DNA from: Schizochytrium sp. TIO01
Taxonomy: Eukaryota; Sar; Bigyra; Thraustochytrida; Thraustochytriidae
Direction of reading: 5' to 3'
Assembly (NCBI GenBank): GCA_004764695.1
Contig: SMSO01000037.1
Coordinates: 4,710,337 to 4,774,336, forward strand
DNA length: 64,000 nt
The notes under the pieces are model-generated. The model was not told the origin of the DNA, searched no databases, and saw only the letters and a list, made by a program, of their open reading frames with translations. Position numbers and translations under genes: made by a program. This document shows positions 1 to 64,000 of this stretch, one piece after another; within the stretch, counting starts at the first letter, position 1; the number at the start of each line of letters is the position of its first letter.

Positions 1-13
1 GTTTACGTGGAAA

Positions 14-1090
14 ATGGCAGAAGCAAACCCGTTTGAGGTGCGCGGTGAGCTCTCGGTGAGGTCGGCATCGACAGTGATTTGTGTAAGAAGAAGCTCAAGT
101 GATGATGAGAAGGCCGCGCGTTCTCTACCGAGAGAGCCACGAGGATTTGCGCAAAGATTTAGAGCCAAGTATGGCGAAGCGATGTCGAACAATCCCTTTT
201 TAACAGGATATCTGGGAAGCGATGAAGAAATTGAATTCGAGGGCGGATGGGAAGTTCTTCTTGGCCAGAACGAGGTTATCAATTGGCTGCGCAGCAAGAA
301 TGATAAAATCACAACCATGCGGTATCCTGGTGAATACAAATTGGCTGGTGGCAATGTCGATGAGGGCGAATCCCTGCTCGAAGCGGCTAAGCGTGAACTG
401 AGCGAGGAGTTTCTCCGCCCTGCAGAGACACAAGTGCCTCCTGAAGACATGATATTGCATCCTTTCAGTGTGAAACAAACAAGACCAATTCGTAGCCGTT
501 CTAATCTAATGTACAATTTCGTGGCCATTGCTGATGAAAACCCATGGCTTGCGAACCTTGATATTGATGAGGTCAACGAGTCTCTTCACGCTCGACGAAA
601 GGCATTTTACGAACTTATAAATCACACAGAATCTCCTTACTGGAGCCTTCCTGATAGCGAGAAGGAAGAGATTTCCCCGGAGGTTCATGAAGTGCGCTGG
701 GTGCCTCTCGAAGAGGCTGTGGAGCACTGTCTTACATCAGTCATGGATGCTGGCTCAGTCTACGTCAATGAATGGCAGAAAACTCAGTTCGATATCCTTC
801 GACGGACGCGTCGGGATCCAATGATCATCACTGGAGCAGCTCTTATCGAGCTCGAAATGTTTCCTACTGTCGAGTCCTTGCAAGAGTTTTGCGCTTCAAC
901 CAAGCTTGAAGACCTCCGCAAGGGTGAGCAGTGGCTTTTTGATGGGATGACCAACGATGATGTTGAGTTAGCATTTAAGCAAAGGCTTGGCGAGCACAAC
1001 AAGGTTAATCCAAGCTTTAAGGCCTTGCCTTTTATTGCCAAGCAACGTCAAAGAAACCTGAAAAAGTTTGAGGCCAAAAGTTCTTTATGA
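14..1090 (+). CDS. NUDIX-domain protein
   Basis: A 358-residue frame with a clear NUDIX box at about residues 113-132: the G-x5-E-x7-REUxEE pattern is seen as GGNVDEGE followed by RELSEE (R127, E128, E131, E132). These residues coordinate the divalent metal used to cleave nucleoside-diphosphate-linked substrates. The usual glycine just after the box is absent (FLR follows). A long insertion-rich region (about 140-250) precedes a C-terminal helical part with a basic end. The substrate cannot be read from sequence. The frame is open to the left edge, so the true start may lie outside the window; ATG at 14 is the first in frame and another ATG at 182 (residue 57) lies before the conserved core. 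Its 3' end faces the RGP1 gene. The NUDIX assignment is firm; hydrolase activity is inferred. Confidence 0.75.
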   Translation: MAEANPFEVRGELSVRSASTVICVRRSSSDDEKAARSLPREPRGFAQRFRAKYGEAMSNNPFLTGYLGSDEEIEFEGGWEVLLGQNEVINWLRSKNDKITTMRYPGEYKLAGGNVDEGESLLEAAKRELSEEFLRPAETQVPPEDMILHPFSVKQTRPIRSRSNLMYNFVAIADENPWLANLDIDEVNESLHARRKAFYELINHTESPYWSLPDSEKEEISPEVHEVRWVPLEEAVEHCLTSVMDAGSVYVNEWQKTQFDILRRTRRDPMIITGAALIELEMFPTVESLQEFCASTKLEDLRKGEQWLFDGMTNDDVELAFKQRLGEHNKVNPSFKALPFIAKQRQRNLKKFEAKSSL

Positions 1091-1754
1091 GGTTCAACTG
1101 CAACTCCCTCATCAGTCCGTCAAATTTTGACCTCAGATCTCCAAGAGACGTGACGTTTTTCAAAATACAGAGCTTGTTTATTCCTCTCATTAACTATTTC
1201 TGTTCCTGAAGCTCGATCCCCCAAACGATCGAGCGGGGGGGAGAGCTAATTCCCTGCCAGCAAAACAGATAATAGCTTTCTTTGTGGAAACGTATTCGTC
1301 TGTTTTGCGCTTTACATTTATCTATCTATGCTCGTTCACTCAGTCTTTAATCTATCTATAATCTTCTTTTAATGATTAAAGCCGCTGCGGTTAAATATCA
1401 ACGCATACAACTATTTCTATCACCATCTTGCAAATAAATTTACCTCTGCTTTAGCAATCTACACTTTCGTTCTTTTAATTGCCTCGAAAGAAGAAAGAAT
1501 TGAATATATATTGGTGTACACTTTATTTCTCAATTGATTCGAGACATACTGACATTTGTTAACATAAAGTAACACTATAGATTAAAAATAATAGCAACAA
1601 CAGAGAAGCGAATGGCTTTCATTTCCTTTCCCAGGATATGCGTCGCAAATTTTTTCAACATTTGTCATCCCGGTCACTCTACCAGGATTTCTTGTGTTCT
1701 AGAATACGATGAAAGCGGAAATCCACGACGATGATAAGTAGCACAATAATGCAA
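1091..1754. other. Convergent intergenic gap
   Basis: AT-rich 3' space between the NUDIX gene and the RGP1 gene. It contains a short GC-rich hairpin (1211-1234) and several A/T runs such as CAAATAAATT near 1432 that could serve 3' end formation. No reading frame with protein character was seen. Confidence 0.6.
1211..1234. repeat. Perfect inverted repeat (hairpin)
   Basis: GCTCGATC at 1211-1218 and its exact reverse complement GATCGAGC at 1227-1234 are separated by 8 bases and followed by a run of G. It lies 120 bases past the NUDIX stop codon, so it would be in the 3' untranslated region. Role unknown. Confidence 0.5.
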
Positions 1755-3728
1755 TTAAATAAGCACATGAACATGCAACATGGAGGATTGCGTGCTGCTA
1801 CTCAACATAAGAATGCCACTATCGTAACCATTTTCGGGGCTAACGGATGTAGGAGCAGAAGAACTTGCCACACCGTCAGTCTCAATAGCACTGGCAACTT
1901 GTTTCACACGGATCGACGCCTTTTGTTTGGCATGGCGGTCAAATGGAGGCAAGATTTTAAGAGGAATGCGCCATGGAGATGTCTGAGTGCGTGAATTAGT
2001 GATAGGAAGGCCACCCTGCACAGTGCCAGGTCCATCCCAGCTGGTGCCTGGGTCTCGATCTTTTGCGGTTACAAAGGAAAATCGAAGATATGAGCGAACT
2101 GAGATTAGGTCTGTTTCAAAATCTGGTGTAGCGTCCACAGGAACTGTCATGATAATGCTTCGCTGAAGATTAAATCCTACTTGGACAGTGCGGGATGTCA
2201 AGATGCGTTGCCACGGGCCCATGCCAAATCCATGTGCATCTGTAAGTGGGTCTAAAGCTGCCTGAAGAGACGGTGGGCATTTACTTCGCTCTTCTAACTC
2301 CAAGGCCACCGTAATTTGATAACAGTTCACATCTGCATGAGCAAAATCAAAGGACATGAGCAATTGGTCTCCGGGCCGCACCGCCTCGCGAAACATGTGT
2401 AAAAGTGCCATATGCCTTGCCTCGCTGCCAATACGAAAGACCCTTGCACCACCTCCAGCTGCAGCGGTATCCTCCTCGTCCCCGAAGTCTGAATCTGAAG
2501 GGCTTCGATGGCGTGCGCTTGAAGGCGTCTCATCACCTGCTGCTGGAGCATACTGACTAGCGCGTTCTTCAAGAGCGATGCCGGTGCAGTCAAAGTCAAC
2601 CACCTTAAGACCAACAGCACCAGGTCTCACGTTCAATGGGAGGTCATCAGAGGCCACACGAAATGATTCGTCAGAGCCGGGTGCCATTTTCCTTCGAAAT
2701 CGAGTCTCACCGAGGATATAACTCCGCACATTAAAGTTGTGCTCCTCAACAATAAAAGACGAGAACGACCGCATACGATCTTTCCCAGTACTCAGTGAAG
2801 AACCTGGTCTTGTTACAAGGTTGCCATCAGATGATCCATTGGAGGCGCCTTGAATAGTGTCGTCTTCAGGCTCAATCGTAGAGCAAAGACGAATCGGTAC
2901 ATGCAAAACCTGTGCGGTCTCGTGGTGGCCTAGCTTAGTGCCGACACTGAGCACATAAAAGTAACGAGCAGCGCACCCTCTGTAAGACGGAGGAAGCTCG
3001 GTTGGCAGCTGCGCCTCAAAAGCAAATGCCATCTCACGGCCAGGACGACCTTCAAGAGCGCAAGCGAAGACTTCGGGAGGACTGGAGAAAATGCAGCTAC
3101 CATATTTACCAGCAAGTAGAGTGACATCAGGCATTCGTGGCATCGGAACGCTAGCGGTCTGGGAGAGGAAGTCCATGGTCGCCTCATAACCATCATGACC
3201 TGCCTGATTGACGTCTCCTGCACGAGGATTGTGATGGTCGTTTCTACGACCGACACGGACCTCAGATTTAGTCCTACGAATTACCTGCATACCTTCCTCA
3301 GCACGGTGGAGAACGGACGTTGTCTCGTGAGCTCTACGAAGACGCTTCTCGCGATCTTCAAAGTCCAAATGACCGGCATCCGCAGCCTCAGCAACCAACT
3401 CCGCATCGCGAGGAGACACCAAATGTGGATCAAAAGCCACGTGGCCGTGAATCTGGGCACTGGCCCATTCCAGAAATACGCTCTCGCGAAGGGAGTCAGG
3501 GAAATAGAAGTAAATGCGGCACTTGACGACATCGCCGGCAAAGTACGAACGCTGCGAAATCACAACATCGAGGCCTACGTTAACACTACTTGAGTTTTGA
3601 AGACTGAGGCTTGAAGATGCCGCACCAGAGGGCCCCGATGAAGAGGCATTCGAGACACTCGAGCGACGAAGAGGGCGCGGGTTCGCACCCGACCTTCTAG
3701 CAGAGCCCGCCGGCAAAAATGTAGACAT
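1755..3728 (-). CDS. RGP1: RGP1-like subunit of the Ric1-Rgp1 Rab GEF
   Basis: Arrestin-fold-like protein related to RGP1, which with RIC1 activates Rab6/Ypt6 at the Golgi for endosome-to-Golgi traffic. Seen directly: the N-terminal strand pattern with AGDVVKCRIYF followed by LEWASAQIHGH (RGP1 proteins carry a similar LAWASAQ stretch), a middle part with FRIGSEARH and a strand rich in VALELEERSKCP, and the C-terminal signature TSWDGPG...SPWRIPLKILPP, matching the TTWTGPE...FSWDLPIKVLP region of animal RGP1. The upstream reading frame continues to 3824 without an ATG; the first ATG is at 3728 (sequence MSTFLPAG), giving 657 residues, well above the roughly 390 of human RGP1. The extra length is in Ser/Gly/Asp-rich inserts (about 130-170, 280-310, 390-440), probably disordered. 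No RIC1 gene is in the window. Convergent with the NUDIX gene and divergent from the CNBD gene. Confidence 0.8.
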   Translation of the reverse strand: MSTFLPAGSARRSGANPRPLRRSSVSNASSSGPSGAASSSLSLQNSSSVNVGLDVVISQRSYFAGDVVKCRIYFYFPDSLRESVFLEWASAQIHGHVAFDPHLVSPRDAELVAEAADAGHLDFEDREKRLRRAHETTSVLHRAEEGMQVIRRTKSEVRVGRRNDHHNPRAGDVNQAGHDGYEATMDFLSQTASVPMPRMPDVTLLAGKYGSCIFSSPPEVFACALEGRPGREMAFAFEAQLPTELPPSYRGCAARYFYVLSVGTKLGHHETAQVLHVPIRLCSTIEPEDDTIQGASNGSSDGNLVTRPGSSLSTGKDRMRSFSSFIVEEHNFNVRSYILGETRFRRKMAPGSDESFRVASDDLPLNVRPGAVGLKVVDFDCTGIALEERASQYAPAAGDETPSSARHRSPSDSDFGDEEDTAAAGGGARVFRIGSEARHMALLHMFREAVRPGDQLLMSFDFAHADVNCYQITVALELEERSKCPPSLQAALDPLTDAHGFGMGPWQRILTSRTVQVGFNLQRSIIMTVPVDATPDFETDLISVRSYLRFSFVTAKDRDPGTSWDGPGTVQGGLPITNSRTQTSPWRIPLKILPPFDRHAKQKASIRVKQVASAIETDGVASSSAPTSVSPENGYDSGILMLSSSTQSSMLHVHVLI

Positions 3729-6055
3729 CACCGCCGCCCGCCTTGGAGGACAATCTGCGAGAGAGCGGCAGCAGCCTCGCGGTTTACTAGAGGATTTTTT
3801 GTTTTGTTTTGTTGTTATCTTCAAGCCTATTTTTATTCATTTCATTAAATCCTCCTTGTCCTCCTTATTCTTCTTATCATAATCTTCCTGAATAATTGAC
3901 GCGCCTGCTAGCAAGTAGCATTCACACGCATTATTATGGACTAAGCCCATAACAAATTGATGCTAGCTGGGCCTGTCGTTGTAGAAATCAGGAAAAGAAA
4001 GTGACTTTAAACACACAGAGCATTCTTTGTTTGGCAATTGAAAGAAGGATTATTTTTAGATTTATTTTGTTTTTTCCCGTCGCTTCGGGGGAATGGTGAA
4101 TGGGAAGAATGCAGCGTCTTTCCTAGATTTCTTTGGGAAGGAAAATAACAGTAAACCGATACCCTTCTCGCCAGAGAAATCCGGAATCTGAGGAACCGAT
4201 TCTCACAGAATGAGGCCAACGTGCTTTAGTATTATATTCGTGTTGATTCGCTCATCATCTTTCGTCTCACCCCAGTGACGACCACACAATTACATTTCGG
4301 CTACCATACCTTATAAGTTTTCTCAAAGTAAATGTGCAATATCTTCAAGCATATGTTGTTTTTAATTTATGGAAACGTCGGCGTTTCTGTCCATTGTGAA
4401 GATTTTATATCTCGCAATTGTCAGTCTTGTAGTTGAGGCGAATCAAGCGAAGATCAAACTATTGCAAAACATTCAACTCCAATAGCTTTTGATTTAGGGA
4501 GAGCAGTATGAAAGTTTGATCTTGTCTCTACTACGAAGCCGTGAATGCGTGACTTTAGAACCTGTGCTCGATGGGCGCATAGAATTTGAGGAAATTGTGT
4601 TGCTCGTGCTTGCTTCACAACTGAATCGATGAATAGAGTCCTTCAGAACAACTCGCATAGAAGGAATTGTGTGTTCACCATGCGGTCCTTTTATCTTTCA
4701 CCATGCGGTCCTTTCATCTTTCATAAATCTAAAATCGCTCAGCTGTGGAAGTGGAGCTACAGAGTTATTTCTACTTTCAAATGACAAGTAGGGCGGTAAC
4801 GCTCAGGAGGCTCGAACATGAGAATGTGCTAGCAGACACGGGTGTTCCTTTGGTCGAAGTTGCCCATTCTACTTATTTTCACTCATATGCTAGCACCCAG
4901 AGCAACATCCAGATGATCTAGCTAAGCTAACAACTTCGAATGGTGCAGCAGAGTTTCTTCATCTCTCAAGAGTCAGATCAGCCGCCTGCAACTTCCTTTT
5001 GATTTAATTACGGTTTCGTTGCCGAATGGTCAATGTCTAAATCTAGACATTTTCCTTGGTTCTTTTAAACATGACATGACTCCTCAAATAAAGCATTCGA
5101 ATAATTTTGGGAAACAAAATTGAAAAAATAATGGAACGATCATCGTGTTTGGTGACAATGAACTAAGAAGAGTTAAACGCAACTATACATAAGTATATTG
5201 ACAACCAGAACCTAGTTCCATAGCCGAAGAGAGCGATTATGCTCCCGGCTGATTTGATGGATTGCTTCCAAATACTTTGGAAATGGATAAATCTAATAAG
5301 GTACATTTCAGTTTTATAATTTAGATTATTCTCTTGCACTGGTTTCCCAAAGATTCGATTTTGGCTGTGATAATGCCCGTATTTAATGCCATACACTTCA
5401 TGCTCGTAGCTATCATGGATATGAGTTGTCTATTTCAACCTTTCAATTTACATATGGATCTTTCAGGACTTCACGCTTCGCTCTTTATCCTTAATCGATA
5501 GAGTGCTCTACTTCTACATGCTCTGTGCGCAGCAATTTTCCGCTCTCTAGAGTTTGGTCTTTGACTAATAGACTTGAATCTCCAACTCATAAAGTATAGG
5601 CTATTTCTAAAAGTTTGGACTCGTACCCACACTCGAGGTCTATACCTTGGTGAAGTTTCCTTGTTGCCCTCGCAAAGGCTCACCCTAGAATAGTATTTTC
5701 TGCATCTCCATGAATAGCTGCTCCAATATTACTAAGAAGAGCTTGGTCAATCGCGTCGCTCAGAACATCATGCATTGATTGAATGATAAAAGCCAGTCAA
5801 CGCGCTGCGAAACAACTTAATATAATGATATCTGCTGCCATGGTGCCATCATTGCCGATCTCGGGGTTCCGGAGGCCATTGATTTGATCAAAGATGGAAA
5901 ACAATACATAGTTCATGCAGAGCCAAAGGCTACTCTCAAACGTCCTTGCTTGGGTAAAAACTCAAGCCAAAGCACATTATTACTGGCAGTTAGGTAGGTA
6001 GTGGTAGTACCTACATAGATAGATTTTTATAACCTAGCCTATTCTTCAATGACTG
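3729..6055. other. Divergent intergenic gap with a possible decayed coding fragment
   Basis: 2.3 kb between two divergent starts, so it should hold the promoters of RGP1 and of the CNBD gene. It contains a 23-base tandem duplication (4675-4720), a TAGGTAG/CTAC-rich stretch (5991-6016) just before the CNBD start, a 19-base word shared with 23881-23899, and a stretch at about 5680-5960 whose minus-strand frame reads like protein but carries an in-frame TGA. No convincing gene was found. Confidence 0.5.
4675..4720. repeat. 23-bp tandem duplication
   Basis: Two adjacent 23-base copies, TCACCATGCGGTCC followed by a TTTTATCTT or TTTCATCTT tail, differ at one position. Short local duplication; no function evident. 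Confidence 0.8.
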
Positions 6056-8341
6056 ATGGTGTGTACTATGGGTCCCTACGCGTACTTCTCCGCGCTGGGT
6101 CAAAGAAAACAAGCTATAAGAAGCATGTGCCAATACGATCTACGCAAACTTGAGTTCGCAGACTCCAAAGAAAGCACAACAAGCCCAGGAGGCATGCAGC
6201 AGGATGGCCATAAGCTCTTGAGGAGGACCTCATCACGAAAGGGCCGCGCCTGGACCTCGCAGACAAATGTTGCGAAACCCAAGGCTCCGTCGCGAAGTCG
6301 GCGGGAGAGCATTTTATCACAACGCCCTGAAAGACGAGCGTCTAAGATAGTGCATAGTAGCACAACAGATTCCTCAGTAATCAGCGCTGCAACGCATCAT
6401 AACTTGAAGAGGGAAGGGTCAACTGCGACGAGAAGTAGTGCGCTTGTGGAACGTGGGAGCAACAACAAAACTCCCAACAGGGATCTTTGGGCTAAGGTCC
6501 GAGCAGCTGTAAAACTCACTTCTGCTATTGGCCGTATGCACAAAGAATCAGATGGGGCCCGACGGAAGCGTATACGTAGGCACTGGGATATTGCTCGGCA
6601 GATCGCCCGGGCTGCAATGTCTTTGTCAACAATAAACAACAAGAGAGCAGACGCTGATAGCCATGTAGGAATTCGTGACTACACTCGATTTATTAAACTT
6701 CTTGGCGCCCATCCCTCAGCACGCACAGATAATGACCTCAATTTTATGATGAAGTCTACTGCTCATCTTGCAATCTTTAAAGGCGCGGGGAGCTCTGCGC
6801 CACCACCTAGCTCTAACCAAAACCCGACACCCGAGAGTCTTGTGAGTGCGGAGATCTCTGAGTCTCAACATCGTGAAATTTGCCGAACTATGACTATTCG
6901 CAAGCTTAGTTCCTCCCATGAGTTTGTCTTTCGCCAAGGCGACACAGGTGAAGAGTTTTTCATTATTTTAGAAGGGTCTGTTCTTGTACAACGTGATGTA
7001 AATAATTCTGGTGTAGCTCACACCGTAGCCAAGTTAGAGGCTGGCGGGAGTTTTGGAGAGATCGCTTTATCCTCCAAATTTGTTGTTCGAACTGCATCTG
7101 TAGTTACGCTAGAACCTTGCCTTTTACTAGTGATTCATAAGGACGACTACCAGCGAATCTTGCAGAACACACATCAAGAAATATTTGATCGAAAGATTCG
7201 ATTTCTAAAACTTGTTCCGGCCTTCCAAGACCTTACTGAAAAGGAAGTATTCAATCTCTGCGTATCGCTGCACACCTATCGAGTACGAGCTGGATCGTCT
7301 GTTGTGAGAGAAGGAGACCTCCTTGACCCGCTCCGGTTCTTCATTATTGTTAAGCGTGGAGAACTCGAAGTTCGCAAGCTTGCACGAAAATCGATGCAAT
7401 CAACGAATAAAACAGACAGTAAGACGATTATGAATTCTGATAAAGTCCTTACACTATGTCTCATGGGTCCGAGTGAAAGCATTTGTGATCATCACTCACT
7501 ACATGGAAGAGAGGACCTGGACTACCGCTATCCATTTACGGTTGTGGCAAACACCTTGTGTGAGTACTATTGTATCTCCAAGCACGACCTATTTGGGAAA
7601 CTTAGTCGTATCTCTTTAGCAAATGTTCAAAAGAGGATTTCAAAATTTCCAGATGAACGTCTGGTTCGCAACGCACTTGCAGCATCAATCGGCTGGAAGG
7701 AGTATAAAGCCGACTTGATAGCCGAAATTTTAAGCAAGAAGGAACTTAGAGGGCCTGCTGGATTTAACCAACTAAGCCCTTCATATGTTCCCGAAACTCG
7801 TATATCTCGCCGTCGCAATGTTGACTTTGAGCTTGATAAACCTACAAGGCCTACTCCAAAACGGCCTACTATTGCATACCGTAAAAACTCCTCGGGAGGT
7901 CCTCGGGGCAGCACATCAGGACCTCGAACCAGAATCAGCTGCTTTGAAAGGGCTCGCAGAGCGTCTGGCGTTGACATGGATGCAACCTCCCATGATTCTG
8001 ATGACAATGAGGACGCCAGCGTCCAACGTAAAGCATATACTTGCGTATCACAGGTTTATTCAAGGTCTCAAAATACTGAAGAACAACCCGAAGTTATTAA
8101 TATTAAAAACGAAGCAGCATGCACTGGTACGTATGGCGAACTGAATTCTCTTGAGCGGGCCCACATGCGCTCAAAGCGTCGAGAGGCCCTACGAAAGCGG
8201 CTGGCTGAAGGTGCACACGAACTTGATGAGTTTCTGCAAGACGGAATGGAACTCACGAGGCATGTCTATGAAAATGCACTTTCGCATGGAGCAAGATACT
8301 ATTGTCGTTCCCTTGCGCTCACGACTGAAAGCGATCGGTAA
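6056..8341 (+). CDS. Protein with two cyclic-nucleotide-binding domains
   Basis: A 761-residue protein. Residues 1-150 are basic and Ser/Arg-rich, 150-280 helical. CNBD 1 spans about 285-370: FVFRQGDTGEEFFIILEGSV, then the phosphate-binding cassette FGEIAL (E335) and RTASV (R345). Both the ribose-contacting Glu and the phosphate-contacting Arg are present, so cAMP/cGMP binding is plausible. CNBD 2 spans about 378-515: VVREGDLLD, FFIIVKRGELEV, then a degenerate cassette without the Glu/Arg pair, so it probably does not bind nucleotide in the usual way. Residues 560-680 are Ser/Arg/Pro-rich and the C-terminus is helical. There is no kinase, channel or GEF domain, so it is not a PKA or HCN-type protein by architecture; tandem CNBDs recall a PKA regulatory subunit or CNBD2-like protein. 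ATG at 6056 is the first in frame. Convergent with the multi-GAF gene. Confidence 0.85.
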   Translation: MVCTMGPYAYFSALGQRKQAIRSMCQYDLRKLEFADSKESTTSPGGMQQDGHKLLRRTSSRKGRAWTSQTNVAKPKAPSRSRRESILSQRPERRASKIVHSSTTDSSVISAATHHNLKREGSTATRSSALVERGSNNKTPNRDLWAKVRAAVKLTSAIGRMHKESDGARRKRIRRHWDIARQIARAAMSLSTINNKRADADSHVGIRDYTRFIKLLGAHPSARTDNDLNFMMKSTAHLAIFKGAGSSAPPPSSNQNPTPESLVSAEISESQHREICRTMTIRKLSSSHEFVFRQGDTGEEFFIILEGSVLVQRDVNNSGVAHTVAKLEAGGSFGEIALSSKFVVRTASVVTLEPCLLLVIHKDDYQRILQNTHQEIFDRKIRFLKLVPAFQDLTEKEVFNLCVSLHTYRVRAGSSVVREGDLLDPLRFFIIVKRGELEVRKLARKSMQSTNKTDSKTIMNSDKVLTLCLMGPSESICDHHSLHGREDLDYRYPFTVVANTLCEYYCISKHDLFGKLSRISLANVQKRISKFPDERLVRNALAASIGWKEYKADLIAEILSKKELRGPAGFNQLSPSYVPETRISRRRNVDFELDKPTRPTPKRPTIAYRKNSSGGPRGSTSGPRTRISCFERARRASGVDMDATSHDSDDNEDASVQRKAYTCVSQVYSRSQNTEEQPEVINIKNEAACTGTYGELNSLERAHMRSKRREALRKRLAEGAHELDEFLQDGMELTRHVYENALSHGARYYCRSLALTTESDR

Positions 8342-8678
8342 TACAAATTTGTACTCCCTCTCCATCACATTTGACTTGAATTGTGGTCTAAATTTTATTT
8401 CTTTTCTGAACTTTTTGAATTTGAGGGAAGGGCCTTCATTTAAAGAAAATCATACATAGTTTGAAAACATAAATAACCTGATGTGAAAGGAAGTGCTTAA
8501 TTATCAGTACCTTATATAGAATGACTTGGCTATAGGGAGGGTGGACGTTATCTATATTTGGTTTAATTTGTTTTTGCCTTTAATGCAGAGATCAAGAACC
8601 GAATATCCATGCATAACTTAATTTTTACGTGGAAGAAAAAATGAAAGAAACTAATTTACATAACCACAAAGGCGTAGT
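8342..8678. other. Convergent intergenic gap
   Basis: 337 AT-rich bases between the ends of the CNBD gene and the multi-GAF gene. Nothing beyond A/T runs usable for 3' end formation was seen. Confidence 0.6.
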
Positions 8679-11600
8679 TTAACGATTTTGGAAAGAATCT
8701 GCATTCTTTTCAATTACGAACTTGGGTTTTAGTGAAGTTGGAGCACGCTGAATTGTTGAGTAGGGCACAGTGGAAACAGTCTTCAGAATGATGGGTGTCT
8801 GCGTGACTTTCGTCTCTTCGAGCTGTACCTGTTCAAGATTAATAAGCTCACGGATAGCATCAGTACGCTTAGTTTGCGACACTCGCATTTGCTCGCAAAC
8901 TCGATGGAGCTCTCGGAGGGTATTACTTGGCTGTGATGGGACTGATAAAAGCGCTTCAGAAGTAGAAACAAAACTACTGCTGCCTCCACCGGGCATCGCT
9001 GCAACCTTAGACTCCCTCGATAAGCCAGGGTCGCATTCTTGAGGACCACCAAACATCCGATCAAGCCCCGCCTTATTTCGTTGTATGGCTGCTTTCTGAG
9101 ACTCGATACCGCGACGACGTCTTGAGCTTTGCACGGGTTCTTTAAGTCGGTGGACCTCTGAATTTAAGTCTAAATCAGAAGTTCTTAATTGAAATTCCTT
9201 CTGCAGAGGAGTGGCTGAAGACGTTTGAGTTTGATTATCAAAGTGCGCTTGCCATTTCATTTGTTTCTTCTCCTCGAGTAGTTCAAATTGTTGGCGCTCC
9301 ACCTCGCGCCTTTTTTGCTCGGCCTTCATCTTCATGTCCCTAGCAGAATCTAGGATAGCTGTTGCGTTCTGTTCAATTTCTCCTTGGCGAGCCTCGGCAC
9401 GCTTGAGCTGGGAACGCAGGTTATCAATTTGATCTTCTGATTGCTTCACAAGTCTACGAAGAGTCAGTCGATCGCGCTCCACTCGCTCACGAGCAGACTC
9501 AGCTTCCATGACCTTGTCTTCGAGTCCATTGCACCTTTGCAGTAATTCTTGTACGAAGGCCGGAGGCTGATGAGAAGGCTGATGAGAAGTGTCGTGAGTG
9601 CTTTGATTCGTCACTACTTTAGAATTTGGCTTTTCTGAGTTTCCTTTGTTTCGTTGAGATGATGAACGTCCAACATGACCCTTTCTGTTATTGGATGACG
9701 ATTTAGCAAGCTTTTCAAGTTCAGAAACGCGTTTTTCGTATGCGATAGTTTTGGCGATAGCTGTGCGCTCGCGAAGGATTCGTCGCATGAAAGCACCAAG
9801 CAGTTGCCCAAGCTGCTGAAGAAATGAGATGTGTGCATTAGAGTCGAATCGCGCTCCTCGACATACATGTAGCACACCGACAGGGCGTATTTCACCTTTG
9901 GTATCGCGGTACATGCAAGGAATCGCGATGCGACGAGTTCCGCTAGGTGAATATGAAGACTTGCTTTTGCAAGCAAGCTCGGCATCTCCCTTGAGAGACC
10001 TCGCACGATCCTCCAAAAGATACATAAATGCACCTGGACGGTCTGGAGATATGATGGAGATACCTTCGAATGAAGAAGCTGCATTCTGTTCACAAAGTTG
10101 CGATAGGGATTTTTTCAAATATCCAGGTCGAGTCATATCCGCACAAAGTTCACGACATAGTGCTGCCCATGGATTCTCCAATCCTCCCTGGTGTGTCGAA
10201 ACATCCTCATTTGCAAATCGATCCATGCCAAACTGTAGGTATTTCACAAGAGATTCACAGCGCTCGCGAAGGCTATCCATTTCATCGGGAGAGAGGACTG
10301 GAACAAGCCAAATGCATAAAACCCCTTGTACCGTTGGCACCGAAGAAGATCGAGTGGAAGAAGACGAGTGCGACTTTTGCAACGGGCAAACAATTATACC
10401 ACGAGCTTGCGATCGGAAGATCACTCGGTGATCCGCATCTGGGTGGTACCTCGGGTCATCGAGGACATCTCTTGTACAAATAGTCTGGCCAGACTTTATT
10501 GCGACACCACGCAATCCCACTAGCTGCTGTAGTTGTTCTTGCTTCTTTGTTGAAATCAACTCCACAAAAGATTCATTTTTCCGACCTGGACATAGGTAAC
10601 TTGCACCATGATCAGTAATAGTCTGTTTAAGGTCTGCAAAAGATGTGCAAGAAAATAACTGAAGCAAAAGCGCATCTTTGGCTTGCTGTAAATTTGCAAC
10701 GGCCTCAAGTTCTACTAAGCGCGCCTCAAACTGTCGTGAAGATTCTTCTATTACCTGCATCTTGCACTTCTTTTCGTCAAGACTTTGCTTTGAAAATACT
10801 AAGCGTTCTGCGCTTTGCAAAACTGCAGCCAAAAATGGGGTGAAGCGCTCTACATATAGACGATCAGCAACATCTAGTGGAATACTTAAATAGCCAGTTG
10901 CAGAAGATGCATCTTCACCCATCGGCACTAAAGGAATTACACAACCGGAGAGTAAGCCGTGTACCGAGTTTCCTTGACTTTTCAGCACCAGACAACAACT
11001 ACCACGATCTGCTTCGCACAGCAACTCCACCTCATGTTCCATAGCAGAACACAGACGTCGCAGATCCTCCGGAGTATTGACAGTGCACCCATGAGCAGAA
11101 AGTCGACAAAGGGCTGACACAGAAGTTTTCCAGCGCTCCTCTCGCAAATGTTGCGCCTCAGCTTCAGCAGTTGTCTCTTTCTGCATATTTTCATGCAACT
11201 CATTAAGCTGAGCTTTGGATTCAGATAGCATGGCCTCGACTTGCTGGAACTGAGCGATATGAGCATCAAGGGACGCAGCGTTGCTTAAGGCAATTGCACA
11301 CCACTCTACAATTGCTCGTAAGATGTCAGCAAAAGGTTCTGCGGGGTGATCAAATTCAAACTCGCCTTTCGGATCGGCGTGAAGATCAAGTACCCCCAGA
11401 ACTCGACTACTCGTGTTCGACATATCCTCAATAATAGGTAATGTCATGCGATGTCTAGATTTAACTGGTTGTCCCATCGAAGCAACATAATCAATCACAT
11501 TACAACCTTTGCGAATCCCATCGTTTTCGTCAATGGCAAACAGTTGTCGATGTTGCAAGCTTCCTGATGGATTAAAGCCATCCTCAGTCCTAGAATCATC

Positions 11601-14513
11601 AGGGTCATGTAAGCCAACCATGTACAAAAACACTGCGCGAGAATGCGTCCAATCCTCTACGATTTTTGCTGCACCCTGCTGGACTGATTTGCACAGGTTT
11701 CGTCTACCGAGAGACACAGCAAGATTAACAACTTTTGCAAAACTTTCCAAACGAATTTTTGTTCCTGACTGAGACTTGATAGCCTCAGCTTGAGTTTTAA
11801 TATTACCTTGCAACTCGGAGATTGTCGTCTCGTAAGATCGTACTACTTGAGTCTGCCTATGTGAATACTGCTGAGCAAAAGTAACCTCTATAAATGGAAC
11901 CATTGCGTGACGTATCGTATGTGCAATCTTTTCAGTTGCATCGGGGAAAGGTTTAATGAAACAAAGCAAACCTATTGTGTGCCCACGAGCATCTCGAAGG
12001 GAAACTACCCAGGCTGGGCCTTTCTCAATGGACACCGACATAAGTCGCTTTCCGAAAGCCCGAAGAAGAGAGTCGCCGCCTTGTAGTACAACCAAATCAT
12101 CTGAAGAACCTAAAGCCTTTGCAGAACTATTGCTTAGGACGTCTTTGGATAAGCTCCAATGAATGTCTCCTGCAAAACACCAGATTCCATTGTTATTCTG
12201 TTCATCCAAGTCATCCTTCTCCGACTGAAAAATTAGAACAAAGGTAGCCTCAGAGCATGTTTGCAAAGAATCTTTGAGTTCAACCATAGCTGACCCAACC
12301 TTCTTCGCAAACGAAAGATCGACTACTCTGTAAGAATCCTCTTGAGAAGCAGACGTAATATGTGCTAAAGAACTCTCGATGGTTGTCTCCAATGTATCAC
12401 AACGCTCCAGCATGAGCTTATGTACATCTGCAGACGCAATCTGATCCTCCAATGATTTTAGTTTGTCTTCTATCTCGATGACTTTTGCTTGTGACAACCG
12501 AAGAGAAGAAGAAGATAGTAACTTTTCGATTGCACAGGCGCTCGACGCCGCAAGAAGTTCCAACACCTCCCGGAACTCGTGGGCGATATTTGCAACACAA
12601 AGAACGCCCAATGTAGTTGCCCCCTTTAAACCTGTTACGGATGCCACAAGTGGAATACATAATAGACTTGTAGGATGCGTCTCTAGGCCGGCTCCATCAA
12701 TTCGATAAATATAACGTGGATCAGAGATGACATTTTCCGGAAGGAAAATAACTGTTTGTTCGCTTGCAGATGTGCCTACAAGACCCTCGCTAGCATGCGC
12801 ACGACGCTGTGGGTTGCTCTCATCAACAAATATAATCTCGTTTGGACGATCACTAGGGAGAGAAATTAGGGTGTTTAAATCCTCTCGAAGAAAAAGCACG
12901 TTTTTGAAGGAAGCGTCGCGTACCAAATTTGCAGAGTTTTCCAGAACCTGCACAATGTCAGCGATGCTCGTCGCAGAACTCACATTTCGAAGCGCAGCGT
13001 ACAATTTACAAGTTGCGTCATTCTGCGCGCGTACCCTGAGAAGATCAACCTCTGTATCTTCTAAACGGGTTTGCAGGTCCTCAACAAGACTCTGCGAGGT
13101 TCCACTTTTGTTCGCAAGCTTGAGCATTTCCAATCGCGAATCGTAAGCTTCACCCACCAAACAGACAGCATTCTCCATGATCTCGTGTACGCGCTCAAAA
13201 GCAAACTCCTTAAGGTCGATAAATCCTGCAACGAAAATTAGCGAACCATTCTCAAATGTGTCTCGAGCAATTGCAAGGGTGCACTGGTTTTCGTGAGAAA
13301 ACTTCATCTCAGCTCTGTCTTTGGGGGAAGTGGGTAGAGTTAGTGAATCGTGGGCAAATATTTGCAGGTCTTTAGCGAGCGGTGGTAGGAAAAATGTGCA
13401 TGGATCTGACAATACAGGTAGATCAATCAATTGTTTATTCGGCGATGACACACAAATCATTTGATCGCCTGCATCATTAAGACGAAAAGCATGTACAAAG
13501 GCAGCTCCCAAATCAGCGCACAAGTTTGTACAGCAACCACGAAGAAGCGAAGATATATCAACATTGATAGGAGATAACGCAAGCTGCAGCCCAAGCTGCC
13601 GCAAGCGCCCATGTAAGCGAGAATCTTGCAATTGTGCCATGGCATCTTCCCTTTCGGCAAACAGCTGATGATATTTTTCTGCGTTGCGAAGTACAAATGT
13701 ATGAAGTTCCACAATGCTTTTTGCTGCTGTCAAATGATGAGGATCATTCGAAGAAACAACCAATCGAGGAGAGTCCTTCTTGTCTATTCCAGTTACAGGT
13801 TCGAACATATTCCACGAAGAGCCATCCTCAAGCGGATGTAAGTTCTTTTCAGTCTCCAGCTTCTTCAATTCTTCCTGTGATAACATTTTGCAACGGAGAC
13901 CAGAAGGTGCTCCTCGCAGAATCCAAGAAGGGAGCGATGTCCAAAGTGCACCAAGGTCTGTGGAAAATCTTTCCAGAAAATCAGCATTCAAGCAGCCTTG
14001 AACAATTTGGATACCCTCTCTAGCTGCTTGAAGCTCTGTTTCGGCTTGAAGGGCGTGTTCTTGAGCAATCTGCAACTCACGTTCCTGGGCCTTTAGTGAA
14101 GCTTCTAAATCCTGTGTCCTCGACCAGTGGTCATGAGCATGACCTAACCATTGCGCTAGAATAGCTAGTACCTCAAAGTCATCATCATCCAGCATGAATC
14201 GGCCCGGACTATATGGACGTTCGTTCTTGCGATGCTTCTCTTCAAGAATCAGGACATGGTCTTTCCCAGCCGGCGCACCAGCCCAATGGGTCGTGTTGAA
14301 AGGTCCCTTTTGAGCAGGTTCAAACAGATGAGGGAGATCGTCTATGCAATACCACGTGGCATCTAAACCTGGACCATACAACTCTTCGATGAACCAAGTC
14401 AAGCGCAGCACCGGGTCTTCAGAAGACAATGACGCTGCGGCCTTTTGGTGGTTGGTCAATGCGATTGGTTGCGCTATTACCGACTGATGCAACCTGAGAA
14501 TCGTCAGAGTCAA
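8679..14513 (-). CDS. Multi-GAF coiled-coil giant, C-terminal segment
   Basis: This 1,944-codon frame is the largest intact part of a locus that reads from 17694 down to 8679. Repeated GAF-like modules lie at about residues 318-454, 508-658, 741-878, 934-1074, 1138-1244, 1278-1424 and 1458-1578, linked by helical spacers. The clearest shows EGLVGTSASEQTVIFLPENV, ISDPRYIYRIDG, LLCIPLVAS and LGVLCVAN, the typical GAF order of entry helix, variable loop and hydrophobic strands. A later module has GLRGVAIKSGQTICTRDVLDDPRYH. After residue 1650 comes a long coiled coil (KVMEAESARERVERDRL onwards) and a low-complexity tail. No catalytic, kinase or cyclase domain was recognised. The frame begins at a TTG, not an ATG, and its first about 22 codons are probably not translated in this frame: coding enters from the neighbouring frame at an A4 run (14443-14446). 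GAF folds bind small ligands or mediate dimerisation; the role here is unknown. Confidence 0.8.
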   Translation of the reverse strand: MTLTILRLHQSVIAQPIALTNHQKAAASLSSEDPVLRLTWFIEELYGPGLDATWYCIDDLPHLFEPAQKGPFNTTHWAGAPAGKDHVLILEEKHRKNERPYSPGRFMLDDDDFEVLAILAQWLGHAHDHWSRTQDLEASLKAQERELQIAQEHALQAETELQAAREGIQIVQGCLNADFLERFSTDLGALWTSLPSWILRGAPSGLRCKMLSQEELKKLETEKNLHPLEDGSSWNMFEPVTGIDKKDSPRLVVSSNDPHHLTAAKSIVELHTFVLRNAEKYHQLFAEREDAMAQLQDSRLHGRLRQLGLQLALSPINVDISSLLRGCCTNLCADLGAAFVHAFRLNDAGDQMICVSSPNKQLIDLPVLSDPCTFFLPPLAKDLQIFAHDSLTLPTSPKDRAEMKFSHENQCTLAIARDTFENGSLIFVAGFIDLKEFAFERVHEIMENAVCLVGEAYDSRLEMLKLANKSGTSQSLVEDLQTRLEDTEVDLLRVRAQNDATCKLYAALRNVSSATSIADIVQVLENSANLVRDASFKNVLFLREDLNTLISLPSDRPNEIIFVDESNPQRRAHASEGLVGTSASEQTVIFLPENVISDPRYIYRIDGAGLETHPTSLLCIPLVASVTGLKGATTLGVLCVANIAHEFREVLELLAASSACAIEKLLSSSSLRLSQAKVIEIEDKLKSLEDQIASADVHKLMLERCDTLETTIESSLAHITSASQEDSYRVVDLSFAKKVGSAMVELKDSLQTCSEATFVLIFQSEKDDLDEQNNNGIWCFAGDIHWSLSKDVLSNSSAKALGSSDDLVVLQGGDSLLRAFGKRLMSVSIEKGPAWVVSLRDARGHTIGLLCFIKPFPDATEKIAHTIRHAMVPFIEVTFAQQYSHRQTQVVRSYETTISELQGNIKTQAEAIKSQSGTKIRLESFAKVVNLAVSLGRRNLCKSVQQGAAKIVEDWTHSRAVFLYMVGLHDPDDSRTEDGFNPSGSLQHRQLFAIDENDGIRKGCNVIDYVASMGQPVKSRHRMTLPIIEDMSNTSSRVLGVLDLHADPKGEFEFDHPAEPFADILRAIVEWCAIALSNAASLDAHIAQFQQVEAMLSESKAQLNELHENMQKETTAEAEAQHLREERWKTSVSALCRLSAHGCTVNTPEDLRRLCSAMEHEVELLCEADRGSCCLVLKSQGNSVHGLLSGCVIPLVPMGEDASSATGYLSIPLDVADRLYVERFTPFLAAVLQSAERLVFSKQSLDEKKCKMQVIEESSRQFEARLVELEAVANLQQAKDALLLQLFSCTSFADLKQTITDHGASYLCPGRKNESFVELISTKKQEQLQQLVGLRGVAIKSGQTICTRDVLDDPRYHPDADHRVIFRSQARGIIVCPLQKSHSSSSTRSSSVPTVQGVLCIWLVPVLSPDEMDSLRERCESLVKYLQFGMDRFANEDVSTHQGGLENPWAALCRELCADMTRPGYLKKSLSQLCEQNAASSFEGISIISPDRPGAFMYLLEDRARSLKGDAELACKSKSSYSPSGTRRIAIPCMYRDTKGEIRPVGVLHVCRGARFDSNAHISFLQQLGQLLGAFMRRILRERTAIAKTIAYEKRVSELEKLAKSSSNNRKGHVGRSSSQRNKGNSEKPNSKVVTNQSTHDTSHQPSHQPPAFVQELLQRCNGLEDKVMEAESARERVERDRLTLRRLVKQSEDQIDNLRSQLKRAEARQGEIEQNATAILDSARDMKMKAEQKRREVERQQFELLEEKKQMKWQAHFDNQTQTSSATPLQKEFQLRTSDLDLNSEVHRLKEPVQSSRRRRGIESQKAAIQRNKAGLDRMFGGPQECDPGLSRESKVAAMPGGGSSSFVSTSEALLSVPSQPSNTLRELHRVCEQMRVSQTKRTDAIRELINLEQVQLEETKVTQTPIILKTVSTVPYSTIQRAPTSLKPKFVIEKNADSFQNR

Positions 14514-14751
14514 GCTTTGTCTCGTCAGAGACGAACCCTAAACTTGCTGCGATGGCAGTTAGTTTACGAAACCTTTCAAAAGAAAGCGATAATTGTTCAT
14601 GTTCAGTTTGGATGTGTGAGAGCTGAGAAGACTGCGTTTGTGCAGTATGTGAGCCCTGTCTAGACGAGTCGAGTGCTTCAAGAAAGTGCAGCACAATTGG
14701 TAGAACACCCGCAAGAAATTCAAAAAGTACACTGCGATGTTCAGAGCTCAA
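14419..14751 (-). CDS. Multi-GAF giant, bridging frame between two breaks
   Basis: A short frame joins the middle segment to the C-terminal segment of the same protein. It reads as helical, GAF-end-like sequence (SVLFEFLAGVLPIVLHFLEAL, then a Gln/Ser-rich linker and LSFERFRKLTAIAASLGFV). There is no ATG at its start. It connects to the upstream frame if the G4 run at 14770-14773 (minus strand GGGG) is one base too long, and to the downstream frame if the A4 run at 14443-14446 is one base too long. Its protein character argues against this stretch being an intron. It is not an independent gene. Confidence 0.6.
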   Translation of the reverse strand: MSSEHRSVLFEFLAGVLPIVLHFLEALDSSRQGSHTAQTQSSQLSHIQTEHEQLSLSFERFRKLTAIAASLGFVSDETKLDSDDSQVASVGNSATNRIDQPPKGRSVIVF

Positions 14752-14758
14752 AACAGCT

Positions 14759-16594
14759 TCACAATATGACCCCTGAACACATCGTAGAATGTGTAAGGGG
14801 CGTTGCTGCGTGTGAGACTAAATCTAGATGGCATCCGAATTCTTGGACCATTGCAGCTACGCGCTCAAATAAACTTTGAAAAGGTAAATTTTCAGATGCA
14901 AGAAAACAAAGCTTCTGCCCGAAATGGAAAAGTGTTTTTCGCGCTTGCTCATGTTCACTGACTAGCTCTCGCGAGCGGGTCTGAACTTGTAATAGCTTCA
15001 TTTGCTGAGCAAGATGATTCGCAATCATACGAACAAGTTTTCCGTCTGATTCTGTAAAGGGCGTTTCAAAAGCGCTGCGCGTAACTTGGATACAGCCTAA
15101 GACACCCGGCGCTAAGCCCGAAGATGAAGCCCAATGCGAGTCTGCAACATCCGCATCCGACGGACTTGGGGCAGGCCCATGTTCCATTGTAATAATTGGG
15201 ACACACAATATTGTGGTGGTATCAGGATGATTGAGTCCACGGATAAGCGCCTCATTACGTGCGATGTCTTTTCCTGCCAGAGCCAAGGTACGACCTGTGC
15301 TCATAGCACGGCCAACAAGCCCTTGACCCAGTCTAATTTCAATGTCCCCACCGGTCTCCTGAGGACTTGGAATAACCACTCGTATGGTTGGAGACGTTGA
15401 ACTTTGCAAAGGAGCAGTGTTGTGACTTTCGAGTACGAGGATATGAACGTACTGTTGTGTCACGGGTACGAATGTGTCAGTACCAATAACTGCATTAATG
15501 CATTCCTGAGCAGACGTGCAAATGCGTCGCAGAGAGAGAGGCAGAGGATCCGACAGCTTTTCCAAAATGAGTCTTGCTGTTTTCACGAACCGGTTGTGCT
15601 CTGCAATGCTAGACTGATGAGTACGTCTTTCTTTGATAAGAGTGTCTCCAGCCTCAGTGCTCTGTGCCGTTAGAGTAGCGACAATATCACTCTTTTTTTG
15701 TTCCTCACGCATCCGCTGGAAAACAGATGCCATTAGATTTGATAGGGAAGAAAGTAGATCAGAATCAGTTCCTTCAGCACCAGTGAGAGCCAATTGTGTT
15801 TCGCCATCAATAGAAAAAACTTGCAAGGTTTCGCTTGATGTGAGATGATCAGGTTTACTGTTACATGAATAGATCTGTACCGCTCTGGCAGACAGAATAG
15901 ATGGCAGTTGTTTCTGAGCATACTCTACGACCTCTGCCTCTGAGGTCATCTTAGCAACTTGCAAGACAAATGTGAACAGTTTCTGGGCACGGTTTACTGA
16001 GTCCTGCTGATTTTGTAGATCCAGAATTTGGCTTTTTGAGTGAGCCAATTCTTCTTGGAGTTTGAGAATTCCGTCATCGAGCTCAAGGCTAGACTGTGCA
16101 AGCTCTTTAGAAAGCAGATATAATTGGTAGACATTTTTCGCAAGGTCTATTGCTAAACGTTGCTCCCAAGGTTCAAACAGAGTTTGCTGAAGCTCTTGCT
16201 GCTGCTCACCTTGTGTATGTTCCACATTTCTTTGTCCCTGCTGAGGATGTTGTTGCTGATTATGTTGGTGACGACGTGCAAGGAAAATGATTGCCTCTCT
16301 ATCACCTAGTGTGATATCAAGTTTCATGTGTACCGGGTATCCTGTTGGCTTGATTGGTATCTGACTTGAGGCATATTGGATGGCACAAAAATCAGCCTTT
16401 ATGCACAAACGAATGCCACGTTCAACAAGTTCCATAAAATGCATTTCAGAAGTGTGGAGTGAAACATTTGTGATTGCCTCAGCAATGACCTCTTGACCAG
16501 CCCGTAGAGCATCTGACCGTGCTTTAATTGCTTCTTCAGTTCCTACAAGATTTTGTTTGGAATCTGCGAGGGCTTTGTTTACAGTGCTCAGCAT
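14759..16594 (-). CDS. Multi-GAF coiled-coil giant, middle segment
   Basis: A 611-codon frame continuing the same protein. GAF-like modules at about residues 45-155, 201-302 and 350-533, and the start of another from about 555 to the end. The third is the clearest: QGLVGRAMSTGRTLALAGKD, TTILCVPII and GVLGCIQVTRSAFETPFTE. A Gln/His-rich insert lies near residue 115 and coiled-coil spacers separate the modules. ATG at 16594 exists, but the frame is open upstream to about 16630 and protein-like there (VVDSLKDQM), so this ATG is probably internal. The frame stops at a TGA just after the GGGG run at 14770-14773, in the middle of a GAF module, which suggests a break rather than a natural end. Confidence 0.75.
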   Translation of the reverse strand: MLSTVNKALADSKQNLVGTEEAIKARSDALRAGQEVIAEAITNVSLHTSEMHFMELVERGIRLCIKADFCAIQYASSQIPIKPTGYPVHMKLDITLGDREAIIFLARRHQHNQQQHPQQGQRNVEHTQGEQQQELQQTLFEPWEQRLAIDLAKNVYQLYLLSKELAQSSLELDDGILKLQEELAHSKSQILDLQNQQDSVNRAQKLFTFVLQVAKMTSEAEVVEYAQKQLPSILSARAVQIYSCNSKPDHLTSSETLQVFSIDGETQLALTGAEGTDSDLLSSLSNLMASVFQRMREEQKKSDIVATLTAQSTEAGDTLIKERRTHQSSIAEHNRFVKTARLILEKLSDPLPLSLRRICTSAQECINAVIGTDTFVPVTQQYVHILVLESHNTAPLQSSTSPTIRVVIPSPQETGGDIEIRLGQGLVGRAMSTGRTLALAGKDIARNEALIRGLNHPDTTTILCVPIITMEHGPAPSPSDADVADSHWASSSGLAPGVLGCIQVTRSAFETPFTESDGKLVRMIANHLAQQMKLLQVQTRSRELVSEHEQARKTLFHFGQKLCFLASENLPFQSLFERVAAMVQEFGCHLDLVSHAATPLTHSTMCSGVIL

Positions 16595-16614
16595 TTGGTC
16601 CTTCAGACTATCTA

Positions 16615-17694
16615 CTACGCAAATGACAAAACAACACCGATTTCCTCACAAGCAGACTGCAGAACAGTTTCTGAAGGTAGGGGATTTCCATCAAGTCTAA
16701 GCACAGCGCAAAGCCCTTGAGTTCCACCATAGATAGGCAGGTATTTGATTCCTTCGGTTTCCAGGGGCTCTTGGTGTTCAAAAACAAAAGCATACTCGTC
16801 AGCTTCCCCCAAAGAACTAGTTTTGCTATCCTTAAGAACTAGCTCGCAAGACTTTACCTGAAGTAATCCAGGGAGGTCGGTGCGTACAACTGAGAGGACA
16901 TCCTCGATGGCACGTTGTTGGTGCAGCTCCAACCGAAACCTGTACAAACCCTCCCATAAACGCGCCTCGTCCCTAGCTGCTATAACAACGTGAAGCTCAT
17001 TATCCAGGTGCTCCAAAGAGTCCTGCAGAGTCCCTGCACGTTCACGCTCCGATTCCCATAGAGCCCGAAGGTCACTATTTTGCTTCACAAGCACTGGCAA
17101 AAGCGCCAGGCGGTTCTCGAGTTCCATAATCTCTGAAGCTGGCTCACCCTCCACAAAGTCATCGTCCACGTCCTCGGTCTCGCTCGCGAGAATATCTTGC
17201 AACGAGGAGTTCTGCGACCAGATTTCGTTGCCAGCGCTTGGTGAGCGTGGTCTTACAATATCATCATAAACATCGCCACAATTGTCGATTTCTGTGCTAG
17301 TTGAGTTTAGTTTTGGGTTTTTAGATACGTGCGTATTTACTGAGGTCCCCAAATGACCATCTTCTTGGTCGTCTCGCGAAAGCGTTGACCTGGAAAGATC
17401 ATGGCGTGTCATCGACGGAGACTCTGGCGATGAAAGAGAAGCGTTCCTAACATTATTTGCACTTCCGATGCGGTCTGATGTGAAATTCTGGGACTTGGAA
17501 GCAGAAGCCAAGCTCGACGCCACCAGGAATGGGCTTGTCTTTGATGAATGTTGCTGTGCCGATGAACTTGACGTCAGCCCAAGACCACTAGACCGCCCCA
17601 ACGCAGCGGGTGCAGCATCAGCAGGGCCCAAGGGTGGCTTGGTACCACTGACTACCCGCCGATCATCCTCCCGCGAAGAGGCCGTCGCGCGCAT
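16615..17694 (-). CDS. Multi-GAF coiled-coil giant, N-terminal segment
   Basis: About 359 codons from the ATG at 17694; the open frame upstream to 17712 has no ATG. Residues 1-170 are Ser/Asp/Pro-rich and probably disordered, 170-245 form a coiled coil (ENRLALLPVLVKQNSDLRAL onwards), and 250-359 look like a GAF module (VVRTDLPGLLQVKSCELVL, IKYLPIYGGTQGLCAVLRL). The frame ends in two consecutive TAG-like triplets near 16615, exactly where the helix closing a GAF module should continue; the frame one base over carries on into the middle segment without a gap. So the segment is probably the true N-terminus of a protein of about 3,000 residues. Divergence of function from the ABCA gene upstream on the same strand is complete; the two have separate starts. 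Confidence 0.75.
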   Translation of the reverse strand: MRATASSREDDRRVVSGTKPPLGPADAAPAALGRSSGLGLTSSSSAQQHSSKTSPFLVASSLASASKSQNFTSDRIGSANNVRNASLSSPESPSMTRHDLSRSTLSRDDQEDGHLGTSVNTHVSKNPKLNSTSTEIDNCGDVYDDIVRPRSPSAGNEIWSQNSSLQDILASETEDVDDDFVEGEPASEIMELENRLALLPVLVKQNSDLRALWESERERAGTLQDSLEHLDNELHVVIAARDEARLWEGLYRFRLELHQQRAIEDVLSVVRTDLPGLLQVKSCELVLKDSKTSSLGEADEYAFVFEHQEPLETEGIKYLPIYGGTQGLCAVLRLDGNPLPSETVLQSACEEIGVVLSFA

Positions 17695-18351
17695 CGCGGC
17701 GCAGAGCCGCAAATTCGAATTTGAGTACTAGTCGTACCTCCGTGGGGGGAAAAAGCGATCGACGGTTAAGTATGTTCTGTATATTTCACTTGCATTCGAG
17801 GAGAGCTCCGTATAATTCACTTGTCTTCAACTCTTATACCATGTATTAAATTCTGGAAAACAGAATTATTGGAATAAATAAAATAATAAATAAATAAATA
17901 ATAAAAAGAGAGAGACCTCTTCGTTTTTGAGGAGTCAGTCTTTTCATGATAAGCGATGTGTGTAGGGGGGTGGGAAACTCAATAAGGATAAATCTTGGAA
18001 AAATACTGGCATGCAATTTTGAGAAGTTTGATCCTTGCTGGGTTTGGCGAAAGTTGGTACTAAAATAGAAACGTAGTGTTTTTCAGAAATCAAAACCATT
18101 CAAGAAGAGGATAAACGCGACTATTCTCATCGTTACTTGCGAAGTATGGTAAATTGATTGAGTGTGGACGAGTTAGTCTAACACATAAGGTAAGATATGG
18201 ATAATATAGAAAGTCAAGAGCCTCTAGGTAGCTAAAAGTCAAAATACTGTGACAGTATGTGGTACTCCAAGAGGAAAGTCACGGTAAAAGGGACAAGCAA
18301 ATGAAACTGGGAAATCTAAAATTTGGTTCTTGTCTGAAACTAAAATGATCT
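17695..18351. other. Tandem intergenic gap with TAAA-rich tract
   Basis: Separates the end of the ABCA gene from the start of the multi-GAF gene on the same strand, so it should hold the multi-GAF promoter and the ABCA 3' end. It contains a low-complexity TAAA/TAA tract at 17872-17908. No gene seen. Confidence 0.6.
17872..17908. repeat. TAAA/TAA microsatellite
   Basis: Imperfect (TAAA)n and (TAA)n repeat in the gap upstream of the multi-GAF gene, followed by a short GA run. Confidence 0.85.
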
Positions 18352-21300
18352 CTAAGCGTAGGGGTTTTCAAGCCTCTCTTTATCAAATTGCTGTTTAGAG
18401 AGCTCGATGAAAATTTTCTCCAGGTCCATGACAGCGAGGTTATAGAGCTTGATTTGAAGTCGCGACTTTACTGACTCAGTAAATCGAAATGCAGATGCGA
18501 GGACTCGTGCAGTGTTATGCTGTGAGTGGTTTTCTAGATTTATCTGAAGCTTAACACGGTGCGAATAGGCCTCAACGATCTCAGCGTTAAAGCCAGACTT
18601 GGCATATATAGCCAGAATTTGCTCCTCAGGGGGAGCAGAATTTGTAAAAGTAAGGTCTGCAAAAATCTTATTGCAGTGTTTGTCCTGAAGCTTCGCAAGA
18701 GAGCCGATAGTCAGGAGAGACCCATTGACCATGATGCCTATTTTGTTGGCTAATACCTGCGCCTCATCCATATAATGCGTTGATAGCAAAATGCCAGGGA
18801 GCCTCAAGTTGCTGACAACAGCAGCATCAGCCTCGCTTCGAATCGCCAGCTCTGGTTTAAGAATACTCCAGATCTGATGTCTTCCAGCGGGGTCAATCCC
18901 TGAGGAAACTTCGTCGATTAACATAACCTCCCCCTTTGCTATGAGTGCCAAGGCTAAGCAAAGTCTGCGCTTGTAACCTCCACTGAGTTTACTTGCAAGT
19001 TTCTCAGTGTGCTGATGCAAATTCAAAGCATCTAAAACTGCATTAACATGCGATTCGACCAGAGGATCTTTCTTATTCATGTGATGAGCACTTAACACAA
19101 ATTCCAAATGCTCTTGTACAGTAAGCTGTGAAAAGAGTGCATCGTGCTGAGGACAGTAAGCCACAGACCCGCGTGCGTATACATCATCAATTTGTGAAGC
19201 TTCACGAAGCGAAACTCCATCGATATAAACGTCTCCACCACCAAGCGAAATATCTCGAACGATAGACGAAGCAGTGACAGATTTTCCACTTCCGTTAGGT
19301 CCAAGAAGCGCAAAGATACTGTTAGGGGGTACCGAAAAGGATAAGCCCTTGACAGCCTCGTTTCGCTTGCACAGGTGCACGTAGGGGTCGGCACCAGCAT
19401 TGAATAGTCGCTTGATCCAATACTGCAGAGTGAAAAATCGTACTTTATACTCTACAGTATCAGGTGGCACTAGAAATGTCTTTACAATGTCTTTGACTCG
19501 CAATGTTTGGTCTCCTGAGGTGACTCCGTCAAGGACACAATTCCGCTCTCTACATACATCATCGTCCTCGGGCTCTACGCCTTGTTGATGACCTGGCACG
19601 GCAATGTGACTAGAATGGCGAACTTGAAGGAAAACAATAATCCAGAGGACAATTCCCATCACGATCATGAGAACAATGCTATAAGAAACGCGTGCATCGA
19701 AGTTCCATGTGCTATACCAGGAGATGGAACTGTCATTGTAGTTGTTAGAAATGCCGAACAAAGCACTTAACCCACGTTGGAATGAGAATGGTGGCAAAAT
19801 GGACATGATGTCTCCCATGATCCTCTGTGCTGATGCGGATGCATAGATTGGCATGGTGCCATAAATCGCGTAAGGAGCTGCAAGAAGGAAGATCATTATG
19901 ACAGGCATCCAATCACGGGCCCCAGACCCTGTAGCAAAGAGTGGTTCAAAAGCCAATCCAAGGGGCAGTACAGAAAACGCGTAGGCTATGCACAGGAGAA
20001 TGAAAGCCAGCCAGCGGCCACCAGAGCCTACAAGCGGATTTTTGAAGGCGAATGCGAGAATGAGCGCTACAATGAAAAAAATCAGCCAACTTGTGAGAAC
20101 ACCATTAGCTGCTGCCCCGGTGAAGATGTGAAAGCGGTTGATACCATGAAGCCTTGCAAATGTGTACAGCTTCTTTTCCTTGATCTCAGCAAGACCAATC
20201 ACAATGTAGCCTAATGGAACAAACCCTAAGCCAATGAAAAGTGCAAGCATGAACTGACTAAAGTCATAGCTGCTAGGTGTCGGATAATAAGACAATCCAC
20301 GCACTTCTGTGAGCACACTTGCTCCAACTGTGTTTAAGGTTGAGTTTGCCAAAAGACCATACATAACCGGAATAGAGACTGAAACGGTTGTGTTGTAAAA
20401 AAGAGTGGAATTAGAGTTGATATAGCCTCCAATTACAAAGCCTTGACTCACATACCAGGAAAGATTGTCTCGATCTGAAGGTCCATTATTGACAAATACG
20501 AAGGTATCATCGTTCCCCACGGAAATACTTCCCCAATTGGTTGTGTTAGGAAGATTGAAGACTTTTGCAGTGGAATAAGCCCCATCTATGGCATCAAATA
20601 TTGAAGCTCCATCAAATTGAACAGGATCAACTGTTTTTAGTTCATCTGACTCCTTGTACACGTACACTAAAACAAAAGCAATAATAATGTAAACTATGGG
20701 CAAGACTGTTCCAAAGATTTTATGCTCGAGGCTTCTTCCTGACTGTCTGTAGAGTGCAACAGCCATAGCTCGAATCTTTTGTAAAAATGACACTGGTAAA
20801 CGAGATTCAACATCCCCACGAGTATCAGTCCAGATAAGTCGCAATTGTTCTACTGGATCAGTTTCACTATCAGAGTCCATGTTAAGAACAACTTGATCCT
20901 TAACCTGGTCGTGTCTCGTGTCATTCGCTTCCTCCAAGCCGCTATCACTTTGGTGAACTGCTTCAGATCCGGTTTTCAAAAAGACCTCCTCTAACGTTGT
21001 CAACTCAAGAGAAGTTTCATAACAACCGGACTCGTCCAAATGTTCGAGCAGGCTTGCGAACGAAGCTTCTGCACCAGAAGGCAACCTCCAGTGGAAAGTG
21101 AGGTTATTCTCGAGCTTTATCTCGGCTCCCTTGACGCTTTGCGGAATATAGGAGGAGATGTGGCCGGCAACTTTATGGTTAGGGGTAAGATATTTCAAAG
21201 TGTACCCAGCACCAAAATGATGCTTAAGGAACAGATTCGTACCACATGCTACCATTCGACCATGATTTAAAATCCCAATTCGATCAGAAAGGATGTCAGC

Positions 21301-23403
21301 TTCGTCCATAAAGTGAGTAGTGAGAATGATACTACGACCTTGTTTTGAAGCTGCAATCATGTCCCAAATAGCGCGCCTGCCATAAGAGTCAACACCAGCC
21401 GTCGGTTCGTCAAGCATCACAAGCTCTGGATTTCCAAGAAAAGCGATCGCAATACTCACTCGACGCTTCATACCACCAGAGTAAGTTGTTACAGGTTTGT
21501 CTACATCTGAAGGAGTCGTAAATTTGACTTGTTCGATGCGCCGCTCCACCTCTGCAGCAATAGCTTCTTGTGTGCTCTGGCCCTCCATGCATGGTATTCC
21601 ACCCTTGAGCTTAGCAAAGAGTTCAAGATGCTGTCGACACGTCATTTCTTCGAACAAAAGATCTTCTTGCGCACATACGCCAATGTGGTTCCGGATGATG
21701 TCATTCTTCCCTCCTGCTACACGTAAAGTACCTTGTTGAAAGTGAAGCTCCGCTGCCCCTGCAGTAGGAAGAAACTCTCCGGCGATCATGCTAAGGGTGG
21801 TAGTTTTTCCCGAGCTGTTATGGCCAAGAAAACCAAATATTTCTCCTTTGAGAACAGTCATATCCAGGCCGTTCACAGCCTTCACAACAGGGCGTTTTGC
21901 GCAGAGTGCACCACCAGGAAGTTCAAACTCCTTACGGAGCCCACGAATTCGCAAAAGAGGCTCGGCACCATCTGGCAATTTTTCAAATTCTGGTCTGCCT
22001 CCAAGGTCATCTTCGGAAGGCTCAAGGTCAATCGACACTGCTGCCGATGCTTTCACGCGAGCAGGTTTGTAAATTTGTGTAATGATCAAATGATAAAAAA
22101 CAATTTGTCCAATCTGGGCTCCAATAATACCAGCCATACCACTTTCAACAGCTGTTGAGGCCACGACACCGATTGCTTTCCCTTCCCAGTCCCAGCGAAC
22201 AAAGGTTTCGACACACTGATACGCACCAAACCATGGATGAAGAAATGTAAATACTGTAAGTGCGGGTTGGGATAGCCCAGAAATGACGAGAATGGAAGAT
22301 ATACCTGCAAAGAAAAGCCAGGAGATAAATGGAACAAGGCTTGCGACGTTATCCTGCTTGATGAGGTGCGGAATGAGCACGGCATATTGGCTTGTACCGA
22401 CCATGAACAGCAAGAAACAAAGGAAAACAAATCCAGGGCTTGCAAGAACAACATACTTCATCACAAAGAAGACCAATGTCATGAGGCCTGCAATAATTGT
22501 TCCATCCACCAAGTGGTATGCAACCCAATGATTCCAATAGGTAACTTCCGCAACACCCATAAGGATAAGCCCACGAACGATTCCAGTTCGCCTATCGCGC
22601 ATCATCGGTGTTAGATAAAGGTTCAAAGCAAATTGTACACCTAGGAGGATGTATAAACTGGGGAGAATCAATGTGGTGATGTCCGCGTCTGTCCCTCCTC
22701 GCTTTGGAAGTCCTTGAATATATGAGACTAATGTTTCTGCGGAAACTACTGACCCTTCAATACTTGAAATTGCCTGATTCATTGCGTACTGTGCACTAAG
22801 GACACCACTGGATGCCCAGTCCGAAACAGCATCAGAAGACGAAGTGCCAACCTCAGGATCAGGCAGAGCGCTTCCGTTGACCACAATTGAATAGGCCCAG
22901 TCAGGGGAACCGTGAGAGACAAAGATCCCCAAGCTAAAGTTATTTGGCCCAGCCTCCTGATCAAGATAGCTCACAAAGTCACTTGCTGTGGAGCTTGCGT
23001 TGTGTATGCTTAATTGGTTATTCGACACAAAATCAAGATTAATAAGCTCGTTGTAAATATCAAGGTAGCCAGATCCTTGAGCTCCTCCAAGCACTAGCAT
23101 CCCTTCGCCGATTTCATTAAGCCCATTGGTGAATAGCCCTTGTGAATACGAAGACTGTGGAGTAATGGAATTGCCTGTGGCTTCACTTGAACCATAGGAG
23201 TTGTATTCAGACAAGAAAGAAATGCCATAGAGCGCCATAAAAAGTGGGGGGAGGACGATACGAACCAGAAGTTTGGACATAGCTCCGGTATTTGTAAAGT
23301 CATTTCTCAACTCTTTGCTGACAAGAGTGAAAAGACGCTGCAATTCGCTTGGGATTGGTGTGCGTATGGACTCGTCAGAGGCCACAACTCCACAACACTT
23401 CAT
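18352..23403 (-). CDS. Full-length ABCA-family ABC transporter
   Basis: 1,683 residues with the ABCA order: TM helix and extracellular loop, TM bundle, NBD1, TM helix and loop, TM bundle, NBD2. One TM helix lies at about 47-65, then a large loop with several N-glycosylation-type sites, then TM helices at about 250-460. NBD1: Walker A GHNSSGKTT at about 523, signature YSGGMKRR, Walker B VMLDEPTAGVD, switch His in TTHFMDEAD. NBD2: Walker A GPNGSGKS at about 1364, signature LSGGYKRR, Walker B VMLIDEVSSGIDP, switch His in STHYMDEAQ, with an insert of about a dozen residues between Walker B and the His. Both sites keep the catalytic Glu. The typical GHNGAGKTT of NBD1 is altered to NSSGKTT. ABCA proteins usually move lipids; the substrate here is unknown. 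Start ATG at 23403. Length is typical for protist ABCA. Confidence 0.95.
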   Translation of the reverse strand: MKCCGVVASDESIRTPIPSELQRLFTLVSKELRNDFTNTGAMSKLLVRIVLPPLFMALYGISFLSEYNSYGSSEATGNSITPQSSYSQGLFTNGLNEIGEGMLVLGGAQGSGYLDIYNELINLDFVSNNQLSIHNASSTASDFVSYLDQEAGPNNFSLGIFVSHGSPDWAYSIVVNGSALPDPEVGTSSSDAVSDWASSGVLSAQYAMNQAISSIEGSVVSAETLVSYIQGLPKRGGTDADITTLILPSLYILLGVQFALNLYLTPMMRDRRTGIVRGLILMGVAEVTYWNHWVAYHLVDGTIIAGLMTLVFFVMKYVVLASPGFVFLCFLLFMVGTSQYAVLIPHLIKQDNVASLVPFISWLFFAGISSILVISGLSQPALTVFTFLHPWFGAYQCVETFVRWDWEGKAIGVVASTAVESGMAGIIGAQIGQIVFYHLIITQIYKPARVKASAAVSIDLEPSEDDLGGRPEFEKLPDGAEPLLRIRGLRKEFELPGGALCAKRPVVKAVNGLDMTVLKGEIFGFLGHNSSGKTTTLSMIAGEFLPTAGAAELHFQQGTLRVAGGKNDIIRNHIGVCAQEDLLFEEMTCRQHLELFAKLKGGIPCMEGQSTQEAIAAEVERRIEQVKFTTPSDVDKPVTTYSGGMKRRVSIAIAFLGNPELVMLDEPTAGVDSYGRRAIWDMIAASKQGRSIILTTHFMDEADILSDRIGILNHGRMVACGTNLFLKHHFGAGYTLKYLTPNHKVAGHISSYIPQSVKGAEIKLENNLTFHWRLPSGAEASFASLLEHLDESGCYETSLELTTLEEVFLKTGSEAVHQSDSGLEEANDTRHDQVKDQVVLNMDSDSETDPVEQLRLIWTDTRGDVESRLPVSFLQKIRAMAVALYRQSGRSLEHKIFGTVLPIVYIIIAFVLVYVYKESDELKTVDPVQFDGASIFDAIDGAYSTAKVFNLPNTTNWGSISVGNDDTFVFVNNGPSDRDNLSWYVSQGFVIGGYINSNSTLFYNTTVSVSIPVMYGLLANSTLNTVGASVLTEVRGLSYYPTPSSYDFSQFMLALFIGLGFVPLGYIVIGLAEIKEKKLYTFARLHGINRFHIFTGAAANGVLTSWLIFFIVALILAFAFKNPLVGSGGRWLAFILLCIAYAFSVLPLGLAFEPLFATGSGARDWMPVIMIFLLAAPYAIYGTMPIYASASAQRIMGDIMSILPPFSFQRGLSALFGISNNYNDSSISWYSTWNFDARVSYSIVLMIVMGIVLWIIVFLQVRHSSHIAVPGHQQGVEPEDDDVCRERNCVLDGVTSGDQTLRVKDIVKTFLVPPDTVEYKVRFFTLQYWIKRLFNAGADPYVHLCKRNEAVKGLSFSVPPNSIFALLGPNGSGKSVTASSIVRDISLGGGDVYIDGVSLREASQIDDVYARGSVAYCPQHDALFSQLTVQEHLEFVLSAHHMNKKDPLVESHVNAVLDALNLHQHTEKLASKLSGGYKRRLCLALALIAKGEVMLIDEVSSGIDPAGRHQIWSILKPELAIRSEADAAVVSNLRLPGILLSTHYMDEAQVLANKIGIMVNGSLLTIGSLAKLQDKHCNKIFADLTFTNSAPPEEQILAIYAKSGFNAEIVEAYSHRVKLQINLENHSQHNTARVLASAFRFTESVKSRLQIKLYNLAVMDLEKIFIELSKQQFDKERLENPYA

Positions 23404-26400
23404 AGTTTCTAGAGTATCCTAGGTCTCAAATAATCAAGCGTGGTTCTTTGTCACAGGTTCTTTGTTTATGACTCGATCTGACAAGCCTTGATATCAGTTA
23501 GGGGTTTGCTTTGCTTCTGTTCTGAGTTTGCTTTCAAGTTTTCGTCCAGCGGGCCCAGCGCGGTACAATTAATGTTCCACATGGTACATTCAATACAATC
23601 TAGGATGGTCCTAGAGAGTCCTATCAGTATCATTTGCAGCCAGCACATAAGCCCGGACTGTAAGGAAACTACCTCCGGATCTATCTCTTAGAAAGTGTAT
23701 TCTCGCAAACTCTAATAGGTACTGCAAACAATGTTGGCTACCGAGATTGCCTATGGAGGTTCGTCAGAGAACGTCTACCCAGTAGTAGAATGGAAAACAC
23801 TTTGTTTCTCTTTTTAATTTTCAGCCAAGGTACCCTACCTACTCACTTAGGCACGACTACCAGCACTCTCACTGGTCAGAGGTAAAAACTCAAGCCAAAA
23901 CAATCATTAATTGTATCACCAGTAACAAGATTCTAAATTCTAGTGAGGGAGTTCGTTCCACAGAAGCAGCGTAGGCACTAATCAAGCTGTTCGTCCTATG
24001 CGATGAAATGGGTTGAAGCTCTTGCTGACCAGGTAGATGATACCTATCGTCATGACGGTACCCACACCGTCAGATTTATACTGGTAATAACATCATACTC
24101 CAAGTCTTTTCCAAGTTCTTTTCAGTTGAAAAAAAATCTTGTTGTCCCAGGTTCCAGCCTGAGAGGAAAGTTACAAGAGTCCAATAGCTGCAATGGTCAT
24201 CATTTGCCTCACTTTAAGGTGGCTCCCGAGGAGTATCGTGCACTACACGCATTGCTCAACATGATCGTAGGCAGTCACTAGTTCACAATCTATTTTTCGC
24301 ACTTGCCTGGATTGACAGGTAATTTTGCTCTGGAATACTCGTTTTTTAGAACCTTTAGCAGTTCACCTAGCGAGATCTTTGCGAACGAAGAAACTGCGCT
24401 TGAAACTTATGGTCAAGACGATAGAAAAGTTCGAGACGGGAACCTAGTAGTATATATTTGTGCTCCGCCCTTTTACTAAAAGGGATCGACAGGGAGAGTT
24501 GGCCAGACCGCCTTCAAACCAGATGCGCTGGTTTTCTACTCAGGATTCAGCCCTCAGGAAAGATCCTGCCCAGAATGCAATCATAGACATACAAGTAATT
24601 CCAAGCCAAAGAAAACGAGGTGAGTTAATGCTTCAATGTGAATTAAAGGAAGAGACCAACTTAAAGGTGAGTACTTCTAAGACCCTGTGTTTTTCTAAGA
24701 TTGTATTTCGAAAGCTCATGTCGCCGTCTTGCAATAAACGCTGGTAGCAAAATGCAACTTCTGCTACGGAATTGAGATGCGCAGATCAGAGTTTCCCTAA
24801 TGAATGCCATACCTGCCCAGGCACTATATATTTTAGCGTTTCTTCGTGGATATCAAGTGGGGTGTCATGGAATCTCTCGTTCGACTTACAAGTAATTTTG
24901 AGCAACGCATACTCAGGCGTTGGCGCCCTCAGTAGAACTCACTATTCCTCAACTTAAGGTATACTATAGTATAATATGTATGCACTTTAGAGGTTCTCGA
25001 CAGACTTGAACCTTTCATTTTAATACAGCCTTAGCCAAAGTTAAAATTTGCTTTTGGCACTTTACGCTGTCTCGTGTTGGCATAGTGGCGCGCACTCCTG
25101 CATTGCGAGTGTTCCTTTGCGAGTTCAACTCGAGCCAAACACACAACAAATTTTGTTTCTAGTACAACTTACGGCGCGAGCAAAGAGCTTCTAACAGTCT
25201 TTCTTTGGCCATCAAAGCAGCAACTGAGGCAGTTTGCAAGATTCTAGACCTGGTTCTGTGAAACCCTCTCCAGTTCAGCCATATTATCTGAACTGCAGTT
25301 CCTACTGATCGCATAGCATATAGAGAGAGCGAGCAGTTTCTGCTATACAAAATTGGGAACATCCTACCTATGTGTGAAGAGATGCACCATGATAAACATG
25401 ACAGCTTTTACTCTGTACCTACTGCTGCTAGGAGGTAGTAGAACAAGTTCTTTGTTTTTAAGGCTTGTTATATTGTCCATACTTTAGGAAGCGATCTTAT
25501 AGGCTGTTCCTGAGTTCTGTTATCTTGAAGCTTCAACTGATTGCCTCTCTAGAGCTAGATACCTTGGTACCTCTCTAGGTGCCTGTAAAGTGTGCATAAA
25601 GAAGAAAAAAGCCTCCGAATTAATCAATTCCAGTTTGAGGCGACACATAGGAAATAAGTAGTAGTAGGTACTACATTTTTTATTATTTTCCCCCATATTT
25701 TTAATTTTATTTTATTCAAAATAAAAATACAATTCAGATATAAATGCTTTATTTTGCTCCCTATCACTTTGGAATCTCCTGTGGCCGGCTCGCTCTCATA
25801 CAACGGAAGCAGCGAACCTGATGCTAACATATCTCCAGCTCAGTGTGCCATCGCCACACGTAACAACATTCTAATTACTTACTAGTCTTCGCGCTCATGA
25901 CTGGGCATCAGTGAGCACCAGCTTTATCCTCAATCAAAAAAAAAGCCCAGGTTATAACACTTGGAACTTTGAGAGGGGGCCCGAAGTTCCCGAGATTTTA
26001 GACCTGGGTATTTTCAAAGGAAACACAGCTTTATTGTGAAGTGGTAGCAGCGCATAGGCTTATAATCGGCATATTCTGCCAATGCTGAGGAGCTCGAGAC
26101 TAAAATAAAGCTGGTCTACTAATGATCATGGTTCAATGCATGCTCAAGAATAATTTTGTGGCATGTCTTTCTAAATAAACCTTATATCCATTCAGACCTA
26201 CCTGCGAAGCGCCGTAGAGTCCAACGTGGACACAAACACACGCTCTGAAATAAAACTGGCAACCCTGGCATAAAATCTGTATTCAGACAGAGTGTATGCT
26301 GGCTCCTTTCTGGAGGGTGCACGTTCTCCATGTGCAACTCTTACAAGCAACCAACGTGTTCCTAAACTTGCTTGTAACGTATACTTCTCTACATCAATAG

Positions 26401-26648
26401 TACGTAGGTGAATCATTCTATAGCTCATCGAGGCATTTCCTTTCTACTTGTCTATCTTCTCTATATTATTTGAAAGTGAGTTACTTTCGCAAATGAATGA
26501 GAAACACTTCCACTATATTTTATTCTGAATTTAAAGCATATACTGGCGAAGTTCTTGTTAAATTCAATATTCTATTTGGCATTATTTACAAAGATGAAGA
26601 AGAAATACAATAACAGAAAAGTAAGACTTCAAGAAAGTAGACCTAAGG
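23404..26648. other. 3.2-kb intergenic gap
   Basis: Lies between the ABCA start and the hydrolase end, both on the minus strand. It holds the ABCA promoter, several TAGGTAC/CTACTA-type motifs (23716, 23829, 24442, 25411, 25655), a 19-base word shared with 5953-5971, and a 7-bp hairpin (24468-24484). ATG-started frames of 92 codons (24003-24281, +) and 76 codons (26198-26428, -) show no recognisable domain and may be chance. No clear gene. Confidence 0.5.
24468..24484. repeat. Short perfect hairpin
   Basis: CCCTTTT, three bases, then AAAAGGG: a 7-bp inverted repeat inside the large gap upstream of the ABCA gene. May be chance at this length. Confidence 0.4.
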
Positions 26649-27827
26649 TTACCTTGATCTTGTAGGTGGGGAAGCCATAGTGGCAGCATTTTCGAGGCGA
26701 GCATTTTCAAGGAAATCAAGCGCCACGCGGTGCATAAAACAGCCTTGGCCAAAAATCCCTTCTCGATAAGCAACGTGAGACCCATGCTGAGTTAGACAGA
26801 TGGAATAGTTCTCAGTTTTTGTGGCAATGTCATAGCGGATATTTTCCTCTACACAGAGAGGATCATCAAGGGCATTCAGAATCAGACACGGGATTTTTGA
26901 GCCAGAGTAGTGTTCCATCGGATTCGAAGCAACCAGGTACTCTTTCAGGTCCGAGTATCCAGCAAATCGAACATGGGCCTCCACAAATTCTTGCACTGAT
27001 GTGCTCTCAAGACATTGCTGGAATCCTAATTCTCCTCGTAGAAGCTCCTTATTCGGAGTGATAAAAAAGTGCTTCAAACCCCATAAAAGAAAGCCTGCTA
27101 AGCGAGGGCTACGGGATTGAAAATTTATAAATGCCTCTTCGATATTGTATGCAGGACAGAGGGAAACCGCAGCCTGCACTGGGCTGTTTTCAGGCTGTTG
27201 GCCAATATAAGAAACAATTTGGCCAGATCCAGCGGAGATGCCACAGGCTCCAATGAAACACGCGGTGGGAAAAAGCTCTTGAACACAACCCACCATCCGA
27301 TGCGTGTCATCAACGCAGCCCATTATATTAAATTTCGGGTTCGCAAGCGTTCCCATATGGCCGCGGCGTAATAAAACGCAAGCCCTCCAACCCTTGTAGT
27401 ATGCATACTTCGCAAATTCAACCTCGTCATCAGTGCGACCCGTGATGGTGTGCAGAATCAGTAGGATTGGGGCGTCTGGAGGTAGTTCATGTTGACCTTT
27501 CGGGGCATGAAATACATCGACGGCTACTTCGCCTCCATCTTGACATTTCACAATATTGCGATCAAACCTTAGACTCCCAGCATGGTACGCTTTCCATAGC
27601 GTGTGAGGTATAAACTGGGCGTAAGTTCCGTGAGCCCAGCATACGGGCCAAAAGCGCTCCTTCAATGTCTGCATGCGCTGGAGGATTCTTCCCATTCGCT
27701 CATCGCCGGGATGGTGTAGAACTTTGCATTTTCCATGCAGCCAGCCTTTTCGAACTACACCATCTAAGCAGTACAGCAGTGCGGCAGCTGCAAGTCCTCG
27801 GCGGAGTAGTGCGCACTGATTCTGCAT
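26649..27827 (-). CDS. EMB8/ABHD1-3-type alpha/beta hydrolase
   Basis: 392 residues. Residues 8-22 are hydrophobic and could be a signal anchor, as in ABHD1/2/3 proteins. The hydrolase core starts near residue 115 with ILLILHTITGRTDDEV, then YKGWRACVLLRRGHMGT, the arrangement of the EMB8/YheT group. The nucleophile elbow is GISAG with Ser198; the acid is Asp321 or Asp322 (NALDDPLC); the base is His351 (HGSHVAY). All three catalytic positions are therefore present. Members act on lipids or small esters (ABHD3 is a phospholipase); the substrate here is not readable. ATG at 27827 is the first in frame. Divergent from CFAP58 with a 750-bp shared upstream region. Confidence 0.87.
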   Translation of the reverse strand: MQNQCALLRRGLAAAALLYCLDGVVRKGWLHGKCKVLHHPGDERMGRILQRMQTLKERFWPVCWAHGTYAQFIPHTLWKAYHAGSLRFDRNIVKCQDGGEVAVDVFHAPKGQHELPPDAPILLILHTITGRTDDEVEFAKYAYYKGWRACVLLRRGHMGTLANPKFNIMGCVDDTHRMVGCVQELFPTACFIGACGISAGSGQIVSYIGQQPENSPVQAAVSLCPAYNIEEAFINFQSRSPRLAGFLLWGLKHFFITPNKELLRGELGFQQCLESTSVQEFVEAHVRFAGYSDLKEYLVASNPMEHYSGSKIPCLILNALDDPLCVEENIRYDIATKTENYSICLTQHGSHVAYREGIFGQGCFMHRVALDFLENARLENAATMASPPTRSR

Positions 27828-28577
27828 GGTTCACGCAGACCTCGGGTTCTTGAGTTCTTCGAAAACAGAGCCTTATTACTGGCTAGTTGCTCTGGAAAGA
27901 TAACAGAATATACCAAGGCCGAATCAACACTGCTTGACCTCGAGCCCACGTGAGTTTGCAGGACCACTATTCCTCGACTTTCAATCAAGCCTCTTCAGTC
28001 TTAAGACCAGTGCCATGATGACGTATTAAAAAGATACTAATGGAAGTACCTAGTAGTACAACTAACTACCTACACCGTAAAATTGTCTAAAACTTATTTT
28101 AGTTGAAAATTTCAGTCGTCCTGTTTGGGGAATTTAGTATCCGTTGGACATGACCACACTACTCACATGGTTTATGTTCTTACTCTCTATTTTACTATAC
28201 TATCAAGTAGTCCTGGACTTGCAGTATGACAGGTCAGAGTAATGCACACTTGCGCTATTAGAAACGGCGTCGTAGCAACGTTCTAATTTTGTGGAAAAGT
28301 AGTCTCCCGTTTGTTGTGCTACAATTAAACTGTCTGCTGCTAGTTACCTTGAAAGCCTCAGTAGTTGAGACTGAAGGCCCTTTCTCAAGGAAAGTGGTAC
28401 ACCAAAGCGAAAGGCGTGGTTGTTTGACTACAGTTGCAGAAAGACAGAGCACAGGAGTGCAGGGGTTTGTTTGATTCGAGGTACCAAGAAACTCTGGATT
28501 CTTCGCACATAGGCTTCGTACTTTGGAAAACCAGAAGTAGCACTATTATCTAATAGGTTGGCAAAACATTTACGAGT
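27828..28577. other. Divergent promoter region
   Basis: Shared upstream region of the hydrolase (-) and CFAP58 (+). It has a TAC/TAG-rich stretch at about 28045-28075 like those in other gaps. A 61-codon plus-strand frame (28289-28474) has no recognisable features. No gene seen. Confidence 0.55.
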
Positions 28578-29402
28578 ATGGCGGACCCTCGTATGGAGGC
28601 TTGCCAAGAAGCCTATGATGCGGCCCTTGGGAAGCTCGAGGGTATGGACCGCTTGAGATCTGAGTTCGACAAAATGTGGAAAGCATTAACCAAGTCTCAC
28701 GAGAGTAATCAAAAACTCTTACACAAAACCTCCGAGCTCGAGAGTGAGATCTTGCTTCAGTCTGAAAAGGTACAGCGAGCGAAATCAGAAGAGGAGCTCC
28801 AGCAGCTTGAAAAAAAGGACCTTCAGGAGGAGATTGAGAAGCACCATCGCGAAATTGGCATGCAGAAACAGCTTCATCGTGAGCAAACTGCCAAACTTGA
28901 AGAGCTTATGACTTCAATTCAAGAGCTTGAGGAGCTCGTTGATGTAGGCTCAGGGTGGACACCAGAACAGGAGAAAAAACTCGCACAAATACAGAAAAAG
29001 CAAGTTGATCTTGAGCACCTTTTAGAGCAGAAATTGTCCAAGTTGCAAACAAGTAGACAGGACGTTGAAGTTATTAGCGAGACAGTAGCAAAGGCAGAAG
29101 CAGACCGAGATGCTCTAGAGGAGGAGATTGCTGAACTTCGTTCTCAGGTAGAAGATAATGAGCGAAGCTGCAAGGAATCCCAGCTTCGAAGAGACCGGGT
29201 AGATGCAGAACTTAGAACCCTCAAAGCGGATGTGGAGCGATATCAGCTGGAGCTAAATGCAAAAGAAGGACGGGTCAAAGATGGCGAAGCAGAAATTGAG
29301 GCGCTGGAAAACAAACTGAAGGCCGCCAAGTTAAAGATGGAGCATTACTTAAACGAGTATGATAGCTTGTTCAACAAACTCAAAGATACACTGGGGCATT
29401 AG
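28578..29402 (+). CDS. CFAP58: CFAP58 (CCDC147), N-terminal segment
   Basis: 274 codons, almost entirely coiled coil, forming the N-terminal third of CFAP58, a ciliary axoneme protein needed for motile cilia and sperm flagella. The start ATG (28578) is followed by a helical domain and continuous heptads with no low complexity. The frame ends at TAG 29400-29402 directly after a GGGG run (29393-29396), and the frame one base back continues without a gap into the C-terminal segment. If the G run were five bases the two parts would join as one protein of about 913 residues, close to the roughly 870 of human CFAP58. So the stop is probably not real. Confidence 0.88.
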   Translation: MADPRMEACQEAYDAALGKLEGMDRLRSEFDKMWKALTKSHESNQKLLHKTSELESEILLQSEKVQRAKSEEELQQLEKKDLQEEIEKHHREIGMQKQLHREQTAKLEELMTSIQELEELVDVGSGWTPEQEKKLAQIQKKQVDLEHLLEQKLSKLQTSRQDVEVISETVAKAEADRDALEEEIAELRSQVEDNERSCKESQLRRDRVDAELRTLKADVERYQLELNAKEGRVKDGEAEIEALENKLKAAKLKMEHYLNEYDSLFNKLKDTLGH

Positions 29403-31318
29403 ATGATCAAACTCGCATTAATAAATTTCTCACGGAGGAGCTCGGAAAGCGCAAAGATGATATTGAAATTAAGAGAAATGAGGCCAAGGCTGTGCGCAAG
29501 GAAATGGACGGTGTTAAGCGAATGATGGAGCATGCTGAAAAGCGCATTGCAGAAACCGACGCCTTGAGAGAGAAAGCAGAGGCGAATCGGCTTCAGATTA
29601 AGGAACGCACACAAACTATGGAACGAGAGATCAAAATTGCACGAAAGGAAAACGATACTCTTCAGCGCCAAGTTGACGATCTAGTCAAGGAGCGAGAAGT
29701 TCTTAACAAGACACTAATGAAGGCAGAAGACCGCACCAAGCAAATTCATGACCTCATTGCGATGTACAACAACACGAAGCGTAACTTGGAGAATGAAATT
29801 CAAGGGTACAAAGGTGATGCTATCATTGAGCGTCAAGGGATTGAAGCTCTTGAAGAGGATGTACAAAAATACGAAAAAGAAGCGGCGATGGAGTCTCAGC
29901 GTTTTGCTAATGCGCAGGAAGAGGTTCGCTTACAAGATGCTAGAGTTTCAGAATTACAAAAGCGGATTGCTGAAGGCGAGGCCAAACTGAAGCAGCAACA
30001 AAACTTATATGAAGCTGTTCGCTCTGATCGTAACTTGTATTCAAAGAACCTAATTGATGCTCAAGAGGAGATTGCAGAAATGAAACGCAAGTTCAAGATC
30101 ATGAACCACCAAATTGAGCAATTAAAGGAAGAAATTACGGGCAAAGATCATTCATTGGTAAAAGAGCACTTTGCCCACCAAAAGGTTGAGAAAGAAAAGG
30201 AACAGCTCAAAAATGAACTTACTAAGATTAGGAAACAGACACAGTCTTCAGAGCAAATCATCACCAACCAAGAATCTGAGATTCAGAAACTTACACAAAT
30301 TATGCGTGAGGCCGAGGAAGAGCGTATGCGTCAGGAAAAAGAGTACCGAGCAATTATTAGTGAAAGAGACATTCTTGGTTCTCAACTAATCAGAAGAAAC
30401 GAGGAGCTGGCTTCGCTTTACGAGAAAATCAAGCTACAGATGTCCTCTCTACGAAAGGGCGAAGGGCAATTTAATGCCATGTCATTAGATTTGCGTAAAC
30501 TTCAGCGCTCACTTCGCTCCTTACATCGTGAACGCAAGAAGCTTACGGAACAAGTCTCAGGTATTCCAGAGCTTGAGACTGAGATTATCCGTCTCGAGCG
30601 TGAAATTGTGCAAGAGCGATCTAAAGTTAAAGCATTATCAGATGAGATGGAACGACCTCTGAATGTGCATCGTTGGCGCAAGCTTGAGAGTTCTGACCCA
30701 GAAAGATTTGCACTTATTAAAAAAATCCAATCTCTTCAAGTCAAGTTGATTGAAAAAACTGAAGAAGTAGCCTTGAAGGCCAAACAAATTGAAGAGAAAG
30801 AGAAACTGTATGTCGAGCTCAAAAATGTTCTGGCTCGTCAACCTGGTCCAGAGGTTGCTGAACAACTTATTGTTTACCAACAAAACCTCAAAGACAAGCA
30901 CCGCCAAATTAAGGAAATGGAAGCCGACTTGGATAGCCATCGTGCCAAGGTGAACGAGTTTAAATTTGAGATTGATGCACTGAACCATCAAATGCATAAA
31001 CTCAAGAAGGAGTACATTCGTAAGAATCTGCGAAGCTTGCGTTATCAGGAAGGTGATGAGTCCGACGATGAAAACCAGTCTGATTCAAGTTCTGACTCTG
31101 ATTCTGATGACAGTGACTCTGACGAGTCTACAAGTTCCTCGTCTTCCTCTTCGTCTCGATCGTCTTCCAGGTCCTCTCGAGCAGAGAAGGAAGAATCGAT
31201 GGCTTCCCCAGGATCATCCAAAAAAAGTAAGTCTATCATAATTGAAAATTTGGAGACCAAGACAAATCAGGAAGGCTCAGAAAACCAGGAAGAGGAAAAG
31301 GATATTGAAATTCCTTGA
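29399..31318 (+). CDS. CFAP58: CFAP58 (CCDC147), C-terminal segment
   Basis: This frame opens at the break and begins with LDDQTRINKFLTEEL, matching the LNDQT-type conserved stretch of CFAP58. The C-terminal half is strongly diagnostic: SLYEKIKLQMSSLRKGEGQ, then NVHRWRKLESSDPE, LIEKTEEVALKAKQIEEKEK and NVLARQPGPEVAEQL, all characteristic of this family. After the coiled coil (ends near 31040) comes an acidic Ser/Asp-rich tail and a short charged end of about 95 residues, an extension not in the animal protein. A potential AATAAA lies near 31511. There is no ATG at the opening; the first in-frame ATG is at 29504, well inside the conserved coiled coil, which supports the joined reading. Convergent with the MATE gene. 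Confidence 0.93.
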   Translation, partial: LDDQTRINKFLTEELGKRKDDIEIKRNEAKAVRKEMDGVKRMMEHAEKRIAETDALREKAEANRLQIKERTQTMEREIKIARKENDTLQRQVDDLVKEREVLNKTLMKAEDRTKQIHDLIAMYNNTKRNLENEIQGYKGDAIIERQGIEALEEDVQKYEKEAAMESQRFANAQEEVRLQDARVSELQKRIAEGEAKLKQQQNLYEAVRSDRNLYSKNLIDAQEEIAEMKRKFKIMNHQIEQLKEEITGKDHSLVKEHFAHQKVEKEKEQLKNELTKIRKQTQSSEQIITNQESEIQKLTQIMREAEEERMRQEKEYRAIISERDILGSQLIRRNEELASLYEKIKLQMSSLRKGEGQFNAMSLDLRKLQRSLRSLHRERKKLTEQVSGIPELETEIIRLEREIVQERSKVKALSDEMERPLNVHRWRKLESSDPERFALIKKIQSLQVKLIEKTEEVALKAKQIEEKEKLYVELKNVLARQPGPEVAEQLIVYQQNLKDKHRQIKEMEADLDSHRAKVNEFKFEIDALNHQMHKLKKEYIRKNLRSLRYQEGDESDDENQSDSSSDSDSDDSDSDESTSSSSSSSSRSSSRSSRAEKEESMASPGSSKKSKSIIIENLETKTNQEGSENQEEEKDIEIP

Positions 31319-32066
31319 ATCACCTGATTCTATAGAGTATATCTGTTTTGCATTTCTGATAAATCCTTCTGTTTAGTGCTAGAATAATAATATGGTTCCG
31401 TTTAATGTTGTAATGATTAGTTTACAAGAAGCTCTTATCTGTACAATATATCGAAAATCAAATATGGGAGATACAACTGTTCTGAAATGGTAAAGGCCGT
31501 ACATTTATTTAAATAAAAAAATAGCAAACGGAATCGCTTGGGCTTGCTTTCAAGATATTTATTCTTATATATACATTTGAAAGTGAAAAATGCCTCTCAT
31601 TTATTTTTGTACTCAGTTAATTTGGACCTTAAACATTTCAGAGTTCCACATATCTAAGCCTTTTTTTTGTTTCTCAAAGAATACGATTCATATCGTAGGT
31701 TTGCGTCGGGGTTATATATTTTACAAACGTAGGATAAGGAATACCAAATTTAATCTCATCTAAACTATCAGACGTGACATAGAGTTAAATTCTTATAGTT
31801 TGTACCAACGATGGGCTCGGAGGAGCTAAAACAATACACTTTCCCCTAAAACGGAGCATAGGAATGCCTGGTGCCTGCGCCCGATGATATAGATAATAAT
31901 GAGTTCTTTGAACCATTACAGCCATGTGCTGTAGTCTCAGAGCCTACACTGGAGTATATTACGGATTGTAAGTTTAGTTAAGAAACTAGGGCATCAATGG
32001 ATGCGGAGAGTCAGCATGGTCCTCTATTAAACATGAATGGGGTGTCATATAGGCCGACCGTTTCGT
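31319..32066. other. Convergent intergenic gap
   Basis: AT-rich 3' space between CFAP58 and the MATE gene, with A/T runs including TTAAATAAAAAAATAG near 31508. No gene seen. Confidence 0.6.
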
Positions 32067-33698
32067 TTAAACTTGTGAAGGGCTCGTAGGAGCTGGCATA
32101 GACTTCACCGAGGCAGCTGCGAATCTTTCTGAAATTGTCTTTGTATAGGCATACCAGTCCTTACGAACAACTGCCAAAAGGAGAAGTGAGTCGAGAAGCA
32201 AGTAAATTGCTGGCATTGCTTCCCATACGCCAAGAATACCAAGATCGAGGTATTTGAACATGTAGAAAATAAAAGGGATACCGATTATCCACAAAGACAC
32301 CAAAACAGCCCATGACATCGCATACTGCAAAGAAAGGGCTCGGATGAGGCCCATAAATACACCCAGCTGGGCATCCATATTAAAAAAGAAACACACCCAT
32401 GGCCATATGGTATTCGCCAGCTCGATGACCTCTGGGTCAGATGTGAAGGCACTGATAATATGATCACGTAACGAGTACGCAACAATTGAGTTGATGGCAA
32501 CTATGGAACAGCAGGCGAAAACAGCAATAGTAGACACCTTCTTTGCAACACGAACCTTTCCTACAGCTAGGAGCTGGCCGATCTGTGATGAAAGACCGAT
32601 ACAAAAGCCTAGTGGTACCATGAAGGACAAAGGGATAAGGGAGTACGCAATGGTGTGCGCCGCAAGGCCTACTGTACCTGCTTGGCCACATACAAAGCAA
32701 ACAAGCTCCCAGAACCACCATTCTGAGTTAGACATAATCCCAGGTAATCCGAGACGCAACACAAGCCACGCACCAGACTTGTCAAATAGAACTTTGCGCC
32801 AGAATTCGAATGTCATAGCTTGCGGAAACGTTAAAGGGTGGTGTTGATCTCCATATAAAAACAACAGGATAATCAGCAGAGAGAGGGTTGTCATTGATGC
32901 AACATGTGCCATGGGTAGACCATTGAAACCATATCCCATCTCCTCCGCAAATAAATGCACATAAACTGGGTGGAGGAAAAGCACAGCTAGATAAATGAAA
33001 ATGAAAGGGACCGTGACGTTTTGCGCGCGGTAGAAACGAAGGGCACATTCATTGAAAACGAGGGCTGGGTAGCCGAAGGCATAAATGCTAAGAAATTCTT
33101 GAGCAAGACGAGCAGATTCCTCTGGTTGTCCGAGGAATACCAGCACTTGGTCAATGTATTTAATTAATGGGCCGACAGGAGTCAGCAAAACCAAACAAAG
33201 AAAGAAAGACCGTGTGCAAATCTGCCCTACCTCTGGATAATGCTTCAGGCTGTATGCCTGAGGAGTCAGAGTCTCTGCAGCAGATAGAAAGCCCATTACA
33301 AGTGAGATGACAACCAAGTTACCACTGAGGTTTGCGAGTGAGAAGCCTGCAAGTGAGGCTGTTCCGTAATGCAGACCAGTATATGTTGAGGTATATGTGA
33401 ATTGGAGCATATAACACAATTGAATGACCACTGCTGGGAAAGCAAGCTTGCCGAACAACCGGAATTCATTAGCGATTGCTCCTGCGGTCGGTTCAGGGTC
33501 CTCCAAATGTCCATGCAAGGGGCCCGAGCTGGACTGCGATGATTCCTCCAAGTCCTCTAGATCCGCTTCTGCCTCATCAAGTGCCAGTGCTTCGAACTTA
33601 ATGTCAGATTTCGGGTCCTCACGAGTAGCTAGAACTGGTCGCATAGCAGGTGACCCTCCTGACCGAGCCACCAGCTCCTGCTCTGATAAGTGTAACAT
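32067..33698 (-). CDS. MATE-family multidrug/organic-cation exporter
   Basis: 543 residues with about 12 predicted membrane helices from residue 85 onward in the two-bundle MATE layout. Diagnostic stretches: FGKLAFPAVVIQLCYML at the first helix, MGFLSAAETLTPQAY (the family ETLCGQAFG-type motif), YLAVLFLHPVYVHL, and in the second half LPGIMSNSEWWFWELV plus GLAAHTIAYSLIPLSFMVPLG. MATE proteins export organic cations, drugs or secondary metabolites by H+ or Na+ antiport. Residues 1-75 are soluble, acidic and Ser-rich. ATG at 33698 is the first in frame. The ligand cannot be inferred. Confidence 0.94.
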   Translation of the reverse strand: MLHLSEQELVARSGGSPAMRPVLATREDPKSDIKFEALALDEAEADLEDLEESSQSSSGPLHGHLEDPEPTAGAIANEFRLFGKLAFPAVVIQLCYMLQFTYTSTYTGLHYGTASLAGFSLANLSGNLVVISLVMGFLSAAETLTPQAYSLKHYPEVGQICTRSFFLCLVLLTPVGPLIKYIDQVLVFLGQPEESARLAQEFLSIYAFGYPALVFNECALRFYRAQNVTVPFIFIYLAVLFLHPVYVHLFAEEMGYGFNGLPMAHVASMTTLSLLIILLFLYGDQHHPLTFPQAMTFEFWRKVLFDKSGAWLVLRLGLPGIMSNSEWWFWELVCFVCGQAGTVGLAAHTIAYSLIPLSFMVPLGFCIGLSSQIGQLLAVGKVRVAKKVSTIAVFACCSIVAINSIVAYSLRDHIISAFTSDPEVIELANTIWPWVCFFFNMDAQLGVFMGLIRALSLQYAMSWAVLVSLWIIGIPFIFYMFKYLDLGILGVWEAMPAIYLLLDSLLLLAVVRKDWYAYTKTISERFAAASVKSMPAPTSPSQV

Positions 33699-34928
33699 TT
33701 TTTCTTACACGATCTATCAGCTTGCTTCTCCTCAATCGTGAAACGCCTTGGCCTGCAGCCGCAGACGCGGGATGGGTGGGATGGAACTCAATTCTGTTTT
33801 GCTGCAACCTCGAGCAAGGACTTCGATGACAATTGAATTTGCAGTAGCGTAGGTACCTAGATAGCCTAACTATCTTCTATAGAGGTAGCGTTTTTGCTTC
33901 ATTTGGGTGTTCACGCATTGAATTTGTTACTTTCCCTTTTCTTGGTTCTTAGTTTGATTGGACTAGAACCACCTTGAAAGTGAGAAGCTATACAAGAAAT
34001 ACTTAACTCTTAACTCCGTTGCGTTGTTGGATAATCAGTTAAAAGCAGGTTCTCTGCAAGGCGCCCTGAAGATCGCGTGCCCTCCGCCAACAAGTCTTCA
34101 GCCACTCTCCGTGCCTAGATCGGACCAGCTTCGACTCGGCGAGACGCTCGTGGCCCACTCCAAAATCTCATCGGTAGGTAGCCTTCATTAAGAGAACTTC
34201 AGAAACTACTACTACTACTATCGACTATGTCATTCTATCAAGCCAACTAGTAATAAAAATTAATTAAAAAGAAAACTGACATTCGTTTTAATTAATTATT
34301 TATTCATTATAAATAAATAAAGAAAAAAGTAACGCTAGTCCTTTTTGTAATTGAGCACTATGACAATAAGATAAAATGTTATTATGCTATAAAAACTCGA
34401 CTAGATTACATTCTGGCGGGTGATTCGTTGAGACCGGACCCGGAAAGCCTGAACAATAAAGACCGACCTTGCACTAAGAACATGTCAGAGACGTTCCTAT
34501 GATTGCAACTTTTGCTACATTATGACAAGAGTCGAGTTCATCTTTTGATGAACTGGTGCCGATTGTCGGCCCATTTAATCAGCCTTCGAATCTTTGGAGA
34601 TGAAAGGAAATACCTAGGACAAAATGAGATGAAAGAAGCGGCAGTTGGCCATCCAACAGACGACAAAATTAGTTAATTCTGTCGCGACGAGTATCGTACA
34701 CCGTACCTGGAAATACTCCACCCCCACCTATCTTCTTCTTGTGCTTGGTAGTGCCTAAATATCTCTAAAATGATAGCCGACTGACTGTTTGCTCGTGGAT
34801 CACTCCACGAACAAAGCTCGCAAATAATCATCGTTCCGAGCGGCTTTGACGCAAGCTCCCTTCGCAAACAAAGGGAGGGCTTATGTAGACCGCGCAACGC
34901 GCACAACTCGTCACACATAACCTTGAAA

Positions 34929-35072
34929 ATGCGGGGACCCTCCGAGGATGGCCTTCTCGCTAACTCGAACTCCAATCGAGCTGGTCTTGATGGAGATGAA
35001 CCTCAAAGACTCAATTTCTACATCGAAGAAGCTATTGCCCAAGGCAAAGTCAAGACCAAGAATATGACCTGA
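34929..35072 (+). CDS. Possible small coding fragment
   Basis: A 47-codon frame starting at ATG 34929 inside a GC-richer island; the frame is open further upstream to 34785. The C-terminal part (DGDEPQRLNFYIEEAIAQGK) has the composition of real protein, unlike nearby random frames. No family recognised. It may be a remnant or an exon of an unseen gene, or chance. Confidence 0.2.
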   Translation: MRGPSEDGLLANSNSNRAGLDGDEPQRLNFYIEEAIAQGKVKTKNMT

Positions 35073-35120
35073 AGCGCTTCGGCGTCAACGATAGTTTAAA
35101 TTAGTTCTCAAATTAGTATT

Positions 35121-35145
35121 ACAAACAAACAACAAACAAACAAAG
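35121..35145. repeat. ACAA-type simple repeat
   Basis: Imperfect (ACAA)n and CAA run within the gene-poor region. Confidence 0.8.
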
Positions 35146-37939
35146 GTAGCAAGTAGGAACCTCTAGGTGCATGATGAGGACTACTAGCAACGCTCCAGTA
35201 CACACCTTTAAATAAGAGACTTGTGGAAGGCTGTGAGAATAACTGGTAACCTCAAGCGTTAAAGACACCATATAGATTGGCTATGATTGAGAACGAAATT
35301 GGTAGGTACACCTATTCGCGTAACTTAATTTGGGTCAAGTATTACATATCTTGTATTAGGGACGATCTTTAGTTTGGCTGGAGTGTAAGGAACAGGCGTG
35401 GAATGTGCCTTAATTAGTTACCAGTCATTTTAGTGCATCTGTGAGTAGCTCGCTCATGGCGCGCGTTGAAGTTCGAGAGGTTTTGCACAATGAGAAAGCA
35501 AACTGCATCTGCATACCGTGGGTTATTACTGCTAGGCGCACCTGATTGTACAGATGAAGAAACTATCTTACAAGTTGAACATGTACATTTAATAGCAGAT
35601 AATAAAAACCAACAGACTTTAACTTAGGGAAGCCAAAGAATTGAGTGGATAGAACCCTTAAGTTCTCCTCAAGTTGTATTATTATACTATGAATGAATCC
35701 AAAGTTCTAGTGCTGGTCCCAGGGAAAGGCTGAAACGTATTTCTAATTAAGCAATTGTTAGTCAATATCTTGAAGAACGTTTCTCCATTGTAGGGAGAGA
35801 ATCGCTCCTACTGAAGGTGTCTCCCGGAATCGCTTAAGCACGCGCAATATAAGAACAAGCTTGAAACAATCGTAAATTCTTACAGTTAGTTTGGCTGTCA
35901 CTCGCTGTGGTTTATATCACATCTAACGTCACCTTCTTGCAAGCCTCAGCATACCTATGCAGCGCCCGAATGATGCATCTAAATGCGATTGGTGACTGCT
36001 CTCTACAAAGGGAATTCAATCCCAAGTGTCTCAAAACGAAAAGTATTGATGCAAGTCATTGGCAATAAAAGCTAAGGAACACTTTTATTTTTTATTTTTT
36101 AAATCTGTAAATTTGCTCATCCTGCGTCATCAAAATGCTGCTCTTTGCATGTACTGATAACATTTTATCAAATCTTAAGTATTCTCGCCCAGCATACAGA
36201 TTGCTGAAAATACTGCTCTGCATAATAATGTCTAGTGACTGAATCTCCATACACATCTTCATGCCTCACTGCTTTGCTCTCAGTATAAAATTCTTGCTTC
36301 TGGAGCTCTAATAATTTTCGTGCAGCATAATTCTATGTCTATCATTATTGTGAGATAAATTATAACTTCTGCGTTTAGCTCATGGCAGTCTGCTTCAGAA
36401 GTACAACGACTGGATCACATATTGGAATCACAGACCGCAAAGATTGCAAATACGCGAAGTGTTTGTTGCAAATTGTATTTGTCTTTTCCGCATCGAAATA
36501 GTTCATAACATGGTGGCCGAGGTTAAGTCTTTATTAGATAACGAAAGTAGAGTTGCTGGCGTATTTCTTTGAAATCTACTGCCATCCTCTTGAAGCATTA
36601 TAGAAAAGCCAAACTGATAGTGAAGGAACTTCTCAGATCATGAGAATAATTGGAATGAGTTCTGCCTCATTCAAGTTGTAGAGGTATTTTGTAAAGCAGC
36701 GTATGATAGGGACTTCAAATCCCTTCCTCCATTTTAGATTGCCAAGGCAGTCCTTAATTTGTTTCAATAATGATTTTCAAACCGCAAAAACCTCTCCAGC
36801 GTTCCTGCAGTTCTAACAAAGAAAACAACGTTTTCTTCATGAACATATCATTGGATTGGCCGCTTAAATGGCATTAGCTTTCATGTCGTTGTTTTGGGGA
36901 AGCATCCTAGGAGCAAAAACCGCGAATCAACGTCCTGATTGCTTGAGCATTCCCAGAAAATATCTGCAACATGCAAACAGCAAGAGAGAAGGCAATCGTT
37001 GCAAATAGCTAGTGAGTATGGATGGCTATTGACATTGTAAAGCATAGTGTAAGAACGGAGTTCACCAGCATTCGTTTCAGTGTTCTCTTTTTGCAAAGCA
37101 CTTTAAACAGTTTGAATTCTGCTTACACGATTAGAATAGGCTTTGACGATAGATATGCTCATTTCTAAATTTAAGCAATTCAGGTTTCAAAATAATATGT
37201 AAGCATTATACTTCCTTCCACCCAGGCATATGTATTTGTAGTAGCTTTTAGATATTCTTGAAGAATTTCGATACATACAATCTTCTCTATGCGATAGATG
37301 CCTTAAGAAAATAGCGTGCTATTGGGGGAAATGCAAACAGATCTGGTTATTAAAATCTCCAAGTGAGGGAAGAGCTCACTTTGGGTTCGGAAAAGTTTAT
37401 TCCCAAACTCGAACAAAACCATGCTCGGCAACTTAACCTTCCATTCGCATTTGCTTTGACAAAACAATCAGTTTGATATTTTCTGCTTCAACTTGCGTTT
37501 GAAGACTGCCTTTACATGATTTTAGAGACGATCCTTTTTTCGCCCCTGGCATGATTTAAGCTAGTTAACGTTTCTAGCTGTTCCAAAGCATATCCTTGAA
37601 TCCTTGTTGAGCATTCACACGTTATTTTGAAGTGCCAATATGTATATGCATTTACTGTAATTGTTGTTAGTGCTGTTGGAGGGGGTTGGGTTGCGACATT
37701 CCTTCCCTTCCTGTAATGTTTAAATAAGCTCGTTTCATGTATTGCTCTGTTCTAGCTGACACCCTTCTGTTGAGAACTGCACTTGAATTCCTCGACAGCT
37801 GTGAAGTAGTTAGACATTCAGAGGGTTACAAATAAAATTACCTGATCAATTTAAGCAAATTGAGTTCAAACTTAAAGATTATTTAATTTCTGTATTGTTG
37901 CTACGTTGGTAATTGCTGAATTCAATTTTTAAAGTGGAA

Positions 37940-37962
37940 CAAGAGCTATTGAATAGCTCTTG
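37940..37962. repeat. Perfect 11-bp inverted repeat at the CFAP47 3' end
   Basis: CAAGAGCTATT, one base, then its exact reverse complement AATAGCTCTTG. It starts two bases past the CFAP47 stop codon (minus strand, stop at 37967-37965) and would fold into a tight hairpin in the 3' untranslated region. It could aid 3' end formation or be chance. Confidence 0.6.
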
Positions 37963-37964
37963 CT

Positions 37965-40900
37965 CTAACGACCTCCGAGAGAACGCCGCCGAGGCTTGCG
38001 TTTCGCCTTCGCGTCAGTCAACGCTCGCATTACATCTGATTTTGGTCTTGTGATGACCTTCGCCTCTCCTGAAGGCGGCTTGAAGTCTGGATGTGTTCCG
38101 CGAAGGAGGTAACTCCACTGCATTTCGTCAGTGCTGATAATTAGCTTTGCCTTGACAATTTTGCCGTATTCGGTTGGCGTAAAACTCACAATAAATGTTG
38201 TCCCGTCCTCACTATCGACAGGAGGGAGAACACCATTTGTAGGGTAAACGGAGAACTGGTAAGCAGACTCAACTGTCAGATAAGCCTCAAACGGCGCAGG
38301 TACATTGAACTGATTTTTAAGCTGAAAAGAAACCGATGCTGTATGCTGCAACATTGCCTGCACCTCAATAACATCATCAATTGAGGGTTCTGCAGAATCA
38401 AGTCGGATCTGAAAACGCCAACGACCTCCAGACCTCTTTGAAATAAGGAGGTCAACGCTAGTTTGGAAAGGCTTGAGAGGGTGGAACGAAAATTGGAAAG
38501 GGATTACCTGGTTGGGTTGTGTAATGCGGGTCTCCAACGGTGTGAGAGATAAAGACTGAGACACAAGACCCTGGAGAGCATCTGGCACTACAAGTTCGTG
38601 AACAAAAGGTTCAGGTGTGGAAACCTTATTTAGTCCAAGAAGTGGAAGATCCAAGGTTTGGACAATTGCATCACGAGCCTTCGTAGACAGGTAAAATACC
38701 TCTGGATGTGGCGGAGCTTCTGCAAATGCCTTGATTGGGAAATCCCAGGTTGTGTCACGTTCAATTGCATGAACACGAACACGAGCAGTCTGCTCAGTCA
38801 TTTCCAGTGGTGCAAAGGAGAACGGTATCATGAGATTGGCAAATGGAGCAACGGTTTGCCGAGGTCTGTTCAATAACATACGAAGGCTTTCAGATGCACC
38901 AGACTCCATTTCCACAATGACAATAAGAGGATCCGGGAAAGGATTTCTAAAAACTACGGAGGAGGTATCCGAGGAGCCAACGTGAGTGTTTATTTCTACA
39001 GTTGGCATAACACTAGGCATAGTCCCCTCACCACGCACGTGGAACTCCCATTCTCCGAGCTTTGGACTGGTGAACTTAACTACACCTTGTTCTTCCTCAC
39101 CAATACTACTAGGAAGATACTCAATCTCAATCGGGGTGTGCGCATAAGGAGCGAGTGTTGGGTTGGCAGGGCGAACACAGAAATTACGACGGTTTGACAA
39201 TACAGCCCGCAGCTCAATAGCTTCTTCCGTTGGGTTTTCTAGCACTACTGTCTGACGAATGTGAGAGCCAACAGCACATTGGAACGGGTCGAGGGAGACA
39301 GGTGCAGCTGCTTGGGCTGATAAACTGAGTTGATACCATACCTCGCCAACCTGGTCGTTGACAAAGGAGACTGAGCCCTCGATATTTCCTGCAATCAGAG
39401 GTGAGTAAATGAGTTCATAACTTGCTGTCTCTTGGGCTTCTAGAACAAAACGAGGTTCACCCAGAAGTCCATGACCCTGTAAGCTAACATCAAATTCAAC
39501 TGGCTGGTCTAAAGGATTAACGAGGGTTATCTCTACTGCTGCGGCCTTGCGTACAAAACTTGTAATTTCCAATGTTCCTTCAGGAGCCGGGCTGCTGGCC
39601 CGAATTTCTACAGTGTACCAGATATATGGTTTGCCGGGTCCAAGCGAGAAAGTAATCGAGCCGGTGTATGTTCCACCAAGCAATGGATTAACAGTAAGAA
39701 TATATTCCGAAGATGCACCCTTTCCAACTGAGATTGTTGGATCGCCACCCACATGTGGAAGGTCAGATTCAACAGAAAATGTTGTCAACATATCAGACCC
39801 TTTGTTGCCAAAGTTATTACTTACTGCAAAACTTTGGAGCACCTTTTCGCGGGCCTTGCATTCAATAAGAATGTGATCCTCGGCTAAAGGCTCAAGACCT
39901 ACTCCCGATAAAATGTATATCATGTCTTCATTTGTAGTTGCATTGTGAAGAACAAGTTTCCCTGAGAACTCCCCAATCCAGCTTGGCGCAAACTCTAAGA
40001 TATAATCGATTGCACCACCATCAGGCGGCACAGAAATCGATGATCCAGCCTTAAAGCATGCACTACCTTCAAGACGACCTTGGATATTCCACACTACATC
40101 TGTTGTATTTAAGATAGGGATGCCTTGCTTAATTCGCTGTCGAGCTGGTGCCATAAAATCAAGCTCTGAAGTTACAGTCGGGTTAGAAACCGTAGCTTCA
40201 AGCTCGTAAACTCTGATCTGCTTTTTCGAGCGTAATACCATAAAGCAAGGGTAAACTCCAGCATGCTGGGGTTGGAAATCCACTGTGATTGAATTGCCGG
40301 CGCCAGATTGGTCATTCCGTTTATCTTCATTTGTTGGATCCATGAGTGTTAATGTGGGTGGGCTAGAAAAAAATGGTGACTCGAGCTCAACCTCAAAATC
40401 GATACTATCCGGATTTACAAACGATCTGCCTGAAAATGCAGCGGCTTGGCCCTCCAGAGCACCCTTTGCTTTTTCCAAAAGTTTATTTACCATGGTAATG
40501 TTCACGCGCTTGCTAAATACTGATTTAGCCTCCGTTGCAAATGATATTTTCTCTAAAGCCACAGGACGAGCTGCTTCTCCAACAATCTCATACAGAAATT
40601 CTCCAACGTTATTATCAACGAAAACGATCTGACAGCGGTATTCGCCAGGTAAGAACGGAAGATACTGCACCGTTAGGTTAACAGTTTCTCCAGCACGTAG
40701 TTTAATTGTGGATGTTTTACATGTAAACGCTTCTGGTACTTTTTCTTGACAAGGGGTACTTGTGATTGCGGAAGCTCGTGAGCTGTCTTTGCTCATGGGA
40801 CGTTTCACAGATTTGCTATTCATGCGTTTTGTGGTGGACATACGGTTAGGACCTTGTGAGCCATCGCGAGGATTCTTGTTCTTATTCTTTTTGCCATTGA

Positions 40901-43900
40901 GTCTGACTTCATCCTTCGTGCGTTCCTGTACAAAGTCAATATGAAATCTTGCATCTTGAGAGAATGGATTCGTCACCTGAATGTCCACATTTAGAGGCTC
41001 GTAAGTGCGTGTAGCACATTTGATCGTCCTGATAGATCGTCTGGAATGGACTTGAGACACCAGCTTGAACACCAGAGCCGAAGCCGAACCAGAAATTGAA
41101 GACCCCGCCTTCGAGGTTGCTGAAATGCCCCCACCTGTATTGCGATCAGGTTGTAAAGTTAATATCGCCTCTGCAGGTTTTGAGAAACGACTCATAAGTT
41201 CAACAGGAACCTCAACATTCTGACCTGGTTCCAGGGTAACCTTTCGCACAGGAACGGTAAACTCAAACGAGCCGTCTAAAAGAACATCATATGAAACTAC
41301 CTTTGAAGAGGGGTTTCGGAGCTCAATAGCCTTAGTCACCTTTGAACCTAAAGCACAGCTGAATTCAATTGTCGCTTTCGGTACAAACTGTGGCATATTC
41401 TGGTATAAATATAGAGCAAAGAGCAAGTTATCACGTGCGTTTGCAACTGATGGAAGCATGTCTTCTGGATTCCGTGTATAAGCCAAACCTAACTCTCTGA
41501 GAGCTTGCATAGCAGCCGCCAGATTGGCCGTACACTGAGACTCATCAGTGGGTTCAAGAACAATAGAAGCCAGCGCTCGCCCAGGCAGTATCATTGAAGG
41601 CACATGAGAAGCAACAACAGTTGCAAGCACAACACCACTGCTAAGGTCGGTATCAAAATTCACAATCGGCGAGTTATGCGAGAATGAGTTTTTCTGCCCG
41701 CGCATTAGCACGTCTGCAGCAGGAATACCACCGCCTCCACCACTTAAAATGGCATTTGTTCCAAGTTTGCAGTGAAGGTTGAGCCAATACAGAAGAATGC
41801 CTTCAGGAGCGCTGTAAATGTTGCTGTTGCTAGCAGAAAGCATTTTGATATCCTCGTTACTGACCTGGGTACATCCGGGAAGCCCTCGCAGCTGCTTAAC
41901 AGTGACACGGTTGAGAACAAAAAGTTTGAGAATCTGCAAAATTACGCTACTCCAAGCATTGACGGAAACAGCCGGGAACTCTCGCTCTAGTTGATGGCGT
42001 CGCTGAAGTAAACGGGCATGGGACTGCGAGTTTGACATACTCACAGAGGACATCGCTGAAGATTGCAAAATCATGGTCATTCCTGAACTTGATGTTCCTT
42101 CCCCGCATCCAAGATCTGGATCACCTTTTGCTCGCTGCCGGATGTACTCATCGCGTGGCAGAAATTGCTCAGGGCGGATATCATGCAAAAGTGCCCCTCG
42201 GGACTTCAAAAATTTTAGCAAACCCTCATACTGTAGAAGAAGGGCTTTTGCTTCTTCTTTAGGTCCTCCTTTCAATTGATTTTGCTTAAGCCGCCCAGGT
42301 GCTGTTTTCCCGGAAAGGCTCGAGATGAGCTCGTAAACTTGACTTCCACGTGACGAAATAAGGTCTGCTGGAAAATCAGTAATTGGAACTTCTAAGTAGG
42401 TCACATTGAGAAACCGAACGAGCATGTGAACGCTAGTAGCGCTTGTAGAGGCAATCTCAACAAGTGAGGCATCTGCAATGAACTCGGCGTTGTTACTTTT
42501 CACTCCCTCGGCACCTTCTTTCTCTTCACTGATAGCTACATCACTGCTAAAGCTTGCGGACGAGCCTCGCTGACGCTTGCGGAATGATTGACGAGGGAAA
42601 ACTGCGTTCTCCTTTGGAACAAAGTTGATCGCCTTTTCTGCATTTTTGGATGTTGAGTATTGAAATTGTTCGCGAACTGCTGCAACAAAGGGGAATGCAG
42701 TCAACATGCAATTTTCAGCTGTCCCTGTAACATAGATTCCAAATTTGTTCCCATCTCCATCGACAAAATCAACTTTAGCTGTGAAAGACATTGGTCGACG
42801 AGAGTTGAAAATTACCTCTACTGGGACCTGTGGTCGGCTGAGACCAATATTTTTGCCTTCAGGAAAGTTAATACTTAAAGGGACACGTTGCGTCTCCGCA
42901 GGAAGCCTGTATCTCAGGTCAAGACTATCATAGCCATCATTTTGGATGTAAAAAATGCCGCGGGCCTTGACCCCGAGAGGTACTGTAGGAAGTATGACTT
43001 CAGAGGTATCAAAACGCAATTTGGGAAATACTCCTACTCCGACAAGTTCGAGAAAAAGATACTCCTTGTCGTGGTTTTCATCAAGATAAATAGGTAATGA
43101 CACGGCGTATTGCTCTTCTTCGTGGGGAAGAAAACCTATTCTTACCATACAAGTGTCACCAGGCTCTAGCATACCGCCAGTAGGTTTAACAGAAAAGAAC
43201 TTCACCGTGTTAGGGTCGTCTGTAGCTCCAAGTTGGTTTAGAATTGACGTGTCAATTTCCCAGCGAAGAGCGTCGTCGTGATGATTGGTGACCGATATTT
43301 CCTTGTATGTTGGCACCTTCTTGAGGCGGTCCTTGGTGACAACCTTGCTGTCAAAATTTACCAATGTAGAGGAGAGCAGCAATTTTGGCCGGAGTCCTTC
43401 TGCTGTGATGACGTGATGCACTGGTGTCGAAGATCCAGCAAGCATGAGAGGAAGCTCAAAAGCATGTGTTCGCTCATTTTTAGGAGCAAATATGATATTT
43501 AAATGTAAACGCTTCTTTGGAGGTACTTGAATTTCAAAGTACATGCACTCATCATCTAAGTCACGGGTATCATCAACAGCCAGATCATCCATAGCCTCAT
43601 CTTCATGCAGCGTGTTCAAGGGAGCACGGACAGCCGGGGCACTGACAGGTCTTAACAAGTTTTCCATATCATCTGTGTCATAGAGTTCGCTAATGCTCGA
43701 CGTCTCATCGGTTGGTTTGGTTTCCACATCCGTCTTCTCATGAGAATTCGCTTCTACGAGATCTTGTGTACCATCATTTGATAGGCGAGACGAACGGCGT
43801 TCAGCGTCTTGCTGCTCTTGGCTCATGGAAGGTCCAGCAAGAGCAACTTCAAACTCAAAGTGCTCGCTCAAATCCAAGTTAAGAATAGCTGCCACCTCAC

Positions 43901-46900
43901 CCTTGTTTTCGAAAGAAATCGAGCGGACAGCTTTAGACCCAATAGTTACACCATCAAAGTCTGTTTGATCCTGTAAGATTTGGATCTCCGGGATTACTGC
44001 CTCACCATTTAAGGGGAGGCGTAGTTCCTTGCCGCCTCGTTGTGTAAGACGGATAATATCTTTTGACGGATCTAATTTGCATGGAGCAGAAGGTTTAAAG
44101 GCTACCTGAAGGCTCACAGTTGCCCCAGGAGGCACCTTGCACTTAGTTGGGGAAACTGATACACCGTTTGGGGTATCCGCCACTGAAATGACTGAGGTGT
44201 AATTACCAGTATTCTTTACATCAATCTTTTTGATTTCTTCTCTGCCTACGGAAACAAAATTAAAGTCAAGCTTTCGCTGTGTGAAGGAGCACGTTGGCTC
44301 TTCGTGGTGGCCAATGCATTCCAGCACCTCATCGTATCCACCCCTGACACGAAGCATAAAACGTTTTGCCTTTTCTCCACGTACAACTGGGGCATACGTG
44401 ACAGTGACTTCCTTTGTTTCATAGGGTTCAATAACATCAGCCTCTGGTTCAATCTTAAATGTTGGAAGCTCAAGAGAATTTCCAGGGCCCCTTTTCTTAG
44501 AACCACCCTTAGCATCATCAGGTACTGCCACTGCAGATGCAGCACTTGATGCGCCACCAATACTCGCTCCTCCCGCAGAAATAGGTACCGGTGGCGCATT
44601 TACCCAAGAAAAATGAGCTGTTGCATTTCCGGTGTTTGTAAGTATCAAGGTTTCGGTGACAGCCGAGTTAAGATTGGACTCGTCGAAACGAAAATCAAGA
44701 GTCGAAGTGTTCAGTGCAAGCTTGATAGGCACGACTTCTGCAAGTACATTAAATTTGAACTTGTGCTGTCCATTGATGATGTATGTAATCATCTTTCGAA
44801 ACCGATTTGTTTGATTTGCAGGAGGCTGCGTAGTAGAACTAAAGATTATGTCGAATCCTGCTTGGGCTCCGGGAGGAATGACTTGAGCTTTGGGAGTAGA
44901 CTGTGCCAGCTCGTCACAGCCTTCAATGTTGATTTCTACAAGAATATTCTGTGCGAGATCATTACTGATGGCCAAACATTTTGCATTCTTGGAGTTCACA
45001 CAGACAGTTCCAAAATCAAGCTGCTTCGGTTGAATAGTAATGAGTGCTAAATCGGTTGGTGTCACGAGCGACCGGCAGTCACTAATCTCACTTTGTGTAG
45101 AAGGCTCAGGTTTGAATTTTCTCTTGATGAGTTTGTTTTCATCATGAGTTTTAGCTCTATGATGGCGGCGTCCACCATTGGCACCCGTATTATTATCCGC
45201 GTCGTCTTCAATAGGACGCTCCAGCCAAAGAGGCTCAGGATCAGTGGGAACACGAAGTCGCGGGCTTCTTAGACCTTCACGAGGATCAATGCCAATATCA
45301 ATCGGATCCTCTTCTAGGTCACGTTCATCGTCTTCTTCACTATCACTTTCTTCATTACCTACTGCTTGGGCACCATTCTTGCCAAGACGAAAGGTTTCCT
45401 TCTCACGAGTGTATCCAGCATGTTTCTTTTTTTGCTGAATTGCGAAGGCTTTGAATTTCTTTTCTGCACGATCCTTCCGGCTGTTTCGAGCACGAATGAG
45501 AAAGTCAGCGTATTGGTCTCGATGCTGTTGCTTGCGAACAAGGTCTGCAGTGCTGAAGGTGTACGTGGGGTCATAGGACTTGACACCACCAAAAACGTCA
45601 GGGGCCACCTCTCCTGAGTCCTCTGGGTCGAGTTGATTATGTGACATCGTTGTACTTGGAGACTCCAAAAGGGTATTTTCTAAGTCTTCTGCAGTAAGGT
45701 GTTCGCGTTGTGCTAGCTTTTTCTTTTCCCAGGGTGGCAAACGCTTGAACCGTGGCTTTGTTTGCCGAGCCTGCCTACGCACTTCATCATCATCAACGTA
45801 TTTGATCTCAGATTGAAAATCGGCAACAATAGCTTGAGGTCCACCTGGAATCTTTCGTGCAGATCCAAGTGCATCGCACTCACCATATACTGAAAGAGGC
45901 ACAACACGAACACCATCACAAAGTACGGCATGCAAGGTATTGCGAAATTTCCCAAGCTGAACTGGCATAAATGAGACAAGAACATTTTGAGATTGACCAG
46001 GCAAAAGGCGGCCAACATTTGGTTTGCACGAAAAGAAGGCTACCTTGTTGATAGAATATTGGAGCGGCAATACCTCGCCTTTGTTTGCAATTGTAAAAAC
46101 AATATCACGACGATCTTGCGTAGCACATGTACCAAAGTTAAAGGATGTACGGCTGATTTCCACCAATGGTTTAAGAGCTCGGGCAGAGAGTTTGATGGGA
46201 ATCTGTTGATTTGTGTCAATGCATGTAATGATGGTTTCCATATCAAATGAAATGTCTGAGTTGAGGTTTTGATCACCACGTGCGCGGAAACCCTTTGGTT
46301 GAGGGGGTGGACGAGGCGCAAAAATCACGTCAAGTGGAATCTTTGAATAGGGTGCTAAGACCCCCTGAGTTGGCGTAATTCGAAGTGGGGGGGCGCGAAT
46401 ACCAATATCTTGAACAAATCCAGGAGGTAATTCATCATTGCCATCTCCTTCTGCAGCATCCTCGCTATGGAGACTTAATTCACCAGTCGAGTTTGTGCCA
46501 GCTGTCCCTCCTCGATATAAATCGAATCCAGCTCCAGGCTTGAATGATATCGAGTACTGGCAGGAAACTGGGCTGTTGTTAACAAGCATAAGTTCTTGCT
46601 TTGTTTCTTGACCAAAATGCAGGGCTCCAAAGTTTAATTCACTATTAACAAGACCTCCATTTTTGGGCATGACAAGTTCTAAATTTTGATCTACAACGTT
46701 TGCACAAACGTCAAGCAAAATGGGAGCCTGGTTCATGACTTCGAGGGTAATGGTTTTGCGGAATGAACCAAGAGTGTCGCTCGAAAAGTCCACTTTCAAC
46801 CTCTCAGACAGTTTGCTCGAGCCTGTGGAGGTACCTGCTACAACACCCTTCTCTGGCGACACTGAAAGATACTCGCCCAAGTCCCCTGCAACGTGGAATT

Positions 46901-47339
46901 CTCCAGGAAGTGCCCCTTTGTTACATAATTCAAGGTATCTAGTTTGAACATTGCCGCGAACAACTGTACCTAAATCGACGAGGCCATTTCCCTCTACTCC
47001 CAAACGTGGGCACGGTCGCTGTCCCGACAGCGGAATACTAATTTGTGAGTCCCCACTCATTATAACAAGCTCATCATGAAACTCCTTATCTTCTAAACCA
47101 TCAGGAATGCAAAACTCAACCTCGGCCCTAACCTCAAGGCCAGGTGCAACCGCTCCAGTGGCTGTATAGTTGATTGTAAAGTAGTTGCTCCTGGGGTGAC
47201 GGAAACGGATACGCTCTGCTTTGGTGGCAATGTTTTGAATGAGCAATGTCAGCACATATAGCGTATTAGGTTCTACATTTTCGAAATTGACGCGCTGTGG
47301 AAATACGCGCAAGCTTTTGGTGGACGCGACATCCGTCAT
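37965..47339 (-). CDS. CFAP47: CFAP47 (CHDC2), ASH-repeat ciliary protein
   Basis: 3,124 residues in one uninterrupted frame, close to the roughly 3,190 of human CFAP47. The bulk is repeated immunoglobulin-like ASH/MSP (ASPM-SPD-2-Hydin) domains, recognisable by motifs such as DFGTVCVNS, NTGNATAHF, FAPLEM and LEVDFSSDT-type strands and repeated PP-GATVSLQVAFKP turns. A calponin-homology domain lies in the middle at about residues 1,780-1,960 (WSSVILQILKLFVLNRVTV, LLYWLNLHC, FDTDLSSGVVLATVVASHV); ASH repeats with one central CH domain are the CFAP47 signature and separate it from HYDIN and CFAP65. A charged linker with basic and acidic tracts lies at about 550-750. CFAP47 acts on the axonemal central apparatus and is needed for sperm motility in mammals. 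ATG at 47339 is the first in frame. A hairpin follows the stop. Confidence 0.93.
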   Translation of the reverse strand: MTDVASTKSLRVFPQRVNFENVEPNTLYVLTLLIQNIATKAERIRFRHPRSNYFTINYTATGAVAPGLEVRAEVEFCIPDGLEDKEFHDELVIMSGDSQISIPLSGQRPCPRLGVEGNGLVDLGTVVRGNVQTRYLELCNKGALPGEFHVAGDLGEYLSVSPEKGVVAGTSTGSSKLSERLKVDFSSDTLGSFRKTITLEVMNQAPILLDVCANVVDQNLELVMPKNGGLVNSELNFGALHFGQETKQELMLVNNSPVSCQYSISFKPGAGFDLYRGGTAGTNSTGELSLHSEDAAEGDGNDELPPGFVQDIGIRAPPLRITPTQGVLAPYSKIPLDVIFAPRPPPQPKGFRARGDQNLNSDISFDMETIITCIDTNQQIPIKLSARALKPLVEISRTSFNFGTCATQDRRDIVFTIANKGEVLPLQYSINKVAFFSCKPNVGRLLPGQSQNVLVSFMPVQLGKFRNTLHAVLCDGVRVVPLSVYGECDALGSARKIPGGPQAIVADFQSEIKYVDDDEVRRQARQTKPRFKRLPPWEKKKLAQREHLTAEDLENTLLESPSTTMSHNQLDPEDSGEVAPDVFGGVKSYDPTYTFSTADLVRKQQHRDQYADFLIRARNSRKDRAEKKFKAFAIQQKKKHAGYTREKETFRLGKNGAQAVGNEESDSEEDDERDLEEDPIDIGIDPREGLRSPRLRVPTDPEPLWLERPIEDDADNNTGANGGRRHHRAKTHDENKLIKRKFKPEPSTQSEISDCRSLVTPTDLALITIQPKQLDFGTVCVNSKNAKCLAISNDLAQNILVEINIEGCDELAQSTPKAQVIPPGAQAGFDIIFSSTTQPPANQTNRFRKMITYIINGQHKFKFNVLAEVVPIKLALNTSTLDFRFDESNLNSAVTETLILTNTGNATAHFSWVNAPPVPISAGGASIGGASSAASAVAVPDDAKGGSKKRGPGNSLELPTFKIEPEADVIEPYETKEVTVTYAPVVRGEKAKRFMLRVRGGYDEVLECIGHHEEPTCSFTQRKLDFNFVSVGREEIKKIDVKNTGNYTSVISVADTPNGVSVSPTKCKVPPGATVSLQVAFKPSAPCKLDPSKDIIRLTQRGGKELRLPLNGEAVIPEIQILQDQTDFDGVTIGSKAVRSISFENKGEVAAILNLDLSEHFEFEVALAGPSMSQEQQDAERRSSRLSNDGTQDLVEANSHEKTDVETKPTDETSSISELYDTDDMENLLRPVSAPAVRAPLNTLHEDEAMDDLAVDDTRDLDDECMYFEIQVPPKKRLHLNIIFAPKNERTHAFELPLMLAGSSTPVHHVITAEGLRPKLLLSSTLVNFDSKVVTKDRLKKVPTYKEISVTNHHDDALRWEIDTSILNQLGATDDPNTVKFFSVKPTGGMLEPGDTCMVRIGFLPHEEEQYAVSLPIYLDENHDKEYLFLELVGVGVFPKLRFDTSEVILPTVPLGVKARGIFYIQNDGYDSLDLRYRLPAETQRVPLSINFPEGKNIGLSRPQVPVEVIFNSRRPMSFTAKVDFVDGDGNKFGIYVTGTAENCMLTAFPFVAAVREQFQYSTSKNAEKAINFVPKENAVFPRQSFRKRQRGSSASFSSDVAISEEKEGAEGVKSNNAEFIADASLVEIASTSATSVHMLVRFLNVTYLEVPITDFPADLISSRGSQVYELISSLSGKTAPGRLKQNQLKGGPKEEAKALLLQYEGLLKFLKSRGALLHDIRPEQFLPRDEYIRQRAKGDPDLGCGEGTSSSGMTMILQSSAMSSVSMSNSQSHARLLQRRHQLEREFPAVSVNAWSSVILQILKLFVLNRVTVKQLRGLPGCTQVSNEDIKMLSASNSNIYSAPEGILLYWLNLHCKLGTNAILSGGGGGIPAADVLMRGQKNSFSHNSPIVNFDTDLSSGVVLATVVASHVPSMILPGRALASIVLEPTDESQCTANLAAAMQALRELGLAYTRNPEDMLPSVANARDNLLFALYLYQNMPQFVPKATIEFSCALGSKVTKAIELRNPSSKVVSYDVLLDGSFEFTVPVRKVTLEPGQNVEVPVELMSRFSKPAEAILTLQPDRNTGGGISATSKAGSSISGSASALVFKLVSQVHSRRSIRTIKCATRTYEPLNVDIQVTNPFSQDARFHIDFVQERTKDEVRLNGKKNKNKNPRDGSQGPNRMSTTKRMNSKSVKRPMSKDSSRASAITSTPCQEKVPEAFTCKTSTIKLRAGETVNLTVQYLPFLPGEYRCQIVFVDNNVGEFLYEIVGEAARPVALEKISFATEAKSVFSKRVNITMVNKLLEKAKGALEGQAAAFSGRSFVNPDSIDFEVELESPFFSSPPTLTLMDPTNEDKRNDQSGAGNSITVDFQPQHAGVYPCFMVLRSKKQIRVYELEATVSNPTVTSELDFMAPARQRIKQGIPILNTTDVVWNIQGRLEGSACFKAGSSISVPPDGGAIDYILEFAPSWIGEFSGKLVLHNATTNEDMIYILSGVGLEPLAEDHILIECKAREKVLQSFAVSNNFGNKGSDMLTTFSVESDLPHVGGDPTISVGKGASSEYILTVNPLLGGTYTGSITFSLGPGKPYIWYTVEIRASSPAPEGTLEITSFVRKAAAVEITLVNPLDQPVEFDVSLQGHGLLGEPRFVLEAQETASYELIYSPLIAGNIEGSVSFVNDQVGEVWYQLSLSAQAAAPVSLDPFQCAVGSHIRQTVVLENPTEEAIELRAVLSNRRNFCVRPANPTLAPYAHTPIEIEYLPSSIGEEEQGVVKFTSPKLGEWEFHVRGEGTMPSVMPTVEINTHVGSSDTSSVVFRNPFPDPLIVIVEMESGASESLRMLLNRPRQTVAPFANLMIPFSFAPLEMTEQTARVRVHAIERDTTWDFPIKAFAEAPPHPEVFYLSTKARDAIVQTLDLPLLGLNKVSTPEPFVHELVVPDALQGLVSQSLSLTPLETRITQPNQVIPFQFSFHPLKPFQTSVDLLISKRSGGRWRFQIRLDSAEPSIDDVIEVQAMLQHTASVSFQLKNQFNVPAPFEAYLTVESAYQFSVYPTNGVLPPVDSEDGTTFIVSFTPTEYGKIVKAKLIISTDEMQWSYLLRGTHPDFKPPSGEAKVITRPKSDVMRALTDAKAKRKPRRRSLGGR

Positions 47340-48624
47340 GGTTCGATTACGTTTCCTTCACAACAAGGTATTTTATCAGGCGTCGGGCCACGCCGGAAAG
47401 AATACGCGCAAGCACCTTGCGTGGCTACTCAGTTTATCTGATCAAAACCTCGCCCAGGGCACGGTTGTTCGTTTAAAGTTCTTCACCAACCTGAGCTATA
47501 CTCAGCTTGACAGTGTACACGAGAAAACGAGACAGAGTTCGCAAAGAGATGCAACAAGGCCTCTAGCCTTGTCGCAGTCTATACAGAACGAACGCACTAT
47601 TTGGTGCCGCCCGGGTTTGCTCGACGTCAGCCAGCTTCAAGCAAGCTGTTTATGTCTTATCACTCAAATGCTCTCCAATACTCTACAAGGTTAATTAGGA
47701 TAAAGGGAGGGAGTAAGCGGTTCTTTTCTTTATTCCTCTACTAGGGACTTTCAAGCACACAAGGCAGAGACATAAAAATATACATCACCTCTAGGCCAGT
47801 TCCAGGCAAATAACTTTTTTCTTGTCAATAGAACATACATCTTTCAAGTAATGTGCAAGCGATATTATTCACGCCTCTTTCGCCATAAGTGTGTACTTGC
47901 ATAGGGCAACGGTCAAAAATCAGCTCTGATCGACGGAGAACCCAAGGGCTAGGAAAGTGGAGACATATTACTTATGTCCCTTTCTTCTTTTCATGGTGTC
48001 TTGTTCGTCAATTGCAGATGCTGGCTTTTCAACTTGTCCAGATTTCGCCTCATAAGCCTTGATTGTCTGTGCCTGGACAGTAGTTCGTCCTAGCACACAG
48101 TCACCGCTTAAAGCGACGTTCAATCCCAGCACTTGGTAGGGTGCATAGGTAAATTTCATGGATAAACTTGTATTTAATAATACAAAGTGATATCGTTCTT
48201 CATGTTCTTATTTTAATGTTCTTTGTGTTCGTTCGCCTTTCTTGAATCCACTCTATTCAGCCTCACGAAGGGCGGCAAATCCGCGCACGAGGCGCTCCAA
48301 GCTCCAGACTGGAATGAAACGAAGGTTTCTGGATTGTTGTAGCGCCGAGTGTTAGGAATACAAAGGCAACGCGTGTTGCTGCAGCTGGAGAAAGAATTGG
48401 AAGCCTCAGATTTTTTTGGGCTCCGCTGGGATTGCATCAAGGATTTTGATTCTTTCAATATTTTGTCTGATTGTTCTCAGCCTCAGTGAACTCGGGTTAT
48501 TTCCAATTTGGGCCAAAACAGATTTACCTGCGCAGGGCTTGAGCTTTCGCAATATCGCCTTTGTGATACTTTGGGTTCAAGTAAAGGTAGAGACGTAACA
48601 CGCAAGTCAGTAGATTCGCGAAAG
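47340..48624. other. Divergent gap between CFAP47 and the CAF16-like gene
   Basis: 1.3 kb with the CFAP47 promoter on the left and the CAF16-like promoter on the right. A small ATG-started frame (47968-48159, -) is listed separately; other frames here have no protein character. Confidence 0.5.
47968..48159 (-). CDS. Possible small hypothetical protein
   Basis: 63 codons from an ATG at 48159, composition like real protein (TYAPYQVLGLNVALSGD, then an Ala/Glu/Lys-rich part and a basic KRRKGHK end). No family recognised and no homologue known to me. It sits alone between CFAP47 and the CAF16-like gene and could be a short secreted or nuclear protein, or chance. Confidence 0.3.
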   Translation of the reverse strand: MKFTYAPYQVLGLNVALSGDCVLGRTTVQAQTIKAYEAKSGQVEKPASAIDEQDTMKRRKGHK

Positions 48625-49551
48625 ATGCCTGATCTCGAAGTGAAGAAGCCTGAGGGCGAATATGCTGTGGAGGTGACGAACTTTTCCTTCAAGTATCCGA
48701 ATGCGTACGGCGAAGATATTCCTGCTTTGGAGGATGTTAACTTCAAGCTCAAACATGGCTCCCGGTGCTTGCTTCTGGGTCAGAACGGTGCAGGCAAAAG
48801 TACTGTGCTGCGAGTCCTCGGTGGCAAGCATTTGCACAAGAAAGATGAAGTTCTTGTCCTCGGTGACGCTGCGTGCTACCAGACTGGTGCTGTTTCCGGT
48901 GTGAGCTACCTTGCAGCGAGCGGTTGGACAAAGTCTGTGGCATTTGCTGGCAACCATGTTGCCTTCGAAGCAGACATCCCCGTCAAAGATATGATGAGGC
49001 ATTTGCAGGATAAGTACCCGGAAAGACGAGATGAGCTTTACAAGTTGCTAGATATTGATCCTGAGTGGCGTTTGCACATGGTATCCGACGGTCAACGTCG
49101 CCGCGTGCGCATCATGCTTGGTCTTTTGCGCCCTTTTACGGTCCTCTTGCTAGACGAAGTTACTGTAGATCTGGATGTAGTTGTGCGCGCTGACTTTCTC
49201 GAATACTTGAAGCGCGAGACCGAGGAGCGCGGCGCCACTGTGATCTATGCGACGCATATATTTGATGGTATGGACTCATGGCCAACTGATATTGTCTTAC
49301 TAGACCAAGGCCGTGTACTACGCAATGCACCGTACTGTGAAGTGACCGCTGATCCCGGCTACAAATCTTTGTACTATTACATTGAAAGAACCTTGCGTGA
49401 TCTGCGCAACAAGGAGCGCGAGGAACAAAAAGCCAAGCTTGAAGCAGAAGCCGCAAAGAGCAAAGAAAAGGAGGATGTTGAAATCATCCCGTTTGCGGAT
49501 CGTCCTAACAGTGGATACACTCCTGGACGTCTAGGAGATATGCCTCTGTGA
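48625..49551 (+). CDS. CAF16: CAF16-like soluble ABC ATPase
   Basis: 308 residues from the first ATG (48625, MPDLEV); the open frame upstream to 48508 has only a TTG. A single nucleotide-binding domain without membrane helices: Walker A GQNGAGKST, signature VSDGQRRRV, Walker B LLLDEVTVDLDV, switch His in YATHIFDGM. The SDGQRRRV and DEVTVDLD variants are those of the yeast CAF16 group (plant ABCI20/21), soluble ABC proteins linked to the CCR4-NOT transcription complex in yeast. The C-terminus is charged (EEQKAKLEAEAAKSKEKED). Convergent with the methyltransferase gene, only 134 bp between stops. Confidence 0.94.
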   Translation: MPDLEVKKPEGEYAVEVTNFSFKYPNAYGEDIPALEDVNFKLKHGSRCLLLGQNGAGKSTVLRVLGGKHLHKKDEVLVLGDAACYQTGAVSGVSYLAASGWTKSVAFAGNHVAFEADIPVKDMMRHLQDKYPERRDELYKLLDIDPEWRLHMVSDGQRRRVRIMLGLLRPFTVLLLDEVTVDLDVVVRADFLEYLKRETEERGATVIYATHIFDGMDSWPTDIVLLDQGRVLRNAPYCEVTADPGYKSLYYYIERTLRDLRNKEREEQKAKLEAEAAKSKEKEDVEIIPFADRPNSGYTPGRLGDMPL

Positions 49552-49685
49552 ATGAAGGCTCTCACTTTTAGCCTTGTCAGTATACGAATGAAGGAATTCC
49601 CATATGAAGATTTTTAATGATTAGTGAAGGTGTTCCAAAATAGTTTAACAAGTTTTGCCCAGTTCCTTTACTCCCTGCAGTTTTG

Positions 49686-50681
49686 TCACGGAATACGGTA
49701 AATAGCATTGACAAAAATCCGGCGCATGCGAAGATCTTCTTGACGATTCACAACAACGCGACGTATGTATTGCGCATCAATGCACTCTAGCCCTAGCTCT
49801 TTTTCCATTAACCATCTCAGACCCTCTAATGAAAAGAAAAATGTTCGTGTACCATCGTGTCGCACGTAATAATTAAGACCAAGCCTTTGCTCGGAAGTAA
49901 AGCGGGTCTGGGCATGATCTAACTCAGCATAGTCGCGAAAGAGGAGGTATCCACCTGGTTGAATTGCGCGAATGACTTTGCTAACAGCGTGTTTCATGTT
50001 TACAGGATTGACTGCACTCAGGACAAAAAGCAAGGAGGCAATGTTGGCGCCATGTACTTGCTCAGGGAGAGGTTCTGGAGAGGTAATATCAGCCACAAAC
50101 CCACGACAGCGAGGTTTGTTTCTTGCATTTAGCAGCTCAATTGCTTTTGCTGCAAAGTCAACACCTACGCCATCGCAATTAGGGAACTCTTCTGCCAAAG
50201 GAAGAATTGCGTTTCCCACACCACAGCCGACTTCAAGCATTTTACAAGGTTTACCACTTTGCAGCATCTCGCCGAGAATAGGAAATGCCTTAGTTAAGTA
50301 GTGTCTATTCTTGAAAAAGTTCGTTGTGTTGCGCTTATAAAAGATGTCCCAGTTTTTAGCAGCTTCGCGGTCGAGGCGCTGAATTTGGGCTTCATTCATC
50401 GCAAGACCCACGCGTGCTAGCACATCTTCCCGTGCTTCGGACTCATGGTTCCCTGCAAACTGCTCTACATGCCAAAAGACGTCCCCACCATCCGATACAG
50501 AATTGTTTGTCTCCACAAAACCCTCGATGTCTTCCTCTCGAGCCAAGACTGGAGTCTCTTCAATGCGCCTTGTTTTCGTCGGTGGTGACGCAGTCTCCGC
50601 TTCTTGAAGCTCTTTGTTGGCGATGTCAATCGACTGGTCCTCAAGGTCCATTGTGTGCTCACGTACTCGGCGACTGCTCAT
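49686..50681 (-). CDS. METTL6: METTL6-type tRNA 3-methylcytidine methyltransferase
   Basis: 331 residues from the first ATG (50681, MSSRRVREH). SAM-binding motif I is MLEVGCGVGN; family motifs are KNWDIFYKRNTTNFFKNRHY, LLFVLSAVNPVNM, GGYLLFRDYAELDHAQTRF and NYYVRHDGTRTFFF. These match METTL2/6/8 (yeast Trm140), which methylate C32 of tRNA-Ser/Thr/Arg anticodon loops. The NWDxFYKRNxTNFFKxRH part resembles METTL6 most, and the METTL2/8 N-terminal FGxRFL-DPxxVFxxNAWD block is absent, so METTL6-type is the better call, though the 2/8 group is not fully excluded. The first about 90 residues are acidic and not conserved. Open frame extends to 50867 without an ATG. Convergent with the CAF16-like gene and divergent from the small membrane protein. 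Confidence 0.92.
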   Translation of the reverse strand: MSSRRVREHTMDLEDQSIDIANKELQEAETASPPTKTRRIEETPVLAREEDIEGFVETNNSVSDGGDVFWHVEQFAGNHESEAREDVLARVGLAMNEAQIQRLDREAAKNWDIFYKRNTTNFFKNRHYLTKAFPILGEMLQSGKPCKMLEVGCGVGNAILPLAEEFPNCDGVGVDFAAKAIELLNARNKPRCRGFVADITSPEPLPEQVHGANIASLLFVLSAVNPVNMKHAVSKVIRAIQPGGYLLFRDYAELDHAQTRFTSEQRLGLNYYVRHDGTRTFFFSLEGLRWLMEKELGLECIDAQYIRRVVVNRQEDLRMRRIFVNAIYRIP

Positions 50682-51221
50682 GCCGTAGAAAGAGCGCCTG
50701 TGCTGCTCTAATTGCACCAGCGCTCTATTCCGAACCCACCTAGGGTCTGCAGATTGATTTGAAGTAGGTTTGTATTCACTGCCTAGATGGAAAGGGCCAT
50801 GGAATGATTGTCGCCAAGGAAAGATGGCAATTTTTGGGCTCCATAGCAATAAGGAAAAACAATACAAGGGGCATAAACACTAGGCGCCACGTATGTAGTT
50901 CTATGCTACTAAAATCAAAGAATTTTTCCTAAGTACCCTACAGGGAGTACTTAGAGCTATTACCATTGACTGATGTTAGTAAAAATAAGAGTAGGTATAG
51001 CCGTTGATAGTAGTAAAAGAAAAAATGGTCTCTAGAGAGCTTCTTGAGCTCGTGTTTCTGATTGGAGCGTTTGTAGCGAAACCACTGCAGAGAAGAAGAC
51101 TTAAACCCCGGATGAAGTTGCTGATTTGGGCTACCTTGATTGTGTCTGCAGGTCTGTTTTGTTTCAGACAAGATTGAGAGCAGTGCTGGTTGTGCCAGGG
51201 TAGTGACAACGCTGGAAGAAG
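50682..51221. other. Divergent promoter region
   Basis: 540 bp between the methyltransferase (-) and the small membrane protein (+). Contains GTACTTAG and AGTAGGTATAG/TAGTAGT motifs (50935-51010) like those in other gaps. Nothing else seen. Confidence 0.55.
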
Positions 51222-51722
51222 ATGAACAGGCCTACAGGGCATGTGCGCTCTCATACGTTGGTTTTTGTCAGATACTTTTTGCTGGCAATGGCCGGTATTT
51301 TTGTCTTGTGGCTACTTTGGTACTTTGTGCTGAAGAGAGCAATGTGCAAGTGCTGCAAGTCAAAGCGGTATTCAGAACTTGAGCTTGAAGAAATTCGCAC
51401 TCGGCATCGGCTAGAGGTGAAGCGCCTTGAGCTAAATCGCATGCGAGATATCACACGAGTGCGCGAGCGCAAGCGACTTTATGAAGAAAATCGAACTATC
51501 TTGGGTCAAGCCAAGGACGAGCTAGGTCGCTTTCTCCTAGGCCGGCGAGCCGTCATGAAACAAGAGATTGTTCCAACACCTCGTGACGAGGAAGGTATGG
51601 ATATTTATGGAGATGCATGGCTGCAAGGTGTCCGGGGCATCAATGGTGGGCGCCCCATTCGAGAAGTCATGGGAGGTGGGCCTGAAAATTACTCCGACGA
51701 GACCAAAATCCAAATGGTATGA
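51222..51722 (+). CDS. Small single-pass membrane protein, unknown
   Basis: 166 residues from ATG 51222. A strongly hydrophobic helix at about 17-37 (FLLAMAGIFVLWLLWYFVL) is followed by KRAMCKCCKSKRY, so the C-terminal side is predicted to be cytoplasmic, with Cys residues next to the membrane that could be acylated. Residues 50-105 form a charged helix (LELEEIRTRHRLEVKRLEL), then a Gly/Pro-rich tail. No family recognised. An independent small gene is supported by composition and clean start and stop, not by homology. Confidence 0.55.
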   Translation: MNRPTGHVRSHTLVFVRYFLLAMAGIFVLWLLWYFVLKRAMCKCCKSKRYSELELEEIRTRHRLEVKRLELNRMRDITRVRERKRLYEENRTILGQAKDELGRFLLGRRAVMKQEIVPTPRDEEGMDIYGDAWLQGVRGINGGRPIREVMGGGPENYSDETKIQMV

Positions 51723-51983
51723 GCCGTTCTTTGTTCTGATATTACAGAAAATTGTTGTTACGAATCTAAAAAAGGGCTTCAAATTCCAATTTGTACCGAG
51801 ATAAATGAAAGGATATTGCTTAGTGATACTTTAAAACGAGAATGAGATGATTAAGAAACGTGATTAGTTGTGCTCTCCCTCCCCTCCTTTTCCCTTCAAT
51901 AACGTCAAGAAAAATGGGGTCTTCTCCAATTATTTCCTCCAAATCAGGGACAAGGGAAGAAGTGAGTGGCCAGAGAAGCATGC

Positions 51984-54044
51984 TTACGCCTCCCAAGATG
52001 ACTCTCTTTGGGACATTAGTTGGGGATCCTGTGCATCTTCAGCCATCATAGAGGCTAGAAGTTCTTGTGACGAAGTGTGTGGTGCAGTATTGAGTTCATG
52101 TGAGCTGCTTTTCAAATATTGGAATTCTTCGTCTTCTCCCTCATCTTCAGCATTGAGATCTTCATGGTTATCGTCCAAATTTTCCTCATTATAAACGTTG
52201 GTTTCTTCGGTTTCATGAAGCAACTCAACACCTCCAAAGTCAATTTTTTCTGAGGCCAAGGCCATTTGGTCTAGCGCCGATGAGAGCGGTGCAAGGTCAT
52301 CATCATCTGGAAGAGAGGCCGACTCACTCAACCCTGTGAGGCTCCTTTGTGAGTTCTCTTGTTGGGCTCGATGAGCGAGCAATCTTGACCTGATCACTGC
52401 TTCGTGTTCACCAGCTTGATGGGAGTGGCGGCGAGCAGCCAATACTTTGCTGTGTTCGCTTATGCGAGGGTGAAAGGTGCAATCAAACTCCATTCCAAGC
52501 TGATCAGCAGCCCCCATGCCGCGCTTGGCTCGTTTCTCCACGGACTCCGCATAGAGACGATCAAAAATCGAGCCATCCGCCGCTCTTTGGCTTTCTGGGC
52601 TCGCGCGACGATCAGCAAATACTCTTGAGGACGCTGGAATATTGGGTGCAAATGTACACTCTGCGGCATTTTTATCCCAATCCCGTTCCAGTTGACGCTG
52701 ACGTGCCATCTCCTCATCCTGGGCCTTGCGAAGTGCCCAATCCTTTCCATTTTGATACAGTCTTGCGTAAACCTTTTCTGCGGAATCGTGCGAAAGGCGG
52801 CGATTCGTTGGGCTCACTGCTGTAGAGGAGTCTGACACTTCTTGGCTCCCGTCCATGGACTGTCGCTGCTTTGCTTTAAGACGAGCCTGTTCATAAAGTC
52901 TCGCATGCACATCAGCATTAGTGCCATGGTGTGCTCCAGGAGTTGGTGCGACTGCTGTGGATCTAGTTTCCAGGCTTGGCGAGAATGTACATCCCTCAAG
53001 TTCCCGGGTCCTGCGAAGTTCTTCTAGCCGGGCCTCTCGGGCTGCCTGCTCCGAGCGGTCAGGGTACAGCACATCGGAGGAGCGCCTTGGAGCATCTGCT
53101 GGGACATTGGTCCGTGGCTTAAAGGAGTACTCCATCGGGAGCTGTTCCGCGAGTTTTTTGCGTTTCTCTTCAGCGAGCTTCGCATGGTTATAGAGTTCAT
53201 TGAGGCGTTCTTGCCTTGTCTTCTCGCTCGATTGACTAATTCCACTCATGCTGCTTCTCGGAGAACGGGAGGACCTCCTTGATGCATTGGTTTGCGGCCG
53301 AAACGTGCACTCGAGGTCGTACAGGTGCTTTTGCTTTTCAGTGAGCTGCCTTCGTTGTTCCAAAGCCTGCTCGTATAAATGATCAAATCTCGCAAAACCA
53401 TTTGTACCGCCACTGCTGCCGCTTGCTTGTGAGCCGTCAGCGGCAGCTTGACCTTCGAGGCTGCGGCGCTGGTTAATCTTGGGCTTAAATGACGGTGTTG
53501 AGGCCTCCTCAGCTTGTTTCTTAGAGGCCTCAAGTCTGGCCTTGGCGGCCATACCTTGGTCGTACAGCGCTTCGAAACGGCTACTTTCACTGGCTACAGG
53601 ACTTGCCGGTGACGTTGCACACGATCGGCGCCGTTGAGTATTTGTCTTGGGCTTGAACGTGCATCCCTGCTGCTCCGGTGTTCTGCCAGTGCTGACACGA
53701 CGCCTGCGAGCTGATTCTTTGCCCTGTTCGTAAAGCCGGTCGAGGCGCGAGGCTTTCGAGGTAGGTTTTACGGCACTGGAAGGCCCCTCAGCTGTGGAAG
53801 AACCCGAGGCATTAAGCATGTTGCCTGATAGTTTGGGTTTTGGCGTATTAGAGTTCGAATTAAGACTCATCTTTTGGCGAGGTAAGTTTTTTCCATGATC
53901 AGAGTTTTGAGGAGAAGCCTGTTCAATGGGATCTTCAAAGTCAGAAGACTGAGGAATCTCTTGAGATGTTATGGATGGAAGCGGGGGCACTGGTGGTGCT
54001 GGATCCGTCACAGCCTCATTTGAAGCATTTGTCGTGGTGGTCAT
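51984..54044 (-). CDS. Protein with about eight LY-x(n)-CTFxPxxN repeats
   Basis: 686 residues from the first ATG (54044); the frame is open to 54170 but without an ATG. Residues 95-535 hold about eight tandem units of 50-75 residues, each starting with a basic-helix LYEQ/LYDQ/LYNH/LYQN/LYAE stretch (for example LYEQGKESARRRR) and ending in a short strand-like CTFxPxxN motif: CTFKPKTN, SFKPKIN, CTFRPQTN, SFKPRTN, CTFSP, CTFAPNIP, CTFHPRIS. Units 5 and 6 are incomplete. Helices are rich in Arg, Lys, Glu and Gln. The N-terminus is Ser/Pro-rich, the last about 150 residues acidic (EENLDDNHEDLNAEDEGEDE). Repeats of this type occur in protist hypothetical proteins, but I know no characterised family. 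Neighbouring ciliary genes suggest a cytoskeletal role, which is a guess. Confidence 0.75.
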   Translation of the reverse strand: MTTTTNASNEAVTDPAPPVPPLPSITSQEIPQSSDFEDPIEQASPQNSDHGKNLPRQKMSLNSNSNTPKPKLSGNMLNASGSSTAEGPSSAVKPTSKASRLDRLYEQGKESARRRRVSTGRTPEQQGCTFKPKTNTQRRRSCATSPASPVASESSRFEALYDQGMAAKARLEASKKQAEEASTPSFKPKINQRRSLEGQAAADGSQASGSSGGTNGFARFDHLYEQALEQRRQLTEKQKHLYDLECTFRPQTNASRRSSRSPRSSMSGISQSSEKTRQERLNELYNHAKLAEEKRKKLAEQLPMEYSFKPRTNVPADAPRRSSDVLYPDRSEQAAREARLEELRRTRELEGCTFSPSLETRSTAVAPTPGAHHGTNADVHARLYEQARLKAKQRQSMDGSQEVSDSSTAVSPTNRRLSHDSAEKVYARLYQNGKDWALRKAQDEEMARQRQLERDWDKNAAECTFAPNIPASSRVFADRRASPESQRAADGSIFDRLYAESVEKRAKRGMGAADQLGMEFDCTFHPRISEHSKVLAARRHSHQAGEHEAVIRSRLLAHRAQQENSQRSLTGLSESASLPDDDDLAPLSSALDQMALASEKIDFGGVELLHETEETNVYNEENLDDNHEDLNAEDEGEDEEFQYLKSSSHELNTAPHTSSQELLASMMAEDAQDPQLMSQRESSWEA

Positions 54045-54236
54045 GTGGACTTTTAAATATATGTTTTTGCCTCGAACCTTGCTTTGGTGAGATACAGCTT
54101 TCCAGAATTCACCTCCCAAGCGGGATAACCTTTTCGTCAGGGCTGTTGTTGATTTGTCTAGTTTTTCCAAGTTCTAAGACAATCGCTACTTTGCCGAGTG
54201 GGCTAGACGGCGTGCGTATATACGAACTCACAATAG

Positions 54237-54479
54237 ATGAACGAGTCGGAAGAGCAGCTGAGCTGTCTGCGTCAGCTTCTCGCCGCAAATATCGAGTTCC
54301 TCGTACCCCTAGATCGTAGCAGGACCCCCTCCACAACCACTGGCTCCCTTCACGCTACCGAGCGGCACGCTCCCGTGCCGTCAGTCTCGGCGTTCCCGAA
54401 TTGGATTCTGATGTGCTCATTTATTCAAATATCACGCTACGATATCTACCTACTTACTACTACTATAGCTACTATATAG
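54237..54479 (+). CDS. Possible small hypothetical protein
   Basis: 80 codons from ATG 54237. The first 30 residues (EEQLSCLRQLLAANIEFLV) look like a real amphipathic helix with a GC-richer codon choice than the surroundings; the rest is low in protein character. It could be a first exon or chance. Divergent from the repeat protein, with the two starts about 190 bp apart. Confidence 0.22.
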   Translation: MNESEEQLSCLRQLLAANIEFLVPLDRSRTPSTTTGSLHATERHAPVPSVSAFPNWILMCSFIQISRYDIYLLTTTIATI

Positions 54480-54611
54480 GACTACTCTACTGATACCTAG
54501 GACTCTCACAAAGCAAAGTAAGACAGGAAGTAGAAGGCCAATAGGGGCTATATATCTTAAACCCTAGGCGTAGCACCAGCTAAGAGGATAAAAGGAGAAC
54601 ATTGATAACTA

Positions 54612-54641
54612 AATCAAAGAATCAAGAATCAAAGAATCAAT
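54612..54641. repeat. 15-bp tandem duplication
   Basis: Two adjacent copies of AATCAAAGAATCAAG, the second ending in T. Simple local repeat in the gap. Confidence 0.8.
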
Positions 54642-56344
54642 GAATCCTTTTTCCTTGTAATGTCTATTTAACATTGATCTCTGATACCGTATATCTCCTA
54701 CATAGGCATAGCTAGTGGGGTATATGGAAAGAAAAAGAAAGGAATTCATGACTCCTGTTTTTCCCTCCATTCCGAGATCAAGTTCTCTTGAAAAGTCTCT
54801 GCCTTGTGAGCGAGCAGGACTCCGAAGAGTGGAGTCAGCGAGTGAGTCCGTGAGTTCGAGGTTCAGATCTATGGAACGCGTGTAATTTGAGCGTGTGTGC
54901 GTGCGGACTCTGGGATCCCAAGAGATATGAAAGTCACTTGGACTTCTTCTGGACTACGGTTGCTTCATATATTTCCACTTTGCTACATGCTCGAGAACGA
55001 TGATGGTTGTTGGACTACGACTAAGGTTCCTTGCGAAGTGTCTTGACGTGAGGATTGCAGTGAATAAAGCGATGGGGGGTGACTGCTTTGGTAGTGCATA
55101 TCCTGGTCACACGCATTTTGGGCCAGAGAACGAAAAGTGGAAGGAAAACTTTGGCGATGAGCGATGCCTCTTCGTCTTGGAGACAGCGCTGCTACTTCCC
55201 ACTCGTAGACTTTCGAATAGGTGGTAGATAGCATCACTCAAGCATCAAAGGCATGGAGCTCTGCTTCATACGAGATAACTTGTGGTACGCAGTGGTCTCG
55301 TTCAGGTATTATTCTTACGTTGCCGCAACAGTATATGCTTTTCTTGCTCCATAATTTAGGTTGATTGCCAGGTAGGTAGACGCAACTTACCGCGAAGAAA
55401 GCGAAAAGGTTCCAATGGTTCTGGATCGAATAGTTGCGTTTGACAATGTTTTGAAGGATTCTTGTTTATTATAATATGTTAGTGTTTAATTTGCTATCAA
55501 AAAGAAGCAGCGAGAGAATTTGGGGGTAGGCTTTCTTGATCAATGAAACCTCGCTGTTTTATTTTTATGTTGACTATTCTATTGGCTTTTTCTCGTAAGA
55601 CGATTGGTGTCTGAAAATGAAATTCTCTCGTATATCAGATACCCTGCAACGATTTCCTGCAGCATGAAGAAGCCACAGAATCTATGTTATGCCAATTGCT
55701 TACCTCAAGTTCATTTTATTGGGAAAAGGTTGTCTGTGTAAACCAACACATGAGGCCTCTTCAGATGAATTCTTCCCTGTTCCTCAACAAATCAAACTAA
55801 TCGCTCTAGCTAGACAGATGGCGTTCCCAACTATTCTTGCAAATTTTGGAGAGTCCCTCACAAGTTTGAGCCCAAATCTCTACTAGTAGATACCTGGTAT
55901 TCCAAAGGTCACAAGGTCACAAGCTGCCACACATGTGGTCCCCTCAAATTGAATTGCCACTCGTACTAGGTATTATATAGATAGTAGTTAATATTAGTAA
56001 GTGCCTAGCCTTGGGTAGAAGGGCAAAGGGCGCTGAGCACTCCCAGGGACGCTTGTTCCAGAAGTTCCTCATCTCTGAATGCCTTTGTTTTTAGATTCCA
56101 TTGCATTTCATCGCTTTAAAACTCGTGTTACTTTTATTGAAAGCTTCGCACCAATATCCATTCAGGAAAGCGCCACATCGCGGTCCCAAACTCTCGGATT
56201 CGGGACAGCAACAACTAAGACATCTTGAGGCGCGAGCAAGTAAAAAGGCCTCATAGCGGGATCAGCGAGACAGCAACCTTTGTTGATTTCATCACGAGAG
56301 GTCTTGTTTAAAGGTCTTCGAGGAGCTGTCAAACGTGGATAAAG

Positions 56345-57679
56345 ATGCGTCGCGTTGTTGTTACAGGCGTGGGTCTTGTGACACCTTTGGGTGTTGGCGT
56401 CGAGGCTACTTGGAATGGCATTCTGGAGGGTCGCAGTGCCATCGGTAAGCTCAATTTCAACCTCGGAGGGGACATCGACGAATCTCATGGTATGTCCAAG
56501 CTCGCCAGAGCTCTTCCATGCCAGGTCGGTGCTCCAGTGGACCCTGCTGCTCTTGAGCCTATGAAAAAGACAGTGCTCACCAACGCGCGAGCTCAGGATC
56601 CTGGATTCATCTCCATGGCACTTATCGCCGCTTCCGAAGCAGTTCAAAACGCAGGTATCCACGATCTTTTGCACGACGGCAAGATCGACCCTACACGGGC
56701 TGGAGTTTGCGTCGGTTCCGGTATTGGAGCCTCCGTACAGGAGGTCTCTGATGCGCACGAACTTCTCGCTGACCCGAAGCGAGGTTTGCGCAGACTGAGT
56801 CCTTATTTTGTGCCGCGGCTGCTGATTAACCTCGCCGCGGGCCACATCTCTATTGCCCACAACTTGCAGGGACCTAACCACAGCTGTGTAACAGCATGTG
56901 CCAGTGGAGCACACTCCATTGGAGATGCTTCAAGATTCATCATGTTTGGCGATGCTGACGTTATGGTTGCAGGCGGAACCGAGGCCTCTTTGAACCCCCT
57001 TTCGCTTGCTGGGTTTTCTCGCCTCAAGGCACTTTCGACAAAGTTCAATGACACTCCTGCAGAGGCCTCGAGGCCTTTTGACAAGGAACGTGATGGGTTT
57101 GTCATGGGCGAAGGTTCAGGCGTCGTGGTGCTCGAGGAACTTGAGCATGCGAAACGTCGTGGAGCAAACATCATTGCAGAGGTTACCGGATATGGCTTGT
57201 CTGGAGACGCCTTTCACCTGACCGCACCGGCCGAAGATGGTGCTGGAGCTAAAAACTGTATGAAGGCGGCTCTTAGAAATGCCAAGTTGAATGCAAGCGA
57301 AATTGATTACGTCAATGCGCATGCCACTTCGACGCCCCTTGGTGATACTGTTGAGGCTCAGGCTATTGCAGAGGTGCTAGGCAACTCTGGACGGCCGGCT
57401 GACTCCTCCAAGGTCAGCGTGTCATCCACCAAGGGAAACATCGGTCACCTGCTAGGAGCTGCTGGCGCTGTAGAGGCTATCTTTGCGATGCTTAGCCTTC
57501 GCGACCAAGTCGTGCCCCCTACGCTCAACCTTGAGAATCCCGACATGCCCGACTTTGTCTATGAACATGTGGACCTTGTTCGCAAAAGCCCTCAGGAACG
57601 TAAACTGCGCTACACCATGACCAACTCTTTTGGGTTTGGTGGAACCAACACTTCCCTTGTGTTTTCCCCTGCGCCTTAA
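56345..57679 (+). CDS. fabF: Beta-ketoacyl-ACP synthase (KAS II, FabF/OXSM type)
   Basis: 444 residues, a complete condensing enzyme: MRRVVVTGVGLVTPLG at the start, the nucleophile Cys185 in TACASGAHS, His326 in NAHATSTPLGD and His368 in GNIGHLLGAAGA, giving the Cys-His-His triad, and FGFGGTN near the end. It elongates acyl-ACP with malonyl-ACP in type II fatty acid synthesis, in eukaryotes mostly mitochondrial (octanoate/lipoate supply) or plastidial. No presequence is visible: the frame is open for only 11 codons upstream and without an ATG, so a targeting exon may be missing or separate. A possible AATAAA follows near 57837. Transcribed towards UNC119. Confidence 0.96.
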   Translation: MRRVVVTGVGLVTPLGVGVEATWNGILEGRSAIGKLNFNLGGDIDESHGMSKLARALPCQVGAPVDPAALEPMKKTVLTNARAQDPGFISMALIAASEAVQNAGIHDLLHDGKIDPTRAGVCVGSGIGASVQEVSDAHELLADPKRGLRRLSPYFVPRLLINLAAGHISIAHNLQGPNHSCVTACASGAHSIGDASRFIMFGDADVMVAGGTEASLNPLSLAGFSRLKALSTKFNDTPAEASRPFDKERDGFVMGEGSGVVVLEELEHAKRRGANIIAEVTGYGLSGDAFHLTAPAEDGAGAKNCMKAALRNAKLNASEIDYVNAHATSTPLGDTVEAQAIAEVLGNSGRPADSSKVSVSSTKGNIGHLLGAAGAVEAIFAMLSLRDQVVPPTLNLENPDMPDFVYEHVDLVRKSPQERKLRYTMTNSFGFGGTNTSLVFSPAP

Positions 57680-59728
57680 ACGTGGACATACGAAAGATGC
57701 AGCATATTATTTTAATCTGAATTAAATCCATCATTTCTATTCTGTATGATTTGTTCTATTTTCCGCAGAAGCTGGGGGTGATTCATCTTTCAAAATCAGC
57801 AGATCTTAAGTCTAACAATCATATGAGGGGCGCAAATAAATACAGACGCAAGTGAAAAATTATACGTAGGAACCATTTTCCTTTCGCAGTTACTGCTCTT
57901 TTCGAAGAATCAGAAAATCAAGTTCATCTTTCGAGTGACTAAAGAACGTATGCGATTTTCAAACTAGTCAGCGTTACAGTGGTCTCGCAGTTACATCATT
58001 CTTTTGTTTACCATCATAAAGAATATGGTATACCCTACTCCTTCTTTATTTGAAAGCCTGTAAATAGGTGCATTATATTTGTATCCCCAAAACTGAACCG
58101 ATAAATGCTATATTATACACGTCTGTAAGGCTCAGGGTGGGTAAATAGTTTACTAGGATTACACAATTGTCTCTACTCAAGGCCAATTTTGTGGTCTCCA
58201 TCGAACGATAGAACAATACTGTGAGTAATAACAAATGAATCTTATACTTTTGAGAACTCTAAAGATAGCATTACCCAGCTTCACTCAGATCCGAGAATTC
58301 CTTTTCTATGCTTCTTGCTTTTAATATCGCAAGATCTCGAGCAGATTACACCCTTCAAAGTTGCTTCAGCAGTGGTTTTAAAAAAAATTAAAAAAATCCT
58401 GCAAATACATGTTTTCTGCTTTTGTTTTGTTTTTATTCAGTTTTTAATTCCGAAAATCTCTCCAGCTTTTCTATCTTTCTTTTAGAGAAAAATTAAACAG
58501 TGTCAATGTGGACACATTCAGAACTTGACTTCACATCAAAATAATCCTCAGATTCTCAAGATCATTTTGCAAATGCCCAGGCCAAGGAACCGAAATTTAA
58601 TGTGGCAAAGATGCAACCTTCAGCTTCTCCACGGCGCCAAACATTGCACCGAAACGTTTGCTCAACAGAATCTTTTTGGAAAAAAATAGTCCAAGCATCG
58701 AAAACCACCTTGAACCTCACATTCTCGGCCCCAGGTTTCCAAACTCAACGACACCTTGACCACACGGAGCGAGGTATTGTAAAGGATATCCTTGGTTAGT
58801 TGAATGGTACCACATCCGTGACGGTCCCAGGTTTCCGTTGCCAGATGCTGCCAAAATTGGTAGGTAGCACTAGTAGGGGGATGCAATTTATAGAGTAACG
58901 GGACACTGCTGCGACTCTCACCCTCACCCTCTTTCTTTTGCACTCTCTATTTATCGGCATTTCGGCCATTCCTAAAGCACCATGTGAAAGTTTCGCATCG
59001 TGGTGGAGATGAATGTCACATCCGTGCCATAGACCTGCTGCCTACAATGGTCCTACAAGGATAGGATCCCTTAATCAACTACTACTAGCGCACATTTGGT
59101 TGCAACACTGGAAGCATTAGAAGTAGTTCAATCGCAGACGCTGTTGTAACAATAAAATTTAATATAGACGTTGTCATTGAGTCTTTCTTTAAGCATAAGT
59201 TCTCTATGTGGTATTCCACGCACGCGCACCTTGGCAGACCTGTCTAGAGCACTAGCACGCACGACGGTTTCAATAGGAAGAAGTGTAGGTTAAACACTAT
59301 CGGTTGAGTTCCTCGAGTTCCTGCCTTAAGATTTCGGATATGAAGACTAGTAGTAGTCTTACGGCTTGCTTTTGTGCTGTTGCGTACATTCGAGGTGAGG
59401 GCACTGCAACAAGCAAATGCAGAAGACTCAACCTTGCAACACAGGCAGACCCAATTGAGGAAGCAAAACTACTTAGCTGACGTCGCACGTGCTGGCAAGC
59501 GAGGAAAGCCGAGGAGGTTCAGGTTTCTTGCTTGCTTGCCTCCTATCCTGCTCACGCGAAAGACCAAGTTATTTGAGTTCTTCTCTGCCTCCAGTCGTCA
59601 TCCCGGGTTAGCTGGACTTGGAGCAAGGTCTCATCCCCAACCTGACCGCAGGAACTTCAACTTCTTCAAAATAACTCTCAGTTGAAACTTCTTAATAAGT
59701 CCCCAAGGAATATCACGTTCTAGACACC
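57680..59728. other. 2-kb gap upstream of UNC119
   Basis: AT-rich; A runs near 58382. Contains TAGGTAG/CTACTA-type motifs at 58859-58876 and 59081-59091. The GC-richer 59370-59690 stretch just upstream of UNC119 has open frames without an ATG and is more likely 5' untranslated region. No gene recognised. Confidence 0.5.
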
Positions 59729-60469
59729 ATGGTGAAGAGCAAGAGTGTTTCCCCGGAAGAGGTCCTCCGCTTCAAGGAGCCGACAAAGGGTTTCCTCTGC
59801 CCTTTGAGCGCCAACACGTTCGGTATTGAGTTCTTGAGCTTTACCATCAAGGACTACGAAACAAAGCGTACAATCTTTGATATTTCCCGCGAAAACGCTG
59901 CAGCAGCTCCCGCGGTAACGGCAAGCGCGTTGGCAAACCTAAGCGAAGACAGCTACCGGAAGATCAGGTACAACTTCAGCGAGGATGTTCTTCGTACACC
60001 GACTATCTCCACAACTTTGACCTTTGCTGTCGGTGACCACGAAGTGGAGGATTTTCGTATGATTGAGCGTCACTACTTTCGTGATCAACTTGTTAAGAGT
60101 TACGACTTTACCTTTGGATTTTGCATTCCTTGCAGTACCAACACGTGGGAGGCAGTGTACGCCGTCCCTCTGATTGACGAAAAGCTCATTGACGATATGG
60201 TTGCAAACCCATTTGAGACCCGATCCGATAGTTTTTACTTTGTGAACGGTGAGCTTATTATGCACAACAAGGCAGAGTACAACTACTGCGGCGAGCCGGC
60301 TGAGGCAAAGCCCACTGCTGGCACCCCGCGTGCAGGTGCAAAGGCGGGCTCTAAGCAGGCTACGCCTGGCATGAAGTACGCTGCCAAGATGTCAGCAACC
60401 GCTCCCGGCAAGAACACCAAGAATCAGATTCCTGCGCAAGCAAAGGCAGGCGCTAAGGCTTCTTTCTAA
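59729..60469 (+). CDS. UNC119: UNC119, lipid-binding ciliary cargo carrier
   Basis: 246 residues with the PDE6-delta/UNC119 (GMP-PDE delta) beta-sandwich at about 8-185. Diagnostic stretches: FLCPLSANTFGIEFLSFTI, RYNFSEDVLRTPTISTTLTF, DFRMIERHYFRDQLVKSYDF, TFGFCIPCSTNTWEAVYAVP and SDSFYFVNGELIMHNKAEYNY. UNC119 binds N-myristoylated proteins and delivers them to the cilium, released by ARL3. This copy lacks the long disordered N-terminus of animal UNC119 and instead ends in a Lys/Ala/Gly/Pro-rich basic tail of about 55 residues (GTPRAGAKAGSK onwards). The start has a strong context (CACCATGG at 59729). A possible poly(A) signal AATAAA lies at 60694-60699. Confidence 0.95.
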   Translation: MVKSKSVSPEEVLRFKEPTKGFLCPLSANTFGIEFLSFTIKDYETKRTIFDISRENAAAAPAVTASALANLSEDSYRKIRYNFSEDVLRTPTISTTLTFAVGDHEVEDFRMIERHYFRDQLVKSYDFTFGFCIPCSTNTWEAVYAVPLIDEKLIDDMVANPFETRSDSFYFVNGELIMHNKAEYNYCGEPAEAKPTAGTPRAGAKAGSKQATPGMKYAAKMSATAPGKNTKNQIPAQAKAGAKASF

Positions 60470-61097
60470 CGGCAAGGTAGCTCCTTCTCGCAAGAAAGTA
60501 CTACATGCGCATTTATCAAATCTGCCATCCGCAGGCAGAATAACACATTCCCCTCTCAACTCAAACCCTTCAAAAACTTCAATCGAAAATGAATCAACTC
60601 ACAACAACAACAACAAAACAACAAAACAATTAAAACAACACTTTGGAAAGGTGGAGGAATCACGGCCTTGAGATGGGCATCCTACCATTAATGAATAAAG
60701 AGCAGTCGCTATGATTTAGCTCAACATTTATCACCGTACATAGAGCTTACATTTCTTATGACTGCTTACTTGGGAAGATCAGCGATACTTGCCAACCATT
60801 TCCTCAGGATCGTTGCAAGGACATCACCAAATTCGCTCCGCATACAGTATGCAAAGCAAACAAAACAGTAAAAATTATGCATTTGGTGGATCGCCTAGCT
60901 TTTTGGAACATTCAAAGACTGGTATGGCTATATTGGACCTTACCGCACAGTAGAAGCAGCAACTAGCCCAATAAATGCCAGATCTACCTGTACCTATGCA
61001 CGATCCAGCCATCATCAACGTCACCCATAACCTTGGACTTGTTTAAAACAAAAGCTCAGATTTAGTTTAGCTTAGACTTTCCATTTTATTTTTTCGT
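60470..61097. other. Convergent gap
   Basis: 3' space between UNC119 and the LRR-ADAT1 gene. It holds an AAC/AACAA-rich tract (60601-60641) and an AATAAA at 60694-60699 that may end UNC119 mRNA. No gene seen. Confidence 0.6.
60601..60641. repeat. AAC-rich simple repeat
   Basis: Imperfect (ACA)n/(ACAAA)n tract downstream of UNC119. Confidence 0.85.
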
Positions 61098-61338
61098 TCA
61101 CGCAAAATTGATATGACCATCCTCAATGATACAGGTCCCATCACTATCAAAAGATTTTTCTTTAATCCTAGATAAAACATCGATCTCCATTCTGAGCCAG
61201 CGTGGGCTTATTGGTACCGTACACGACTCCAAAGAGAGCCCTGTTTTGCCATCAAAAGTCAAAACCTTGCTGCCATCTTCTCTAGCAAGCCCGTGCCACC
61301 ACGCGATGCTCATGTCTGAATCACCACGATGCTGCCCC
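61098..61338 (-). CDS. ADAT1: LRR-ADAT1 fusion, C-terminal segment
   Basis: About 80 codons in the frame that takes over from the main segment. It has SIAWWHGL followed by KVLTFDGKTGL, matching the AISW/SxNW strand and the glycine-rich turn near the end of the ADAT1/ADAR deaminase domain, so it is almost certainly the missing end of the protein next door. It lines up with the main frame if the GGGG run (61335-61338, minus strand) is one base too short. No ATG opens it. The C-terminus stops soon after, shorter than animal ADAT1. Confidence 0.8.
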
Positions 61339-63520
61339 AATGCATTCCTCCAAGGTCGGACAGGATTTCTCGTGTTCCGCAAGAGTTAGGAATCACTTCT
61401 TCACATCGCGGAGACCATTTGCGACCAATGACGACTCCTGTCAAGGGGACCTTGTCAAATATAGCCTTGAAAAGCTTGCCTTGTAAGCCATCGCGTGTCC
61501 AACGTTGAATTTTGTCAGTACAACTATGTCGCTCACCTGGTTGAAACGCGGCACACGCAGAGCCCATTCCTCCCTTGCAATAAGACACAGCTGGGTTTAA
61601 AGATAGTGAGCTTGCAGCCCCACAAGGGGCTAGGCTAGTGTAAAGATAAAAACGAACATTGGGACGCAAAGACCACGTACCGTTGCTTTGAAAGAACATA
61701 GACCTTTCTGAAGTTTGTCTACTTTTCAAAGCTTTGAAGGTTTGGGCATGCAAATATTTGCGTAACCCCCTGCGAGCCAAAACCTCGGCATGAGAATCCT
61801 TTACACGATTATCTTGTTTGTCAGCTGAGGCAAGCTTCGCATCCACAAACCTTGTTCCTACACCAAGGGACACTAGAGATAGCCGCCCTTGGTACAATTG
61901 AACAAAGCCAGCGACTACGGATTGCCCAATCGTATTTTCAGCATGACCTGAACAAAGATTATAATAACCAGCAATACACAGTCGCGCAATCTCGTCTGCG
62001 TTGCCCTCGGCAATCATCATCTCGTCTTTTGGCAGAACCTCAAGACAATAGTCCATATTAGAGAAAATCTCTGACTTGTGCAAATCTTCCACTATTTTTT
62101 CAGGATTAGGAATCCCAATACGCTGTTCCTGACGAGCACTCAGGAAGTCATTCAATTGTGTCATTTCGTCTTCTGTAATGAGGGAATTACCATGTAACCA
62201 TATTGTGTGTATCTGATCAAACTGGCGAAGGAAAGGAAAGAGTAGCTGAACAGACTCTGCAGAAAGGCAATTGTAGTCCAAGTGAAGTTCTTCCAAAGAC
62301 GAGTAGCCTCGCTCCATCGTAATTGCCTCTAAAACAATCTGGAGATCCTCATCAGTAAGACCATTAGAGCCAAGGTCGAGGCTTTTAAGGCGTCTATGAG
62401 AAACTACGCTTGCACCAAAATCTGCCCAATGTGACCCCGGCAGGTTGCTATAGACCTCAATGATCTCAAGACAACTCACGATCTGGCTTCCACTTTTCAG
62501 CGCAGCGCCTAAAGCGCTGGCCCCAGCTGCACCAATGCCAGCCTTCGCAAGACCCAGTACACGAAGATGACTCCACGATAAACCCCTGTCAAAGCTACTA
62601 CTAAGAAAATCTGCAAGTATTTGTGCACCTTCATTGCCTAGCATTCGTTGATTTAAGGAGCGCAGTAAATCAGGATCTCGATCTCTCATCTCATACGGTA
62701 AAGACCCAATAAGTGTATTAATCGCAAGCTGCCCTTCCAATCGACTTGCAGCCTCAGCACTCACCTTCGGATTATCTAGGAGAAGCACAGTACGAAGCTC
62801 TTCCGATTGGATAGCTACATCTCGCAATATCTCAATTCCCTCATCACATATATTGTTCTTGGACAGAATAAGCTTTTGAACTTTAAAGCGGATTGAAAGT
62901 CCAGCGATAAGCTTGACATCATCAAATTGCCCAAGTACGCTTCCAATATTCAACTTGGATAGCTTCACCTCCTTCGAGTGTTTCTCTTGGGCTCTTTGAA
63001 ATTCTTTTTCGATAGCTGCCAGAATGCACTTCAGACGTCCAGAGACTTTTGCAGACCTTTCTCGACGTATGGCAACCTCACTTTCTGCATCAGATCTCAA
63101 TTCTCGAAACTGAAGCGAAATGTGTTTCAGGTTGCTCTTTATTTCATGACGTTTCAATAGCAAATTCTTGATGAACACATCTATGCATAGACAAGAACGT
63201 GATGGGACACCTATCTTCAGGAATGATATTTTGGAAGTAAAACGGATGGCTCGCTTCGACGCAGCGAGAGGTTTTCGTGGAGCAAGATAGTTCACCAAAA
63301 TCTGGGTTGTACTCCGAGTCCCACTACATTCACAAAGATGTTCAGTCTGAGCAATTTTGCCATTTTCTTCGATAGTCACTTTCAGAGAACATAGGGTATC
63401 AGTCTTTGCTACTGATTGAATGAGTGACCATATCTCTAACGGGTCCTGCGGCACTTTAGGCTCAACTTCTGAACTCTCTACCACGCCTACCTCGCCCATC
63501 AACAGAATCGTGCGCGACAT
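61310..63520 (-). CDS. ADAT1: LRR-ADAT1 fusion, main segment (tRNA adenosine deaminase)
   Basis: 736 codons from ATG 63520. Residues 1-190: unrecognised, helical from 120. Residues 195-460: ribonuclease-inhibitor-type leucine-rich repeats (LILSKNNICDEGIEIL, LRVLGLAKAGIGAAGASAL, LKSLDLGSNGLTDEDL, LEELHLDYNCLSAESVQLL, IWLHGNSLI). Residues 508 to the end: A-deaminase domain, starting ADEIARLCIAGYY as in ADAT1. Zinc/catalytic residues are all present: His577 and Glu579 in DSHAEVLARRG, Cys633 in LAPCGAAS, Cys667 in SCTDKIQRW. The SCTDK and HAE context is ADAT1-like; ADAT1 deaminates A37 of tRNA-Ala to inosine. No dsRNA-binding domain is present. LRRs joined to ADAT1 are unexpected. The TGA at 61310 cuts the domain; the neighbouring frame completes it. 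Confidence 0.9.
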   Translation of the reverse strand: MSRTILLMGEVGVVESSEVEPKVPQDPLEIWSLIQSVAKTDTLCSLKVTIEENGKIAQTEHLCECSGTRSTTQILVNYLAPRKPLAASKRAIRFTSKISFLKIGVPSRSCLCIDVFIKNLLLKRHEIKSNLKHISLQFRELRSDAESEVAIRRERSAKVSGRLKCILAAIEKEFQRAQEKHSKEVKLSKLNIGSVLGQFDDVKLIAGLSIRFKVQKLILSKNNICDEGIEILRDVAIQSEELRTVLLLDNPKVSAEAASRLEGQLAINTLIGSLPYEMRDRDPDLLRSLNQRMLGNEGAQILADFLSSSFDRGLSWSHLRVLGLAKAGIGAAGASALGAALKSGSQIVSCLEIIEVYSNLPGSHWADFGASVVSHRRLKSLDLGSNGLTDEDLQIVLEAITMERGYSSLEELHLDYNCLSAESVQLLFPFLRQFDQIHTIWLHGNSLITEDEMTQLNDFLSARQEQRIGIPNPEKIVEDLHKSEIFSNMDYCLEVLPKDEMMIAEGNADEIARLCIAGYYNLCSGHAENTIGQSVVAGFVQLYQGRLSLVSLGVGTRFVDAKLASADKQDNRVKDSHAEVLARRGLRKYLHAQTFKALKSRQTSERSMFFQSNGTWSLRPNVRFYLYTSLAPCGAASSLSLNPAVSYCKGGMGSACAAFQPGERHSCTDKIQRWTRDGLQGKLFKAIFDKVPLTGVVIGRKWSPRCEEVIPNSCGTREILSDLGGMHWGSIVVIQT

Positions 63521-64000
63521 TGTGAAACTCTAGCTGCTGACACCTTTCGCAGGTTGGTACACCCAGCAGGGTTCCGGTATGAGTGAGGGCGCCGTGCTTA
63601 AACCCCATCCAAGAGGTTTTCGCACCACAGAACAAGCATTTCTATATGTTGCCACAAAGGTTTTGTTCAAACAACCTTCTGTTTGTTAACCATCACTTCA
63701 TCGAATTTTATTTTATTTTTTGCACTGAGGTAAAACATTCAATAACCTTTGATCCAAGCAATACCAAGATTGCCCCTACTTACGCCAACATTGGCGTCAC
63801 GTCACGTCGTTCATACACATCGTAGACCTCATCTCGACCAAAACATGCTTCTTTACAAGCAATGGTTATCGCTTGCCTTATTTTCCCGAGTCCCCATACC
63901 CAGCCCAATCTCGAAATTAGATTGAAGTAGCTCAGTTCTGCATCAGTTCTGGACTAGTTCTATTTACTATCCGCTTATTCACCACTGGTTTTTCTTTCCT
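63521..64000. other. Upstream region of the LRR-ADAT1 gene
   Basis: Promoter side of the minus-strand gene, running to the window edge. An 80-codon frame (63583-63825, +) has no recognisable domain. Nothing else seen. Confidence 0.5.

Follow-up and report, generated by a model that had tools for sequence, protein, structure and literature searches.

GAF folds are usually regarded as sensors controlling the enzyme to which they are attached. In the phosphodiesterases PDE2A, PDE5A and PDE6 and in the cyanobacterial cyclase CyaB2, such folds stand in series and are joined by helices, and in the known tandem GAF proteins (PDE2A, PDE6 and CyaB2) adjacent GAFs form parallel dimeric stalks through their first and last helices. 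The NKFDE motif is present in the tandem-GAF phosphodiesterases as well as in CyaB2. GAFs also occur in KdpD, PtsP and other bacterial sensor proteins, and the cyanobacterial multi-GAF photoreceptors bind bilin and have a kinase output. One of these photoreceptors, Nostoc all2699, has three GAFs (PMC6696110).

The protein analysed here, hereafter the poly-GAF protein, seems to share with all2699-type photoreceptors the arrangement of several GAFs in series, and with PDE2A, PDE5A, PDE6 and CyaB2 the joining of these folds by helices. It differs from each of the described systems in a particular way. Tandem-GAF phosphodiesterases and CyaB2 combine two GAFs with a catalytic domain, whereas no catalytic domain is recognised in the poly-GAF protein; unlike the KdpD- and PtsP-type proteins, it carries no recognised kinase, phosphotransferase or other output; and the cyanobacterial photoreceptors have fewer modules. 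In addition, the NK of the NKFDE motif of PDE/CyaB2-type GAFs is lost in the poly-GAF modules wherever these can be aligned.

The gene was found in a window of 64,000 nt from Schizochytrium sp. TIO01 (GCA_004764695.1, contig SMSO01000037.1, positions 4,710,337-4,774,336 of the forward strand), which is the whole stretch of DNA analysed and to which all coordinates below refer unless a locus is named. The poly-GAF gene is real and occupies positions 8679..17694 of the minus strand, with its ATG at 17694 and its stop at 8679; all features of the protein given below lie on this strand. Three open frames contribute to it (17727-16615, 359 codons from the ATG at 17694; 16645-14759, 628 codons; 14537-8679, 1,952 codons), and a coding-looking stretch in the third frame (~14420..14790), open and protein-like, bridges the 628- and 1,952-codon frames. 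Joined, the frames give 2,966 amino acids, in accordance with the about 3,000 residues previously proposed for this interval, and we infer that they are expressed as a single polypeptide.

The N-terminal 215 residues (17050..17694) are Ser-rich and probably disordered, as judged from composition and a charge-hydropathy scan, while residues ~2686-2767 (9279..9524) appear as a C-terminal coiled coil in a crude heptad scan; both regions had been claimed in the preliminary description and agree with these simple scans. The heptad scan also marks a short coiled-coil-like stretch ahead of the first module (16957..17046) and further ones between some of the modules, and the C-terminal tail (8682..9278) has no Pfam domain match. 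By visual inspection the protein was divided into 14 modules (M1-M14), whose boundaries were set with knowledge of the GAF hypothesis and thus with some bias towards GAF, which local scoring limits.

Three of these modules are clear GAFs. A Pfam scan of the open frames gave two GAF-type matches in the protein, one to GAF in the 628-codon frame (M4, 14969..15598; 30.6 bits against a cut-off of 22.4 bits) and one to GAF_2 in the 1,952-codon frame (M9, 12501..13016; 25.7 bits, below the GAF_2 cut-off); the isolated M9 module matched GAF at 23.1 bits, over the cut-off. The GAF superfamily profiles (PF01590/PF13185), to which the preliminary description had pointed as a check, therefore place M4 and M9, and no other module, over the curated GAF cut-off. 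A profile built from 13 ordinary GAFs that this genome encodes detected M4, M9 and M13 (10209..10691) clearly and hinted at M1 and M3, and hhalign gave 91%, 87% and 75% for M4, M9 and M13, respectively. The hhalign scores of M10, M12 and, marginally, M1 were above those of all 55 controls.

Several further modules are suggested to be GAF-like by scoring each of them against 300 shuffles of itself. A p value of about 0.01 or better was obtained for M1, M3, M4, M9, M12, M13 and M14, and of about 0.04-0.05 for M10 and M11, while among 66 control tiles from other proteins in the window none reached 0.01 and one reached 0.05 (best tile 1.9 bits, versus 6.5 for M1 and 9.3 for M3). When 80 bacterial GAFs were added and came to dominate the profile, M1, M3, M4, M9, M11, M12 and M13 were retained (p ≤ 0.007), M14 less firmly (p = 0.043), and M10 was unsupported by this second profile (p = 0.35). 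Thus M1 (16618..16953; 1/300 shuffles, second profile p = 0.003, leave-one-out 0.007), M3 (15686..15991; 0/300 shuffles, p = 0.003) and M12 (10785..11120; p = 0.01 and 0.003, leave-one-out 0.03) are supported as short GAF-like modules, and M13 was likewise equalled by 0/300 shuffles. M11 (11262..11756; p = 0.007, alignment in register) is supported as a GAF fold lacking the usual DPRF lid segment. M14 (9762..10175; p = 0.013, 0.043 and 0.04) is probably GAF-like, and its C-terminal end gives a weak, in-register match to GAF_2. For M10 (11856..12338), which is tentatively GAF-like, the shuffle test gave p = 0.04, and a run with the profile extended by the supported modules gave p = 0.02, a weak value since 5 of the 52 controls in that run reached 0.05.

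The remaining five modules, M2 (16088..16501, with a Gln-rich insert), M5 (14641..14940, spanning a frame change), M6 (14112..14570; p = 0.06-0.25), M7 (13656..14012) and M8 (13125..13610), are assigned by position and pattern and stayed at the level of the controls in all sequence tests, including those with the extended profile. The sequence comparisons accordingly point to three certain GAF modules, seven to nine supported ones, and up to 14 that are possible. The preliminary description had counted ten or more GAF-like modules; serial GAFs stand, with three clear and seven to nine supported, but ten or more are not shown, M2 and M5 to M8 being without support.

This pattern gives considerable weight, somewhat short of an even chance, to the explanation that the gene encodes a multi-GAF coiled-coil protein and not a uniform array, with only three to nine modules being GAFs and with M2 and M5 to M8 made up of alpha/beta or coiled-coil segments of another kind. 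It would readily explain why these five match the control level in every test. However, they are similarly spaced between helical linkers and show a helix-strand-strand-helix pattern by eye, and profile tests on single sequences miss very divergent members of a family.

Structure models extend the evidence for one module below Pfam detection. Because MAFFT does not succeed in aligning the modules with one another, no alignment made from the window alone was used for folding. An AlphaFold model of M9-M14 without any alignment had a pLDDT of 38 and was uninformative, being poor even for the known GAF M9; the Foldseek matches of this model are meaningless at such confidence and were discarded. 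M11 was instead folded with an alignment of M11, five other modules of the window and 26 bacterial GAFs, yielding a pLDDT of 76.5 and a pTM of 0.73, with five models alike in confidence. The solved folds closest to the M11 model are GAF domains throughout, led by the GAF of KdpD (Z = 15.6, 2.5 Å over 130 residues) and followed by PDE2A GAF-B (Z = 14.9), a PtsP-type GAF (14.6) and PDE5A (14.2), the GAFs of PDE2A and PDE5A being the closest among eukaryotes; Foldseek was concordant. M11 is hence predicted to adopt a GAF fold, although the alignment presupposes a GAF and the evidence consequently lies in the confidence value and not in the fold itself. Structure prediction, also raised beforehand as a check, thus favours the GAF reading for M11, with GAF rows in its alignment, and yielded nothing usable from the single-sequence model of M9-M14.

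The ligand pockets appear to be unevenly preserved. The N and K of NKFDE are present in most of the 13 own-genome GAFs, while at the motif positions M4 has R, S, F and D and M9 has N, I, F and L, and the NK is absent from M11, M13 and M14 when these are aligned with bacterial GAFs. Most of the short modules were not placed by hmmalign, so the residues of the motif and the lengths of the pockets can be read in few modules. In those that are alignable, the loss of NK speaks against cyclic-nucleotide sensing through the known chemistry. Part of the usual ligand-pocket segment is missing from M1, M3, M11 and M12, and full-size pocket segments are found in M4, M9 and M13, with the lid motifs SDPRY in M9 and DDPRY in M13.

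Our survey of all three frames with Pfam and NCBIfam revealed no catalytic or DNA-binding output domain over cut-off, nor any other domain besides GAF, which bears out the earlier claim that no catalytic output domain is recognisable; a divergent output domain could be hidden in the unassigned segments. Other GAF genes of the same genome, whose domains were named mostly by eye, encode a PI3-kinase, phosphodiesterase, cyclase, histidine kinase or membrane part, or are short and have two GAFs only; hence the poly-GAF protein stands apart from them. For instance, a single 1,375-codon frame (2641-6768 of locus L018, G000:C24:3488200-3498100) appears to join in one chain three domains (cyclic-nucleotide-binding, GAF and PI3-kinase catalytic), of which the profile confirms the GAF only. 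In two other loci (L028, G000:C33:1442000-1450000, and L024, G000:C24:62000-70000), a GAF follows a hydrophobic part that resembles TMEM65 by eye. A paralogue search in the genome, in which weak matches can escape, returned, apart from the poly-GAF gene, a single GAF match at chance level. Searches with the whole protein yielded no relatives in the viral and prokaryote collections and nothing relevant among PDB sequences, and the open-access literature yielded no account of GAF arrays from cilia, oomycetes or thraustochytrids.

We consider the poly-GAF protein to be a scaffold or spacer, with a probability of roughly 0.5, on the grounds of several reduced pockets, the missing NK in the alignable modules and the lack of an attached enzyme. 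Seven to nine, perhaps up to 14, GAF-type folds would be strung in series and joined by helices as beads on a rod and, by analogy with the tandem GAF proteins, pairing of the chain, probably as a dimer, would give a long beaded rod that might hold its partners at set distances. The dimer and the rod shape are suggested by this analogy. Ligand binding would be retained in M4, M9 and M13 at most. If this is true, an enzyme-less chain of mostly worn-down GAFs would represent a structural reuse of the fold, and would caution against labelling every GAF protein a sensor. A bolder version, in which almost the whole protein consists of about 14 GAF folds and serves as a cytoskeletal ruler or spacer, a novel structural use of the sensor fold specific to labyrinthulomycetes or stramenopiles, seems improbable to us.

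The full-size pockets of M4, M9 and M13 and the lid motifs of the latter two would also suit a scaffold that responds to ligands, in which these three modules bind a small molecule or a partner, reshape the rod and relay a signal to a separate enzyme. Such a relay is conceivable but doubtful, since the NKFDE motif is without its NK, the short modules leave little room for a pocket and the output partner is not known.

A flagellar or basal-body component of the radial-spoke or linker type is a still less likely role for the protein. It is brought to mind by the CFAP58 and CFAP47 genes within the same window and by a Foldseek match of the M11 model, one of its weaker ones, to chain 9fqr_Xl of the 96-nm repeat of the bovine sperm axoneme (probability 0.99, E = 0.02). 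We take this chain to be EFCAB5, which is a guess; if it holds, EFCAB5 of mammalian sperm RS3 may be an axonemal protein with a GAF-like fold. The paper of the 9FQR model assigns EFCAB5 to the stalk of the RS3 radial spoke and reports a DPY30 motif in it (PMC11779644). However, neither an EF-hand nor a DPY30 domain, by which EFCAB5/RSP2-type axonemal proteins are marked, was found in the poly-GAF protein (Pfam, E up to 10), and a fold match at E = 0.02 is uninformative on location. Moreover, two ciliary genes among about 20 are not clearly above chance, and neighbouring genes are a weak guide in eukaryotes. The CFAP47-like gene (37965-47357, minus strand) is an unbroken frame of 3,130 codons with Pfam CFAP47, ASH and CH matches. 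On the other side of the poly-GAF gene, and tail to tail with it, lies a gene for a 762-codon protein with a cyclic-nucleotide-binding domain (6053-8341, plus strand).

The coding reading of the poly-GAF gene continues across all three frame changes. Two of the joins offer 46-nt GT-AG intron options (14818-14773 and 14480-14435), so that these two changes could be introns; alternatively, each of the three changes could be a one-base indel. At 16637-16615 an indel was judged likelier than a 23-nt intron, since on both sides the sequence reads as protein right up to the break. It appears quite improbable that the locus is a decaying gene or consists of two or three genes instead of encoding one protein: three frame changes within 9 kb do contrast with the unbroken CFAP47 frame nearby, but every open frame is long and the reading crosses each change, such introns are possible at two joins, and conserved genes also show apparent single-base indels (CFAP58 at 29366-29402 and a GAF-cyclase gene).

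In the CFAP58 gene (28557-31318, plus strand; Pfam CFAP58_CC, E = 2e-83) the frame is split at the apparent one-base indel, with LFNK followed by TQRYTG as expected from one missing base. The gene combining a GAF with a class III cyclase (L025, G000:C24:4534000-4543000) has a one-base frame shift within the conserved cyclase domain, and after this shift an intron-like stretch that ends in TTCTACAG. Another gene of the window (61310-63529, minus strand) shows an unusual pairing, in which leucine-rich repeats share one chain with an RNA adenosine-deaminase (A_deamin) domain.
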